This document shows, in pieces, positions 1-64,000 of a stretch of DNA of 64,000 nt; the stretch's first letter is position 1, and every line of letters begins with the position of its first letter. The notes below the pieces were generated by a model, which was given only the letters and a program-made list of their open reading frames with translations, did no database searches and was not told the DNA's origin. The position numbers and the translations under genes are program-made. Origin of the DNA: Bacteroidota bacterium (lineage in GTDB: Bacteria; Bacteroidota; Bacteroidia; Flavobacteriales_F; PHOS-HE28); NCBI GenBank assembly GCA_029573495.1, contig JAKQEI010000088.1, forward strand, positions 1-64,000. The letters are read 5' to 3'.

Positions 1-520
1 GGCCCATGGGGTCGGCATCGCCGAAGTATTTCTTCGCGAGCGCCTGCGAGAGCACGATGCTGCCGGGCTTGGTGAGGGCGGTCTTTGGATCGCCCACGAG
101 CAGCGGGTAGTTGAAGATGTCGAAGACGGTGCTGTCCACGAGGTAGAGGCCGCTCTCGGTGAACATCTTGTCGGTACTTAGGCTGTCGCCCACCTTGAGG
201 GTGTGCTGCGGGTCCTGGAAATCGAACCAGCGGCAGTAGCGCTCGATCAGCTCGGGATGATCATGGTAGAGCGTGGGGCCGAGGCCGAAGACCATGCTGC
301 TGCTGTGCTCGCCCTGGCCTTCCATCTCGATCTCGCCCACCACGCGGTACACGCGCTCGTAGTTCGGCACGAAGCGGTCGTAGCCCCGCTGGTAGCGCAC
401 GTACAGCGCGATGAGCACGAAGCAGGCGATGCCCGTGGCCAGGCCCAGCAGGTTGATGAGGGTGTAAAGCTTGTTCCGCGTGAGGTTGCGGACGGAGGTG
501 AGGAGGAGGTTCTTGAGCAT
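1..520 (-). CDS. MacB/FtsX-type ABC transporter permease, N-terminal part (runs off left edge)
   Basis: Reverse complement from 520 reads MLKNLLLTSVRNLTRNKLYTLINLLGLATGIACFVLIALYVRYQRGYDRF..., typical MacB_PCD N-terminus; no stop before window edge, so absent from the ORF track. Confidence 0.85.
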   Translation of the reverse strand, partial: MLKNLLLTSVRNLTRNKLYTLINLLGLATGIACFVLIALYVRYQRGYDRFVPNYERVYRVVGEIEMEGQGEHSSSMVFGLGPTLYHDHPELIERYCRWFDFQDPQHTLKVGDSLSTDKMFTESGLYLVDSTVFDIFNYPLLVGDPKTALTKPGSIVLSQALAKKYFGDADPMG

Positions 521-743
521 GCGACGAGGGGTGATGCAAATTGCTTCACGTCCTTCTCCCATGCCTTGGAAGTGTGCGCTGGGGTTGCGGGAGTGACAAG
601 CGGTTGACCCCTCGGCAGGCATCAAAAGGAAGTCGCGCCGGATGATCCGTTGGACGTTGGGGACCGACCGTTCCCCGATCCGCGAGCGTTCCCGAACGAA
701 GGACCACTTAGGTTGGAGGAACGATCCCGAAACCTCCACCATC

Positions 744-2558
744 ATGCATCGGAACCCTAACCTCCTATTGGTCGTCACCCTGCTCTCCGTGTACGAGGTG
801 CGTGCCCAAAGCTTCGCTGAACTGGACATCAACGAGGTACGCGCCCGGTTCCATTCGAACGGGCTCCTGGGCCCGGATCTGGCGACCGGGGAGAGTGCGT
901 TCCAGGTGCCTGCCACCACCGCTGTCTCACCGATGTACAGCAGTGGCCTGTGGATCGGGGGGCTCGACCCGGGCAATAACCTGCGTCTGGCGGCCCACCT
1001 TTTCGGTGACAACGGCCAGCGCGACTTCTTCCCCGGACCGCTCACCACGGATGGGTCCGCGACCATCCTACCCGAAGTTTCCGAGGAGTACGACCAGGTG
1101 TGGTCCGTGTACCGAACGGAGATCGAGACGCATCAGGCCTACTTCGCCTGCCTGAAGGACCCGGAGTGTGATGTGAACATCGCCTTTCCGGGTGGTTACA
1201 CCATGCCGGCATCCATCGCGACATGGCCGGCCGAGGGCTTGGTCGACCTGGGACAGGCGCCCTATCTCGCCCCCTTCGTGGACCATGATCAGGATGGCAC
1301 CTACGATCCCGGTTCCGGTGATCACCCATGCATCCTCGGTGACCAGGCGCTCTATGCCATCTACAACGACAAGGCCGGCCCACACCTCGAATCGAACAGC
1401 CTCCCCATCGGGTTGGAGGTCCACGCCATGCCCTTCGCCTACGCATCCGTTCCCGGGCTGGAACAGACCGTCTTCATCCAATACCTCTTGATCAACCGCA
1501 GCTCGAACACATTAACGGAGCTCCACATCGCCCACTTCGCGGACTTCGACCTGGGTTGCAGTGAGGATGATCACGTGGGCACGGACGCCGCCCGGGGCCT
1601 GGTCTATGCCGTGAACGGTAACGCGGTGGACGGTGATTGCATGGGAACACCCGGGTACGGCGAACAACCACCGGCCTTCGGAATGGTGGTCTTGAAAGGT
1701 CCGCTGCTGGAGCCTGATGGCCTGGACAACGCTGCGGATCCGTTGGAGCTCTATCAGTATGGCACCGGCTACGCCGACGGTATCGTTGACAATGAACGTC
1801 ATGGCCTCGACCGCTCGATGTACTTCATGGGCGCAGGCCCGAGCCCGATGTTGGTACCCACTCCCTTTGAGCCGAGCAGGTTCTTCAACTACATGCGCGG
1901 GATCTGGCTTGACAACAGCGTGCTCACCTACGGCGGGAACGGGTATGGTGGACCACCTGACGCGACGGCATCTGACTATGCCTTCCCGGGAGATACCGAC
2001 CCGACCGGTTACGGCACCAATGGTGAGCCACAGGCACCTTGGACCGAGACATCCGCCAGCAACACGCCTGGCGATAGGAAGGCGCTGGCCATCATGGGAC
2101 CGGGCACACTTGAACCGGGAGAGCACATGACGATGTTGGTGGCTTACGTGTATGCGCGTGCGACAAGCGGTGGTCCTCAGGGCAGCGTATCGGCATTGCA
2201 GGAGCGTGTGGACAGCTTGCGTGCAGTCGTGGAGGGGATCGAAGGGCTGTTCGATCAAGGAGAGACAGCAGGTCTTGCCTGTCAGTCCATCACCACGGCC
2301 CTTCCCGAAGTCAACGGAACGTCCTCCATCACGCTCTTCCCGAATCCCGCAGTGGACCAGTTCACCCTGCGGTGCAGCGCACCTTCAGCGGATGCCCTGA
2401 TGGAGCTCTTCGACATGCGGGGAGCACGCGTGATGGTAACGCGGCTTACGGGTACAGCGACAACGATCGACGTATCCCATCTCCGGCCGGGGATCTACGG
2501 GGTGCGCGTGCGAACAGCGGGAATGGCGAGCACCTTCCAGTTGGTGAAAGCGGAATGA
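744..2558 (+). CDS. Secreted protein with T9SS type A sorting domain
   Basis: Signal peptide-like MHRNPNLLLVVTLLSVYEVRAQ; C-terminus SSITLFPNPAVDQFTL...GIYGVRV; start chosen at ATG 744 within the longer ORF. Confidence 0.8.
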   Translation: MHRNPNLLLVVTLLSVYEVRAQSFAELDINEVRARFHSNGLLGPDLATGESAFQVPATTAVSPMYSSGLWIGGLDPGNNLRLAAHLFGDNGQRDFFPGPLTTDGSATILPEVSEEYDQVWSVYRTEIETHQAYFACLKDPECDVNIAFPGGYTMPASIATWPAEGLVDLGQAPYLAPFVDHDQDGTYDPGSGDHPCILGDQALYAIYNDKAGPHLESNSLPIGLEVHAMPFAYASVPGLEQTVFIQYLLINRSSNTLTELHIAHFADFDLGCSEDDHVGTDAARGLVYAVNGNAVDGDCMGTPGYGEQPPAFGMVVLKGPLLEPDGLDNAADPLELYQYGTGYADGIVDNERHGLDRSMYFMGAGPSPMLVPTPFEPSRFFNYMRGIWLDNSVLTYGGNGYGGPPDATASDYAFPGDTDPTGYGTNGEPQAPWTETSASNTPGDRKALAIMGPGTLEPGEHMTMLVAYVYARATSGGPQGSVSALQERVDSLRAVVEGIEGLFDQGETAGLACQSITTALPEVNGTSSITLFPNPAVDQFTLRCSAPSADALMELFDMRGARVMVTRLTGTATTIDVSHLRPGIYGVRVRTAGMASTFQLVKAE

Positions 2559-2573
2559 GGTCGATCGTCCCCC

Positions 2574-3713
2574 TCATTCCTCCTTCCGGAACAAGCGCTT
2601 GAAGAAGCTCTTCTCCTCCTCGCTCTTCTCCCCCACGTTCACGATGCTGATCTCCTGGTCGATGGATGGCTGTATGGCACGTATGAACGCATTCCGCACC
2701 AGGTCCACGATGGCGTAGAAGAGATGTGTGTCGGGCTTGTCCAGCTCCCCACTGAACTCCAGTTTGGTCGCCACCTGATCGTGCTTTGGATTGGTGAGGA
2801 CCGCCCCGGCGGTACCGGCCAGGCCCTCCCACAGCTTGCGGAAGAAGGTGTCGCCCTTGTCCTCTGGTCCGAGCACATCCAGATCCATGATCACGGGCTT
2901 CACATAACCCGCGAAACGAAGGTCCTCCGTGGCGATCTCGCTGTACAGGCCGAACACACCCTCGTTCACATCCACATCGGCGTAGGCCTTGAAGAAGTCA
3001 TTGAACTCGGTGAGCCGCATGCCTTCAAGGCCCATGTCCAGGTCGAACGCGGGATCACGCGCCAAGGGGTCGAGGCGCATTCCCAGATCGAAGCGACCGC
3101 CGTAGACGTTCGCTGTGGCCCTCACGCGTGCGGGTAGGACGTCGGTACTATCGTAACTGTTGCGGAGGTTGAGCGCGAGAATGTTGAGGTCGTCCATCTG
3201 GACATCCACCTTCGGCTTGCTGGTGAGGTCACGGTAATGCAACTCGCCCCCTTTCACCTCCACCCGGTTGATCCGCAAGGGCATCAGGTCATCGAGCAGG
3301 TCACCCAATGAAGTGGTGTCCTTCTGCACCTCGGCGGGTTCCACCTTGTCCTTCGTGAAGCTCAGGGACGGCCGGTCGATCACCAACTCCCCCACAACGG
3401 AACCGTGGAACAAGGCCTTCCACTCCACCGACAGGTCGATCACCTCCGCTGAAACGAACGAAGTGCGCTCATGGGAAACGGAATCCACATGATCGAGGAA
3501 CAAACCCTCGATCCTGTACGCTCCGCGGATCAAGGCCAGGTCCAGATCGACGGCATGACCGTAATAACCCGGGACCTTGGCAAGACGATCGTTCAGCAGG
3601 TGCAGCAGCACGTACGGGAGGACGATGCGCAGGACCAGAAGCCCAAGGACGATGTGCAGAAGCGGTCGGAAGCGCTTTCGACGACTTCCGGTCGGTGGTT
3701 CGGGGAAGGCCAT
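2574..3713 (-). CDS. AsmA/DUF748-like membrane-anchored protein
   Basis: N-terminal TM followed by AsmA/DUF748-like beta-rich sequence; start chosen at MAFPEP. Confidence 0.6.
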   Translation of the reverse strand: MAFPEPPTGSRRKRFRPLLHIVLGLLVLRIVLPYVLLHLLNDRLAKVPGYYGHAVDLDLALIRGAYRIEGLFLDHVDSVSHERTSFVSAEVIDLSVEWKALFHGSVVGELVIDRPSLSFTKDKVEPAEVQKDTTSLGDLLDDLMPLRINRVEVKGGELHYRDLTSKPKVDVQMDDLNILALNLRNSYDSTDVLPARVRATANVYGGRFDLGMRLDPLARDPAFDLDMGLEGMRLTEFNDFFKAYADVDVNEGVFGLYSEIATEDLRFAGYVKPVIMDLDVLGPEDKGDTFFRKLWEGLAGTAGAVLTNPKHDQVATKLEFSGELDKPDTHLFYAIVDLVRNAFIRAIQPSIDQEISIVNVGEKSEEEKSFFKRLFRKEE

Positions 3714-3832
3714 GCACTGTTCCTGACAATCCACGGGCCGCGACGATCCCGGGATCAACATGTGTTAACAGGAGCACGCGTGCCGGATGCAATCATTTCG
3801 TTTCATTTGTAACCATTACGAACGGAACGATC

Positions 3833-4294
3833 ATGCCCGCCTCATCCATCGGTTATTGGTGCTCCATTGCGGCCCACCGGTACTTCGCCCGGTTGCAGGA
3901 ACTATTGGCGGAGCTGGACATCAACAATTGGTACTACGTACTACTCTCCATCGAGGAAGGCAAAGGGTTGTTGAGCCAGCAGGAGCTGGCCGACCGCCTG
4001 GAACTCGACAAGGTGACCATGACACGGGCCATAGATCACCTCGGGGACAAGGGCTACGTGCAGCGATGTGAATGTGCGGGTGACCGTCGGAAACACCTGG
4101 TGAAGCTGACACCCAAGGCCAGGCCTGCGATCAGGGCGATACGCAAAGCCTACGTAGAACTGAACGAGGAAGCACTGACAGGGTTGAAGCGAGCCGACCG
4201 TGGTGTGTTCATGGAGCAGCTCATGCTATTGGTATCGAATCTCCGAAAAGTGGGTGAGCCGGTGGCACTCACGAACAAACGTGTACACGTATGA
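3833..4294 (+). CDS. MarR family transcriptional regulator
   Basis: LSQQELADRLELDKVTMTRAIDHLGDKGYVQRCECAGDRRKHLVKLTPKA winged-helix signature; overlaps the downstream efflux operon start by 4 bp. Confidence 0.85.
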   Translation: MPASSIGYWCSIAAHRYFARLQELLAELDINNWYYVLLSIEEGKGLLSQQELADRLELDKVTMTRAIDHLGDKGYVQRCECAGDRRKHLVKLTPKARPAIRAIRKAYVELNEEALTGLKRADRGVFMEQLMLLVSNLRKVGEPVALTNKRVHV

Positions 4295-5358
4295 GCCGAA
4301 CATCGACGATAGTCAGTGCCGTTCCCCTGCTGCTGGCCGCGTGTGGTGGAAGTGATGAGCAAGCAGCGGGGGGCGGCGCCCCCCCGGTCATGACCGTGCA
4401 GGTGCACGTGTTGCGCGGCCGTCAGCTGGATAATGCCTTCACCACCACCGGAACCCTGCTTCCGAACGAGGAAGTGGAACTGCGCAGCGAGGTGAGCGGG
4501 CGGGTCACGCACATCGGCTTCGAGGAAGGACGGAAAGTGGCAGCGGGACAGGTGTTGGTGCGCATCAACGACGATGACCTCCAGGCACAGCTGCGGAAGG
4601 CCGAAGCCAACCTGGAACTCGCGACGGATGCCGCCGCACGGCAGGAGCAGTTGCTCGCCGTGAAGGGCCTGAGCCAGGAGACCTATGATGCCGCCGTGGC
4701 GCAACGCATCGGATACCAGGCTGACGTGGACAACCTCCGCGCGGCCATCGCCAGGACCACGATACGCGCCCCCTTCAGCGGCACCGTCGGCTTGCGCAGC
4801 ATCAGCGAAGGCGGCTATGTCTCACCCGCCCTGACCATCGCACGGCTCGCGCAAACGGATCCGATGAAACTGGACTTCAGCGTTCCCGAGCGATCCGCCC
4901 TGCAGATGAAGCCTGGCACCCGGGTGCGCTTCACGGTGGAAGCGGACACCATGCACTATGACGCCGAGGTCTACGCCGTGGAACCCAGCGTGGACCCCAG
5001 CACACGCACGATGCAGGTGCGTGCCCGCACGACGAACGCGCATGGCCGCCTGGTACCGGGTTCGTTCGCGAAGGTGGAGGTGAGGCTTGCGGCGATCACC
5101 GATGCGCTCACCATCCCGGCCGAAGCGCTCATCCCCGACATCCAGGGTCAGAAGGTGATGGTACTCAAGGACGGCAAGGCGAAGAGCGTTCGGGTGGAGG
5201 TGGGCATCCGCACGGAGAATGAGGTGCAGCTTATCAGCCAGGTGCAGCCCGGCGATACCGTGATAACCAGTGCATTGCTGGCCGTGCGGGATGGCATGCC
5301 ATTGCGGCCGGCGGAGAGGAAGGGGAATGCTATTGTTGATACGGTGAGTGGTCAATAG
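4291..5358 (+). CDS. Efflux RND transporter periplasmic adaptor subunit (lipoprotein-like)
   Basis: LLAACGG lipobox-like; HlyD/AcrA-type motifs (LRSEVSGRVTHIGFEEGRKVAAGQVLVRI; IRAPFSGTVGLRSISEGGYV). Confidence 0.92.
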   Translation: MSRTSTIVSAVPLLLAACGGSDEQAAGGGAPPVMTVQVHVLRGRQLDNAFTTTGTLLPNEEVELRSEVSGRVTHIGFEEGRKVAAGQVLVRINDDDLQAQLRKAEANLELATDAAARQEQLLAVKGLSQETYDAAVAQRIGYQADVDNLRAAIARTTIRAPFSGTVGLRSISEGGYVSPALTIARLAQTDPMKLDFSVPERSALQMKPGTRVRFTVEADTMHYDAEVYAVEPSVDPSTRTMQVRARTTNAHGRLVPGSFAKVEVRLAAITDALTIPAEALIPDIQGQKVMVLKDGKAKSVRVEVGIRTENEVQLISQVQPGDTVITSALLAVRDGMPLRPAERKGNAIVDTVSGQ

Positions 5359-5439
5359 CGAATGGTGAACGGAGAACACGAACGCCTTGATCCCCATTCA
5401 CCAGCTCCCATTCGCCATTCACCCTGAGTTCCTGCCTTC

Positions 5440-8400
5440 ATGAACATCAGCTCCCTTTCGATCAACCGGCCCGTCCTGGCGACGGTGATATCGATCTTCC
5501 TCGTGCTCTTCGGGGTGATCGGCTTCACCTACCTCGGCGTGCGCGAATACCCCAGCGTGGACCCGCCTGTGATCACGGTGACCACCAACTACGTGGGCGC
5601 GAACGCCGACATCATCGAGAAGCAGATCACCGAGGTGCTGGAGGAGAGCATCAACGGCATCGCGGGCATCACCAGCCTGACGAGCGTGAGCAGCGATGGA
5701 CGCAGCACCGTCACCGTGGAGTTCGACCTGGACATGGACCTGGAAGCCGCGGCCAATGACGTGCGCGACCGCGTGAGCCAGGCGGTGCGCAACCTGCCGA
5801 CGGATGCGGATCCGCCGATCGTGGTGAAGAGCAATGCGGACAGCAGTCCCATCCTGAGCATGACCATGCAGAGCGACCAGCGCTCGATGCTGGAACTGAG
5901 CGAGATCGCGAACAACCAGTTCAAGGAGCGGCTGCAGACGATCCCGGGCGTGAGCGAGATCCGCATCTGGGGCGAGAAGAAGTACAGCATGAAGTTGCAG
6001 CTGGATCCGGTGAAGATGGCCGGCTACCGCATCACCCCGGCCGATGTGCGCACCGCGCTCGACCGCGAGAACGTGGAGCTGCCGAGCGGCCGGATCGAGG
6101 GCTATCGCACGGAGCTGACGATCCGCACGATGGGCCGGCTGGAAACACCCGAGCAGTTCAACGACCTGATCCTGCGCGACGAGGAAGGCGTGGTGGTGCG
6201 TCTCCGCGATGTGGGCCGTGCTGAGCTGATGCCGGAGAACGAACGCAGCCTCCTCCGGGGGAACGGTGCCGTGCCGCAGGTGGGCATCGCGCTCACCCCG
6301 CAGCCGGGCAGCAACTACATCGCCATAGCGGATGAGTACTACAAGCGATTCAAGCAGATCAGCAAGGACCTGCCGGGTGACCTGCGCTACACGCTGGCCA
6401 TGGACACCACCATCGGCATCCGCAAGGCGATCACGGAAGTGGAGGAGACGATCGCCATCTCCTTCGCCCTCGTGGTGCTCATCATCTTCCTCTTCCTCCG
6501 GGACTGGCGCACCACGTTGATCCCCGTGCTCGCCATCCCGATCTCCCTCATCGGCGCCTTCTTCATCATGTACATCGCGGGCTTCAGCATCAATATCCTC
6601 ACGCTGCTGGCCGTGCTGCTCGCAACGGGGATCGTGGTGGACGATGCGATCGTGGTGCTGGAGAACATCTACAGCAAGATCGAGCGCGGCATGGATCCGA
6701 TCAAGGCCGGTCACGAGGGCAGCAAGGAGATCACCTTCGCCATCATCAGCATCACCATCACCCTGATGGCGGTCTTCCTGCCGGTGATCTTCCTCAGTGG
6801 GTTGACCGGTCGGCTGTTCCGCGAATTCGGTATCGTCGTGGCCGGCGCGGTGCTGATCAGCGCCATCGTCAGCCTCACGCTCACGCCCATGCTCAGCGCG
6901 CATTGGCTCAAGCATCAGCCTCGCCACAGCCGTTTCTTCGAGGTGACCGAGCGGTGGTTCAACAACATGACGGAAGGCTACAACCGCTCGCTGAAGCGCT
7001 TCATGCGGATGCGGTGGTTGAGCTGGGTGATCCTGCTGGTGAGCCTGGGGGCCACGGTACTGATCGGCTCGCAGCTGCAGAGCGAGCTGGCGCCGATGGA
7101 GGACAAGAGCCGTTTCATGGTGCAGAGCACCGCGCCGGAAGGCACCAGCTTCGAGGTGATGAACGACTACCTCACGGACATCATCGGCCTGGTGGACACG
7201 CTTCCGGAACGCCAGGCGTTGCTGAGCGTGACCGCACCGGGCTTCGGCACGGCGAGCAGCACCAACAACGGTTTCGTTCGTGTCACCCTGGTGGATCCCG
7301 CGGATCGGGACCGCACCCAGGACGAGATCGCCAAGGCGATCATGGCGGAACTGCCGAAGTACAACCTGGCCCGCAGCTTCGTGATCCAGGAACCCACGAT
7401 CGGCGGCTCACGCTTCACACGACTGCCGGTGGAATACGTGATCCAAGCGCCCACGTTCGAGAAGCTGCGCGAGGTGATCCCCATCTTCATGGAGAAGGTC
7501 GCCGCCGACAAGACCTTCCGTGTGAGCGACCTCAACCTCAAGTTCAACAAACCCGAACTGAACGTGGAGATCGACCGCGACCGGGCCCGCGCGCTCGGCG
7601 TGAGCATGCGCGACATCGCAGAGACGCTCCAGCTGTACTTCAGCGGGCAGCGCTACGGATACTTCATCTTCAAGGGGAAACAATACCAGGTGATCGGTCA
7701 GGCCACACGCGCGGACCGCGACGCACCGGTGGACCTGAGCGCGGCCTTCGTCCGCAACAACAAGGGGGAACTGATCCAGCTGGACAACCTCGTGCACATG
7801 AGCGACCGCAGCACACCGCCGCAGCTCTTCCGATACAACCGTTACGTGAGCGCCACGGTCAGTGCCGACCCCAACGAGGGCTTCACCATCGGTGACGGCA
7901 TCGCAGCGATGGACCGCATCGCCGACGAGGTCCTCGATGACACCTTCAGCACCACACTCGGCGGGGTGAGCAAGGAATTCGCGGAAAGCAGCAGCAGCCT
8001 GGGCTTCGCCTTCGGCCTGGCCTTCCTGCTCGTCTTCCTCATCCTCGCCGCACAGTTCGAGAGCTGGATCGATCCCGTGGTGGTGATCAGCACCGTGTTC
8101 GTGGCGGGCACCGGTGCCGTGCTCAGCCTCTGGATCTTCGACCACACGTTGAACATCTTCAGCAACATCGGCATCATCGTACTGATCGGCCTGGTAACGA
8201 AGAACGGGATCCTCATCGTGGAATTCGCGAACCAGCGCAAGGAACATGGTCTGAAGAAGATGGATGCCGTGATCGATGCCGCCACCCAACGACTGCGACC
8301 GATCCTGATGACCACGCTTGCCATGGTGCTCGGGGCCCTGCCGATCGCACTGGGCATCGGTGCCGCCGCGAAGAGCCGGGTTCCCATGGGCATCGTGATC

Positions 8401-8538
8401 ATCGGCGGGTTGTTGTTCTCGCTCGTCCTCACCCTGTACATGGTGCCTGGGCTGTACAGTTACATGTCCAGGGAAAAGAAGGAAGGGAGTGAAGAGGTGA
8501 GGACGGAAGGCAACGTCAATGATCCATTGAGCGCATGA
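5440..8538 (+). CDS. Efflux RND transporter permease (HAE1/AcrB-like)
   Basis: 1032 aa; GIVVDDAIVVLENIY, RLRPILMTTLAMVLGALPIALG; follows adaptor. Confidence 0.95.
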   Translation: MNISSLSINRPVLATVISIFLVLFGVIGFTYLGVREYPSVDPPVITVTTNYVGANADIIEKQITEVLEESINGIAGITSLTSVSSDGRSTVTVEFDLDMDLEAAANDVRDRVSQAVRNLPTDADPPIVVKSNADSSPILSMTMQSDQRSMLELSEIANNQFKERLQTIPGVSEIRIWGEKKYSMKLQLDPVKMAGYRITPADVRTALDRENVELPSGRIEGYRTELTIRTMGRLETPEQFNDLILRDEEGVVVRLRDVGRAELMPENERSLLRGNGAVPQVGIALTPQPGSNYIAIADEYYKRFKQISKDLPGDLRYTLAMDTTIGIRKAITEVEETIAISFALVVLIIFLFLRDWRTTLIPVLAIPISLIGAFFIMYIAGFSINILTLLAVLLATGIVVDDAIVVLENIYSKIERGMDPIKAGHEGSKEITFAIISITITLMAVFLPVIFLSGLTGRLFREFGIVVAGAVLISAIVSLTLTPMLSAHWLKHQPRHSRFFEVTERWFNNMTEGYNRSLKRFMRMRWLSWVILLVSLGATVLIGSQLQSELAPMEDKSRFMVQSTAPEGTSFEVMNDYLTDIIGLVDTLPERQALLSVTAPGFGTASSTNNGFVRVTLVDPADRDRTQDEIAKAIMAELPKYNLARSFVIQEPTIGGSRFTRLPVEYVIQAPTFEKLREVIPIFMEKVAADKTFRVSDLNLKFNKPELNVEIDRDRARALGVSMRDIAETLQLYFSGQRYGYFIFKGKQYQVIGQATRADRDAPVDLSAAFVRNNKGELIQLDNLVHMSDRSTPPQLFRYNRYVSATVSADPNEGFTIGDGIAAMDRIADEVLDDTFSTTLGGVSKEFAESSSSLGFAFGLAFLLVFLILAAQFESWIDPVVVISTVFVAGTGAVLSLWIFDHTLNIFSNIGIIVLIGLVTKNGILIVEFANQRKEHGLKKMDAVIDAATQRLRPILMTTLAMVLGALPIALGIGAAAKSRVPMGIVIIGGLLFSLVLTLYMVPGLYSYMSREKKEGSEEVRTEGNVNDPLSA

Positions 8539-9827
8539 GAATCATCCTCACTTCTTCCCTGTTCCTGCTCTTTTCGGCACTCCACGCGCAGACCCTCTCG
8601 GCCGAAGAGGCCGTGGCCATCGCGCTTGAGCACAACCACGGGGTACGCCTGGCCAGGCTGGATGCGCGCACCAGCGAGTTGATGAACAACATGGGCAACG
8701 CTGGCATGCTGCCCACGCTTGATGCCAACGGTTTCTATTCCATCGACAACAGCAGTACAAAACAGACCTTCTTCAGCGGTGAAGTCCGCGAGGCCGACAA
8801 TGCCGATACCCGTGTGCTGGATGGAGCGCTGGCCCTGAACTGGACCGTGTTCGATGGGCTCACCATGTTCGCGGCGAAGGAGCGACTGGAAGCGTTGGAG
8901 TCGATCGGCAGGACCGAGCTGCGTCAACAGATGGAGAGCACGGTGTACGATGTGCTCACCAGCTACTACCTCACCGCACAGTTGACCAAGGCGGTGGCGG
9001 TGCAGCGGGAAGGGATGATCACCAGCAAGGAACGGTTGACCATCACCGAGACCGGCGAACGGATCGGCTCGTACAGCGGGCTCGCGCTGGTGCAGGCACG
9101 CCTGGACCTGAGCGCCGATAGCGCCGCCCTGCTCGACCTGGTCCAGCAGCGCGCGATCGCGCACTCGCGCTTGAACACGCTGCTCGGGCGTGACGCGGAC
9201 AGCCCCGTGGAGGTATCGCTGGACATCCCCCTGCCCGAAGCGCTGGACCTGGCCACCATCCAGTCGAACGCACGCAACAGCAACAGCGCCCTTCAGACCG
9301 CACGCCAAGAGCAACTGCTCGCCGATGCATCGATAAAGGAACTCCAGGGGGCCTTGTTCCCGCGGATCGACCTGTACGGCAACTACGGGTACACGCGCAG
9401 CACCAGTGCGGTGGGCTTCCTGCAGAGCAACCGCGCCGTGGGACCGGATTATGGGGTCAGGGTGAGCGTACCGCTCTTCCGGGGACTACAGGCGAACAAG
9501 GCGGTTGAAGCCGCGAAGATCGCGCGGGAGCAGGCGGCCATCAGCACCGAACAGGCGCAACTGCAACTGGAGCAGCAGGTATTGGACGCATGGACGGCCT
9601 ATGGCACCGCTCACCAACGCATCCTACTGGAACAACGCAACCTGGAAGGGATCCGCACCCAGGTGAAGGTGGCGCTGGAAAGCTACCGCATCGGCCTGCT
9701 CACGGCCGTGGAACTACGCGATGTGCAGCAGGGGTTGATCGAAGCGGAGAACCGGCTATTGCTCGCACAGTTCGAGGCGAAGGCGGCTGAGCTTCAGCTC
9801 AAATGGCTGGCCGGAGAGCTGGTGTGA
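8535..9827 (+). CDS. TolC family outer membrane efflux protein
   Basis: TolC-like coiled-coil sequence with signal peptide; overlaps the RND permease by 4 bp. Confidence 0.92.
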   Translation: MRIILTSSLFLLFSALHAQTLSAEEAVAIALEHNHGVRLARLDARTSELMNNMGNAGMLPTLDANGFYSIDNSSTKQTFFSGEVREADNADTRVLDGALALNWTVFDGLTMFAAKERLEALESIGRTELRQQMESTVYDVLTSYYLTAQLTKAVAVQREGMITSKERLTITETGERIGSYSGLALVQARLDLSADSAALLDLVQQRAIAHSRLNTLLGRDADSPVEVSLDIPLPEALDLATIQSNARNSNSALQTARQEQLLADASIKELQGALFPRIDLYGNYGYTRSTSAVGFLQSNRAVGPDYGVRVSVPLFRGLQANKAVEAAKIAREQAAISTEQAQLQLEQQVLDAWTAYGTAHQRILLEQRNLEGIRTQVKVALESYRIGLLTAVELRDVQQGLIEAENRLLLAQFEAKAAELQLKWLAGELV

Positions 9828-9931
9828 TCCGGATCGACCCACGGGCCAGGAAGAAGAGTGCAGCGCAGGCGGCCAATTCGTTAGAGTACCACCAAACCCC
9901 AGCGGTCGCCACCCACGCCGCACCATGTTCT

Positions 9932-10414
9932 TCAGGCCGCTTGTGCGCGGCTCAATTCCTCTGCCACGCGCTTCACCCCTACGAGCCGCTCGACCCATTG
10001 TCTCCCGGCTTCGCGGGCGCGGCGTGCCGCATGAGGAAGCCCCATGAAATCACCCTGCCAAAGCTCCAGCCGGGTCCGTCCGGGTGCTTCGGCGATCAGG
10101 TGCAGATCCACGGTCGTCCGGCTCGCCGGTTCATCGGGGAGTCCGCTACGCACATCGTAGTGGGAATACCGCAGTCGTTCGCCGGGGAAAAGTGTGAGGA
10201 CGGTGCCTTCCGCCGCCACCGCTCCTCCGCTGCCTTCCTCATCCCGCATCAGCCACTGGAAACGCTTCCCCCGCTGTAGTTCACCCTTCAGCGACCAGGC
10301 CAGGGAGAGGTGGGTCAGTTTGGGATCGCTCAACGCCGCCCACACGAACTCCACCGGAGCGTCGACGATCAGCGTGCGGTGCACATTGGTCTCGTCCTTC
10401 GTGTTCTTCATCAT
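9932..10414 (-). CDS. SRPBCC/AHSA1 domain protein
   Basis: TLIVDAPVEFVWAALSDPKLTHLSLAWSLKGELQRGKRFQWLM, AHSA1-like; start at MMKNTKDE. Confidence 0.7.
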   Translation of the reverse strand: MMKNTKDETNVHRTLIVDAPVEFVWAALSDPKLTHLSLAWSLKGELQRGKRFQWLMRDEEGSGGAVAAEGTVLTLFPGERLRYSHYDVRSGLPDEPASRTTVDLHLIAEAPGRTRLELWQGDFMGLPHAARRAREAGRQWVERLVGVKRVAEELSRAQAA

Positions 10415-10666
10415 GATCTTGTTGCGACATGATCCATGCCGTATTTCCAGAACGCTCGGAAACTGACAAGTCACGTCCAGTGATCGTTAAGGATCGTGAA
10501 GGCATGCGACCAGCTGGCAGCCGGCTGTCATTCAGCTGACAGCACGGTTCCTCGCGGATGACGATCCCATGACATATGCGTCCGTGAGACACCAAGAATG
10601 GTCGTGGTACAGGTCCGGGCAGGCTGCCCGACGAACGCGTGATCATGGTGCCTAGCTTGCGCTCCC

Positions 10667-11230
10667 ATGGACATGCCAGCAGCTTACCTGAAGAGTGCAC
10701 GCGAGCAGTTCAGCCACTACGAACGGCTCGGAGAGAAGACCTTCGAGCAGGTGAGCGACGAGGGCCTCTTCCGTCGGTCCGATCCGGATGCCAATTCGAT
10801 CGCGATCCTCGTGAACCACCTTCACGGCAACATGCGCTCCCGGTGGACCGACTTCCTCACCAGCGATGGAGAGAAGGAATGGCGTGAGCGTGACCGGGAG
10901 TTCGAGGACCTCATCACTTCCCGGGAAGAGATGCTCGCGCGGTGGAACGAAGGCTGGCAGTGCCTCTTCGCCGCGCTGGACTCCGTGAACACCGGGAACT
11001 TCGACACCACTGTGTACATCCGGAACCAGGAAAATACGATCATCGATGCGGTCAACCGTCAGTTGTGCCACTACGCCTACCACGTTGGGCAGATCGTGCT
11101 GCTGGGTCGCGAAGAACGTCGCGGCGATTGGAAGAGCCTATCGATCCCGCGAGGTGGTTCCACCGCGTTCAATACGGAGAAGTTCGGCCGCGGACTGCAT
11201 AGCGGACATTTCACGGACGATCTGAAGTAG
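10667..11230 (+). CDS. DUF1572/DinB-like family protein
   Basis: DPDANSIAILVNHLHGNMRSRWTDFLTSDGEK ... HYAYHVGQIVLLGR. Confidence 0.75.
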   Translation: MDMPAAYLKSAREQFSHYERLGEKTFEQVSDEGLFRRSDPDANSIAILVNHLHGNMRSRWTDFLTSDGEKEWRERDREFEDLITSREEMLARWNEGWQCLFAALDSVNTGNFDTTVYIRNQENTIIDAVNRQLCHYAYHVGQIVLLGREERRGDWKSLSIPRGGSTAFNTEKFGRGLHSGHFTDDLK

Positions 11231-11259
11231 GTCCCCGGGCGGTCGATCGGGGATGGTGG

Positions 11260-13677
11260 TCACTCATAGCGCAAGGCCTTCACCGGATCCGCCGCCGCGG
11301 CCTTGTACGCCTGCATGGTCACGGTAAGGACGGTCACCACCAACGTGATGAGCAGGGCCGCCAGGTAAAGGAGCGGTGAGATGCGGGTGTGGTAGGCGAA
11401 GGTCTCCAACCAACGACCGATGGCGTAGAACGCGAGTGGGAAGGCCACGAAGAGCGAGGCGCCCATCAGGATCACGAACTCCCGGTTCATACGCCGCACG
11501 ATGTCCAGGACCGGAGCACCCATCACGCGACGGATGCCGATCTCCCGGGTGCGCTGCTTCGCGGTGAAATAGGCCAGTCCATAAAGTCCCATGATGGTGA
11601 GCAGGATGGTGAGGATGGCGAAGGCGGTGAACACCCGGTACAGCTTGTCCTCTGCCGCGTACAGCTGCGCGATGCTGTCGGTGAGGAAGGTGGCATTCCA
11701 TTCCGCGTTGGGGAATAGACGCTTCCATTCACCCTGGAGCGCGGCCATCTGTTGTGAGACATCACCCGGTGCCAGGCGTAGCACAAGGTTCCTGGCGCCA
11801 TAGCGCCGGTCGCTCTGGAATAGCACGAGCGGCTCGATGGGTGTGTGCAAGCTGGTGTAGTGGAAGTCCTTCAGAACGCCGATCACCGCCAGTTCCAGTT
11901 CCGCGCTATCTCCCGGTGCGTAGATCTTCTCCGCCAGCGGGTCCTTCCAGCCGAAGGCCTTCACCGCGCTCTCGTTCACCATCACCGCACTCCCGCGATC
12001 ACTCGGGATCGACGGATCGAAGTAGCGGCCCGCCGCGAGCTCCACGCCGAGCAGCGCGGGCAGGTCCGCGTCAGTGCTCATGGTCGGCATGGGTTTGTCG
12101 ATCCGGCCCTCGGGGGTGTTCGCCTGCAGCACCCATCGTCCGCTCCCCTGGCCGGGGAGGTCCTGCGTGAACGCCGCACCGGTCACGAAGCTCTGTCGCA
12201 TCAGTTCATCCTTCACCGGGCGCAGGCGGTCCCAGGCCAGAGTGTCCGGGCCCTGTGGAAGCGGCATGGTGATGCTCAGGAGGTTCTCCTTGCGGAAGCC
12301 CATGTCGGTGGTGCGCAACCAATGCAACTGCGCGAATACAGCGAGCGTGCCGACCACCATGAAGAGCGCGATGGCGAACTGGGCGCCCATCAACACCTTC
12401 CTGACGCGCTGCTTTCCGGCACCGCTGGCGACACCCTCCTTCAGCAGGAGCTGCGGTGCGAAACGCGAAAGGAAGAAGGCCGGATAGCTGCCGGCGACCA
12501 CACCGATCATCAATACGATGAACAACACCACCGCGAGGAAGCTCCCGCGCAGCAGGTAGCCCATGCCGATCTCCTTGCCCGTGATGCCATTGAAGGCGGG
12601 TAGCGCCAGCCACAGCATGACCAACGCGACGAGTATGCCGATCACGGCGATCATCACGCTGCCTCCGATGAACTGGGCCACGAGCTGGCCGCGTTGGGCA
12701 CCGCTCACCTTTCGCAAGGCCACCTCCTTCGCACGCCGGGTCGCATCGGCGGTGCTCATGTTGATGTAGTTGATGCAGGCGATGGTCAGTATGAGCACTG
12801 CCACGATGGCGAAGAGGGTGACATAGGCCTTGTTGCCCTTCTTCGGTGTGTCGTAGATCAGCGTATTGTTGAAGTGCACCTCCTTCAAGGGCTCGAGGTT
12901 GAAGCGGATGTTGCCTTGGAACTCCTCGCCACCCCATGCCGGGATGATGTACTTCCTGACGAAGGCGTCCATCTTCCCCTGGAAGTCGTCCGCGCTCACG
13001 CCGGGCGCCAGCACCAGGTAATTGAAGCAGCTGTTGTTACCCCAGCTCTGCCCCAGCTGCTCGCGCGCCTGTGGCGGCATACCCAGGCGGCTCATGAACA
13101 CACCCATGGGGATATGCGTGTTCTCCGCGGTCCCATCGATGACACCGGCCACCTTCAGCGTGCGCCCGTTCCGCGTGACCAACTTTCCGATGGGGTCATC
13201 CGCACCGAACATGCGGGTGGCCATCTCCTGCATGATGACGATGTTGTCCGGCTCGTCCAGCGCTTCAGGGCCGCCGTGCACGAAGGTGAAGTCGAAGTTG
13301 CGGAAGGTGCTCGTGTCGGCATTGTACCCATCCTCCGCTTCATACCGCTCCCCATCATACTCCAATGTCGTCCGACCAAGCTGATATAGCGAGATGCCCG
13401 CTTCGATGTCAGGGTATTCGTTCAACAACGCCTCCATGATCGGATAAGGCGTGATGCCGAAGTCATCGCTCACATCCCCGAAGCGATAGTGCGCCTGGAT
13501 GCGGAAGATCCGATCCGCCTTCCGGTGGTGCGCATCGTAGCTCAACTCATCCTGCACGTAGATGTAGATGAGCAGACAGGCCACCACGCCGATGGCGAGC
13601 CCAATGATGTTCAGGGCCGCGAACAGCTTGTCCCGCTTCAGCGTTCGCCAGGCCATGAGAAGGTAGTTCTTCCACAT
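11260..13677 (-). CDS. MacB/FtsX-type ABC transporter permease (full length)
   Basis: MWKNYLLMAWRTLKRDKLFAALNIIGLAIGVVACLLIYIYVQDELSYD; two FtsX-type membrane domains. Confidence 0.9.
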   Translation of the reverse strand: MWKNYLLMAWRTLKRDKLFAALNIIGLAIGVVACLLIYIYVQDELSYDAHHRKADRIFRIQAHYRFGDVSDDFGITPYPIMEALLNEYPDIEAGISLYQLGRTTLEYDGERYEAEDGYNADTSTFRNFDFTFVHGGPEALDEPDNIVIMQEMATRMFGADDPIGKLVTRNGRTLKVAGVIDGTAENTHIPMGVFMSRLGMPPQAREQLGQSWGNNSCFNYLVLAPGVSADDFQGKMDAFVRKYIIPAWGGEEFQGNIRFNLEPLKEVHFNNTLIYDTPKKGNKAYVTLFAIVAVLILTIACINYINMSTADATRRAKEVALRKVSGAQRGQLVAQFIGGSVMIAVIGILVALVMLWLALPAFNGITGKEIGMGYLLRGSFLAVVLFIVLMIGVVAGSYPAFFLSRFAPQLLLKEGVASGAGKQRVRKVLMGAQFAIALFMVVGTLAVFAQLHWLRTTDMGFRKENLLSITMPLPQGPDTLAWDRLRPVKDELMRQSFVTGAAFTQDLPGQGSGRWVLQANTPEGRIDKPMPTMSTDADLPALLGVELAAGRYFDPSIPSDRGSAVMVNESAVKAFGWKDPLAEKIYAPGDSAELELAVIGVLKDFHYTSLHTPIEPLVLFQSDRRYGARNLVLRLAPGDVSQQMAALQGEWKRLFPNAEWNATFLTDSIAQLYAAEDKLYRVFTAFAILTILLTIMGLYGLAYFTAKQRTREIGIRRVMGAPVLDIVRRMNREFVILMGASLFVAFPLAFYAIGRWLETFAYHTRISPLLYLAALLITLVVTVLTVTMQAYKAAAADPVKALRYE

Positions 13678-13778
13678 GCCACCAAGGTGAGGCCTGGAGG
13701 TCCACCGCTGCTTCCCGATGGTGTGATGGTGTTGGCTCAGTGATGAGCGGTTCAGCAAGAGCGCCGGATCGACCGGAA

Positions 13779-13820
13779 CGCAATGACCCGTCATAGCGGC
13801 ACCTATGACGGGTCATTGCG
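13779..13820. repeat. Perfect 18-bp inverted repeat with 6-nt loop, intergenic
   Basis: CGCAATGACCCGTCATAG-CGGCAC-CTATGACGGGTCATTGCG. Confidence 0.9.
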
Positions 13821-13839
13821 CCTCATTCGAACAACCTGC

Positions 13840-14520
13840 TTACAACTCGCCGCGCTCGGCCGCTTTCTGCATGCGCTTGTTGGCATAGATCGCCACCTCC
13901 ACGCGCCGGTTCTGGGCTTTGCCTTCGGCACTGCCATTGTCGGCAACGGGTTGACCTTCGCCGTAACCGACCGTGCTGATCCGTCCTGCCGGTACACCAT
14001 CCGCGATCAGCTGGCGTGAAACGCTCTTGGCGCGCCGTTCGGACAGACCCAGGTTGTAGTCGTCCGCACCATCCGAGTCAGTATGGCCTTCGATCAGGAT
14101 GTCGGTATCCTCATATTTCAGCAGCGTCTGGCCCAGTTCGTTCACGTTCTGAACGGCGGTGGCGTTCAGGTCGCTCTTGTCCACGCCGAACAGCAGACCA
14201 CTGTCGAACGTGATCTTGATCCCCTCACCGACACGGGTGACGGTGGCACCCTCGAGGTCGCGCTGAAGCTCCTCGGCCTGCTTGTCCATATGACGGCCGA
14301 TCAGCGCCCCGGCAGTACCACCGACGGCAGCACCGATGATCGCACCGATGACCGTGCTGTTCTTGCCATCGATCTGGTTGCCGATGACGGCGCCGACACC
14401 AGCGCCGGCGCCAGCGCCGATCGCACCGCCTTTCACGGCGCGCGAGGTATTGCATGAAGGAACGATCAGGGCCAGACTCAGGATGCCAGCGATGGTTGTA
14501 AGTGAAAGGTGGTTGTTCAT
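13840..14520 (-). CDS. OmpA family lipoprotein with glycine-zipper segment
   Basis: ALIVPSCN lipobox; AIGAGAGAGVGAVIGNQIDGK glycine zipper; ILIEGHTDSDGADDYNLGLSERRAKSV OmpA signature. Confidence 0.9.
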   Translation of the reverse strand: MNNHLSLTTIAGILSLALIVPSCNTSRAVKGGAIGAGAGAGVGAVIGNQIDGKNSTVIGAIIGAAVGGTAGALIGRHMDKQAEELQRDLEGATVTRVGEGIKITFDSGLLFGVDKSDLNATAVQNVNELGQTLLKYEDTDILIEGHTDSDGADDYNLGLSERRAKSVSRQLIADGVPAGRISTVGYGEGQPVADNGSAEGKAQNRRVEVAIYANKRMQKAAERGEL

Positions 14521-14662
14521 GGCTTGTTCTTTAGCAGTGTGGAATCCATTCGGATGCCACACGGAACTCGCCACTTAACCATCTGGAATTGCGACGTTTA
14601 AACATGCCACCTACGACAGGCGTGTGGTACTAACGCCCCATTCTGGGAAGTCATGGCCACTT

Positions 14663-16945
14663 TCAATAAGTGACCGTCACGCCTACCCCGAAGCCCATGT
14701 CGCTGTCGTAGTGCGTGCGCAGCGCCCAAGTCTTATCGAAGACGTACCGCAAAGCGGCCATGGACTCGAAGTCGCTGTTGTACATGGCATCGAGGCGTAA
14801 ATGCGGGGTGAGTGGCATGTCCTCCCGCATCAACTGCGCACGCAGGCGACCATCGGTGTCGATGCGGACGTCGAGTTTCACGAGCATCGGCAAGGTCCAT
14901 CGGAAACCGACGTGTGCGGCACTGCGCCTGTCCTTCGTGTTGCCCTGGCTGAAGAGGTTCTCCTCAGGTCCTTCGCCGTGCATACGTGTGCGCCAGTCGA
15001 TGCCACCGTTGATGAACCACCACTGCATCTTGCCCAGGTAGCGCCCGAAGTGCGTCTCGACCTCCTGGCCGTGCATCTCCGTGTAGCCCAGACGCCACTC
15101 TCCTTCCAGCGCCCAGCGCTTGTTCATGAGCATAGCCTCGCCATCGATACCGTTGTTGGCGAAGTCGCTCATGCCCATGAAATGCCATTGGCGATCCTCG
15201 TTCAAGAAGGTCCGCCACGCATGCTTCGGAAGGGGAAGCTTCGGTTCCGCAGGTGCATCGGCATAGCTGAACACACGACCCATGCCGCTCATCATGTGGT
15301 AGAGGATGTGGCAGTGGAAGAACCAGTCGCCTTCCTCGGTGCCCAGGAATTCGATGGTGTCGGTCTCCATGGGCATGATATCGAGCACGTTCTTCAGCGG
15401 CGCGTGGTCGCCCTGGCCGTTCACCACGCGGAAGAAATGCCCATGCAGATGCATCGGATGGCGCATCATGCTGTTGTTGTACAGGATCACGCGCACGTTC
15501 TCGCCTTTGCGGATAAGGATCTTGTCTGTTTCACTGATCGTGCGGTTGTTGATCGCCCATACATAGCGATCCATGTTGCCCGTGAGTTCGAAGCGCAGCT
15601 CGGTCACCGGGCCGGGTGGCAGCGCGGTGGGTGTCGGCGAACGCAGCATCGCATAATTCAAGGTCACGATGTCCGAGAGCGCATTGCTGTTGTACATGTT
15701 GCCGTGGTCCATATGCTCGCTGTGCTCCATGGACATCTGCTTCACCTCCTTCGCAGGACCGGTGATCTCCGGATACATCACCACGTTCATGTCCATCTGC
15801 TGCAAACTCATGTTCATGCCCATGTCGTCCAGGTCGCCGTTCATCTTCATCATGCCATTCATCATCTTCATCCCCTCGAAGTACTTCAGCGGCATCATCG
15901 GCATGGCGAGCTGCTTGATACCGTTGCCCAGCCATACCGACGTGGAGCGCGTCCTGTCCTCAGCGGTGGCCAATAACTCGTAGGCGGTGCTGTCAGCAGG
16001 GATGGTCACGATCACGTCGTAGGTCTCTGCAATGCCCATGATGAAGCGGTCAACTGGAACGGGCTCCACATCGGCGCCATCGCTGGCCACCACGTCCATC
16101 TTACCGCCCGCATAGCTGATCCAGAAGTAGGTGCTCGCGCTTCCATTGACCAATCGAACGCGTACGCGGTCGCCAGCCTTCAATTGCGGAGCCTCGTCCT
16201 CCCTCACCCCGTTAGCGAGGAAAGCATCGTAGTACACGTCACTCACATCCATTGCGTTCATGCGCTTCCACTCGTTCTTAAGCTTCGTACCCAGCGCGCC
16301 AGCCTTGATCGCATCGCTGTAGCTCTGCACGCTGCCTGGACGGATGCCGTGCTTCTTCAATGCACTCCAATCATTCGCCGCATGCAGGCGGCGGTGGACC
16401 TCGTTGGGCTTCATGTCCGTCCATTCGCTCAGCACAACGACGTGTTCAGGCAAGGGCGCCGCGCCGCGCTCGTGGATGATGAGCGCGCCGTACATGCCGT
16501 TCTGCTCCTGCATGCCGGTATGAGAGTGGTACCAATACGTGCCGTGCTGCACCAACGGGAACTTGTAAACCTGTGTCTCCCCTGCTCGGATCGGCGCCGT
16601 GGTGAGGTAGGGCACGCCATCGAACTCGTTGGGCAGGATCAGCCCGTGCCAGTGCAAGGAGGTCTCCTCCTTCCCCATCACGTTGTGCACGATGATCAGC
16701 GCCGTGTCCCCTTCGGTGAATTCCAGTGTCGGCATCGGTATGCCGCCGTTCACCGCGCAGGCCTTACGATCCTTGCCGGTGTAATTCACGATGGTATCCG
16801 AGACAAAGAGCTCATAGCGTGTCACCTTCGGAGTGAAATCCCCATTCGGAACGCTGGTGCCCAGTGGTCGCAGTCCTTGCGCCCCTTGTCCTCGTGCAGC
16901 GATCGCAAGAACGAACGCGATCAGTAAGGAAAACGCGCGGGTCAT
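14663..16945 (-). CDS. Multicopper oxidase with Met/His-rich insert and C-terminal beta-barrel-like (CopB-like) extension
   Basis: LHWHG, HGTYWYHSHTGMQEQNGMYG, HPMHLHGHFF, WFFHCHILYHMMSGMGR copper motifs; last ~190 aa barrel-like, ending GVGVTVTY. Confidence 0.88.
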   Translation of the reverse strand: MTRAFSLLIAFVLAIAARGQGAQGLRPLGTSVPNGDFTPKVTRYELFVSDTIVNYTGKDRKACAVNGGIPMPTLEFTEGDTALIIVHNVMGKEETSLHWHGLILPNEFDGVPYLTTAPIRAGETQVYKFPLVQHGTYWYHSHTGMQEQNGMYGALIIHERGAAPLPEHVVVLSEWTDMKPNEVHRRLHAANDWSALKKHGIRPGSVQSYSDAIKAGALGTKLKNEWKRMNAMDVSDVYYDAFLANGVREDEAPQLKAGDRVRVRLVNGSASTYFWISYAGGKMDVVASDGADVEPVPVDRFIMGIAETYDVIVTIPADSTAYELLATAEDRTRSTSVWLGNGIKQLAMPMMPLKYFEGMKMMNGMMKMNGDLDDMGMNMSLQQMDMNVVMYPEITGPAKEVKQMSMEHSEHMDHGNMYNSNALSDIVTLNYAMLRSPTPTALPPGPVTELRFELTGNMDRYVWAINNRTISETDKILIRKGENVRVILYNNSMMRHPMHLHGHFFRVVNGQGDHAPLKNVLDIMPMETDTIEFLGTEEGDWFFHCHILYHMMSGMGRVFSYADAPAEPKLPLPKHAWRTFLNEDRQWHFMGMSDFANNGIDGEAMLMNKRWALEGEWRLGYTEMHGQEVETHFGRYLGKMQWWFINGGIDWRTRMHGEGPEENLFSQGNTKDRRSAAHVGFRWTLPMLVKLDVRIDTDGRLRAQLMREDMPLTPHLRLDAMYNSDFESMAALRYVFDKTWALRTHYDSDMGFGVGVTVTY

Positions 16946-17895
16946 TTCGCGATCGTGCGCTTCACGCTTCCGCAGGTGAGCATCATACTGCCGTAGAAGG
17001 GGTTCTTTATCGCCTTTTCACGGCTCAGCCAGTTGGCGCCGCCCTCGTACATGGGGCAATGGTCCAGGTAAATGGTGCCCTCCCCAGCGGCCTCCGCCAG
17101 TTGCAGCATCGGCGTGGTGAGCTGCGCGAAGAGCTTGCGCTGCATCTCCACGTCGCTTGTTTCGCTCAAGGGGTGCATCAAGGGCATGGCTTCGGTGATC
17201 AACTGCTCCCAGGTGGCTTGCTGCGCGGCGGGGAGCTTGGTAGCATCCATGCGGTGCAGCACCTCGCCCATGGTCGTCGCATGCTGTTTGGCTAGCGCGC
17301 CGTTGCCGGCCACCAGCGCATCCTTCAGCTGGAAATAGTGATCGAGCAGGAGCTGGAACGCCGACTTCTCCTGCACAGCGGGCTCCTGAATGGGCTCTGT
17401 AGGCTCATCGCGTTGCGGCGTGCCGCGATAACCCTCCTTGTCGAATACGCTAGGTGGTGCTTCCGCATGATCGGCGCTCGTGTGGTCGTGGTGACCAGGC
17501 GTGTGCTGGGAGTACCCATCACCCTTCATCAGCCCGTGTTTCATGCCACGTTCGTACTGGCAGCAGCCGGGCAGGCCCGCATAGGCTTTGTCAGGCGCCA
17601 GGTAATTCGCGTTGTCATAGCCCGCCTCGGCGATGCGGCGCAGCACGGCGTCAACGGTGGTGCGGGTGCTGTCGATGGTGATGCGCGCGGTCTTGGCATC
17701 CACATCCCAGTCGGCGGCGGCCTCGCCCTTCACGAAGGCGGCCTTCTCGATCCGCGTTTCGCACATGGGGCAGTCGCCGTCCACAAGCACGGTGACGGAC
17801 AGCGCGTTCTTGATAGCAGCGGTGCTGGTCATGTCCTGCGCTGCACTACTGACCAACAGAAGGAGCGCCATCGAAAGGTTGATGATGTGTTTCAT
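16942..17895 (-). CDS. Periplasmic HMA-domain plus DUF3347-like protein
   Basis: VLVDGDCPMCETRIEKAAFVKGE (CxxC) plus DUF3347-like C-terminus ending YLDHCPMYEGGANWLSREKAIKNPFYGSMMLTCGSV. Confidence 0.8.
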   Translation of the reverse strand: MKHIINLSMALLLLVSSAAQDMTSTAAIKNALSVTVLVDGDCPMCETRIEKAAFVKGEAAADWDVDAKTARITIDSTRTTVDAVLRRIAEAGYDNANYLAPDKAYAGLPGCCQYERGMKHGLMKGDGYSQHTPGHHDHTSADHAEAPPSVFDKEGYRGTPQRDEPTEPIQEPAVQEKSAFQLLLDHYFQLKDALVAGNGALAKQHATTMGEVLHRMDATKLPAAQQATWEQLITEAMPLMHPLSETSDVEMQRKLFAQLTTPMLQLAEAAGEGTIYLDHCPMYEGGANWLSREKAIKNPFYGSMMLTCGSVKRTIAK

Positions 17896-17911
17896 GGTCG
17901 TTCGGGGTTGT

Positions 17912-20341
17912 TCATTTTCCAAGGCTCACCCACCGCAAGCGCAGGCTATTGCTCACTACGCTCACGCTGCTGAAGGCCATGGCGGCGCCGGCGATCATGG
18001 GGTTGAGCAAGTAACCGTTGATGGGGTACAATACGCCGGCAGCGATGGGGATGCCGATGGTGTTGTAGATGAAGGCCCAGAAGAGGTTCTGGCGGATGAG
18101 CGAAACCGTCTTGCGCGAAAGGGTGATGGCGCGCGGGATTGTGTTCAGGTCGGTGCTGATGAGCGTCATGCGCGCCACGTCCATGGCGATGTCGCTGCCC
18201 TTGCCCATGGCGATGCTTACATCGGCTTTGGCGAGCGCCTCGCTGTCGTTGATCCCATCGCCCACCATGGCCACCACCTGGCCCTGCTGCTGCAAGGAGG
18301 CCACGAACGCGGCCTTGTCCTTGGGAAGCACCTCGCTGCGGAAGTGCTCGATGCCCACCTGCTTGGCCACCGCCTGCGCGGTTCGGCGCGAGTCACCGGT
18401 CTGCATGTACACGGCGATGCCCTCGTCCTTCAGACGGGCGATGGCTGCTGCCGCCGTGGGCTTGATGCGGTCGGCGATGGCGACGGCTGCCCGCACGCGC
18501 TGCGCATCAGCGAGCCAGATGACGGTGTGGGCGGCTTCCTGCCACGTGCGCTCCTGCTCGCGGAAGCTGCCGTCGATCCGGATGCCGCTCTCCTCCATGA
18601 GACGTGGACTGCCTACGATCCAATCGGTGCCGCTCACGGTGGCTTTCACACCTTTACCGGTGAGGCTCTCGAAGGCATCCACCTTAGGCGCGTGGTGCGT
18701 GCCCGCGGCATGCAGATGACGCGCCACGGCCTCAGCAAGCGGATGCTCCGATCGCGATTCGATAGCGAGCAACGCCGCCGCCGCTTCGGTGTCATCGAGC
18801 CCGGCCGCATCAACCACCTCTGGTTTGCCTTCGGTGATGGTGCCCGTCTTGTCGAGGACGATGGCGGTGATCTTGCGCGCGCGCTCCAGGCTCTCGGCGT
18901 CCTTGATGAGGATGCCGTTCTCGGCCCCCTTGCCCATGCCGGCCATGATGGCCGTGGGCGTAGCGAGGCCCAGCGCGCAGGGGCAAGCGATGACCAATAC
19001 GGTGACGAGCGCGAGCAGGCCCTGCGTAAAGGCATGCTCGCCGCCCAGCGCCCACCAAACGATGGCGCTTAGAATTGCGATGCCGATGACGATTGGCACG
19101 AAGACCGCTGCGATCCTATCCACCAATTGCTGGACCGGTGCCTTGCTGCCTTGCGCATCCTGCACGGCTCTCACGATCTGCGCAAGGAGCGTATCCGCGC
19201 CGACCTTCTTCGCGCGCATCTTCAAGCTGCCCTTCTGGTTGATGGTGCCAGCGAGCAGTGCTGCGCCGGGCTCCTTCGCCACAGGAACAGGCTCGCCGCT
19301 GATCATGCTCTCGTCCACGTAGCTCTCGCCCTCGATCACCTCGCCGTCCACCGCAATGCTCTCGCCGGGACGCACAAGCAGCAAATCGTCCACATCGACC
19401 TCGGCGATCGGCACCTGTTCGGTGATGCCATCCGCCTTCACGCGATGCACGGTGTCCGGCCGCAGCCCCATCAGTTTCTTGATGGCGCTGCTGGTGCCCG
19501 CCTTGGCGCGCTCCTCCAGGAACTTGCCGAGCAGGATGAAGGTGATGACCACCGCCGCTGCTTCGAAGTACACGTGCGGTTCCTGTCCACGCGACAGCCA
19601 GAACGCGGGGTACATGGTGTTGAAGACGCTGAAGAGATAGGCCACACCGGTGCTGAGCGCAACGAGGGTATCCATGTTGGCGCTGCGATTCCTGGCCTGC
19701 TTCCACGCGTTCATGAAGAACTGCCGACCGAAGACCAGCACCACCGGCGTGGCCAACAGCCACATGACGAAGTTGGCCCAGGGCTCGTGCATGAGGACCA
19801 TGCCGATCAGCACAAGCGGCACGCTGAGCAGGATGGACGCGCTGAGACGCTGCTTCAGCGAACGCATCCGCTCGCGCTGGATGGCCTCCAGATCGGTGGT
19901 GGCGCTCTGCTCCTCCTCGATCACCAGGTCGTAGCCGATGCTCTGGATCACCTTGCGCATGCCACGCTCATCGATCACACCCGGCACATACCATACCTGC
20001 ACCGTGTTGGTGGCGAGGTTCACCGCGGCCTTCAGCACGCCGGGAGTGGCCAGCAACATGCTCTCCACGCTGCTCACGCAGCTGGCGCAAGTCATGCCCG
20101 TGACGGGAATGGTGCGCTTCCGGGTGGGCACGTCGTAGCCATTGTCTCGGACAGCTTGCACAGCATGCTGCACAGCTTCCACCGGCCGCTCGCTGCTGAG
20201 CACAGCGATGCGGTTGTTCAACTCCACGTGGTGCTCCTTCACCTCAGGCACGGTGCCCACGGCCTTGTCCAGAATCAGCGCGCAATGCTCGCTGTCCATG
20301 CCCTGGATGGGGAGCTTGATGGTCGTTGCTTCGGTCTTCAT
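17912..20341 (-). CDS. copA: Copper-translocating P-type ATPase
   Basis: GMTCASCVSSVE, CPCALGLATPTAIMAGMGKGAENGILIKDAESLE, DKTGTITEGKP, MVGDGINDSEALAKADVSIAMGKGSD. Confidence 0.95.
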   Translation of the reverse strand: MKTEATTIKLPIQGMDSEHCALILDKAVGTVPEVKEHHVELNNRIAVLSSERPVEAVQHAVQAVRDNGYDVPTRKRTIPVTGMTCASCVSSVESMLLATPGVLKAAVNLATNTVQVWYVPGVIDERGMRKVIQSIGYDLVIEEEQSATTDLEAIQRERMRSLKQRLSASILLSVPLVLIGMVLMHEPWANFVMWLLATPVVLVFGRQFFMNAWKQARNRSANMDTLVALSTGVAYLFSVFNTMYPAFWLSRGQEPHVYFEAAAVVITFILLGKFLEERAKAGTSSAIKKLMGLRPDTVHRVKADGITEQVPIAEVDVDDLLLVRPGESIAVDGEVIEGESYVDESMISGEPVPVAKEPGAALLAGTINQKGSLKMRAKKVGADTLLAQIVRAVQDAQGSKAPVQQLVDRIAAVFVPIVIGIAILSAIVWWALGGEHAFTQGLLALVTVLVIACPCALGLATPTAIMAGMGKGAENGILIKDAESLERARKITAIVLDKTGTITEGKPEVVDAAGLDDTEAAAALLAIESRSEHPLAEAVARHLHAAGTHHAPKVDAFESLTGKGVKATVSGTDWIVGSPRLMEESGIRIDGSFREQERTWQEAAHTVIWLADAQRVRAAVAIADRIKPTAAAAIARLKDEGIAVYMQTGDSRRTAQAVAKQVGIEHFRSEVLPKDKAAFVASLQQQGQVVAMVGDGINDSEALAKADVSIAMGKGSDIAMDVARMTLISTDLNTIPRAITLSRKTVSLIRQNLFWAFIYNTIGIPIAAGVLYPINGYLLNPMIAGAAMAFSSVSVVSNSLRLRWVSLGK

Positions 20342-20352
20342 GGCATCTTGTA

Positions 20353-20607
20353 TCAGGCCGCTTCGCGCACGAGGCCGTAACCCGCGGGCCGCAGGGCGGT
20401 CAGTAGGTCATCGAAGCTGAGCAGTTCGCGCACCACCTCGATCTCCGCGGTGTTGGTCACATGGTCCAAGCGCGCACTTACCACGCCGCGCAATCCATTC
20501 AGGATGCTCCCTGCTTTGTTCGCGCAACCGGCGCAGGTGATGCCGGTGGTACTGAAGCGGTGCGTGACGGTGGATGGGGTGCTGTTCTCCAGGGTGTTCA
20601 TGGTCAT
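20353..20607 (-). CDS. Heavy-metal-associated (CopZ-like) domain protein
   Basis: TGITCAGCANKAGSILNGLRGVVSARLDHVTNTAEIEV; exact start uncertain (20601/20607/20622). Confidence 0.8.
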   Translation of the reverse strand: MTMNTLENSTPSTVTHRFSTTGITCAGCANKAGSILNGLRGVVSARLDHVTNTAEIEVVRELLSFDDLLTALRPAGYGLVREAA

Positions 20608-20681
20608 CATTCTTGACTGCACAAAGCACTAAATGCAAGGACCCATGAGCCTTACATCATTCCGGGGAAAGCTTACAGATC

Positions 20682-21245
20682 CTATTCGCCCACCTTGTCC
20701 AGCGGCGTACGTGCCGGGTGCGAGAGCTTGCGGAACGCGGTCGGCGTCATGCCTGTGAGCTGCTTGAACTGCGCGCTGAGGTGCGCCGCGCTGCTGAAGC
20801 CCGTGGAGAAGGCGATCTCCGAGAAGGTCATCTCACCATAGTGGATCAGCTCCTTTACACGTTCGAGGCGCTGCAGGACGAAGTAGTGTTCCAAGGTGAC
20901 GCCTTCCACTTCGGAGAACAGCTTGCTCACCGAGGAGAGTTCGCGATGCACGGTGTCGCGCACCAGCTCGGCGAGGTCCACGCGTCCACCTCCCTCATGG
21001 TGCACGCGGCGCACCACCTCGGACTTGACCTTGTTGATCACCTGCGTGTCGTGGTCCAGCACCAAGTCGAAGCCTTGGGCCTGCAGCGCTGAGCGCAGGT
21101 GCTCCGTTTCGTACGGTAAAGGCTCTCGCTCCAATTCCACCTCACCCAGTTCCACGCGCACCGCAGGAAGTCCTTGTTCAACAAGCACACGCGCCACCGC
21201 CGTCTTGCAGCGGTCGCAGACCATGTTGCGAATGGTGAGTTGCAT
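20682..21245 (-). CDS. AraC family regulator with N-terminal HMA-like domain
   Basis: MQLTIRNMVCDRCKTAVARVLVEQ (CxxC) then AraC HTH MTFSEIAFSTGFSSAAHLSAQFKQLTGMTPTAFRK. Confidence 0.85.
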   Translation of the reverse strand: MQLTIRNMVCDRCKTAVARVLVEQGLPAVRVELGEVELEREPLPYETEHLRSALQAQGFDLVLDHDTQVINKVKSEVVRRVHHEGGGRVDLAELVRDTVHRELSSVSKLFSEVEGVTLEHYFVLQRLERVKELIHYGEMTFSEIAFSTGFSSAAHLSAQFKQLTGMTPTAFRKLSHPARTPLDKVGE

Positions 21246-21269
21246 CGACCGTAAAGATCGCAACCTCGC

Positions 21270-23567
21270 TCAGAACGGGTACCCGATGGCGATGTTGAGG
21301 ATCATGTTGTCCAGCAGACGTGGCCGTTGATCATCAAAGACCCAGCGATCCCCTTGTGGCAGGTCTGGTCGGCGAAGCGGGGTGGCCAGATCTAAGCGGA
21401 TCACGATCACTTCGGGATCGATCCGCAGTCCGAATCCTGCACCCACCGCGAGTTCATCCAATGCATGGGGCGCCCGGAAAGCTCCACCGGGTCGCTGGGG
21501 ATCATCCCGTTGCAGCCAGACGTTGCCCGCATCGGAGAAGAGCGCTCCTTTCACGATTCCCGAGATGGGAAAGCGATACTCCAGGTTCAGCTCGAACTTG
21601 ATGTCGCCCACTTGATCCACCAGGAACCGTCCGTCGTTAGCGTCGTCACCTTGACCTGAAGGGTCATAGGTGCCTGGTCCAACGCTTCGTGCACGGAAGG
21701 CACGTAAACTGTTCGCTCCACCGCTGAAGAACTGCTTCACGTAAGGCACGGAGGAGCTGTTGCCGTAAGGCGTCGCGCTGGCGGCAAGCACCCGCATCGC
21801 CAACAGGGAGCCGCCGCCTCCAACAGCCTGGGACCAGCGTCCTTCCGCCCGGAAACGTATGTATTGGGAGAACCGCTCTCCGAACAACAGGTAGCCCTCT
21901 TCCGGACGAGGACCTTGTGTGGCACCAAAGATCGCGGAGGTGATGGCACCGCCTTCATCAAAGCCCAGGCTGTACAGCCAGTAGGACCGATCGTTCGGAC
22001 CGCGTTGATCGGTACGGGTATAGGTATAACCCACCCCGATGATGAACTGCTCGTCGAAGCTCCGACGGATCGTCGGGTTCGCGCTGAGGAAGGCGTTGAA
22101 CTGATCACTTGCGTAGTAGAGGTTGTTGTAGCTCACGTCCGGCAGTCGCACGTCATGCCAGGTGGACCGGTCCGGCCGGAAGACATAACCGAAGCCGAAG
22201 TTCACCGATTCCAACCCGTACAAACCGATACGTCGGAAGAGGCCGTAGCCCATGTCGACCCGCGTAGTGGGCACCTGATCGCGCACTGAACGCAGGTCAC
22301 CTGGAAGCAGCAGTCGCGGGATCACGAGACCGACCTTCGCACCGACCTCATAGGCATTGGTCCCCCTTCCGGCGCCTGCGACCTGCGTTTCGAAGCGACC
22401 GTTGATATCGGCGGTCAACACTTCCGCGCCCCGGAAGAGGTCACGGTCCTTCCATCCCACCTTGATGCCGGGTCCAGCGAAGCTGTTGCTCTTGCTGATC
22501 GCGTTCAGCTCCGTGAAGAGGGAGAAGCGCTGCTGCGGGGTGATGAACACATCGGCATCGAGCACACCGCGGCGCAGGGAGTCGTCCGTGAGGTCGACGC
22601 TCACCGAATTGAACACACCATAGCTTGAGAGATAGCGCCGGGTCAGATCCAGGCGGCGCTGGGAATAATGACGACCGGGCTGCAGGAAGACCCCGCGCGT
22701 GATGGTGGCGGGCCGGTACATGCCCAGGTAGTTCACGTAGTAAAGGTTGTCCACCGCGGTGGTATCCGAGGCCGGCAGCAGGACGTCATGATCACCGTGG
22801 ACAAACACGCGGCCAAGGGTGTATCGCTGCCGCTCCCTCTCACGAGCGATCCGTTTGACCCGCAGGCGGACATCCACCTGATGGTCGCCCAGGCTCGTGT
22901 CAGCCGCGAACTCCAGCAGATCCGCATTCATCCGGTACCAACCCGCATTGCGGAGGTGTTCGGCGACACGCAAGCGCTCACGCACGAGCGCGTCCAGGTG
23001 ATAGGGATCACCACTCTTCAGGGACGATCGATCCTGCGATCGTCGGATCTCTAGACGGAGGCTGTCCTGCGATGCCAGTGCACTATCCGCGTAGAGGATG
23101 TTGCGCAGGCGGTGCACCCTTCCGGGCGTTACGGTGAATTCCACCTCTGCACGGCGGCCCTTGTGCAGCACTTCATGCACCGTTGCCGCCTGAAAATAAC
23201 CCCGGTTGTTCATGCGGTTGGTCATGGCCGCATCGATCTCATCCAGGGGTACTTCATTCAGATATACCGGAGCCGTCGCGATCTTGTACTTGAGCACATG
23301 CCGCAGACCCTTGCCTTGTCGCTTGGGTTCCTTGGTCGAATTGTACAGCGCCACCAGCGGGCGCATGCCGAGGAAGCCCTCGCTCGGTGGCGGTGTCACC
23401 ACCGCTTCCAACTCCCGCTGCGCGGATCTGGCATCCGCCTCCGGTGTCTCTTGAAAGGTGATCGTGTACCCGGTGAACAGGGGCCGCTCCTCCGTAGCCC
23501 GTTTCAAGCCCGTGCATCCGGCCAGAAGCATCGCGCCAAGGATCGGATATGTGCGCAGCGCCCTCAT
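21270..23567 (-). CDS. BamA/TamA family outer membrane protein
   Basis: POTRA-like repeats and C-terminal barrel (FSDAGNVW, GAGFGLRIDPEVIVIRLDLATPLR). Confidence 0.85.
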   Translation of the reverse strand: MRALRTYPILGAMLLAGCTGLKRATEERPLFTGYTITFQETPEADARSAQRELEAVVTPPPSEGFLGMRPLVALYNSTKEPKRQGKGLRHVLKYKIATAPVYLNEVPLDEIDAAMTNRMNNRGYFQAATVHEVLHKGRRAEVEFTVTPGRVHRLRNILYADSALASQDSLRLEIRRSQDRSSLKSGDPYHLDALVRERLRVAEHLRNAGWYRMNADLLEFAADTSLGDHQVDVRLRVKRIARERERQRYTLGRVFVHGDHDVLLPASDTTAVDNLYYVNYLGMYRPATITRGVFLQPGRHYSQRRLDLTRRYLSSYGVFNSVSVDLTDDSLRRGVLDADVFITPQQRFSLFTELNAISKSNSFAGPGIKVGWKDRDLFRGAEVLTADINGRFETQVAGAGRGTNAYEVGAKVGLVIPRLLLPGDLRSVRDQVPTTRVDMGYGLFRRIGLYGLESVNFGFGYVFRPDRSTWHDVRLPDVSYNNLYYASDQFNAFLSANPTIRRSFDEQFIIGVGYTYTRTDQRGPNDRSYWLYSLGFDEGGAITSAIFGATQGPRPEEGYLLFGERFSQYIRFRAEGRWSQAVGGGGSLLAMRVLAASATPYGNSSSVPYVKQFFSGGANSLRAFRARSVGPGTYDPSGQGDDANDGRFLVDQVGDIKFELNLEYRFPISGIVKGALFSDAGNVWLQRDDPQRPGGAFRAPHALDELAVGAGFGLRIDPEVIVIRLDLATPLRRPDLPQGDRWVFDDQRPRLLDNMILNIAIGYPF

Positions 23568-26500
23568 CGCATCTCCTCCTGTTGCCGGTCGCGACGCTCC
23601 TCTTCGGCCTCCTTGCGCTGACGGGCATTCTCCCGGTTCCTCGTTCGCGCGCGTTCGTTCTCCTCGAAATCGCGGGTGAACATGATGGCCACTCCACTAT
23701 TGGTGATCTCACCATCGTAGAGGTCATAGGCGTTCTCATGGAAACCGCGGATCCGGAAGCGACCGTCGCGGGTGAGGTCGTACAGGATCGCGTATTGCGC
23801 AGCGCGGGTGTTGCTCACATTGCTCACCTGTGCATCCTGCTCGTCCACCCCGACACTACCGCCCACCTCGAAGCTCAATCGGTCATCCAGCAGGCGTTTG
23901 CTCACCTTGTAGTCCACTGAAGTGCGTTGGTAGGTGTTGTTCCCATTGGCCTGGTCGTAGGTGTTCACCCCAAGGGAGATATCAACCCCTTTCAGGTAGC
24001 GACCCGTGAGCTTGTTCATCTGGTCGGTGAGCAGACCGTTCACACTATTCCGCGCGGCGCTCGTGGCGATCCCGCTGCTGGGGGCACCTCCGCTGCCTTC
24101 ATCCTGAATGAAGCTGTTCAGTACCAACAACCCGAACACCTGACGGTTCAACTCCTCTTCATTGCCGGGTGCGTTCAAGTGATCCAGCTTGTTGCCCACC
24201 TTGGGAAAACTGTTGCGCAGCTGTCGCTGCAGATCCAGTCCGAAGCCGATATCCGGATCGTTCATGGTCCCATCGATGTTGATGAGCACCGCGAATGGCA
24301 GTGGCTGCTGAAGCCGGTTGCGTTCCATGTCGGCGACCGGGCTGGTGCTCGCCACAAGCGAGTAGGGCGAGGTCTCGGAGATATAGCGAGCCTGGAGTTC
24401 CATCTCAGCTTTCACCGGGTCCCCGGACCACCGCACGGTTCCACCCTTTGTCAGGGTGAAACGCTTCTTCACCAGGCCATAGAGGTCAAGCGCATACTCC
24501 CCCTTCTCCACGGTGTAACTGCCACTGAGGAACATCGGCGTTTCCGGCGCATACCGGAACGTAAGGTCCGCGGCACCGCTGACAGTGGCTTGGTCCCCCG
24601 CGGCGGGATCGAGCACGATCGCGAACTGTGCGGACCTGTCCACGCGCACGCGGAGATCCAGTTCCACACCGGGCAGGTGCGCAGCAAGTGAATCACGCAA
24701 GGCCTCGGTATCACCATCCACCACGAGGGTATCCACCGCATAGAGATCATCGGTGAACACCACGATGCCTTCGGAGGGAACGAGCTCGACAGTGCTCCCA
24801 GGCAGCACCAAACTGAACGAGGTCCCTTCCAGGATACCAAGATCCCCCTTCGCGCTTGGCCGGGTGGCAGGACCCATGACCTGGATGTCCATGTTGGCGA
24901 ACAGGTCCCCGTAGAAGCGCTCGTTCTGCTCGATCGTACTTCCGATCAACTGGAAGCGATCCGTCCGGATGCGGAGGTCGAGCCTGGGATCGACCAGTCC
25001 TGCGGCTTGCACTTCACCATCCAGGCGGAACATATTGCCGATGCTATCGCGCAGTTGGAAGTGATCGAAGAGCAGCCCCTTGGAGTCCAGCACCATGGTC
25101 TCGTCCAATAGCGTGTAAGTGGAGCCTGTGAGCACCACCCCTACAGCGGTTCCCTGGAAACGCAATCGGCCACCCATGTCCAAGCGGCCGTATCGATCAT
25201 GGTAGTCCACCGAACCGGAAACACCGCCCCGCAGGTCATAGAGGTATTCGCTCAAGAAGGGCTTGAGGAAGGCGATGTCGCCCAGGTCGATATCCGCCCT
25301 GGCGCGTACATCATCCGGCGCGACGTCCGCAGTGGCGTCCAACGCGTTGCTGGAATTGGAGAGTTGCGCCGCGGCATGGTACCTGTCCACACCGGTGCTT
25401 ACAGCGCGCACATCCAGCGTACCGACCTCCGTTTCCAGCAGCTTCAGTTGCCCGATCGTGAGGTCGGCTTCAAGACCCTGCTCCTGTTCCAACGGGATCC
25501 GGACCGAACCATTGATGCGGCCGTCCGCGATAGGCACTGAGTCTGCCGTACTGATGATGTTCGTTATCGTCGAGATACGGAAACCGTCCAAAAGGGCCTC
25601 TAGCATACCCGCTTGCGTTCGCAGCGATAGCGCCTCATCTCCGGAACGAAGCTCGAAGTGTTCCGCTACGAGGTGGTCACCTCCGACGCGCAGCTCGTTC
25701 GCGGGATCCATCTTCCAGGTCCGGGCGGCCAGGACCTGCTCGCGATCGAACCGGACCACGCGTTCGGCGCCATCCTTCATCACTTGCGCACTGATCCGGT
25801 ATTGTTCCGTCTCCTCCTCGGCAATCCGCATCTGTGCGCTGATGTCCCCACTACTGCCGTTCGCGGTGATGGTCGTTCCCGCCACGTGATACGGCCCCTT
25901 CTCCATGCGCTGGGTGGCCAATGACGCGTCGAGGTCCGCACCCCTGGCGTTGATGTTCACCTCCACACCATCCACCTGGATGCTATCATACCGCAGGTGC
26001 GGAAGGACCAATGCCGCATCAAGGTGATCCGCATCGCCGTCGTAATGTGCTTCCAACCGCTCCAACTCGATGGCTTGCAGCTGTGGTACCAACATGCCCG
26101 TAAGCCATTCGGTACGCTTCAACTCCACCGCCATGTCGAAGCGCTCCCCCGAGTCGCGCTTGAAGCGCGTATCCGCGCTGAAGAAGCTGGCAGCCTTCGC
26201 GCTGGCGCGCTCCAGGAGGGTATCCACGGAAACGTTGGCGGAGAATGAAAGGTCGAGCGCATCACTTACGATGGTCGCTGCGGTGCTATCCTTGGCCAGC
26301 ATCGCGTGTGCACGAAGCTCCTTGAACAGAAAACGCTTCGAATCGCTCTGCAGGCGGGTACTGTCCATGGTGAGCGACAGGCTGCCATAACCACTCGTAT
26401 CGATGGCGGCATGGCCGTGCCAATCGCCTGCCACGTAAAGCGGATGCTTCATGAGGCCGATGGCCATCAGGTCGGCATGGTCGAGATGAAGGTCCAGATC

Positions 26501-28675
26501 AGCGGTGAGGCTGTCGCCATTGACGGGCCAAAGACCATCGGCCATCAGGTCCAAGGTGATGGGCTCGCTTCGCAAGCGGCCAAGCGCCCGAATGGAATCG
26601 CTGCGCAGGTCGGCGCGCAAGGTCAAGGTGTCCGCGTCGTCGTTCCCAAGACCAAGCCGCGCAATGCTCACCTCCACCCATCCCCGACGCTGCGCACTGT
26701 TCAGATCATCGACCTCCCCCACCACATGCAGATCCGCGCGCTCCAATGGGGTGTCCCCAAGGATCCGCGCCATCGCCAGGTCCGTTGCGCGCAAGTCGAT
26801 GTTCGCGGCGTCCGGGATGGTGCGATCCAGGCCACTGGCAGCGAACGGACCTCGCACATCGCCCAGATCGCTGCGAAGATCCAACGCACCTTCGATCGTC
26901 TTCCTGGAACCCCTGACCTGCGCGGTGATCGCCAATTGGGCAGGCAGGACGGTACCAGGCGGAACGAAGGCTCTTGCTATCGAGCGAGCCCCATCACCCA
27001 TCTCGAAGGGCTCAATGCGCAGGTCGTAGGAAAGACGCGCTGTGTCGAGGAGGTCGTTCACCCTGCCCGCTACGAGCATCGTGGTACCTGCATCACCGTG
27101 GATGGAAGCGCGCACGGTATCCAGGGCTTGCATCGTACCGCTCGCGTGCAGTGCGATGGCGAATCCTTCCGGGACCGACTTGAACTTCTGGAGATCAACG
27201 GGCAGGAGCCGGATCAGGTCCGACCACATTGCACGCTCGACCATTCCTTCCACGGATGCGAACCAGGGGACCGTTCCCGGGGAGCGATAGGCTCGTGTCA
27301 GGGAACCATGCTCGACACGCGCGCTCAGACCCATGACCAGGTCGTTCCATGCGACGCGCACCTCATCGATACGCGCCATGGCCGGGGTCGCCATGACCAG
27401 CGCGTCCAGCCGCATCCGTGATCCTTCGGGCATCGATCGTGCATCAAGACCGTGGATATCCGCGCGCATCCCGGCATTGTTCGCGACAAGCGCATCGATC
27501 CTGGCGTCAAGTTCCTGTATGACGACATGCTTCATATCGAATGGCCCGGTACCATCACTCACGCGACCCGTGTGCATCGCGAGCGCCGAGGTGGACATGC
27601 GTAATTCGTCCACTGCGATATCGAAGTCGCGCAGGAAATAGCGGAAGCCATCGTCCTGATCAAGCCAGGGTGGGTCACCTGACGGTCCATCGGTCGTGGT
27701 CGTGTCGGTCCGCAGCATTCCGAACTCCGCGCGATCCAGTGCGATGCGTGAGAAATGGAAGCGTTGCCGGGCGAAGTCCATCTCCTTGACCTCCATCTCG
27801 CCAGTCTCCAGCGCCACCCACAAACTATCGTCGGTCCCGACCGTGCCCATGCGGAGATCGATATCCGTGAGCATGGCATGTTCCAGATCGATATCCAGGT
27901 CCGGGAACGGAGGAATGAGATCGGGATAGGTGTCGGGCGTTGGGGCGCTTGGTGCACTTGTCATGAGCAGCGCGGTGCCGCTCAGCGCCAGGTCACCACC
28001 ATGGAAGCGCATCCGATCCAGATCGAACTCCTTCAGGTCGAGATCCAACTGCCCCAGGCGCAGGTCGAGACCCAATTGCGATGGTGCCATCGCCATGGTA
28101 TAGTGGATGTCCATCAGTGCGACGCCATCCAGGCTGAAGGCCCAGCCGCCGGTCGTGTCCGCAGCCTTGGGTTCGGCATCATTCCCCGTGAACGCTTTGA
28201 TGATGTGCTCGAAGTTGAAGGTGCTGTCGGCGTCCTGCTCGAGGTTCGCACGCACATGGGAAAGAGCGAGACCCGTGATCGCGATCCGCTTGTCAAATAT
28301 GGCCCCAACGCTCAGTTGGGCCTTCAATTCTTCCAGGCTCAACAATGTATCTCCCCGTTGGTCCTCGATATAGAGACCGTTCAAGGCGAGACCGATGGGA
28401 AAGCGCAGGGCGATGTGTTCGAGGGCGACCCGGGTTCCGATGCGTTCCTGCAAGGCGGTGACCGCTCGCTGGCGGACGAGGTCCTGGATGGCCGGCACAT
28501 ACAACAAGGAAGCGGCCAACAGCAGCAGCAGTACCGGGGCGAGCAGAAGCCGTATGGACCAACGCCAGACGCGTATCCACGGTGACCTGGTCGGACCCGT
28601 TCCACCGTTCCGCTCCTCCTGCTCATCCGCTTCCAATGCCATCGCGCCCAAAGGTCTGCCGCCTTCGGCCAGCAA
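23564..28675 (-). CDS. Translocation/assembly module TamB-like (DUF490) protein
   Basis: 1703 aa, N-terminal TM, repetitive beta-rich AsmA/TamB sequence; overlaps the BamA-like gene by 4 bp. Confidence 0.85.
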   Translation of the reverse strand: MLAEGGRPLGAMALEADEQEERNGGTGPTRSPWIRVWRWSIRLLLAPVLLLLLAASLLYVPAIQDLVRQRAVTALQERIGTRVALEHIALRFPIGLALNGLYIEDQRGDTLLSLEELKAQLSVGAIFDKRIAITGLALSHVRANLEQDADSTFNFEHIIKAFTGNDAEPKAADTTGGWAFSLDGVALMDIHYTMAMAPSQLGLDLRLGQLDLDLKEFDLDRMRFHGGDLALSGTALLMTSAPSAPTPDTYPDLIPPFPDLDIDLEHAMLTDIDLRMGTVGTDDSLWVALETGEMEVKEMDFARQRFHFSRIALDRAEFGMLRTDTTTTDGPSGDPPWLDQDDGFRYFLRDFDIAVDELRMSTSALAMHTGRVSDGTGPFDMKHVVIQELDARIDALVANNAGMRADIHGLDARSMPEGSRMRLDALVMATPAMARIDEVRVAWNDLVMGLSARVEHGSLTRAYRSPGTVPWFASVEGMVERAMWSDLIRLLPVDLQKFKSVPEGFAIALHASGTMQALDTVRASIHGDAGTTMLVAGRVNDLLDTARLSYDLRIEPFEMGDGARSIARAFVPPGTVLPAQLAITAQVRGSRKTIEGALDLRSDLGDVRGPFAASGLDRTIPDAANIDLRATDLAMARILGDTPLERADLHVVGEVDDLNSAQRRGWVEVSIARLGLGNDDADTLTLRADLRSDSIRALGRLRSEPITLDLMADGLWPVNGDSLTADLDLHLDHADLMAIGLMKHPLYVAGDWHGHAAIDTSGYGSLSLTMDSTRLQSDSKRFLFKELRAHAMLAKDSTAATIVSDALDLSFSANVSVDTLLERASAKAASFFSADTRFKRDSGERFDMAVELKRTEWLTGMLVPQLQAIELERLEAHYDGDADHLDAALVLPHLRYDSIQVDGVEVNINARGADLDASLATQRMEKGPYHVAGTTITANGSSGDISAQMRIAEEETEQYRISAQVMKDGAERVVRFDREQVLAARTWKMDPANELRVGGDHLVAEHFELRSGDEALSLRTQAGMLEALLDGFRISTITNIISTADSVPIADGRINGSVRIPLEQEQGLEADLTIGQLKLLETEVGTLDVRAVSTGVDRYHAAAQLSNSSNALDATADVAPDDVRARADIDLGDIAFLKPFLSEYLYDLRGGVSGSVDYHDRYGRLDMGGRLRFQGTAVGVVLTGSTYTLLDETMVLDSKGLLFDHFQLRDSIGNMFRLDGEVQAAGLVDPRLDLRIRTDRFQLIGSTIEQNERFYGDLFANMDIQVMGPATRPSAKGDLGILEGTSFSLVLPGSTVELVPSEGIVVFTDDLYAVDTLVVDGDTEALRDSLAAHLPGVELDLRVRVDRSAQFAIVLDPAAGDQATVSGAADLTFRYAPETPMFLSGSYTVEKGEYALDLYGLVKKRFTLTKGGTVRWSGDPVKAEMELQARYISETSPYSLVASTSPVADMERNRLQQPLPFAVLINIDGTMNDPDIGFGLDLQRQLRNSFPKVGNKLDHLNAPGNEEELNRQVFGLLVLNSFIQDEGSGGAPSSGIATSAARNSVNGLLTDQMNKLTGRYLKGVDISLGVNTYDQANGNNTYQRTSVDYKVSKRLLDDRLSFEVGGSVGVDEQDAQVSNVSNTRAAQYAILYDLTRDGRFRIRGFHENAYDLYDGEITNSGVAIMFTRDFEENERARTRNRENARQRKEAEEERRDRQQEEMR

Positions 28676-28729
28676 AGAGCGACCCGATCATGGATCAGGC
28701 ACGATGCGCGTCAGATCGTGGAAAGATCT

Positions 28730-29425
28730 CTACAACAACGCCTGCGCAGGTACACTGCCTTCCACCACCTTGCCATCGAGGAGCTTGATGGTGCGTTGGG
28801 CATAACCAGCATCGCGGAGGCTGTGTGTGACGATGATGACCGTCGTACCCAGCTTGTTGAGCTCCGTCAGCAGACCCATCACCTCTTCGCCCATCGCGCT
28901 GTCGAGGTTCCCGGTCGGTTCATCGGCGAGGATCAGCTTCGGGCTGTTCACCACGGCGCGGGCGATGGCCACACGCTGCTGCTGACCACCGCTCAGCTGC
29001 TGCGGGAAATGCCTGGCTCGGTGCGCGATGTTCATCCGCTTCATCGCCTCCTCAACACGTTCCTTCCGTTCAGCCTTGATCATCCGCGTGTAGATCAGCG
29101 GTAGCTCGATATTCTCCGCGACCGTGAGCTCGTCGATGAGGTTGAAGCTCTGGAACACGAAGCCGATGGTGCTCTTGCGCACCTCGGCACGCTTCCGTTC
29201 GTTGTACCCGCTCACGTCCTCACCATTCACGAAGTAGCTGCCGCTGCTGGGCGAATCGAGCAGGCCGATGATGTTGAGGAGGGTGGACTTGCCGCAACCG
29301 CTCGGACCCATGATGGCCACGAACTCACCCTGGACGATGTCGATGCTCACGTCGTTCAGTGCGGTGGTCTCCACGGTATCGGTGCGGTAGACCTTCGAAA
29401 GCTTGGAAGTTCGGAGGAGGCTCAT
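28730..29425 (-). CDS. ABC transporter ATP-binding protein (MacB/LolD type)
   Basis: [56 protein letters not shown]. Confidence 0.93.
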
Positions 29426-29438
29426 GGTGTTGCTGGTT

Positions 29439-29505
29439 GGCGTGTTACGTGTTGCGGGTTCTCCTTGGTGGCATTCAACCCGCAACACGTCAACGCGTAA
29501 CACGC
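29439..29505. repeat. Intergenic imperfect long inverted repeat
   Basis: ACGTGTTGCGGGTT (29447-29460) / AACCCGCAACACGT (29477-29490); outer GCGTGTTACG (29440-29449) / CGTAACACGC (29496-29505). Confidence 0.85.
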
Positions 29506-29527
29506 AACGAGCGCGGGCATGTGGGCT

Positions 29528-30772
29528 CTATTCGATCAAGAGTTCGTCAGCGTTGTTGAAAGCGGCGTAGCGGCTGGTGACGACGCGATCGCCGGGGGCG
29601 AGCCCTTCGAGCACCTCGTACATGTCGGGATTCTGGCGACCGAGCTTCACATCACGTTTCACCGCTTTTCCATCGGCGTCCACGGCGTAGACCCATTGTC
29701 CTCCCGTGTCCTGGAAGAAGGGTCCGCGAGGCAGCATCACCGCTTCCATGTCCTCACTGAGCTGGAGGCGCACCTGGAAGGTCTGTCCACGGCGCACGTC
29801 GGGCTTGTCCCCCACGAATCGCAGATCCACGTCGAACTCGCCGTTGCTCACCTCGGGGTAGACCTTGAACACTTCGATGGCGTGTTCCTGTCCGGCATGG
29901 GTGAAGGTGCCTTGCAGTCCGATGCTCACCCTGCTCACATAGTGCTCCGGGATCCGTGCGCGCACCTTGAAGCTCTCGAGCACATCGATCTGGGCGATGC
30001 GTTCACCGCGTTGCTTGGTCTGCCCGAGCTCCACGTTCAACCCGCTGAGCTGCCCGTCGATCGGCGCCTTGATCACGAGGTTCTGGAGGTTCTCACGCAG
30101 GAAGGCCAGGTTCTGGTCGATGAGCGCAAGGTTGTTCGTGATGGAGCCGAGCTGGCTTTGCCGGAAGAGCGAATCGCTGCGCACGTTGGCGGCCACGAGC
30201 TTCCGCTTCTCCTTCATGTACTGCAGATTCTCCTGGTTGCTGAGATAGGTGTTACGTGCGAGCAGCGAGTCCTGCACCAGGCGGTCGTCCACGCGCTGGT
30301 CGCGCTCCAGTCGCTTCAGTTCCTTGTCCAGGTTCAGCAGTTCGTCGCGCAGGCGTGTGGTCTGCTGATCCATGGCGAGCCGTGTATTGCGCAGGTTGTT
30401 CTGCTGATCGAGCAACTGCGCTTCCCTGTTGATCGCATCCATGTGCAACTGCGGATTGCTGAGCTCGATGATGGGTTCGCCGGCCTTCACCATGTGGCCA
30501 TCCTCTACGAACCGGTGCTTCACCGTGCCCCCTTCCAGCGCATCGAGGAAGACCGTCTGGATGGGCTGCACCGTGCCCGTGACCGGGATGAACTCCTTGA
30601 ACAGGCCACGCTGCACCGTGCCGATGGTGACCTTCGCCTCCTCCACCCGCACACGGCTGGTGGTGAAGGAGCCGGCCCAGAAGAAGACCAACAGCAGCAA
30701 CACACCACCGATGCAACCGATGGCGATGATACGTTTCCGTCTGGCGGGGCGCGGGTCGATGAGGCGATCCAT
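29528..30772 (-). CDS. HlyD/MacA-like periplasmic adaptor
   Basis: N-terminal TM, VTIGTVQRGLFKEFIPVTGTVQPIQTVFLDALEGGTV, coiled coil, VIKAPIDGQLSGLNVELGQTKQRGERIAQI. Confidence 0.88.
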   Translation of the reverse strand: MDRLIDPRPARRKRIIAIGCIGGVLLLLVFFWAGSFTTSRVRVEEAKVTIGTVQRGLFKEFIPVTGTVQPIQTVFLDALEGGTVKHRFVEDGHMVKAGEPIIELSNPQLHMDAINREAQLLDQQNNLRNTRLAMDQQTTRLRDELLNLDKELKRLERDQRVDDRLVQDSLLARNTYLSNQENLQYMKEKRKLVAANVRSDSLFRQSQLGSITNNLALIDQNLAFLRENLQNLVIKAPIDGQLSGLNVELGQTKQRGERIAQIDVLESFKVRARIPEHYVSRVSIGLQGTFTHAGQEHAIEVFKVYPEVSNGEFDVDLRFVGDKPDVRRGQTFQVRLQLSEDMEAVMLPRGPFFQDTGGQWVYAVDADGKAVKRDVKLGRQNPDMYEVLEGLAPGDRVVTSRYAAFNNADELLIE

Positions 30773-30917
30773 GGACGAGGGGGACCGCAATGTTCCCTCG
30801 ACAGGGTGATCAACGGTAGCAGAAAGTGCGGGCCTGCAAGCCTTGTGATGAACGGTTGACCGCGTCAGTCCCTGGCCGCATCCGACCTCGATGGGGAGTT
30901 GCCCCTATCTTGGTTGC

Positions 30918-32165
30918 ATGTCCACCTTCCATGCATTGTCCTTGATCGCCTGCACCCTGCCCGTGTTGGTCGCAGGTCAAAGCTGCACCTACGACTATGT
31001 CACCCGGCAGTTCGATGTGCGTGTGGAGAGCGATGTCTTCTATGGGACGGCCGTCCGTTACGACGGCGGGGTCGACAGCCTGCGCATGAACATCTTCAAG
31101 CCGGTGGGGGATGACGTACTGGCGCGACCGGTGATCGTGGCCATCCATGGGGGTGCGTTCATCGGCGGGCACCGCAACGAGATGAACACGATCTGCAGCT
31201 GGTATGCGGAACGAGGTTATGTGGCCGTGACCGTGAGCTATCGGCTCGGCTTCCACCCGCCCGCCTTGCTTCCGAACCCTTATGCCTATGACCAGGCCGA
31301 GGTGATCCGTGCGGCCTACCGCGCACAACAGGATGTGAAGGGGGCGATCCGCTACCTCCGCGGCCGGTCCGGAACGGACAGTTCGGATGTCGCGAACATC
31401 TCCGTGATGGGTGTGAGCGCCGGCGGCATCACCGCGCTGCACGTGGCCTATGCCACGGATGAGGCTGAAAAGCCGGTGAGCTGTGAGGCCACAGGGGCGG
31501 TCAACCAGTTCCTGGCACAATACCCACGACCCGACCTTGGCCCGGTGAACGGTGATCTGCATGTGGGCGTGGATGCCACCGTGAACGCCTGCGTCTCCTA
31601 TTTCGGCGGGATCCTGGACACCGCCATGATCGGCAGCGCGGATGACCCCGCCCTGTTCACCTACCATCAGACCGGCGACCCGGTGGTCGGCTGTGGTCAT
31701 CAGCAGGGTTTGTGGGGCATGCCTCTCGGGATCGGCGGGAACTACCCCTGGTTGTTCGGTTCCTGCGCGATGGACCCTTACGTGGGATCGCTCGGCTTCA
31801 GTGACATGCGATACGAGTTCCATCCTTACACCGGGAATGCCCACGACATCCATGACCTGCCCTTGGTCGACGGTTGGGCGGCGGAATTCCTGGCCCGCCA
31901 GTTCTGTTCACCCATCACGGGACTGGCCATCGCGGGATCAGCTCCGGAACCACTCGTCTTTCCGAACCCGGCATCGGACAGGATCAACGTGACCGTCCCG
32001 GCACCTGCTCTTTCACAGCTGATCCTGCACGCCTTGGACGGCCGCATCGTGGCCCGGGCTACGGGCGGCTCCATGGCGGTCGAGCAACTCGACGCGGGGC
32101 ATTACCTGCTGGATATCCGGACCGAAGCGGGGCATTGGACCCGTCCGGTGGTCATTTCCAGGTAG
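30918..32165 (+). CDS. Secreted alpha/beta hydrolase (carboxylesterase-like) with T9SS C-terminal sorting domain
   Basis: VIVAIHGGAFIGGHRNE, ISVMGVSAGGITALH nucleophile elbow; C-terminus PLVFPNPASDRINVTV...GHYLLDIRT. Confidence 0.85.
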   Translation: MSTFHALSLIACTLPVLVAGQSCTYDYVTRQFDVRVESDVFYGTAVRYDGGVDSLRMNIFKPVGDDVLARPVIVAIHGGAFIGGHRNEMNTICSWYAERGYVAVTVSYRLGFHPPALLPNPYAYDQAEVIRAAYRAQQDVKGAIRYLRGRSGTDSSDVANISVMGVSAGGITALHVAYATDEAEKPVSCEATGAVNQFLAQYPRPDLGPVNGDLHVGVDATVNACVSYFGGILDTAMIGSADDPALFTYHQTGDPVVGCGHQQGLWGMPLGIGGNYPWLFGSCAMDPYVGSLGFSDMRYEFHPYTGNAHDIHDLPLVDGWAAEFLARQFCSPITGLAIAGSAPEPLVFPNPASDRINVTVPAPALSQLILHALDGRIVARATGGSMAVEQLDAGHYLLDIRTEAGHWTRPVVISR

Positions 32166-32218
32166 GGTCGCCGCCTTCGGCAGGTCCGTTGATCGACCCG
32201 TCGATCAGGCGGCCTGTG

Positions 32219-32248
32219 TTGACAGGATCAAGATCCTACCTACATTCG
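32219..32248 (+). promoter_or_regulatory. Candidate Bacteroidota-type promoter for the RRM gene
   Basis: TTG (32219-32221), 19 nt, TACATTCG (32241-32248); close to TTG-N19-TAnnTTTG. Confidence 0.45.
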
Positions 32249-32328
32249 TGCCGCCCAACGGCCCTGTCGTGCTTTGGCGAGACGCTCGGGGTACAGGCGC
32301 AGAACAAATTAACCCGTCAGTAGAACTC

Positions 32329-32706
32329 ATGAACATTTACGTCGCCAACGTGCCTTACTCAGTGAAGGACCAGGATCTCCACGAGCTGTTCGCCCCCTTC
32401 GGTGAGGTGACTTCGGCCAAGATCATCATGGATCGTGCCACCAACCGCAGCCGTGGCTTCGGATTCGTGGAGATGGCCGATGATGACGCCGGGCGCGCCG
32501 CCATTGAGGGGACCAATGGCAAGAATTTCCACGGCCGTGACCTGGTCGTGAACGAAGCCCGCCCGCGCACCGAGGGTGATCGCGGAGGTTTCGGAGGCGG
32601 TAGCCGCGGCTTCGGCGGTGGTGACCGTGGTGGATACCGCAGCGAACGCGGCGGTGGCGACCGTGGTGGATACCGTAGCGAGCGTCCGCGCCGCGACGAG
32701 TACTGA
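32329..32706 (+). CDS. RRM RNA-binding protein with RGG-rich tail
   Basis: MNIYVANVPYSVKDQDLHELFAPFGEV...SRGFGFVEM (RNP1/RNP2), tail GGGDRGGYRSERGGGDRGGYRSERPRRDEY. Confidence 0.95.
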   Translation: MNIYVANVPYSVKDQDLHELFAPFGEVTSAKIIMDRATNRSRGFGFVEMADDDAGRAAIEGTNGKNFHGRDLVVNEARPRTEGDRGGFGGGSRGFGGGDRGGYRSERGGGDRGGYRSERPRRDEY

Positions 32707-32727
32707 ACCACTTCGACTTCGAGCTGA

Positions 32728-32760
32728 AAGGCCTCCCGGTACGCCGGGGGGCCTTCTTCA
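32728..32760 (+). terminator. Rho-independent-like hairpin after the RRM gene
   Basis: AAGGCCTCCCGG-TACG-CCGGGGGGCCTT (12 bp, one G:T) followed by cttc. Confidence 0.65.
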
Positions 32761-32867
32761 TTCGATCCCACCTGTGAAAGTTTGTTGATCGATCGAACCC
32801 CGTCACCCTCTCCCCATCCTACGGACCAGAGCAGCCGACGCAACCCGGTACTTTTGCCCACCCTCGC

Positions 32868-35375
32868 ATGCCTGTTCTGTTCCGATCGCTGATCAGCGTC
32901 CTTCTTCTTGCAAGCGCACAGCTGGCAGCTGCACAGCCACCGGCAGGTGGCCGTGGTGGGCGACCGGCGATCGGCCGGATCTATGGGAAGGTGATCGACT
33001 CCAGCACCGGCAAGGCGGCCGAGTTCGCGACCGTATCCGTGAACGCCGCACGGGGAGACAGCTTGCTGGGTGGTACGATCGTCCGCAACAACGGTGACTT
33101 CCTCGTGGAACAGCTGCCCCTCATGCCACTGAAGGTCACGATCAGCTTCATCGGTTACAAGCCGCAGGTGGTGCCGGTCCAGCTCACTCGCGATCAACAG
33201 GAGCGTGACCTCGGCAACATCGTATTGGAACCGGATGCTGAGGTCCTCAAGGAGTTCGAGGTGACCGGGGAGAAGCGCACCTCCATCATGCAGGTGGACA
33301 GAAGGGTGTACAACGTGGACAAGGACCTCACAACGCAGGGAGCCTCCGCGGTGGAGGTGATGAAGAACATCCCGGGGCTCAGTGTGGACGTGGACGGCAA
33401 CGTGCAGATGCGTGGCTCGAACCCTCAGGTATTGATCGATGGTCGGCCCACGACGATGACCCTGGAGATGATCCCTGCGGAGGACATCGAACGGGTGGAG
33501 CTCATCACGAACCCGTCCGCCGCCTTCGATGCGAACACGACGGGTGGCATCCTTAACGTGGTGTTGAAGAAGAGCACCAAGCCAGGCTACAGCGGGCAGG
33601 TGCAGGGGGGCATCGGCACCAACGACCGCTACCAGGCGGGTGGCAACCTGAATGCGAAGGATGGGCGCTGGGCATTCAACCTCTCTTACAACTTCAACAC
33701 CAGTCGCAACAACACGAACGCGCTCACGCGCCGGACCGACCGGTCCTTCGGCGAGGAGATCGGCTACTTTGAACAGGACACACGAAGCCTGAGCGGTCGG
33801 CGCATGAACGGGGGCCGGCTCGGTGTGGACTGGCAGGTGAGCAACCGCAGCACGCTCACGGTCTCGAATTCCGTCCGCTGGTTCACACATGACGGCAGTG
33901 ACGACCAGGATTTCTTCACCCTGGGAGGAAGTCAGGAACTACTCACCCGCGGGCAACAGTTGAACTCCTCCCGGACGGATCGATCCAACTACACGGGCCA
34001 GGTCCTCTTCAAGCATAAGACACCCAAGGAAGGGAAGGAATGGTCCATGGACTTCACATACAACTATGGGCAGCGGGAGAGCTTCGCTGAACAGGACCTC
34101 TATAGTTACGGTACCGACGGGGGATCGCTATCAGGTAGCCCACGCCTGCAGGATAACGTGGGCTGGAGCCATTATTCCTCCTACACCTTCCAAGCGGATG
34201 TCGTGGACCCCATCACCGAGCGAACGAAGCTGGAGTACGGATTGAAGGGTAACGTACAGCCGGATCACACGGTGCTTGAGGTACGGCTCACTTCACCGCT
34301 CATCGGAACCGACGTCCTGGACACCTCCCTGAGCAACGACTACCGCATTCAGAACATGGTGAACGCGGCTTACGTGAACTGGTCGCAACAGCTCACCACG
34401 AGCTGGTCCATGATGGCCGGTCTGCGCTTCGAGCAGACGTGGTTCGAGACTCGGCTATCGGGAAAGGACGAGGTGTTCCGCTACCGGTATCCGGATGGCA
34501 CCGGGAACCTGGGTCGTGCATTGTTCCCATCGCTCTACTTCGTGCGCCGTTGGGAGGGTAGTGAGCGCGAATTCCAGATCAATTTCTCCAGGAAGATCAA
34601 CCGGCCAAGGTTCTGGCAGATCGTCCCCTTCATCATGTACAGCGATTCCCGGAACGTACGCATCGGCAACCCGGCGCTCGCCCCCGAGATGAGCAACCTG
34701 GCGGAGGTGAACCACCTGCTGCCCTTCCTTGGTGGCAAGGCCACATGGCTCACCAGCGTCTTCGGTCGCTACTCCACCGATGTGGTCACCAACTTCGCCT
34801 CACCACTTCCGACGGACTCCACGATCCTGCTGAACACCTTCGTCAATGGATCGTTCGAGACCATGCTGGGATGGGAGAACGTATTGAAGGTGGATCCCAT
34901 GAAAGGGCTGCAGATCACCTTGAGCGGGATGGTGCGCCACACGAACGTAGCCTTGTCCAGCGCGCAGGGTGGACTGCGCAACCAGGGGGTGGTATGGGAA
35001 TCGAAACTGATGGTGAACCAACGCTTCGGTGTGAAGGCCGACTGGACCGTGCAGTTGAACGGCGAGTACGAGAGCCCGGAGGTGCAGGCGCAAGGCCGCT
35101 CGATGGCCCAGTACGGGGTGGACGCTTCATTGAGCCACGACTTCACGAAGCGGCTCACAGGTGTGCTCTCGGTGAACGACATCTTCTTCACGCGCCGCTG
35201 GGGCAACATCATCGACACACCTCTGCTCTTTCAGGAGAGTTACCGTCGTCGTGAGATGCGGTTCGTGCGCTTCACCCTCACGTGGAAGTTCGGGGAGCAG
35301 AACATGTCGTTGTTCCGCCGTCGCGGCCAGCGCAGTGAACCCGGTCAGAACGGTGGCGGGGAAATGGACTTCTAG
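32868..35375 (+). CDS. TonB-dependent receptor / outer membrane beta-barrel protein with carboxypeptidase-like N-domain
   Basis: GRIYGKVIDSSTGKAAEFATVSV; plug VEVMKNIPGLSVDVDGNVQMRGSNPQVLIDGRPT; C-terminal barrel. Confidence 0.9.
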   Translation: MPVLFRSLISVLLLASAQLAAAQPPAGGRGGRPAIGRIYGKVIDSSTGKAAEFATVSVNAARGDSLLGGTIVRNNGDFLVEQLPLMPLKVTISFIGYKPQVVPVQLTRDQQERDLGNIVLEPDAEVLKEFEVTGEKRTSIMQVDRRVYNVDKDLTTQGASAVEVMKNIPGLSVDVDGNVQMRGSNPQVLIDGRPTTMTLEMIPAEDIERVELITNPSAAFDANTTGGILNVVLKKSTKPGYSGQVQGGIGTNDRYQAGGNLNAKDGRWAFNLSYNFNTSRNNTNALTRRTDRSFGEEIGYFEQDTRSLSGRRMNGGRLGVDWQVSNRSTLTVSNSVRWFTHDGSDDQDFFTLGGSQELLTRGQQLNSSRTDRSNYTGQVLFKHKTPKEGKEWSMDFTYNYGQRESFAEQDLYSYGTDGGSLSGSPRLQDNVGWSHYSSYTFQADVVDPITERTKLEYGLKGNVQPDHTVLEVRLTSPLIGTDVLDTSLSNDYRIQNMVNAAYVNWSQQLTTSWSMMAGLRFEQTWFETRLSGKDEVFRYRYPDGTGNLGRALFPSLYFVRRWEGSEREFQINFSRKINRPRFWQIVPFIMYSDSRNVRIGNPALAPEMSNLAEVNHLLPFLGGKATWLTSVFGRYSTDVVTNFASPLPTDSTILLNTFVNGSFETMLGWENVLKVDPMKGLQITLSGMVRHTNVALSSAQGGLRNQGVVWESKLMVNQRFGVKADWTVQLNGEYESPEVQAQGRSMAQYGVDASLSHDFTKRLTGVLSVNDIFFTRRWGNIIDTPLLFQESYRRREMRFVRFTLTWKFGEQNMSLFRRRGQRSEPGQNGGGEMDF

Positions 35376-36337
35376 AGCGGAACCACCTCGAAACGCGGAC
35401 AACCGACCTGTCCCTGTTCGCTGTAGAAGTCGATGAAGCGCAGTTTGAAGAAGTAGCCTTCCGCGTCCTTCACGATGTAGACGCGCGTCAGATCGATCTC
35501 GTAGGAGGCGCTTTCGAAGATGTAGGTCTTCCAGTCATAGCCGATCGCATCCCGCGCATCATTGAACGGGTGCGCAAGCGTATCACCGAGGGTCACCGCG
35601 TCGAAGTCGGTCACGTTCATCTCCGCCACACGTACACCTGGAGCGGAAAGCAGACCGGCTACGATGTAGGGCTGGAAGGGTTCGTAGAACTGGTGTGTGT
35701 ACTGGGTCACCACCAGGTCCCAATCGTTCCGTTCGGGTTCGATGGGCACCACACCGACATCGGACCTGTAACACGTGAACGAACGCGAGGGATCCTTCGG
35801 CACCGTCACGCTGGTCAGCTGGGTGCCGTTCAGCCGGGCCACCTCGAAGGTGAACTCGGTGGCTGAAACGGTGTGGAAGCGGAACTTGCGAAGGCCCTGC
35901 GGCAGACCGATCGCATCGAAGCCGAGGTCGACGATGTACACGTCATCCTGCCCGCGCCAATCGCCGAAGGCCGTGCTGTCGCGATGGCCGCTCGGTGCAT
36001 CGATCCTGCGGCCGGCGGCCATGCCCAGGGTATCATGCTGGGCGGTGATGTCCACCGGTCCGATGTTCCAGGCGGTCATCATCTTCGACCCGTTCAGGTA
36101 GATCCGCCAGCCGTCCACCGTGCTCTCGAAGGCGAGGTCCCAGGCCGTCTTCACGTTGGTGCTCACCACCTCGCCGGTGCGCACGTCCAGCCACAATTGA
36201 TCCTGATAGCCGGGCCCCATGCAGGTCTGCAGGGTCATGGCAGCGCCGCGCTCACGAGCCGGCACGGGAAGCTCCTCCTTCAGGCAGGAGCTGAAGCCAA
36301 GGAGGACCAAGGCACCGAGCAGAAGGTCAATTCGCAT
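35372..36337 (-). CDS. HmuY-like heme-binding lipoprotein
   Basis: LLGFSSCLKEE lipobox; TAWDLAFESTVDGWRIYLNG, DWDLVVTQYTHQF, GYDWKTYIFESASYEID...YIVKDAEGYFFKLRFIDFY. Confidence 0.8.
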   Translation of the reverse strand: MRIDLLLGALVLLGFSSCLKEELPVPARERGAAMTLQTCMGPGYQDQLWLDVRTGEVVSTNVKTAWDLAFESTVDGWRIYLNGSKMMTAWNIGPVDITAQHDTLGMAAGRRIDAPSGHRDSTAFGDWRGQDDVYIVDLGFDAIGLPQGLRKFRFHTVSATEFTFEVARLNGTQLTSVTVPKDPSRSFTCYRSDVGVVPIEPERNDWDLVVTQYTHQFYEPFQPYIVAGLLSAPGVRVAEMNVTDFDAVTLGDTLAHPFNDARDAIGYDWKTYIFESASYEIDLTRVYIVKDAEGYFFKLRFIDFYSEQGQVGCPRFEVVPL

Positions 36338-38657
36338 GCAGGCTCTTCTTCAGGTCCAATTCGATACGCACGAAGGCGACGCGACCGGTGGCCATGGGAA
36401 TACTGGTCCCTCCCCCACTGTGCGCTCCGGTGGACATGTTGGCGTTCAGGTCCATCACATTGAATAGGTTCTTGCAGCCACCTGTAAGCGCGAGCCGGTC
36501 ACCCCAGACCCGTTTCGTGAGCGTGGCATCCGCCATGTGGAAGGCTGCGATGTAACTGCGGCCCAGTTCACCATCATCCTGCAGCGCGTAGTTCGCGAGC
36601 CTGTCCTGCCATTTCCAGAAGATCGATCCGCTCCAACCCTTGCGCAACCACTGCTTCGTGAGCGAAGCACGCAGCTCGCTGGTGAACAGGGTCGGACTGT
36701 TCGTCGCATCGGCGAGCTCATCCTGCCTGCCCGTGACAGCCGCTCCGCAGGAGATCACCCAATGACCATTGTCCCACCCCGCGCCAACGGTCCCACCCAG
36801 GGTGTGGTAGCGACCCACGTTCACATAGGAGTAATGCTGACCGTTCACCTGGGCCAGGGTGATCAGGTCGTTCATGTGGTTGTGGAAGGCCGTGATCTCA
36901 CTCGTATAGACACCCTTGTCCTTCGCATGCCGGTAGGAAAGACCGCCACTGAAGTTGTGTGATCGCTCCGCGCGGAGATCAGCATTGCCGACGATATCAT
37001 GGTTCACATCCACGAAGAAGAGGTAGAGCTCCTTCAACGACGGTGCGCGGAAGCCGTTGGCATAGGAAGCGCGCGCGGTGAAGCCATCGCTGATCCGCCA
37101 ACGCAGGTTCACCGATGGAATGATCGGTGCACCGTACCGGGTGTTGTAGGCATAGCGCACCCCGGGTCGGATGGTCAGGTCCTTCGTCGCTTGATACTCG
37201 GCGCTGGCCATCACCGCATAGTCACCGATCGATTCCTCGCCATCACCGATGCGCGGTCCGGATCCGGTCTCCAGATTGAGGTCGATGCCCGCTTCGTAGT
37301 CGATCCGGGCACGGTCACGTGCCTGGGCGAAGGTGGCCCGCACGTTGGTGAGCGTGAAGCCCGAGGTGTCCTGCTCCATCGCAGCGTCCACCAATTGTTC
37401 GCTCAATGTCGTCAGGTCGCGGTACCACAGGTTGCTGAAGCGGACGTAGCGGTTGTGGGCCGCCAGCGCATTGATCCTTCGCCCGTTCCCCAGGCGACCG
37501 GCGGCGGTCACGGCATTGTCCAGGCGAATGGTGGTGTAGCGCTCATCGAAAGCGGACTCGAAGTATGGAGCGCGAGGCATGCCTCGGTTGGTGATCACAT
37601 CGTGCATCCCCTCCACCTTGTAGCCCAGGTCCCACTGATCACCGGTGCGACGGTAGGAGAAGCGACCGAAGTACTGTTCGCGCGGCTTCCACTGTTGGAA
37701 GCGGTTCGTGTCCGCCAGGGCGGGTGTGAGATCGACCAGACCCGGACGGCTCGGATCCCAACCGGCGAAGAAGTTCCGCCCGGCGGTGAGCACGACATCG
37801 TTCCGACCCCAATGACGTGTGCCTGTGACCGTGGTGTTGAGGCGTCCGACGTGTTCGGCATAGGTCGAAGCCTTGAAGGTGGCCGGCCTTCCACCCCCTT
37901 TGCGCGTGATCAGGTTGATGGTGCCCGCGAGCGCATTGGTGCCGTAATTCACACTGAGCGGTCCCTCCACCAACTCGACCCGATCGATACCCGTGAGGTC
38001 GATCTGCGCCAGGTCGATGTTACCATCCTGCCTGCCGATCACCGGCACTCCATCGATCAGGAGCTTCACGTTCTGCCCGCCAAGCCCTTGCATGCTCATG
38101 GAGGTACCCAGCTGGTTGTCCTGGGAAAGGCGGATGTTCAACTCGTTGCGCAGCGCATCGCCAAGGTTGTTCGCGGCCATGCGTTGAATGCGTGCTGCAT
38201 CGATCACACGCACCCGGTGTACGGCCCGCTCAGGGTCAATGGGGGCATACTGCCCGGTGACCACGAACTCCGGAAGGCCCAAGCTGGCGGGACGAAGCAC
38301 ATAGTTCGAACGGCCTCCATCCATCGCACGCAACGTATCGCTGACCGTGACGAAGCCCACAAAGGAGACCCGGAGAGCCACTTGTCCATCCCGGGTCGCA
38401 TCGGTCACGGGGAGGGCACCGGTCCCGTTCGCATCAAGCACCACAAGTCCGCCCTTGGAGCTATCCACGAGCTGCCATGCGATATGCGCGTAGGGGACCG
38501 CCTTCCCCTCCGTATCGACGACGGTGATGGCGTGCTGGGCCTGCAACAACACCGTGAGCAGGAATAGAGGGAGCGCGAGGATCCAGTGCTTCACCTTCGA
38601 CCGCAACTTGTTCAGAACACAAAGGACCTGCGCGGAGCACCGGCGATCGTCATACAA
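36327..38657 (-). CDS. TonB-dependent receptor (HmuR-like context)
   Basis: Plug LGDALRNELNIRLSQDNQLGTSMSMQGLGGQNVKLLIDGVPV, VELVEGPLSVNYGTNALAGTINLIT; true start may be GTG 38594. Confidence 0.9.
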   Translation of the reverse strand: MYDDRRCSAQVLCVLNKLRSKVKHWILALPLFLLTVLLQAQHAITVVDTEGKAVPYAHIAWQLVDSSKGGLVVLDANGTGALPVTDATRDGQVALRVSFVGFVTVSDTLRAMDGGRSNYVLRPASLGLPEFVVTGQYAPIDPERAVHRVRVIDAARIQRMAANNLGDALRNELNIRLSQDNQLGTSMSMQGLGGQNVKLLIDGVPVIGRQDGNIDLAQIDLTGIDRVELVEGPLSVNYGTNALAGTINLITRKGGGRPATFKASTYAEHVGRLNTTVTGTRHWGRNDVVLTAGRNFFAGWDPSRPGLVDLTPALADTNRFQQWKPREQYFGRFSYRRTGDQWDLGYKVEGMHDVITNRGMPRAPYFESAFDERYTTIRLDNAVTAAGRLGNGRRINALAAHNRYVRFSNLWYRDLTTLSEQLVDAAMEQDTSGFTLTNVRATFAQARDRARIDYEAGIDLNLETGSGPRIGDGEESIGDYAVMASAEYQATKDLTIRPGVRYAYNTRYGAPIIPSVNLRWRISDGFTARASYANGFRAPSLKELYLFFVDVNHDIVGNADLRAERSHNFSGGLSYRHAKDKGVYTSEITAFHNHMNDLITLAQVNGQHYSYVNVGRYHTLGGTVGAGWDNGHWVISCGAAVTGRQDELADATNSPTLFTSELRASLTKQWLRKGWSGSIFWKWQDRLANYALQDDGELGRSYIAAFHMADATLTKRVWGDRLALTGGCKNLFNVMDLNANMSTGAHSGGGTSIPMATGRVAFVRIELDLKKSLHAN

Positions 38658-38753
38658 GCGTTGATCCCGACCGGACCGGGAGGTAAGGCCGCCCGAAGAA
38701 GGTGCACCCCACCCCGACCGGTCACCTCACACCGGGAGTCTGCGCGCACTCGT

Positions 38754-39983
38754 TCATTCCACGACGATTCGAGCCGTCAGGAGGCGACCCTCCGCCTCGA
38801 GACGTGCCATGTAAAGACCGGCCGGCAAGCTGCCCAGGTCCACGGAAGTCATGCTCAACGAGCCCGCACCGTTCACCACTTGGGTATGCACCAGTCGACC
38901 GGCGCGGTCCAGGATGGAGAGGCGACCGAGGCGCACCTCCTGACCAAGGACCATGTTCAACTGACCGTTCACCACCGGATTGGGATACACCGCCAGCCGA
39001 TCAGATGTCTCCTCACCCACCGAGACGCTGCTCACCAGTTCCTGGTTGAACGTGATGTCGCCATTGGCGCTTCCGCCGTAACCGGTGAAGACGAGCTTCC
39101 AGATGTTGGATGCCCTGTCCTGCACGAAATAGGTGCGGTCCTGCGCATACTCGTATTGGAAGGTGGTCATGTTGAAGCTCTTCCAGTCGGAACCGATCAC
39201 ATTGATGGCGGTGTCCATGTCTGCGCTGTTCCACATAGCCTCACTGGTCGGTACGTCATCCACTTGCATGGCGGTCACCTCCTTGTTCTGCAATACGCCG
39301 GTCACCGGGTAGGCGGTGGGCACCATGCTGATGTACTTCGTGAAGAGCAGGTCCCAGTCGGCGGCCATTGGTTCCGGATCGACCGTCCCGCCCGTGGCAA
39401 AACTGTAGTAGCCGAAGTTCTTTCCGGAGAAGGCCGACTTCAACAAGGTCGCGTCCTGCTGGTCGGCACCATCGATGCCGGCGTAGGTGAAGGAGTAGGT
39501 GCCGCTCGCCAGGGAATTGATCCGGAGCTTCCTGAATCCACCTTCCGCATCCTCAATGGCGTAGATCCGGGCACCGATGATGGTGTGCGTAACAGGGTTG
39601 TAATTCCCCCAGCCCACGTTAAGACCGAGCGGATCCTCCAGGTCGTTCCCATGGGTCAAGGCACCCGCTGACCAGTAGATCTCACTGTTCTGGATCTCCG
39701 TCCAATTCTCCACATCCGGCACGGTCACCAGGTCCCACTCGTCGATGGCCGCCGTGGTCTCATACACCTTCAACCCCTTCGCGGTATTGACGAGGACGGA
39801 GGAGTTGAACGCATTGATCTCGAAGGCGAGGTCCCAGTCGGCCAACGGGATGCTTGACTGTTCACCCTGTTCGAGGCTGTAATAGGTCTGGATGGCACTT
39901 CCAGCGCCGGTGGAGACGGTGACTGATTGAGCCAGGATCACGGTGGGCAGCAGTGCGGAGGCGAGGAGGGTAGCGAGCTTCAT
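38754..39983 (-). CDS. HmuY-like protein with T9SS type A sorting domain
   Basis: WDLAFEINAFNSSVLVN, DWDLLFTKYISMVPTAYPVTGVL, GSDWKSFNMTTFQYEYAQDRTYFVQDRASNIWKLVFTGYGG; tail RLAVYPNPVVNGQLNM...GLYMARLEAEGRLLTARIVVE. Confidence 0.8.
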   Translation of the reverse strand: MKLATLLASALLPTVILAQSVTVSTGAGSAIQTYYSLEQGEQSSIPLADWDLAFEINAFNSSVLVNTAKGLKVYETTAAIDEWDLVTVPDVENWTEIQNSEIYWSAGALTHGNDLEDPLGLNVGWGNYNPVTHTIIGARIYAIEDAEGGFRKLRINSLASGTYSFTYAGIDGADQQDATLLKSAFSGKNFGYYSFATGGTVDPEPMAADWDLLFTKYISMVPTAYPVTGVLQNKEVTAMQVDDVPTSEAMWNSADMDTAINVIGSDWKSFNMTTFQYEYAQDRTYFVQDRASNIWKLVFTGYGGSANGDITFNQELVSSVSVGEETSDRLAVYPNPVVNGQLNMVLGQEVRLGRLSILDRAGRLVHTQVVNGAGSLSMTSVDLGSLPAGLYMARLEAEGRLLTARIVVE

Positions 39984-40108
39984 ACGGTCGGTTCCAATTG
40001 AGACCACAAAGCAACGGCCCACCACCACCCGCAGGCAATAGCCCGATCGTGTCAAAGCCCCTCGTTCCGTCATGGAACTGCAACAACCGGACGGTAGGGG
40101 GTCCGCTC

Positions 40109-41695
40109 CTAGTACAGCAGGAGGAACCGGTCCTCCAGGACCCCCGCCCTTGTCCGCGTATCCAGGAACCGGAAAGAGAGTCGCTGAGCCGGGAAGTTCT
40201 CAAGATGGACCTCCCGTTCCGGAACGAGGCCCGCGTCGATCAACTCCTTTCGATGGGGCGCGTCGGTATACACCACAACGCCCGGAGCAAGGACGAGCCT
40301 CGCCTCCCGCGCATCGCTCAACCAGGGCACCGGGTAGCCTGCGTAATAGTCCATGGCCGTACCGCTCACTTGCAAGCCGAAGAAGCGGTCGGGTCCGAGC
40401 TCCATTTGCGCCGCCCACTGACCGGCTTTGGCGTTCGCCTGGTAGTGCAGCAGGTTCGGGTAGAAGTGCCCGTTCAGGACAAGCCCCCCACCGATCATCA
40501 CGATGAAGGTCGCTTGCAGGATCCCCTTGCGGCTGGTCGCCCTGCGGTATACCAACGCGGCCAGGGCCCCGGAAACCAGCATGATCAGAACGAAGGGCCA
40601 TCGGCCTTCCGGAAAGACCGCGAACGCGATCAGGAAGCCTGCGGACCAGAGCGCGAACACAAGGACCAGATGCGCCTGCCGCAACCAGTTGGGGAAGCTC
40701 CCATGGAAGGCGCGCGCACCGATCACCGCAAAGAGAGGAAGGACGACGTAGAGGTAGTGCGGCAGCTTGAAGTGCGAAAGGGAAAGCGCGAAGAACGCCA
40801 GCACCGACCCGATCAGGCTGGCGTGCTCCGGCAATGGCTTGCGCAGGATCACCGAACGAAGCCCGCACCAGATCCCGGCCAACACGAACACCGACCATGG
40901 CAGCAGCTGCCACGGAAGTTCATGCGTGAAGAACAGCACGGTACTGTCATCCTCCCATCGGTTCTCGCCGGTGATCCGCCCGAAGCTCTGTTCCCAGAAA
41001 TAGAATCGCAAGCCATGCCAGCCGAACTGCTCATACAATCCGATGCACATGGGTGCCAAGGCAAGCAACAGCACCGCAGGCGCCACTAGAACACGGGCAT
41101 CGAGGATCCGCCTCCAGCCACGGCTGAAGAGGAGTTGTCCCCCGATCGCAAGCACGGGGACCATCAGACCGATCGGCCCCTTTGCCAACAGGCCGGCGGC
41201 CAGGGCAAGTGCGCAACCGACCAGCTGCCACCATCGCTTCTTTTCGACCCAGGCGACCCCAAGCCAGATGGCGGTGATCACGGATCCAGTGAGGAGCGTA
41301 TCGCAGCGCACATCGGTACACATGAGGAAGAAGGCCGTGGAGCAACCGAACATGACCGCGGCCGTACCGGCGACCTCATGGCCGTGATGCATCCGTGTGA
41401 AGCGATACGTTGCGAACATGCCGAGGAAGGCGAACAGGAGGCTCGGCAGCCGATAGCTCCAATCGTGCACACCGAAGGCCGCGAAGGACATGGCGGATGA
41501 CCAGAAGAGCAGTGGCGGCTTGTCGAGGTAGTCGTTCCCGCGATAGTGCAATTCCAGATACTCGCCGCTTCGGAGCATGTCCCGGGCCATGCCGGCGTAT
41601 TGTGCCGCATCCACCTCCATCACGTCCAGGCCGGCACCGAGCACCACGACGGCGACGATGGTCATCACCTGGAACCAGAGGGCGCGGGTGGTCAC
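40109..41695 (-). CDS. GT39/ArnT-like membrane glycosyltransferase
   Basis: DAAQYAGMARDMLRSGEYLELHYRGNDYLDKPPLLFWSSAMSF PMT-type signature; GTG start chosen to avoid overlap with the divergent kinase gene. Confidence 0.82.
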   Translation of the reverse strand: MTTRALWFQVMTIVAVVVLGAGLDVMEVDAAQYAGMARDMLRSGEYLELHYRGNDYLDKPPLLFWSSAMSFAAFGVHDWSYRLPSLLFAFLGMFATYRFTRMHHGHEVAGTAAVMFGCSTAFFLMCTDVRCDTLLTGSVITAIWLGVAWVEKKRWWQLVGCALALAAGLLAKGPIGLMVPVLAIGGQLLFSRGWRRILDARVLVAPAVLLLALAPMCIGLYEQFGWHGLRFYFWEQSFGRITGENRWEDDSTVLFFTHELPWQLLPWSVFVLAGIWCGLRSVILRKPLPEHASLIGSVLAFFALSLSHFKLPHYLYVVLPLFAVIGARAFHGSFPNWLRQAHLVLVFALWSAGFLIAFAVFPEGRWPFVLIMLVSGALAALVYRRATSRKGILQATFIVMIGGGLVLNGHFYPNLLHYQANAKAGQWAAQMELGPDRFFGLQVSGTAMDYYAGYPVPWLSDAREARLVLAPGVVVYTDAPHRKELIDAGLVPEREVHLENFPAQRLSFRFLDTRTRAGVLEDRFLLLY

Positions 41696-41759
41696 GGCGA
41701 CGAAAGTACAAGGCTTGTTAATGGCCTGATCCCACCAGGAGCGGGGGTCGTAACATTGC

Positions 41760-43091
41760 ATGGACCACATGGGGCGCCGTGCGATAGCCACCTTGATGTT
41801 GCTTGCCACGTTGAGCGTGATCGGCGTGGTGGTCATCCAACTGCTATGGCTTCAACAGGCCTCGCGCTACCGTGAGGAGCAGGTGGAACTGAACCGCGAA
41901 CAGGGGGTCCAGCTAGAGAAGCAGTTCAACGACCGTGTGGTGATGGCCCTCACCGACGTCACCGAACGGATCCTGTCCATCACCAAGGACCCGACGGACC
42001 TGTTCGACGCGGTGAAGCAGGTGCGACCGAACTACTTCGCCGTATCGATCAACGATACGGTGCATCCTTATCTGTTGGAAGCGATGCTACGAAAGGAGTT
42101 CAGCCGGCGCAACATCCAGGAGGACTTCGAATACGGCATCTACGATTGCTTCACCGACAGCATCGTTTATGGCAACTACGTGTCCGTGGACAGCGCCGTC
42201 ACCGACACGGTGGCGCATAGTCAGCTCCAGAAGCTCGACAAGGATGGGCACTATTTCGGCGTGTACTTCCCGAGGCGGAAGAGCACTTTATGGGAGGAGG
42301 AGGCCGGAACGTGGATGTGGATCTTCCCGTTCGTCGTCACGCTCATCGTGTTCAGCTTCTTCGCCTACAGCGTGTGGGTGATACTCCGACAGCGGAAGCT
42401 CAGCGAGATGAAGAACGACTTCATCGGCAACATGACGCATGAGCTGAAGACCCCTATCAGCACCATCGCCCTGAGCAGCGAGGTCCTGGGCGACCCCGAC
42501 ATCGTGAAGGAACCGGACCGGTTGCGGCAATACGCCCGGATCATCCGCAGCGAGAATGAACGCCTGCGCATCCAGGTGGAAAGGGTGCTGCAGCTGGGGT
42601 CCATGGACAAGGACAAGCTGGAGCTGAAGCGGGAGCGGGTGGACATGCACGTCATCGCCCGGGAGGTGGAGGAGCACTTCCACCTGCAGGCCCAGGAACG
42701 GAACACGACCATCACACTTCGTCTGGAAGCCACCGACCATACCGTGCACGGCGACCGCATGCACCTTACCAACGCGGTGACCAACCTGATCGACAACGCG
42801 CTGAAGTATGGTCGGGAGGGCGGCCACATCGAACTGATGACCTCCAGCCGTGGGCGGGAGCTCCTGCTCTCCGTATCCGATGATGGTATCGGCATCCGGA
42901 AGGAGGACCTGCGGCACATCTTCGAACGTTTCTACCGGGTGCATACCGGAAACGTGCATGACGTGAAGGGGTTCGGACTTGGCCTGCATTATGTGAAGCA
43001 GATCGTCGAGGCCCATGGTGGAGGTGTGTCTGCCCGGAGCGAGTTCGGCAAGGGCAGCACCTTCATGCTCTCCCTTCCCATTTCACCGTGA
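41760..43091 (+). CDS. Sensor histidine kinase
   Basis: NDFIGNMTHELKTPISTIALSSEVL H-box, NLIDNALKYG, FGLGLHYVKQIVEAHGG; could start at 41769. Confidence 0.93.
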   Translation: MDHMGRRAIATLMLLATLSVIGVVVIQLLWLQQASRYREEQVELNREQGVQLEKQFNDRVVMALTDVTERILSITKDPTDLFDAVKQVRPNYFAVSINDTVHPYLLEAMLRKEFSRRNIQEDFEYGIYDCFTDSIVYGNYVSVDSAVTDTVAHSQLQKLDKDGHYFGVYFPRRKSTLWEEEAGTWMWIFPFVVTLIVFSFFAYSVWVILRQRKLSEMKNDFIGNMTHELKTPISTIALSSEVLGDPDIVKEPDRLRQYARIIRSENERLRIQVERVLQLGSMDKDKLELKRERVDMHVIAREVEEHFHLQAQERNTTITLRLEATDHTVHGDRMHLTNAVTNLIDNALKYGREGGHIELMTSSRGRELLLSVSDDGIGIRKEDLRHIFERFYRVHTGNVHDVKGFGLGLHYVKQIVEAHGGGVSARSEFGKGSTFMLSLPISP

Positions 43092-43106
43092 CCATTCGAT
43101 CCAACC

Positions 43107-43805
43107 ATGAGCGAACAGAAAGCGAGCATACTCCTGGTGGAGGACGACCAGAACCTGGGCTTCGTGATCCAGGATGCCCTCAAGCGGAAAGGGTACAACG
43201 TCCATCTTTGCCGGGACGGCAAGGAAGGGTTGAAGCAGTTCAACGAAACGGTCTATGACCTGTGCGTGCTGGATGTGATGCTTCCATCCAAGGACGGGTT
43301 CAGCCTGGCCGAGGACATCCGGCTGACCAACGCCGAGGTGCCGATCGTCTTCCTCACGGCCAAGAGCCAGACCGAGGACCGTATCGCTGGTTTCAAGGCC
43401 GGCGGGGATGACTACCTCACCAAGCCGTTCAGCCACGAAGAGCTCCTCCTGCGCATTGAAGCCATCCTGCGCCGGACCCAGGGGCGCACGGAGGATCAGC
43501 GGGGACGCGAGCTCTTCGAGATCGGTGCCTTCACCTTCGATCATCGCAACCTGATGCTGAGCCATCCTTCGGAGGAACGTAAGCTCACCAAGAAGGAAGC
43601 CGAAGTGCTCCGACTGTTGTGCATGCATCAGGACAATGTGCTGCCACGTGAACTGGTGCTGAACATGGTGTGGGGAGATGATACCTACTTCCTCGGTCGG
43701 AGCCTGGACGTCTTCATCAGCCGTCTTCGGAAGTATCTGAAAGCGGATCCATCGGTACGGATCGTCAACGTCCATGGCGTCGGTTTCAAGTTGCACGTCG
43801 GTTGA
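43107..43805 (+). CDS. OmpR-family response regulator
   Basis: ILLVEDDQNLGFVIQD...LDVMLPSKDGF...TAKSQTEDRIAGFKAGGDDYLTKPF; C-terminal winged helix. Confidence 0.95.
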   Translation: MSEQKASILLVEDDQNLGFVIQDALKRKGYNVHLCRDGKEGLKQFNETVYDLCVLDVMLPSKDGFSLAEDIRLTNAEVPIVFLTAKSQTEDRIAGFKAGGDDYLTKPFSHEELLLRIEAILRRTQGRTEDQRGRELFEIGAFTFDHRNLMLSHPSEERKLTKKEAEVLRLLCMHQDNVLPRELVLNMVWGDDTYFLGRSLDVFISRLRKYLKADPSVRIVNVHGVGFKLHVG

Positions 43806-44090
43806 TCCAGCAGCGCTGATCGACCGATGTCGGTTCATCACGATCGAGCATTCGCAATTCGTACGGTGCGCTGAATGGCTGATGCACCAACGCTTTCCGA
43901 ACGACGTCATCGATCGGCGTCACACGATGATCACACACGATGACGATCGAGTGATCGAAGAGAGCGCTTCCGTTCCGACCGCGTTGATCGATCGCTCATC
44001 GTCATCGACCTTCATCGCGGGTAACGATATCAACAATATTTGGTGGAACATTTTTTAACGCGAGCGCGTACACATTCGCGTCAACGCAGT

Positions 44091-44098
44091 TACGTTTG
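44091..44098 (+). promoter_or_regulatory. Candidate -7 element for the Lys/Ala-rich gene
   Basis: TACGTTTG matches TAnnTTTG, 21 nt before ATG 44120; no clear -33 TTG. Confidence 0.4.
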
Positions 44099-44119
44099 AC
44101 ACAAACAAACCCATTCGCC

Positions 44120-44251
44120 ATGGCCAAGAAGGCAGCAAAGAAGGCAGCTAAGAAAGCTGCTCCGAAGAAGGCAGCTAAGAAAGCCGCTAAGAAAGCAGCC
44201 CCTAAGAAGGCAGCTAAGAAAGCCGCTAAGAAAGCTGCGAAGAAGAAGTAA
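44120..44251 (+). CDS. 43-aa Lys/Ala-only histone H1-like protein
   Basis: Translation MAKKAAKKAAKKAAPKKAAKKAAKKAAPKKAAKKAAKKAAKKK*; candidate -7 element upstream, GNRA-loop terminator downstream; below ORF-track size cutoff. Confidence 0.85.
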   Translation: MAKKAAKKAAKKAAPKKAAKKAAKKAAPKKAAKKAAKKAAKKK

Positions 44252-44272
44252 GCAGCGTTCACGAACGCAAGG

Positions 44273-44304
44273 AAGGCCCCGAGAGATCGGGGCCTTTCGC
44301 TTTT
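44273..44304 (+). terminator. Rho-independent terminator
   Basis: AAGGCCCCGA-GAGA-TCGGGGCCTT perfect 10-bp stem, then tcgctttt. Confidence 0.85.
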
Positions 44305-44528
44305 GATGCACCACCGTTCCATCGTTGTCCGATGCGGTGTATCATCGGATGGCGATGATCGGGATCGCGATCATCGCTCCCATGCACCTCCCACTGTCAT
44401 GCGATGGACGCATTCATCACCGTAGGATACCGGTGGTCCGCTACTGGTGTTCCAAGGCGATCGAGGACGAAGCTCCCACCTCCGTTCCGCAGAGCATCGA
44501 GCGGGCCGGGCCACGATCACCCGCCATG

Positions 44529-44559
44529 CGAAAGGGCCGCCTGATCAACAGACGGCCCT
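44529..44559 (-). terminator. Rho-independent-like terminator downstream of yqeY
   Basis: AGGGCCGCCTG-ATCAA-CAGACGGCCCT (one mismatch); on the minus strand followed by TTTCGC. Confidence 0.6.
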
Positions 44560-44581
44560 CCTCACTCCTCGGATCGACCTG

Positions 44582-45037
44582 TCAACCTCCTGACAGGAGA
44601 CGCTTCACCACCGCGGCCACCGCGCTGCCGTCAGCCCTTCCCGCGACGCGCTTGCCGGCCTCCCCCATCACCCTGCCCATGTCGGCCATGCCGGTCGCGT
44701 TCAGCGCGGTGATCGAGTCACGCACCAGGCGTTCCATCTCGACCTCGCTCAACCGCTCCGGCAGATAGACCTCGATGACGCGTGCCTGCACCTCCTCTTC
44801 CGAAGCGAGGTCGGTCCTGCCCTGCTGGTGATAGATCGCCGCGCTCTCCATGCGCTGCTTGTGCAGCTTCTGGAGGATGCGCATGCCGGCGGCCTCATCC
44901 AGACCCGACTGTCCACCTTCCTTGGTCAGTTCGAGCAGGATGGCGCTCTTGATCGCCCGCAACGCGTTCAACCTGTCCTTCTCCCGGGCAAGCATCGCCG
45001 CTTTGATGTCGGCATCGATCCGTTGCTGCAGATCCAT
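44582..45037 (-). CDS. GatB/YqeY domain protein
   Basis: MDLQQRIDADIKAAMLAREKDRLNALRAIKSAILLE...MADMGRVMGEAGKRVAGRADGSAVAAVVKRLL. Confidence 0.93.
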   Translation of the reverse strand: MDLQQRIDADIKAAMLAREKDRLNALRAIKSAILLELTKEGGQSGLDEAAGMRILQKLHKQRMESAAIYHQQGRTDLASEEEVQARVIEVYLPERLSEVEMERLVRDSITALNATGMADMGRVMGEAGKRVAGRADGSAVAAVVKRLLSGG

Positions 45038-45047
45038 GTGCGCGGTA

Positions 45048-46715
45048 TCAATCAACGTTGTCGTGGAGGAAGGGGTTGTTCCGGCGCAGCTCCACACGCC
45101 GGTCACCGTTCTCATCCTTCTCCTCGCTCAGCGTGTAACGGCTCACATTGCTGTCGGTGCTGTGCGTGCCTTCATTGAGCGTGATGTTCTTGCGCTTGTA
45201 TGCCGGCTCACGCTCCAGGTCGCTGAGCCCGTTCGGTGTGCGCAGGCGCATGTTCAGTTCACGCACCTTGGCAACGCGCTGTTCCACCCGGTTCTGGTGT
45301 TCGGCCGGTGTAAGGCGCGCCTCGGAGACCTCGCCACGCACTTCCGCGGCGCCATCGTTCAGGACCTCATCCGTGGTGTTGTCATACAGGGTGAACACCC
45401 GCTTCTCCGAACTCTCCATCGGCGATGAACCCTCGCTCACCGGCTGCTTCACCTCGGACGGTCCAGACCTTGCCGGTTCCTGGCGCGGCTGTGGGAAGTC
45501 GAGCGTCGGCTGCTTGCTCGCCTGGTCGTTCATCACGGGTGCCTCCTCCTCCTTCCTGGTCTCCACCTTCGCCTCCACCGGCTTCAGATAGGGTTCGAGG
45601 ACCGCCGGTTCCTCAATGGCAGGCGGTGCCACAGGCGCCTGGGGCGCACTCATGTTCACCGGGTTCAGGATGGGTTGCGTGATCATCGTCGGACGATCGG
45701 CATCCAATGGGATCACCGTGCGCGTGCCCAGCTCCGTGGCGATGGCGCCGGTCTCCGGGTTGATCTGGAATCCCGTGGCGATGACGGTGATCCGGATCTT
45801 GTCACCCAGGTTCTCGTCCTTGCCATAACCCCAGATCACATCGGCGGAACTGCCTGCGGCCTCCTGGATGTGGTCGGTGATCTCGGTCATCTCGTCCATC
45901 GAGAGGGCACGCTCGCCATGGGTCACGTTCAACAGGACGTACTTGGCACCCTTGATGTCGCTGTCGTTCAACAGCGGGGAGGAGAGCGCCTCGTGTGCGG
46001 CGCGCAGGGCGCGGTCCTCCCCATCCGCTTCGGCCATGCCCATGATGGCGACTCCGCTGCGGGTCATCACGGTGCGCACGTCCTCGAAGTCCACGTTCAC
46101 CTTGCCGATCTTGTGGATGATCTCGGCGATGCCACGAGCGGCGGTGGACAGCACGTTGTCGGCATGTTCGAACGCATTGTCCAATGACAGGTCGCCGTAG
46201 AGGTCGCGCAGCCGGTCATTGTTGATCACCAACAGGGTATCCACGGCGTTGCGCATCTCCTCGATGCCGGCTTCGGCCTGGTTCTTCCGCTTGCGGCCCT
46301 CCCACTGGAACGGGCTGGTGACGATGCCGACGGTGAGGATGCCCATGTCGCGGGCGATCTTGGCGATGACGGGCGCTGCACCCGTACCCGTGCCGCCACC
46401 CATGCCGGCGGTGATGAAGACCATCTTGGTGCGGGCGCTGAGGAGTGCCTTGATCTCATCGATGTTCTCCTGTGCGGCCTGATTGCCACGCTCGGGGATG
46501 GAGCCGGCCCCGAGCCCTTCCGTGAGGCTGAGACCGAGTTGAAGCTTCACAGGGATCGGGCTCACATCCAGGGCCTGACGGTCGGTGTTGCAGATGATGA
46601 AGTCAACGCCCTTGATGCCTTGGGCGAACATGTAGTTGACGGCGTTGCTGCCGCCACCGCCCACGCCGATCACCTTGATGATCGAGCTGAGCTCACGGGG
46701 AAGGTCGAATTTCAT
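45048..46715 (-). CDS. ftsZ: Cell division protein FtsZ
   Basis: KVIGVGGGGSNAVNYM, AGMGGGTGTGAAPVIAKIA tubulin signature; long C-terminal linker. Confidence 0.98.
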   Translation of the reverse strand: MKFDLPRELSSIIKVIGVGGGGSNAVNYMFAQGIKGVDFIICNTDRQALDVSPIPVKLQLGLSLTEGLGAGSIPERGNQAAQENIDEIKALLSARTKMVFITAGMGGGTGTGAAPVIAKIARDMGILTVGIVTSPFQWEGRKRKNQAEAGIEEMRNAVDTLLVINNDRLRDLYGDLSLDNAFEHADNVLSTAARGIAEIIHKIGKVNVDFEDVRTVMTRSGVAIMGMAEADGEDRALRAAHEALSSPLLNDSDIKGAKYVLLNVTHGERALSMDEMTEITDHIQEAAGSSADVIWGYGKDENLGDKIRITVIATGFQINPETGAIATELGTRTVIPLDADRPTMITQPILNPVNMSAPQAPVAPPAIEEPAVLEPYLKPVEAKVETRKEEEAPVMNDQASKQPTLDFPQPRQEPARSGPSEVKQPVSEGSSPMESSEKRVFTLYDNTTDEVLNDGAAEVRGEVSEARLTPAEHQNRVEQRVAKVRELNMRLRTPNGLSDLEREPAYKRKNITLNEGTHSTDSNVSRYTLSEEKDENGDRRVELRRNNPFLHDNVD

Positions 46716-46752
46716 GACGTTGGTATTTGGAAGGTGAACGGGAAGGATCGGT

Positions 46753-48054
46753 TCAGTTCTCGTCGTCCTTGAGTATCTCGGACGCGCTGTTGATGATGTT
46801 GCTGAAGAAGCCGCTGAGCGGTCCCTTGGAATGACCCTTCACGGCGACTTTCGCCGTGCGTTCGTTGGCCACCTCGAACTGCTTCGGTCGTTTGCGCTCC
46901 AGGTAGTCGAAGCCCTTCATCACGAGACCGACGCCGGTGGCGTAGAGCGGACTCGTCACCGCTTCCACGTTGCTCTTGGCCAGGTGCTCGTTCGGGTATC
47001 CGATGCGGGTGCTCATGCCGGTCATGTACTCCACAAGCTGCTTGAGGTGCTTCAGCTGCGAGCCGCCACCGGTGAGGACGACGCCCGCGATCAGCTGCTT
47101 CTCGATGCCGCTGTTCTTGATCTCGAAGTAGACATGGTCCAGGATCTCCTCCATGCGGCTCTGGATGATCTCGGCGAGCGTACGCAGGCTGATCTCCTTC
47201 GGATCGCGGCCGCGCAGCCCGGGGATGCACACCACCTCGTTGTCCTTGTTCTCGGAGGCCAGCGCACTGCCGAACTTGGTCTTCAGTAGTTCGGCCTGGT
47301 CACGCATGATGCCACAGCCCTGGCGGATGTCCTCGGTGATCACATTGCCGCCGAAGGGGATCACGGCGGTGTGGCGGATGATGTTGTCGAAGAAGATGGC
47401 GATGTCGGTGGTCCCACCACCGATGTCGACAAGCACCACGCCAGCCTCCTTCTCCTCGGAGCTCAGCACCGCATCGGCGCTGGCCAGCGGCTCAAGGATG
47501 AGCTCGGTGACATTGAGTCCCGCCCGGTGCACGCACTTGTTGATGTTGCGCGCGGCGGTCACCTGACCACTGATGATATGGAAGTTGGCCTCCATGCGGA
47601 TACCGCTCATGCCGATCGGGTCCCGGATGCCCTGTTCGTTGTCCACGATATACTCCTGCGGTAGCACATGGATGATCTCCTCACCTGGCGGCATCACCAG
47701 GCGGTAGGTCTCATCGATGAGCGCATCGATGTCCGTCTGTGTGATCTCCTCCTCGAGGCTCTCGCGCATCTTCATGCCACGGTGCTGCATGCTGCGGATG
47801 TGCTGTCCGGCGATCCCCACGTTCACCGTGCCGATATCGACACCGGCGTTGTCACCGGCCTCACGCACGGCGGCTTTGATGCTCTCCACGGTCTTCTGGA
47901 TGTTGGCGACCACGCCGCGGCTCACACCGTCGCTCTTCGCCTTGCCCATGCCGAGGATCTCGATCTTCCCCTGCTCGTTCTTCCGCCCGACGATGCAGGC
48001 GATCTTCGTCGTTCCGATGTCGAGTCCGGCGACGATGTCTTGGTTGTGGTCCAT
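46753..48054 (-). CDS. ftsA: Cell division protein FtsA
   Basis: IVAGLDIGTTKIACIVGR; VVLVDIGGGTTDIAIF; gene order. Confidence 0.97.
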   Translation of the reverse strand: MDHNQDIVAGLDIGTTKIACIVGRKNEQGKIEILGMGKAKSDGVSRGVVANIQKTVESIKAAVREAGDNAGVDIGTVNVGIAGQHIRSMQHRGMKMRESLEEEITQTDIDALIDETYRLVMPPGEEIIHVLPQEYIVDNEQGIRDPIGMSGIRMEANFHIISGQVTAARNINKCVHRAGLNVTELILEPLASADAVLSSEEKEAGVVLVDIGGGTTDIAIFFDNIIRHTAVIPFGGNVITEDIRQGCGIMRDQAELLKTKFGSALASENKDNEVVCIPGLRGRDPKEISLRTLAEIIQSRMEEILDHVYFEIKNSGIEKQLIAGVVLTGGGSQLKHLKQLVEYMTGMSTRIGYPNEHLAKSNVEAVTSPLYATGVGLVMKGFDYLERKRPKQFEVANERTAKVAVKGHSKGPLSGFFSNIINSASEILKDDEN

Positions 48055-48069
48055 GGTATTCGTGGAGTG

Positions 48070-48873
48070 TTAGGGCGTTGTTCGTTTGGTGCATACGACC
48101 TGGTCGGCGTAGCGCAGATCGATCCGCGCATAGTTCCGCCAACCGGCCTGGGGTATTCCTTTCTCGTAGAAGATCCGCAGCTTCTCGAAGCGCTGCGCGA
48201 GCTCGGCGCCATCGCCCAGCAGGATGCGGTGACCACCCACACGCGGGATGAGCTCGAACTCACCTTCCCCGGTCACGACCACCTGATCGATGAGGGCGTT
48301 CCAGAAGGGGTCGGCGGTGATATGCGATGCCAATCGATGGATGTCGTCCAGCCGCGACCCCGTGGCCCGGTCATCCGTGGCGTACACATTGCGCACACCT
48401 TCCGCAATGCCTGGCACATCACCGATCCCTGTGACCACGAGCACGCGCGCCGTGTATTCGGGGCTGGTGGGCATGGTCCAACCTTCGCGATCGATGTAGA
48501 ACGACCCGCCGTTCCGGTCGAACACACGCACGATGGGTACACGCTGCGTCACGTGTGCGTGAAGGCGGCCGTCCATGGTGTGATAGACCTGGGCCTTCGC
48601 CACGCTCGGGATGTTCTTCAACCGTTCCTCGATCGTGGTGATATCCACATCACCGGTGGCAGAACCCATCACCGTCGTACCCTGGTCCAGCACTTCCTGG
48701 CGCACGGAACGTTCGTCGATGAAATGGAGGCCTTCCGCACTCTCCACGATGACCTCGAGGTCCGAAATGGGAGTGTGATCGGCCGTGCGTTCCACGAAAC
48801 CAAGGGCCACGATGACCCCGATCAGTGCACAGGCGATACCGACCGGACGTAGCATTCGCTTCAGCTTCTTCAT
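48070..48873 (-). CDS. ftsQ: FtsQ-like cell division protein
   Basis: N-terminal TM, POTRA-like VEERLKNIPSVAKAQVYHTMDGRLHAHVTQRVPIVRVFD; between murC and ftsA. Confidence 0.85.
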   Translation of the reverse strand: MKKLKRMLRPVGIACALIGVIVALGFVERTADHTPISDLEVIVESAEGLHFIDERSVRQEVLDQGTTVMGSATGDVDITTIEERLKNIPSVAKAQVYHTMDGRLHAHVTQRVPIVRVFDRNGGSFYIDREGWTMPTSPEYTARVLVVTGIGDVPGIAEGVRNVYATDDRATGSRLDDIHRLASHITADPFWNALIDQVVVTGEGEFELIPRVGGHRILLGDGAELAQRFEKLRIFYEKGIPQAGWRNYARIDLRYADQVVCTKRTTP

Positions 48874-50249
48874 GACCGGTAGCGTTCGTTCAACAGTGTT
48901 TCGATGCGAGGGACGAGACGATCGATGTCCCCCGCCCCCAGTGTGACCACCACCTGCACATCGCGCTGGCGCAGTTCCTCCAGCAGGCCTTCACGTGTGA
49001 CGCATTCCTTCACGTCCATCGGCACCCGCTCCAACAGCCATTTCGAAGTGATGCCGGGCAGGGGTTCCTCACGGGCGGGATAGATGTCCAGGAGGAGCAG
49101 TTCATCCAAGGCGGAAAGGCTGCGACCGAACTCACTCGCGAGATCGCGGGTGCGCGAGAAGAGATGCGGCTGGAAGATGCCGGTCACGCGCTTGCCAGGA
49201 TACATCTCCCTGAGGCTCGCGATGCAGGCGTCCAGTTCCCTTGGATGATGGGCATAGTCGTCGATGTAAACCACTTCCGGCCCGGCGATCCGTGTTTCGA
49301 AGCGGCGCGAGACGCCACGGAACGAATCGAGCCCCAGCCGCAAAAGGTCCGCGGTGACACCCGCGCGCAGGGCCATGGTGCTCGCAGCGATGGCGTTCTC
49401 CACGTTATGACGACCGGGCATGCCCAGCCGCAGATCCTTGAGCACCTGACCTTCGGTATGCAGGTCGAAATGGTAGGCGCCCTTCTCGACACGCAGGTTC
49501 TCGGCGCGTGGTCCGCCAGTGCTCCCAAGGGCGTACGTGGTCACCCCTGATCGACCATTGAAGTGGGCCGCGATGCGCTCATGCACCAGCAGTGGTCCGT
49601 CGCCCAGCGTGGCAAAGGCGGTGTATGCCTCGAACATCGCCTCGGGCGTGCCGTAGATGTCGAGATGGTCCGGATCCATCGCCGTGATGACCGACCCGCT
49701 CGGATGCAGCTTGAGGAAGCTCCGGTCGTACTCATCGGCCTCGACCACGTTCACCACGGCGTCATCGTTCAGAAGCACGTTGGTGCCATAGTTCACCGCG
49801 ATGCCGCCCAGGAACGCGTTGCAACGCACGCGGCCCACGGTGAGGAGGTGCGCGAGCATGGTGCTCACGGTCGTCTTGCCATGCGTTCCTGCAATGGCCA
49901 GCGTGGGCTGATCGCGCGTCACCATGCCAAGCACCTCGGCCCGTTTCGCGATCCGGGCACCACGTTCCACCCAATACTTGAGCAAGGGGCTGGTCGCTGG
50001 AACGGCCGGGGTCCGAACCACCATCACATCGGCCGGAGTCGCCTTGCGGAACTCCTCGGGGATCAAGCGCGGATCCTCTTCGAAATGCACGTCGATCCCT
50101 TCGCTGAGCAATTGGTTGGTCAGCTCGCTGGGAGTTCGATCGTAGCCGGCCACCTCGGCGCCGTGCCTTCGGAAGTAACGCGCAAGGCCGCTCATCCCGA
50201 TGCCACCGACACCGATGAAGTACAGCTTATTCCCCTTGTGCGTGTTCAT
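48870..50249 (-). CDS. murC: UDP-N-acetylmuramate-L-alanine ligase
   Basis: FIGVGGIGMSGLA; AIAGTHGKTTVSTMLAHLL; DDYAHHPRELDA. Confidence 0.97.
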   Translation of the reverse strand: MNTHKGNKLYFIGVGGIGMSGLARYFRRHGAEVAGYDRTPSELTNQLLSEGIDVHFEEDPRLIPEEFRKATPADVMVVRTPAVPATSPLLKYWVERGARIAKRAEVLGMVTRDQPTLAIAGTHGKTTVSTMLAHLLTVGRVRCNAFLGGIAVNYGTNVLLNDDAVVNVVEADEYDRSFLKLHPSGSVITAMDPDHLDIYGTPEAMFEAYTAFATLGDGPLLVHERIAAHFNGRSGVTTYALGSTGGPRAENLRVEKGAYHFDLHTEGQVLKDLRLGMPGRHNVENAIAASTMALRAGVTADLLRLGLDSFRGVSRRFETRIAGPEVVYIDDYAHHPRELDACIASLREMYPGKRVTGIFQPHLFSRTRDLASEFGRSLSALDELLLLDIYPAREEPLPGITSKWLLERVPMDVKECVTREGLLEELRQRDVQVVVTLGAGDIDRLVPRIETLLNERYRS

Positions 50250-51391
50250 TCGCGTGGACTTGCTTTCGTTCCCCTGCTCCTTCCAAGTCGGATCACCTCG
50301 GCGGCGTTCTGCACGCCCATCGTGGCTATCGCCAGATGCAACCGTTCCAGCGCATCCTTGTCATTGATCAGTTCCAACACCACCCGTCCCAGGTCCTGCA
50401 CCGCATCCGCATCCTTCACCAGGACGGCTGCACCCCGATCGGTCAACGCACGCGCGTTGTGGGTCTGGTGATCCTCTGCGGCGGTCGGCAGCGGCACCAG
50501 GATCGCGGGCTTCTGTACCAGGCACAATTCGCTCACGCTGATGGCGCCGGCCCGTGCGACCACGAGGTCGGCAACGGCGTAGGCGTAGTCCATCCTGGCA
50601 ACGAACTCATGCACCTTGCAATCGGAGTAGTTCAACCGGGCGACGGCTTCCTGTGCCTGCTTGAGATAGGGCGTTCCAGTCTGCCAGATCACCTGAAGCC
50701 CGGCAGCCTGGAAGTCCTTCAGCGCCGCTTCGATCCCACGGTTCACCCCACGCGCACCGAGGCTGCCTCCGGTGATGAACAACACGGGCTTCCCTTCCAC
50801 CAGGCCGAAGTGCTCCATCCCGCGGGGTCGCTTGCCCTGCAGGCGGACCATCTCCTGCCTCACCGGGTTCCCGGTCAGCAACAACTTCTCCTTCGGGAAG
50901 AACCGGTCCATGCCGTCGTAGGCCACGCAGATCCGGTCCACCCGTTTCGAGAGATAGATGTTCGTCCTTCCCGGGAAGCTGTTCTGTTCCTGGATCAGGG
51001 TGGGCACCTGCATACGCTGTGCTGCGGCGAGCAGCGGACCGCTCGCATAACCCCCCACGCCAACGGCCACATGCGGTTCGAAGGTGCGTACGAGTCGACG
51101 TGCCTTCATCATGCTGCGCAAAACACGCCAGGGCAAGGCGAGGTTCTTCACAATGGAACCACGCTGGAAACCCCGGATGGGCAGACCCTCGATCGCATAG
51201 CCCGCGGCCGGCACCTTATCCATCTCCATCTTCCCTTCGGCCCCCACGAAAAGGAATCGTGCCGCAGCATCCCGCTCGCGCACCGCGTTGGCGATGGCGA
51301 TGGCCGGAAAGATGTGACCGCCGGTGCCCCCACCGGAGATCATCACCCGCAGGTCTCCCTCAGGCGAATGCGGTGCGCGGTCGTTGGACAT
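50246..51391 (-). CDS. murG: UDP-GlcNAc undecaprenyl-PP-MurNAc-pentapeptide GlcNAc transferase
   Basis: VMISGGGTGGHIFPAIAIANAV; ITGGSLGARGVN; start approximate, overlaps ftsW 3' end. Confidence 0.95.
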   Translation of the reverse strand: MSNDRAPHSPEGDLRVMISGGGTGGHIFPAIAIANAVRERDAAARFLFVGAEGKMEMDKVPAAGYAIEGLPIRGFQRGSIVKNLALPWRVLRSMMKARRLVRTFEPHVAVGVGGYASGPLLAAAQRMQVPTLIQEQNSFPGRTNIYLSKRVDRICVAYDGMDRFFPKEKLLLTGNPVRQEMVRLQGKRPRGMEHFGLVEGKPVLFITGGSLGARGVNRGIEAALKDFQAAGLQVIWQTGTPYLKQAQEAVARLNYSDCKVHEFVARMDYAYAVADLVVARAGAISVSELCLVQKPAILVPLPTAAEDHQTHNARALTDRGAAVLVKDADAVQDLGRVVLELINDKDALERLHLAIATMGVQNAAEVIRLGRSRGTKASPRE

Positions 51392-52535
51392 CGTTGTTCG
51401 CGGGAGCTTGTTCTTCGTTGCCACGGCTCACGCTGAGCATGATGCCGATGGCGAGGCAGGTGAACCAGACACTCGTACCACCCATGCTCACGAGCGGCAG
51501 GGGTTGACCGGTGACGGGCACGAGGTTGACGGCAACGGCCATGTTGATCATGGCCTGGAGGACGAGCATAAGGCCGAGACCGATGGCGGCGAGCGCACCG
51601 AAGGGCTTCTGGCAGCCGGAGGCCACGCGCACCGCCCGGAAGAGCAGGATCAAGTAGAGCAGCAAGAGCCCCAGGCCACCGAGGATGCTTCCGTACTCCT
51701 CGATGATGAACGCGTAGATCATATCGGAGTACGGGTGCGGCAGGAAGTTGCGCGACTGCCCGCTACCAGGGCCGTTGGGCAGGAAACCACCCGAAGCGAT
51801 CGCGATCTTGGCGTGCTCCACCTGGTAGTTGGCGTCGTGGTCCTCCACGCCGAATGATTCGATGCGCCCCACCCAGGTATCCAGCCGCGGCAGCAGACCG
51901 GGGGTCGACTTCGCGAGCACGAGCAACAGGATGAACACGCCGATCGCAGCGCCCATGATCACCACCATGTGCTTCAACGGCACCTGGCCGATGAACATGA
52001 TGACCAGGCAGACCGTGAAGAGCACGGCGGCGGTGGAGAAGTTCGCGGGCAGGATCAGTCCGCAAATGGCGCCCACCGGTACCATGAGCTTCACCAGGAC
52101 ATCGCGCAGGCTCCACTCCTGACCGTGGTGCTTGCCCAGCACGCGTGCGAGGTAGACGATGAGCACCACCTTCGCGGGATCGCTCGTCTGGAAGCTCTGG
52201 TTGATGATGGGGATGGTGATCCAGCGGCTCGCGTCGTTGATATTGGATCCGAGCAGGAGCGTGAGCAACAACAACACCGCCATCACACCGATGAGCAATT
52301 GCGACAGGCGGGAGTAGATCGTGAACTGCTGCTTCGATACATAGTACATGATGGCGCCCCCGGTGATCAGCATGATCCCATGCTTCATCAGGTAGTGCAT
52401 GGTGCTTCCACCCTCGTGCTTGAAGGCGAGGGAACTGATGGAGCTGTACACCGCGAGCAGGCTGATCAGTCCCAGGAACAGGACCGTCATCCAGATCACG
52501 CGATCGCCCTTCAGCTTATGGATCACCGTGTTCAT
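51360..52535 (-). CDS. ftsW: FtsW/RodA/SpoVE family peptidoglycan polymerase
   Basis: Multi-TM; NGPGSGQSRNFLPHPYSDMIYAFIIEEYGSILGGLGLLLLY; PLPLVSMGGTSVWFTCLAIG. Confidence 0.95.
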   Translation of the reverse strand: MNTVIHKLKGDRVIWMTVLFLGLISLLAVYSSISSLAFKHEGGSTMHYLMKHGIMLITGGAIMYYVSKQQFTIYSRLSQLLIGVMAVLLLLTLLLGSNINDASRWITIPIINQSFQTSDPAKVVLIVYLARVLGKHHGQEWSLRDVLVKLMVPVGAICGLILPANFSTAAVLFTVCLVIMFIGQVPLKHMVVIMGAAIGVFILLLVLAKSTPGLLPRLDTWVGRIESFGVEDHDANYQVEHAKIAIASGGFLPNGPGSGQSRNFLPHPYSDMIYAFIIEEYGSILGGLGLLLLYLILLFRAVRVASGCQKPFGALAAIGLGLMLVLQAMINMAVAVNLVPVTGQPLPLVSMGGTSVWFTCLAIGIMLSVSRGNEEQAPANNDVQRPRTAFA

Positions 52536-52544
52536 CGTTCGCTC

Positions 52545-53054
52545 TTAGAGATCGCGTACCGCACGTTTGAACTCCGCCCCACGCTCCTCGTAGTTCGCGA
52601 AGCCATTGCCGCTCGGGCATGCCGGGCTGAAGAGCACGGACTCGCCCGGACGTACCAGCTCGTTCGCCAGGAAGACGGCCGTCCGCAGTTCATCGGTCAC
52701 ATAGAGGTGCTCCACGGGCGCGGCACCCTCCTTCTCCACACCATCCACGGCACGGCCGAAGAGCACCATCGCGCTCACCTTCTCGATCAACAGGTCCTGC
52801 ACATGTCCTTCGTCCATCTCGTTGCACACGTCGCCCACGATCCACACCACCTTGCCGGGCATCTGCGCAAGCGATTCCAATGAAGCGTCGAGGAAGGTGG
52901 CACGGGAGTCGTTGATGTATTCGACTCCGTTGCGGGTGGCCACATGCTCCAACCGGTGCGGGCCGGGCCCTTGTGTGGAGAGCGCGGCGCGCCGGGCATC
53001 CACCAACTGACCACCGGCCAGGCGGAGCGAGGGGATCGGTTTCTTCTCTTCCAT
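52545..53054 (-). CDS. Stand-alone MurD C-terminal-domain paralog (169 aa), lacking the N-terminal and central ATP-grasping domains
   Basis: [22 protein letters not shown]...SPACPSGNGFANYEERGAEFKRAVRDL aligns with the C-terminal domain of adjacent MurD; start MEEKKPIPSL, 20 bp after murD stop, 9 bp before ftsW start. Confidence 0.85.
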   Translation of the reverse strand: MEEKKPIPSLRLAGGQLVDARRAALSTQGPGPHRLEHVATRNGVEYINDSRATFLDASLESLAQMPGKVVWIVGDVCNEMDEGHVQDLLIEKVSAMVLFGRAVDGVEKEGAAPVEHLYVTDELRTAVFLANELVRPGESVLFSPACPSGNGFANYEERGAEFKRAVRDL

Positions 53055-53074
53055 GGGTTCCGGGTATTGAATGG

Positions 53075-54409
53075 TCAAAGACCTCTCACAGCGGACTTGA
53101 AGCGACGGCCGCGTTCCTCGTAGTTCTCGAACAGGTCGAAGCTGGCACAGGCCGGGCTCAGCAGCACCACATCCCCGGACTCGGCCATGCCGTTCGCAGT
53201 GATCACGGCCTGTTCTGCGCTGGCCGTGTCCACGATGATGGGCACCACGCCGGCGAAGGCCTTGTGGACCTTCGCGTTGTCGGTCCCCAGGCAAACGATC
53301 GCCTTCACCTTCTGCTTCACCAGATCCATCAACGAGCTGTAATCATTGCCCTTGTCCACCCCACCGGCGATCCAGATCACGGGCTTGTCCATGCTTTCCA
53401 GCGCGTACCAGGCCGAGTTCACATTGGTGGCCTTGGAGTCGTTGATGTACTCCACACCATGCACCATGGCCACATGCTCCAGGCGATGTTCCACGTTCTG
53501 GAAATCGCTGAGGCTGTCGCGCACGATATCGCTGCGGATCTCGAGCACACGTGCGGCGATCCCGGCCGCCATGGAGTTGTACACGTTGTGCTTCCCTTTG
53601 AGTGCGAGTTCGATGATGGACATGTGGAAGGTGGATCGGTTCGTGTTGATGTGGATGTTTTCGTCTTGCAGGAATGCGCCTTGATCGACGGTGTGCTGTA
53701 TGGTGAAAGGCCAGCGATGCGCCTTCACGGAATGCGTGTGGAGCCACGCGTTGGACTCGGGGTCGTCAGCGCAGTGGATGAAATGGTCCTCCTCCCGCTG
53801 GTTCATGGCGATGCGGAACTTGCTCGCCACGTAGTTCTCCATGCGGTACTCGTACCGGTCCAGGTGGTCCGGTGTGATGTTCAACAGGATCGCCACGTCC
53901 GGCCTGAACGTGATGATCCCGTCCAGCTGGAAGCTGCTCAGCTCAAGCACGTACCAGGCGTTGTCCCCATCGGCCACGAGCCCGGCGAAGCTGGTGCCCA
54001 CGTTACCCCCAACGGCCACGTCAAGACCGGCCCGCTTGAGGATGTGATGCGTGAGCAGGGTGGTCGTCGTCTTCCCATTGCTGCCGGTGATCGCCACGAT
54101 GCGTCCGTTGGCGTGGCGATAGGCGAACTCGATCTCGCTGATCACGGGGATGCCCTTCTCGCGCACGGCCCTGACCAGCGAAGCGGCATCCGGAATGCCG
54201 GGGCTCTTCACCACCTCGTCCGCTTCCAGGACACGCGCCACGGTATGGCCTCCTTCCTCGAACGCGATCCCCAGGGACCTGAGCTCCTCCCGGTAGGCCG
54301 GCTTCACTGCACCGTTGTCGCTCACGAACACATCGAGCCCGCGCTGCTTCGCCAACCGCGCCGCACCGACACCGCTTTCCTGTGCACCGAGGACCACGAG
54401 CTTCTTCAT
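53075..54409 (-). CDS. murD: UDP-N-acetylmuramoylalanine-D-glutamate ligase
   Basis: [46 protein letters not shown]. Confidence 0.97.
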
Positions 54410-55656
54410 CGGAGCTTGAGGGTTACGATGGACAGGACGGCGAGCATGATGCCCACGATCCAGAAGCGGCTCACGATCTTGCTCTCGTGGACCCCCTTCT
54501 TCTGGTAGTGGTGGTGCAATGGTGACATCAGCAGGATCCTGCGTCCTTCACCGTACTTCTTGCGTGTGTACTTGAAATAGGACACCTGCGCCATCACGCT
54601 CAGGTTCTCCACGAGGAAGATGCCGCAGAGCACGGGGATCAGCAGTTCCTTGCGCACCAGGATGGCGAGCGTGGCGATGATGCCTCCCAGCGCGAGGCTG
54701 CCCGTATCTCCCATGAAGACCTGCGCCGGATAGGCGTTGTACCAGAGGAAGCCGATGCAGGCACCGAGCAGGGCACCGATGAACACCGCGAGCTCACCGC
54801 TGCCCGGGATGTACATGATGTCCAGGTATTGCGCGAAGATGATGTTGCCGCTCACGTAGGCCAGGATGCCCAGGGTGAGCACCATGATCGCACTGGTACC
54901 GGTCGCCAGTCCGTCAAGTCCGTCTGTGATGTTGGCGCCGTTGCTCACGGCGGCGATGATGAAGATGATGATGCCGATGTAGAGGATCCAGGTGTACTGC
55001 CTGGCGCCGTTGCCGAAGAGCTTCGCGAGGATGGAGGAGTAGTTCAGCTCATTGTCCTTCACGAAGGGGATCGTCGTGTTCGGTGACTTCCGGTTGAGCA
55101 TGTAGTGCTGCGTGCCATCCTCCTCGGTGATGATGTGCACGTCCTTCTCCTCGAACTGTTGCGCGATCACCTCGGGCACCTCGACACGTGTTCGGATCTC
55201 GGGGTGGAAGTACACGGTGGAGCCGATGATGATGCCCACGCCCACCTGACCGACCACCTTGAACTTGCCGGCGAGTCCGCGCTTGTCCTTCTTGAAGACC
55301 TTGATGTAGTCATCAATGAAGCCGATGGCACCCAGCCACACCGTGCTCACGAGCAGCAGCAGGATGTAGATGTTGTCCAGCCGCGCGAAGAGCAACGTGG
55401 GGATGATCGTGGCCGAGAGGATGATGAGTCCGCCCATCGTCGGCGTCCCCTGCTTCTGGATCTGCCCCTCGAGCCCGAGGTCGCGCACCGTTTCACCCAC
55501 CTGCATGCGCCTCAGGAGGTTGATGATGCCCTTGCCCCACCACAAGGAGATGAGCAACGAGATGAAGACCGCCATCGCCGCGCGGAAGGAGATGTAGGTG
55601 AACAACCCCGAACCGGGAACGCGCGCACCAAGCCAGTCGAAGAGGTGGTACAGCAT
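54406..55656 (-). CDS. mraY: Phospho-MurNAc-pentapeptide transferase
   Basis: [34 protein letters not shown]. Confidence 0.98.
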
Positions 55657-57119
55657 TACTTGTGGAGGAGTTCAAGGGTTTCCTGCAGCACGGCCACATC
55701 GTCGAAGGGGTGCTTCACCCCGTTGACCTCCTGGTAGGTCTCGTGACCCTTTCCGGCGATCAACACCACATCACCCGGCTTCGCGATGCCCACCGCCTGC
55801 CGGATGGCCTCGCGGCGATCGGCGTTCACGTACACGCGTGGCTGGTCACCGGCCTGCACCCCTTCCCGCATCTCGTTGAGGATGGCCATGGGGTCCTCGC
55901 TGCGCGGATTGTCGCTGGTGAGCACCACCTGATCGCTCAGCTCCGAGGCGATGCGCGCCATCACCGGACGTTTCGTTCTGTCCCGATCACCACCGCAGCC
56001 CACCACCGTGATCACCTGTTCGGTATCGCCCACCACATCGTTGATCGTCGTGAGCACGTTCTTCAGCGCATCCGGCGTATGGGCATAATCCACGATCCCG
56101 ATGATGCCGCCCGTGCTGCGCACGATCTGGAAGCGGCCGCGCGGCGGCTGCAGATCGCTCACGGCGGTGAGCACGTTCATCGACGGTTCGCCGAGCAGGA
56201 TGGCGACCGTGTAGGCCGCGAGCAGATTGCTGGCATTGAACGTACCGATCAACCGCGAGTACACATCATGCCCGTCGATGTTCAGGTGCAGCCCGGTGAG
56301 CTGGTTCTCCACGATGCGGGCCTTGTGGTCCGCCATGTTCCGTACGGCGAACGAGTGTTTGCTCCCCTTCGTGTTCTGCAGCATCACCGCGCTGTTCGCA
56401 TCGTCGGCGTTCACCAGGGCGAAGGCCGAGGCGGGCAGCTGGTCGAAGAAGCGCTTCTTGGCCTTGATGTACTCGGCGAAGGTGCCGTGGTAGTCCAGGT
56501 GATCGTGCGTGATGTTCATGAACACCGCGCCGGTGAACTGCAGGCCGGCGATGCGCTCCTGCACCACGCTGTGGCTGCTCACCTCCATGAAGCAATGCGT
56601 CACCTTCTCCGCCACCATCTCTGCGAGCAGCTCGTTCAGGCGGATCGCATCGGGCGTGGTGTGCGTGCTGGGGATGGTGCGCTGGCCGATCCGCGTCTCC
56701 ACGGTGCTGATCAATCCGCACTTGTGTCCCAGTGCGCGGAACAGGCGGAAGAGCAGGGTGGCCGTGCTCGTCTTCCCGTTGGTGCCGGTGATGCCAACGA
56801 GCTTCAGCTTCTTCGAGGGGTGGTCGTGGAAGTTGGCGGCGAGCACGCCAAGGGCGGCGGCGGCATCCTCCACGCGCACATAGGTCACACCCTCCTTCAG
56901 CTCGGCCGGCAGCACCTCGCAGATGATGGCGCTGGCGCCGCTCTCGATGGCCTTCGCGATGAAATCGTGACCGTCCGCCTGGGTGCCGCGTGTGGCGACG
57001 AAAGCGGTGAAGGCGACGACCTTGCGGCTGTCGAACGCGATGGCCTCGATCGCCGTGTTGGTTGAACCGACCACCTGCTCGATGCGCACCTTGTATAGGA
57101 TGTCCCTGAGCAGCTTCAT
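55656..57119 (-). CDS. murE: UDP-MurNAc-tripeptide synthetase MurE
   Basis: [44 protein letters not shown]; start MKLLRDIL. Confidence 0.97.
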
Positions 57120-59224
57120 GTCAGTTCGATCGTGATGGTCGATCCCTGGAAGGCCCTCGAGCCGGGTTGCAGCGACTGGCGCTTGACCATGCCATTGCCC
57201 TGTACCTTCACACGCAGGCCCCGGTTCTCGAGGATGTAGAGGGCATCGCGGAGGCCCATGCCCAGCACATTGGGTACCCGGTCCATGGCGTCCGCCGGGA
57301 TGCCGCGGGGCTTCAACACCACCGTGGAATCGCCCGCTTCGGTGGTCACCCACTCACTCTCCCCTTCCACCCGGATGGTAACGCCCAGTCCTTCGAGCGC
57401 GGTGCGCAGGTCCGCTGAATGACCGCTCAGGCTCACCGGCGTACGCGGTCCGTCGACCACGGCCAGACGCGTCTGCTGCTGCAGCTCGATCCGGTTGCTG
57501 TAGATCTTGTCCGCGATCTCCTTGAAGATCGGCCCCGCCACCACGTTGCCATAGTATCCGCTCATGGTGGGCCCGTTCACCACCACGATGCAGCTGTACT
57601 TCGGCGCGTCCGCTGGGAAGTATCCTACGAAGGAGGCCTGATAGCTCAACCCGTGCTCCTTGTAGCTGCCGTTCTTCGCCACCTGCGCCGTCCCCGTCTT
57701 CCCCGCGATGGCGAAATGCGCGGCGCGCAGGTTCATCGCCGTTCCGGTATCGACCACCGCGCGAAGCATCCGGTGAGCGATCTCCAAGGTCGACTCCGAA
57801 CAAATGCGCGGGTTGATCACCTGCGGCGGCATCCGTTCCACCACCTTCCCGTTCCGTGACACGTGGTCAACGAATTGCGGGCGCATCATCCTGCCGCCGT
57901 TCGCCACGGCATTGTAGAAGGTGAGCACCTGCAGGGGTGTGAGCGCTGTCTCGTAGCCGATGCTCATCCAGGGCAGGCTCACCCCGCTCCATCCCTTCTC
58001 TCCCGGACTGCGCATCGTAGGGGTAGCCTCGCCGGGGATCCGCACGCCGGTGACCTCGTGCAGGCCCATGCGCTTCAGACCCGCCACGAATCGCTTCGGA
58101 TCCTGCTGGTAGGCCTTGTTCACAGCGATGCTGATGCCCGTGTTCGATGAGACCTCGAAGGCCCGCTGCACCGTGATGCGCCCGAACCCGCCCTCGTGCG
58201 AATCGCGCATGATGCGGTTGTAATAACGCACCTGGCCATTGCGGGTGTCCACGGTATCGGTCGGTCTGATGGTACCATCCTCGAAGCCGACCATGAGGCT
58301 CGCGAGCTTGAAGGTGGACCCGGGTTCGGTGGCGTGGGCGACCGCGTAGTTGAGGTCCTCCACATAGGTGCTGTCGTTGCGGCGGGTGAGGTTGCTGATC
58401 GCCTTGATGTAGCCGGTCTCCACTTCCATCACCACCACGGTGCCGTACTGCGCGCCGTGCTTGATGAGCTGACGCTCCAGTGCGGCATCGGCCACATCCT
58501 GCAGGTTGATGTCGATCGTCGTGTGGATGTCGCTGCCCGGAACCGGGTCCACACCGTCGCCATTGTCAACGGGCATCCACACACCGCCGGTCAGTCGACG
58601 CTCCAGACGGCGGCCGGTCACACCGCGGAGCCATTGGTCGTAACCACCCTCCAGACCGAGCGTGCTGCTGTCGCGCAACACGTAACCCACACTGCGCGAC
58701 GCCAGACGACCGAAGGGATGTACGCGCACGGTGCGCTTCTCGGTGAGCAGCCCGCCTTTGTAGCGACCGAGACGGAACAGCGGGAAGGTGCGCAGCTGCT
58801 GCACCTGGGTGTGGTCCGCACGACGCTTCACCAGGTGATAGCGCTCCTTGCGATGGCGCGCATCGGTGAGATCACGCTTGTACTCGGTGGCCGAACGGTC
58901 GCCGAACAAAGCCGCGAGCCGCAGGCTCAATGAATCGATGTTGGCGCGGAACAGATCGTCGGTGAGTCCGCTCGCCATCAGGTCCATGCGCACATCGTAC
59001 TCCGGTACGCTGGTGGCGAGCAACCGGCCGTCCTCGCTGTAGATGTGGCCGCGATCGGGCTGGACCGTGCGGTAGGTGGTGCTCACCGTTCCAGCCTTGG
59101 CCAGCCACTTGTCACCTTCCGCGATCTGGATCGTGAAGAGCTTGACGGCGATGGCGATGGCGAAGAGGACGATGGCCACATAGACCATGTTGGCACGCGC
59201 TCGGAACTGCTTGTTGTCCGTCAT
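57116..59224 (-). CDS. ftsI: Division-specific penicillin-binding protein (FtsI-like, C-terminal PASTA)
   Basis: TEPGSTFKLASLMVGFEDG (SxxK), SSNTGIS (SxN), AGKTGTAQ (KTG); PASTA-like tail. Confidence 0.95.
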   Translation of the reverse strand: MTDNKQFRARANMVYVAIVLFAIAIAVKLFTIQIAEGDKWLAKAGTVSTTYRTVQPDRGHIYSEDGRLLATSVPEYDVRMDLMASGLTDDLFRANIDSLSLRLAALFGDRSATEYKRDLTDARHRKERYHLVKRRADHTQVQQLRTFPLFRLGRYKGGLLTEKRTVRVHPFGRLASRSVGYVLRDSSTLGLEGGYDQWLRGVTGRRLERRLTGGVWMPVDNGDGVDPVPGSDIHTTIDINLQDVADAALERQLIKHGAQYGTVVVMEVETGYIKAISNLTRRNDSTYVEDLNYAVAHATEPGSTFKLASLMVGFEDGTIRPTDTVDTRNGQVRYYNRIMRDSHEGGFGRITVQRAFEVSSNTGISIAVNKAYQQDPKRFVAGLKRMGLHEVTGVRIPGEATPTMRSPGEKGWSGVSLPWMSIGYETALTPLQVLTFYNAVANGGRMMRPQFVDHVSRNGKVVERMPPQVINPRICSESTLEIAHRMLRAVVDTGTAMNLRAAHFAIAGKTGTAQVAKNGSYKEHGLSYQASFVGYFPADAPKYSCIVVVNGPTMSGYYGNVVAGPIFKEIADKIYSNRIELQQQTRLAVVDGPRTPVSLSGHSADLRTALEGLGVTIRVEGESEWVTTEAGDSTVVLKPRGIPADAMDRVPNVLGMGLRDALYILENRGLRVKVQGNGMVKRQSLQPGSRAFQGSTITIELT

Positions 59225-59643
59225 GGGCGTGTGCGTTCGAGGCGGTCCTCGTCGACCTCCAGTTTCACGGGTGGCACGCGGCTCTCCTTCAGTCCCAGCT
59301 GGCCGATGCCGGAGGCCACCTGGCTCTGTTGTTCCGCCTTCTCGAGCTGGGCGCGCACGGTGATGTACTCCGAGCGCAATTCCTTCAGCTCGGAATCGGT
59401 GCGGTGCAGGTCGCGCACCACGCGTTCGGTGTGATAGCCATAGGCGATGTAGGCGATCATCAATCCGGCGCAGAAGAGGATGAAGGGCATGTTGCCGAGC
59501 AGCTTCTCGCGCGTGAGGAATGAGCCGTTCAGCACGCCGATCATCAGCCGGGGCACGCGCACGCTGCCACCCGGCCTGGCAGTGGCCTTGCGGGACTTTG
59601 CCGCCGGGGCTTCCTCCTCCTGCTTGTCGCGCAGCTTGTTCAC
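59221..59643 (-). CDS. FtsL-like protein
   Basis: Single TM plus heptad-like coiled coil between rsmH and ftsI. Confidence 0.75.
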   Translation of the reverse strand: MNKLRDKQEEEAPAAKSRKATARPGGSVRVPRLMIGVLNGSFLTREKLLGNMPFILFCAGLMIAYIAYGYHTERVVRDLHRTDSELKELRSEYITVRAQLEKAEQQSQVASGIGQLGLKESRVPPVKLEVDEDRLERTRP

Positions 59644-60545
59644 GTGCGTGTGGCTATTCTCAATCGGGCGCTCCTGGCCCGGGGGTTCCTTGCTATCTCG
59701 GTATCCGTTGGTTGGATGGCCTTGTTGCTTGAAGGGTCGAAAGGCCGGTTGCGATTGCCGAAGACGTCCTTCGTCTCCTCACCACCGAGGTCACCACTGC
59801 GCATCCAGTTCTTCACCAGGCGGTCCTCCAGGCTGTGGTAGCTCATCACCACCAGGCGTCCTCCGGGCGCGATCACCTCGGCGCTCTGCCGCAGCAGTGC
59901 TTCGAGGGAAGCCAGTTCATCGTTCACCGCGATGCGCAGTGCCTGGAACACCTGGGCGAGGAAGGCGCTCTCCTTCCCACGTGGCGTCACCGGCTTCAGC
60001 GCCTCCACCAGCTGGTGGGTGGTCCCGATCCGCGTATCGGCGCTCGCCTTCACCAGCTGCCGGGCCACCCGGTGAGCGCCTTCCACCTCACCATACTTCC
60101 GCAACACACCGGTCAGCGCCGCTTCATCCAGGTCGCACAGGAGCTGCGAGGCGGTTCGCTTCCCGCGATGGTCCATGCGCATGTCCAGCGGACCATCGAA
60201 GCGGAAGCTGAAGCCGCGCGCACCGGTGTCGAACTGGTGGCTGCTCACGCCGAGATCGGCGAGCAGGCCGTTCACCGGAATGGCATGCAGGTAGCGCAGG
60301 TGGTTGCGCAGCCAACGGAAATCGGCCTTCACGAGCGTGAAGCGATCGTCGGTCGGCGCATTCCTCCAGGCATCGCGATCACGATCGAACGCGATCAATC
60401 GGCCCTTTGGACCCAGCTGGGCGAGGATGGCCTTGCTGTGGCCTCCGCCACCGAACGTCACGTCCACATAGACGCCGTCGGGGTGGATGTTCAATCCTTC
60501 AAGACAGGCTTGTAAAAGAACGGGGTCGTGATACTCATGCGTCAT
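59640..60545 (-). CDS. rsmH: 16S rRNA (cytosine1402-N4)-methyltransferase
   Basis: YHDPVLLQACLEGLNIHPDGVYVDVTFGGGGHSKAIL; ISYHSLEDR-like VMSYHSLEDRLVKNW. Confidence 0.97.
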   Translation of the reverse strand: MTHEYHDPVLLQACLEGLNIHPDGVYVDVTFGGGGHSKAILAQLGPKGRLIAFDRDRDAWRNAPTDDRFTLVKADFRWLRNHLRYLHAIPVNGLLADLGVSSHQFDTGARGFSFRFDGPLDMRMDHRGKRTASQLLCDLDEAALTGVLRKYGEVEGAHRVARQLVKASADTRIGTTHQLVEALKPVTPRGKESAFLAQVFQALRIAVNDELASLEALLRQSAEVIAPGGRLVVMSYHSLEDRLVKNWMRSGDLGGEETKDVFGNRNRPFDPSSNKAIQPTDTEIARNPRARSARLRIATRT

Positions 60546-60993
60546 TGGGTTTACCGGCCATGACTTTCGCCGCCAACGACTTGAAGTCCACATTCCCGCT
60601 CAGCGCGCGCTTGTATCCGCCCTCGCTCCAGATCTCGATGCGATCGCCCATGCCCGCGAACACGATGTCCTTGCCGAGGTTGGCGTAGGACATCAATGTC
60701 TTCGGGAGCAGCAATCGCCCTGAGGCGTCGAGCTCCACCGGCGTGGCCCCGTTGAGGAAACGCCGGATGAACTCCACGTTCTCCGGGTCGAAGCGGTTCA
60801 ACCGGCGCACCTCTGCGCTGGTCCTGTTCCACTCGTCCATCGGATAGAGTACGAGACACTCGCTGAACACATCGCGGTTCACCACGAAGCCCTTGGACTC
60901 CGCCCCACCGAGCTGCTTCTTCAGCGCGGCGGGCAAGAGCGCTCGGCTCTTGGCATCCAAGGTTCCCGGGTATTCCCCTAATAGGTTCAGCAT
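60535..60993 (-). CDS. mraZ: Transcriptional regulator MraZ
   Basis: LGEYPGTLDAKSRALLPAALKKQL; PVELDASGRLLLPKTLMSYA. Confidence 0.96.
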   Translation of the reverse strand: MLNLLGEYPGTLDAKSRALLPAALKKQLGGAESKGFVVNRDVFSECLVLYPMDEWNRTSAEVRRLNRFDPENVEFIRRFLNGATPVELDASGRLLLPKTLMSYANLGKDIVFAGMGDRIEIWSEGGYKRALSGNVDFKSLAAKVMAGKPNDA

Positions 60994-61017
60994 AGCGCAT
61001 GCACGCAGGAATGGTCG

Positions 61018-61061
61018 CGAAAGTAGGCGGGACCGCCCACTTACCCCCACTTATTCCCCCG
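61018..61061 (-). promoter_or_regulatory. Candidate mraZ promoter with MraZ-box-like direct repeats
   Basis: Minus strand: CGGGGGAATA-AGTGGGGGTA-AGTGGGCGGT, 10-bp period (61036-61061); downstream TACTTTCG (61018-61025). Confidence 0.6.
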
Positions 61062-61469
61062 TTTTTGCCTCCTTGTTGATAATTCTTCAACGGCGAAGGT
61101 GTGCAAAAGTTGTGGAAGTACCGCTACCAGCCTATAAATGGGCCAATTCAGGGCGTGGGAAGAAGTGGGGGCTTATTAACAACAAGAATTAGCCCAGGAT
61201 GACAAGAATGGCCACCTTCCTGCCGACCGAAAGATCCATAGCCGGATCCCGGAATGCCTGTTGATCAGGGTCTTACGATCAACAGGGCGATGTGTGATCC
61301 CTGCCCCGGGCGCCCCAGTGGGCGGAAGTGGTCAGCTTGGTCCATGGCCCTTACCATGGACTCCCAACCCGACCAAGGCTTCCTCCCCGGATCCAGCCCT
61401 ACGCGCGTCCATCACCCGACCTTCCGGACCCACCTTTTCCAACGGGCCGGTTACATTTGAACGGACCGC

Positions 61470-62237
61470 ATGGCGAACGAGGAGTACCTGAAACGCGAAG
61501 GAGAGTTCACCTACATCGATGTCGGCGACGGTCCGCCATTGATCTTCCTGCACGGCCTGTTCGGCGCACTGAGCAATTTCGAAGGACCCATCAAGCACTT
61601 CGGTGGAAGATACCGGGTGTTGATGCCCATGCTCCCGCTCTACACCCTCCCGATGCTGAACACGAACGTTCCGGCATTGGCGGATTTCCTCGATCGTTTC
61701 ATCACTCATGTCGGCGCGTCGCAGGTGAACCTGTTGGGCAATTCGCTGGGAGGTCATGTCGCTCTCGTCTACTGCACCAAGCATGCGCAGAAAGTGCGAA
61801 CGCTGATCCTCACCGGCAGCAGCGGGCTCTATGAGAATGCCTTTGGAGGCAGCTTCCCACGCCGCGAGGACAAGGAATACCTGCGCAAGAAGATCGCGCT
61901 CACCTTTCATGACCCGAAGCATGCCACCGATGATCTCGTGGAGGAGTGCTACGTCACGGTGAACGACAAGTCCAAGTTGATCCGGATCCTCTCGCTTGCC
62001 AAGAGCGCGATCCGCCACAACATGGCCAAGGACCTGCCGAACCTCAGGATGCCCGTATGCCTGATCTGGGGGAAACAGGACACGATCACGCCGCCTGAAG
62101 TGGCCGAGGAATTCCATTCGCTGATCCCGCAAAGCGAGCTGTTCTGGATCGATGAGTGCGGCCATGCGGCCATGATGGAACACCCCGACACCTTCAACGG
62201 CATCGTGGATCGGTGGCTGGGAAAGACGTTGGGATGA
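61470..62237 (+). CDS. Alpha/beta hydrolase
   Basis: PPLIFLHGLFGALSNF; NLLGNSLGGHVAL; DECGHAAMMEHPDTFN. Confidence 0.92.
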   Translation: MANEEYLKREGEFTYIDVGDGPPLIFLHGLFGALSNFEGPIKHFGGRYRVLMPMLPLYTLPMLNTNVPALADFLDRFITHVGASQVNLLGNSLGGHVALVYCTKHAQKVRTLILTGSSGLYENAFGGSFPRREDKEYLRKKIALTFHDPKHATDDLVEECYVTVNDKSKLIRILSLAKSAIRHNMAKDLPNLRMPVCLIWGKQDTITPPEVAEEFHSLIPQSELFWIDECGHAAMMEHPDTFNGIVDRWLGKTLG

Positions 62238-62250
62238 ACTGCGGGTACGC

Positions 62251-62343
62251 AGTGGCGGGTATTGTGTGGCGAGTGAATGCCTGCCCATGCACACTTTCGG
62301 AAGCAGGCATTCACCCACCACACGCGACTCAATACCCGCCACT
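62251..62343. repeat. Long imperfect inverted repeat just upstream of engB
   Basis: Left AGTGGCGGGTATTGTGTGGCGAGTGAATGCCTGC; right arm reverse complement AGTGGCGGGTATTG(AGTCGCG)TGTGGTGGGTGAATGCCTGC. Confidence 0.9.
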
Positions 62344-62352
62344 CTCCCGCTC

Positions 62353-62973
62353 ATGAAAGCCCTCCTCGCCCAGCACCTCACCAGCGGCCGCAGCGCGAAG
62401 GACTGGCCGGCACCGACCCTGCCGGAATACGCGTTCATCGGACGCAGTAATGTGGGAAAGAGCTCGTTGATCAACATGCTCTGTCACATCAACAAACTGG
62501 CACGTGTGAGCAACACCCCGGGGCGAACGCGCAACGTGGAGCATTTCCGGGTGGAAGGTACCCTGACCAGCAAAGCGCCATGGATGCTCGCCGACCTGCC
62601 CGGTTATGGGTTCGCGAAGGCCAGTAAAGCGGAACGTGCGGTGTGGGAGAAGATGATCCAGACCTACCTGCGCGAACGCGAGAACCTGCAGTGCGTCTTC
62701 CTGCTGGTCGATGCGCGCCTCGATCCCCAGCAGAACGACCTGGACATGGTGCAATGGCTTGGCGAGAACGGCATCCCGTTCTGCATCACCTTCACCAAGA
62801 GTGACAAGCTGCGCGGTCCGAAGGTGGACAGCAACGTGGCGCAGTTCAAGCGCAAGTTGAAGGAGACCTGGGACCAGCTGCCCACGATGTTCATCACCAG
62901 CTCGGAGACCTCGAAAGGCCGTGACGAAGTGCTCGGCTTCATCGAGAAGGTGAACAGCCAGTGGAAAGATTGA
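62353..62973 (+). CDS. engB: Ribosome biogenesis GTP-binding protein YihA/YsxC
   Basis: AFIGRSNVGKSSLINMLC; NTPGRTRNVEHF; DLPGYGFAKAS; TKSDKL. Confidence 0.96.
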   Translation: MKALLAQHLTSGRSAKDWPAPTLPEYAFIGRSNVGKSSLINMLCHINKLARVSNTPGRTRNVEHFRVEGTLTSKAPWMLADLPGYGFAKASKAERAVWEKMIQTYLRERENLQCVFLLVDARLDPQQNDLDMVQWLGENGIPFCITFTKSDKLRGPKVDSNVAQFKRKLKETWDQLPTMFITSSETSKGRDEVLGFIEKVNSQWKD

Positions 62974-63036
62974 GTACAGGGGCAGGAGCACTGATCCGCA
63001 CTTGTCCCTGCCCTTGCGCCTGCACCTTGAGCGACC

Positions 63037-63369
63037 CTACTTCTTCAGCTCGGGCAGCATGTGCTCCGCGAAATAGGCGCCGAAGTCGCGCATCTGGGCC
63101 GCCATCTTCCCCTCGCCCGTAGCCCGTTCGAAGGTGTCCGCCAGGGTGAGGATGTTCTGATGGAAGAAGGCCTTCATCTCCTCCACGGTCATCTCCTTCG
63201 TCCAGAGATCGATGCGGAGCGTGTTCTTCTCCTTCTCATCCCACAGGGATAGAAGTATGGCCTTGCTGCTGCTCTTCTCTCCATTGTCCGCCGCTTCCCA
63301 ATCGATCCGCTCGGGTACGTGGTTCGCGTCCAGCTGGACGGTCAGTTTGATCTCGGAGGTCTTCATCAC
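63037..63369 (-). CDS. gldC: Gliding motility protein GldC
   Basis: MMKTSEIKLTVQLDANHVPERIDWEAADNG...FFHQNILTLADTFERATG. Confidence 0.85.
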   Translation of the reverse strand: MMKTSEIKLTVQLDANHVPERIDWEAADNGEKSSSKAILLSLWDEKEKNTLRIDLWTKEMTVEEMKAFFHQNILTLADTFERATGEGKMAAQMRDFGAYFAEHMLPELKK

Positions 63370-63457
63370 GTGTCAATTCTCAAGGATCACATCCCGAACA
63401 CCAGGTCCCGCGTGCACCGCACTTGAACTGCGGAACGGAACATCCGGAGCCCGGGAC

Positions 63458-64000
63458 TTATCGCGGTTTATAGCTTTTCAGGATCTCACGTGGATCCTCC
63501 ATGGCCAGCAGTTGCGGTAGCGTAAGATCGCCGTGGTCGTCCAGGTAGGACTTCACCATGCGGTAGCCCACCCATTCACCCAGATGTCCTGGACTCTCGC
63601 GCGGCAGGCCGTTCGTGAAGGGTCCATCGTTCATCCATCGGCCGATGTCCTCCAATTTCCTGCTGTACAGCTGGTCCTTCGATACGAGGTCCTTCCAGAT
63701 GGCGTACTCGTTGGCTTCGCACCAGGCCAGCTGCTCCGGGGTGTAGGCAAGACGCAGCGCGGGATCCACATCCGGTAGCAGTTCCTCCAGCAGCACCATC
63801 ACCTTCCCCGTCTCCACCAGGTTGGTGAGCAGGTCGGCACCGCGGATGTCACGGGTGTAATGAACGAGCAGCCACCCTTTCACGGCGCTGGGCACGAGCA
63901 TCTCGGGCCGCATGCGGTCCTTCACATACTGTGGGAACGACTCCGGTGCGAGGTAACCGATCACAGGATGGTCCTTTCCGATGAACCACTCCACACCGAA
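63458..64000 (-). CDS. gldB: Gliding motility lipoprotein GldB-like, C-terminal part (runs off right edge)
   Basis: MEWFIGKDHPVIGYLAPESFPQYVKDRMRPE...PGHLGEWVGYRMVKSYLDDH; adjacent to gldC. Confidence 0.8.
   Translation of the reverse strand, partial: FGVEWFIGKDHPVIGYLAPESFPQYVKDRMRPEMLVPSAVKGWLLVHYTRDIRGADLLTNLVETGKVMVLLEELLPDVDPALRLAYTPEQLAWCEANEYAIWKDLVSKDQLYSRKLEDIGRWMNDGPFTNGLPRESPGHLGEWVGYRMVKSYLDDHGDLTLPQLLAMEDPREILKSYKPR

Follow-up and report, generated by a model that had tools for sequence, protein, structure and literature searches.

A conserved stand-alone MurD C-terminal domain beside ftsW in Bacteroidia, a candidate docking subunit of lipid II assembly

Why would a cell wall operon that encodes a complete MurD also keep a separate gene for the C-terminal domain of this enzyme, and does that domain have work to do outside MurD catalysis? 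MurC and MurD count as indispensable enzymes and as broadly conserved targets for antibacterials, and a literature search covering open-licence papers found no description of a stand-alone, truncated or paralogous MurD, or of the absence of murC or murD. The gene in question, here termed the orphan, lies between murD and ftsW in the dcw cluster of the window, by which is meant the whole stretch of 64,000 nucleotides that was analysed.

The orphan and its place in the dcw cluster

The locus comprises the following features:

45048..61050, minus strand: dcw cluster, in the order mraZ, rsmH, ftsL-like, ftsI, murE, mraY, murD, orphan, ftsW, murG, murC, ftsQ, ftsA, ftsZ (ORFs, named from sequence and order)
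53075..54409, minus strand: murD, complete, with all catalytic motifs, 444 aa (409.9 bits to the murD equivalog, cut-off 211.95)
52545..53054, minus strand: orphan MurD C-terminal-domain gene, 169 aa (Mur_ligase_C and murD profiles, relatives, dN/dS, fold)
52977..53027, minus strand: N-terminal helix of the orphan, residues 10-26 (alignment and AlphaFold model, with local pLDDT of 45-63 in residues 1-30)
52548..52958, minus strand: MurD C-terminal (Rossmann-like) domain of the orphan, residues 33-169 (Pfam over 33-146, AlphaFold, Foldseek to MurD)
51360..52535, minus strand: ftsW, 391 aa (ORF; position conserved in relatives, name by similarity within dcw clusters)

A first-pass annotation had placed a 169-aa ORF 20 bp after the murD stop and 9 bp ahead of ftsW without giving a strand. 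These distances were verified on the minus strand, with the murD stop ending at 53075, the orphan ATG at 53054 and the ftsW start at 52535. The window belongs to a draft assembly with an estimated contamination of 8.5%, though the orphan nonetheless occurs in 32 independent relatives.

The orphan is a homologue of the Mur_ligase_C family (PF02875), with a shared fold and homology over the domain. The Pfam profile matches it at E 5e-6 (27.8 bits, slightly short of the 28.4-bit gathering threshold), and the NCBIfam murD profile at 111.2 bits through profile positions 296-440 of 441 only, which fails the curated cut-off of the MurD equivalog TIGR01087 (211.95 bits). Searched with the orphan profile, PDB sequences yielded MurD alone (E 7.5e-35), and its own genome contains two matches only, namely the orphan and the C-domain of the adjacent MurD (44% identity). 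An AlphaFold model built on the family alignment (mean pLDDT 81) has the MurD C-domain fold, and the best solved structures retrieved with it by Foldseek are all MurD (E 7e-12 for P. aeruginosa MurD). Preceding this domain, the helix of residues 10-26 matches the last MurD helix before the C-domain, a remnant of the central-domain end, and its R21 (E. coli 285) is conserved in 100% of the same-genus orphans. Pfam detects Mur_ligase_C only, with neither Mur_ligase_M (ATPase, GKTTT) nor an N-terminal UDP-binding domain in the orphan, and no remnant of the missing MurD domains lies upstream in the window, either in-frame, in agreement with the first-pass annotation, or out-of-frame.

Two other ORFs of this region have unusual sequences. 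The ftsZ ORF (45048-46715, minus strand, 555 aa) has a long C-terminal extension beyond the GTPase core, and a minus-strand ORF at 44002-44322 is strongly repetitive (AAFLAAFL); the opposite strand there would read as a lysine/alanine-rich tail, so that this stretch probably represents a repeat tail of histone-like type and not a minus-strand gene.

Catalytic positions in the orphan

Residues are given in E. coli MurD numbering, assigned from the C-domain sequence and anchored on the agreement of H301, K319, K348 and S415. Three stretches of the orphan correspond to MurD active-site motifs:

52893..52910, minus strand: DSRATF (MurD DSKATN, E. coli 317-322), with D and T kept, K319 changed to R and N322 to F
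52818..52835, minus strand: GDVCNE, the eroded GG-x-D-K motif, with K348 lost (alignment)
52590..52628, minus strand: loop SPACPSGNGFANY, with S415 kept, position 416 changed from F to G and 418 from L to G, and Y155 at the position of E. coli F422

The motifs DSRATF and GDVCNE and the sequences quoted in the first-pass annotation are correct, and the window orphan has R, T, no K and S at K319, T321, K348 and S415, respectively. SPACPSGNGF replaces the corresponding SPAC-S...F loop of MurD; of the two residues said to be kept in this loop, the serine is indeed S415, but the phenylalanine meant is F419, and the F422 position is occupied by Y155.

Positions that are 95-100% invariant in MurD (R302, K319, N322, K348, L/F416 and F/Y422) are variable in orphans, and differently so by lineage. 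K348 is lost in same-genus orphans, is K in at most 17% of those of other families and in 40% of those from a genus without MurD (see below). R302 is kept in 59-62% of duplicates, K319 is mostly R in same-genus orphans and variable across orphans generally, and S415 is kept in 55-85% across orphans, with 55% in the MurD-less genus. D317 (97%) and T321 (95%) are kept in same-genus orphans, and T321 is replaced by V, G or L in most ORFs of the MurD-less genus. The orphan also changes faster than MurD within the same genus (mean column entropy of 1.49 vs 0.67 bits). DSKATN is replaced by DS[RK][AS]TF in the window's genus and the loop by SPACPSGNGF, and the strong conservation of these new forms suggests a specific, lineage-typical contact surface, not decay.

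Since positions invariant in MurD (K319, K348, S415 and F422) are eroded differently from lineage to lineage, the orphan is a pseudoenzyme domain; with two of the three Mur-ligase domains missing and the catalytic residues varied, it is non-catalytic alone. It thus combines conservation with absence of catalysis, as a pseudoenzyme scaffold or docking subunit does. The loss of D-Glu and substrate positions weakens the interpretation of the orphan as a UMAG/D-Glu decoy, as does the free C-domain in the same slot of the MurD-less genus.

Conservation, selection and separate origins

Among 34 genomes of the same genus that were searched, 32 contain MurD and the short ORF, and the remaining two contain neither the orphan nor a MurD match; the orphan adjoins murD in every genome having murD (32/32). 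Their orphans are between 97% and about 33% identical to that of the window. For pairs of close relatives, dN/dS of the orphan is 0.04-0.20, matching the range of the murD C-domain in those genomes; several dS values are near saturation, and the pairs of moderate dS agree. Frames are open and intact across dozens of genomes. A pseudogene is ruled out by these ratios and intact frames, and a sequencing error or a full second MurD by the recurrence of the same short ORF in all 32 genomes.

A survey of the class (396 genomes, followed by direct locus mapping) showed that 14 more family-level groups of Bacteroidia (f4, f5, f9, f11, f12, f20, f24, f27, f29, f31, f36, f40, f43 and f73) have a free MurD C-domain ORF, about 160-220 aa long, in the interval from murD to ftsW. 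Named records with such an ORF include L066, a MAG of Salibacteraceae, and L080, L081 and L103, MAGs of Flavobacteriales. With this distribution and the purifying selection on it, the earlier description of a duplicated, catalytically degenerate domain kept as a separate gene is borne out, and the decay or absence in relatives and the dN/dS near 1 that would have spoken against it were not observed. The orphan is absent from L247 (G328), where 117 bp (5348-5464) separate ftsW and murD though other members of the family have it; this is likely a lineage-specific loss. Copy number varies in the other direction too: two differing MurD C-domain ORFs (180 and 191 aa) stand in tandem in the murD-ftsW gap of L055 (5448-6555) and L151 (4034-5141), and one genome with a cluster copy (G037 C9) carries a second ORF of 179 aa off the dcw cluster, among unrelated genes (L143:4283-4822).

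In the C-domain tree, 25 of 27 duplicate orphans form one clade (support 96/95), with the f11 and L081-type orphans outside it. Their placement makes two duplications possible, while the AU test does not reject one origin for all 27 (p-AU 0.42). Orphans that have diverged less can still be aligned at their N-terminus with the helices that end the MurD central domain, indicating that the gene originated by partial tandem duplication of murD. MurD of orphan-bearing lineages is shifted at positions 312, 314, 397 and 401, where orphans retain the older state; however, members of that clade which lack the orphan (L130, L132 and L247) share the shift at 314, and a two-way count gave one column vs three, with no excess. 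Subfunctionalisation was therefore given no weight.

A free C-domain also occurs in a genus of Flavobacteriaceae that has no MurD. The MAGs L048, L087 and L088 (Flavobacteriaceae/Bacteroidia) have the order mraY - MurD C-domain - ftsW - murG - ftsQ, with neither murD nor murC in the cluster and, genome-wide, no full MurD and no MurC over the cut-off. Normal MurD is found in 39 of 41 genomes of their family. Across the genus of G442, to which L241 (G442), L249 (G461), L250 (G459), L087, L088, L048 and others belong, MurD exceeds the cut-off in 0/22 genomes and the short C-domain ORF is present in 20/22. All ten clusters that are readable across murG-ftsQ lack murC and carry the C-domain ORF between mraY and ftsW. 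A search for Mur_ligase_M in this genus recovered only MurE, MurF, Mpl and FolC-like proteins, named by position, length and further comparison, vs six proteins in MurD-bearing controls, including MurC and MurD. An artefact of draft genomes is ruled out by this search and by two genomes that are single contigs (G442, 3,534,456 bp; G461, 2,606,817 bp), in which glutamate racemase (MurI) is kept. Mpl of the genus is 74% identical to the Mpl of a MurD-bearing control and 27% to the control MurC. MurE, MurF, MraY, MurG and FtsW are likewise retained.

The ORF of the MurD-less genus (about 185 aa) is under purifying selection (dN/dS 0.03-0.16) and has the same predicted fold as the duplicate orphan. 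It nests within Flavobacteriaceae MurD (support 100/97), and a common origin with the duplicate is rejected (p-AU 0.024), indicating a separate event in which the catalytic two thirds of murD were lost; a murD remnant upstream of this ORF was looked for and none was seen. A free MurD C-domain therefore arose at least twice in the same operon slot, once without MurD.

Candidate roles and comparison with known systems

The tentatively preferred explanation (probability about 0.45) is that the orphan is a small, non-catalytic subunit for docking or scaffolding in lipid II assembly. It would have formed in an ancestor of several Bacteroidia families, when the part of murD for the C-domain and the last central-domain helix was duplicated in tandem. 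Its product may dock on the lipid II machinery of its own operon at the cytoplasmic face (MurE, MraY, MurG, FtsW and MurD), offering the surface of a MurD C-domain but none of the activity of MurD. Binding to a partner, and the identity of that partner, are inferred. Neither catalysis nor regulation of MurD readily explains why a free C-domain is kept in cells that lack both MurD and MurC, and two independent origins beside ftsW, one of them without MurD as a client, are most simply read as a common job independent of catalysis, most likely protein docking. There is precedent for such contacts in Thermotoga maritima, where MurD, MurE and MurF are reported to bind MurG and MreB, and MurG has been proposed as the scaffold (PMC6420597). 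Of the three roles suggested in the first-pass annotation, regulator, scaffold and ligand decoy, the predicted scaffold survives best. Several observations count against docking: fast evolution of the orphan would require a lineage-specific interface, its absence from some members of the wider clade (G328) indicates that it is not universally needed, the second copy off the dcw cluster in one family (L143) departs from the conserved slot, and the duplicate and the truncated form, being of separate origin, may differ in function.

An unlikely but possible role for the duplicate is that of a MurD-specific regulator, in which the free C-domain would bind the N-terminal and central domains of MurD, compete with or stabilise the closed state of the mobile C-domain of MurD and thereby tune the flux into UDP-MurNAc-L-Ala-D-Glu. 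Closure of the C-domain is the key movement of MurD (PMC4816537), the orphan invariably follows murD directly wherever the duplicate occurs, and the loops that would lie opposite the active site of MurD (DSRATFLDA and SPACPSGNGFANYEERG) belong to the best conserved stretches of the orphan in the window's genus. However, a free C-domain is under purifying selection in the same slot of a genus without any MurD, which weakens this role and, given the independent origin of that domain, only weakens it.

It is improbable that the orphan serves as a sensor or decoy by binding D-Glu, UMAG or nucleotide. The retention of D317 and T321 in same-genus orphans is consistent with such binding, but K348 is lost, K319 is mostly R, L416 is changed to G and R302 persists in 59%, and the MurD-less genus has largely dispensed with T321 and keeps S415 in little over half of its ORFs. 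Mur ligases moreover form their substrate sites at the junctions of domains, and the orphan has only one of the three. The division of labour among these three domains is described in PMC6420597.

Slightly less probable still is a split enzyme, in which the free C-domain would act in trans with another Mur ligase, such as Mpl in the MurD-less genus, and so restore D-Glu addition. This genus keeps glutamate racemase, MurE, MurF and Mpl, and D-Glu must still enter its stem peptide; however, the D-Glu-site residues of its C-domain are degenerate (T321 lost in most, K348 kept in 40%) and its Mpl is ordinary, closely resembling that of the MurD-bearing relative. A functionless relic, whether a duplicate in decay or a second murD broken by a frameshift, would account for the fast sequence change and the absence from some wider-clade members, but is refuted by dN/dS and distribution, the gene being intact in dozens of genomes with no upstream remnant of the missing domains.

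More broadly, the chances seem about even that the MurD C-domain of Bacteroidia has a second function apart from MurD catalysis. On this reading, duplication and truncation freed the domain on at least two occasions at one site of the dcw cluster, and it persists in a genus whose wall is made with neither MurC nor MurD, perhaps by an Mpl-dependent route. That genus poses the question of how the stem peptide receives L-Ala and D-Glu, and one possible answer is a route that depends on Mpl and starts from preformed peptide. If the docking role is correct, a conserved non-catalytic MurD domain in the main operon for division and cell wall synthesis, retained even in the absence of MurD, would mean that a Mur ligase has a separable structural function. 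A docking part that can be deleted while catalysis is left intact would also open the cytoplasmic Mur complex, long a matter of debate, to direct genetic study.

Compared with MurD itself, the orphan is alike in sequence (44% to the adjacent C-domain), fold and operon slot, but is a separate gene without UDP-binding and ATPase domains and with changes at K348, N322 and other catalytic-loop residues. The C-domain protein of the MurD-less genus, about 185 aa long, is likewise this domain as a separate protein, encoded in the same slot upstream of ftsW and under purifying selection, whereas it has another origin in the tree and arose when murD lost its N-terminal two thirds, murC being lost too. 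The MurE-like subunit of the plastid-encoded RNA polymerase, a fold match (8r6s_Q), is likewise a Mur-ligase relative serving as a structural subunit, though it is a full-length MurE relative in a transcription complex and the orphan a lone C-domain in a cell wall operon. MurT/GatD, retrieved in the fold search as 6h5e, resembles the proposed arrangement in having a Mur-ligase-like protein in a two-subunit complex; MurT, however, keeps its ATPase domain, is catalytic and has no sequence relation to the orphan beyond the fold.
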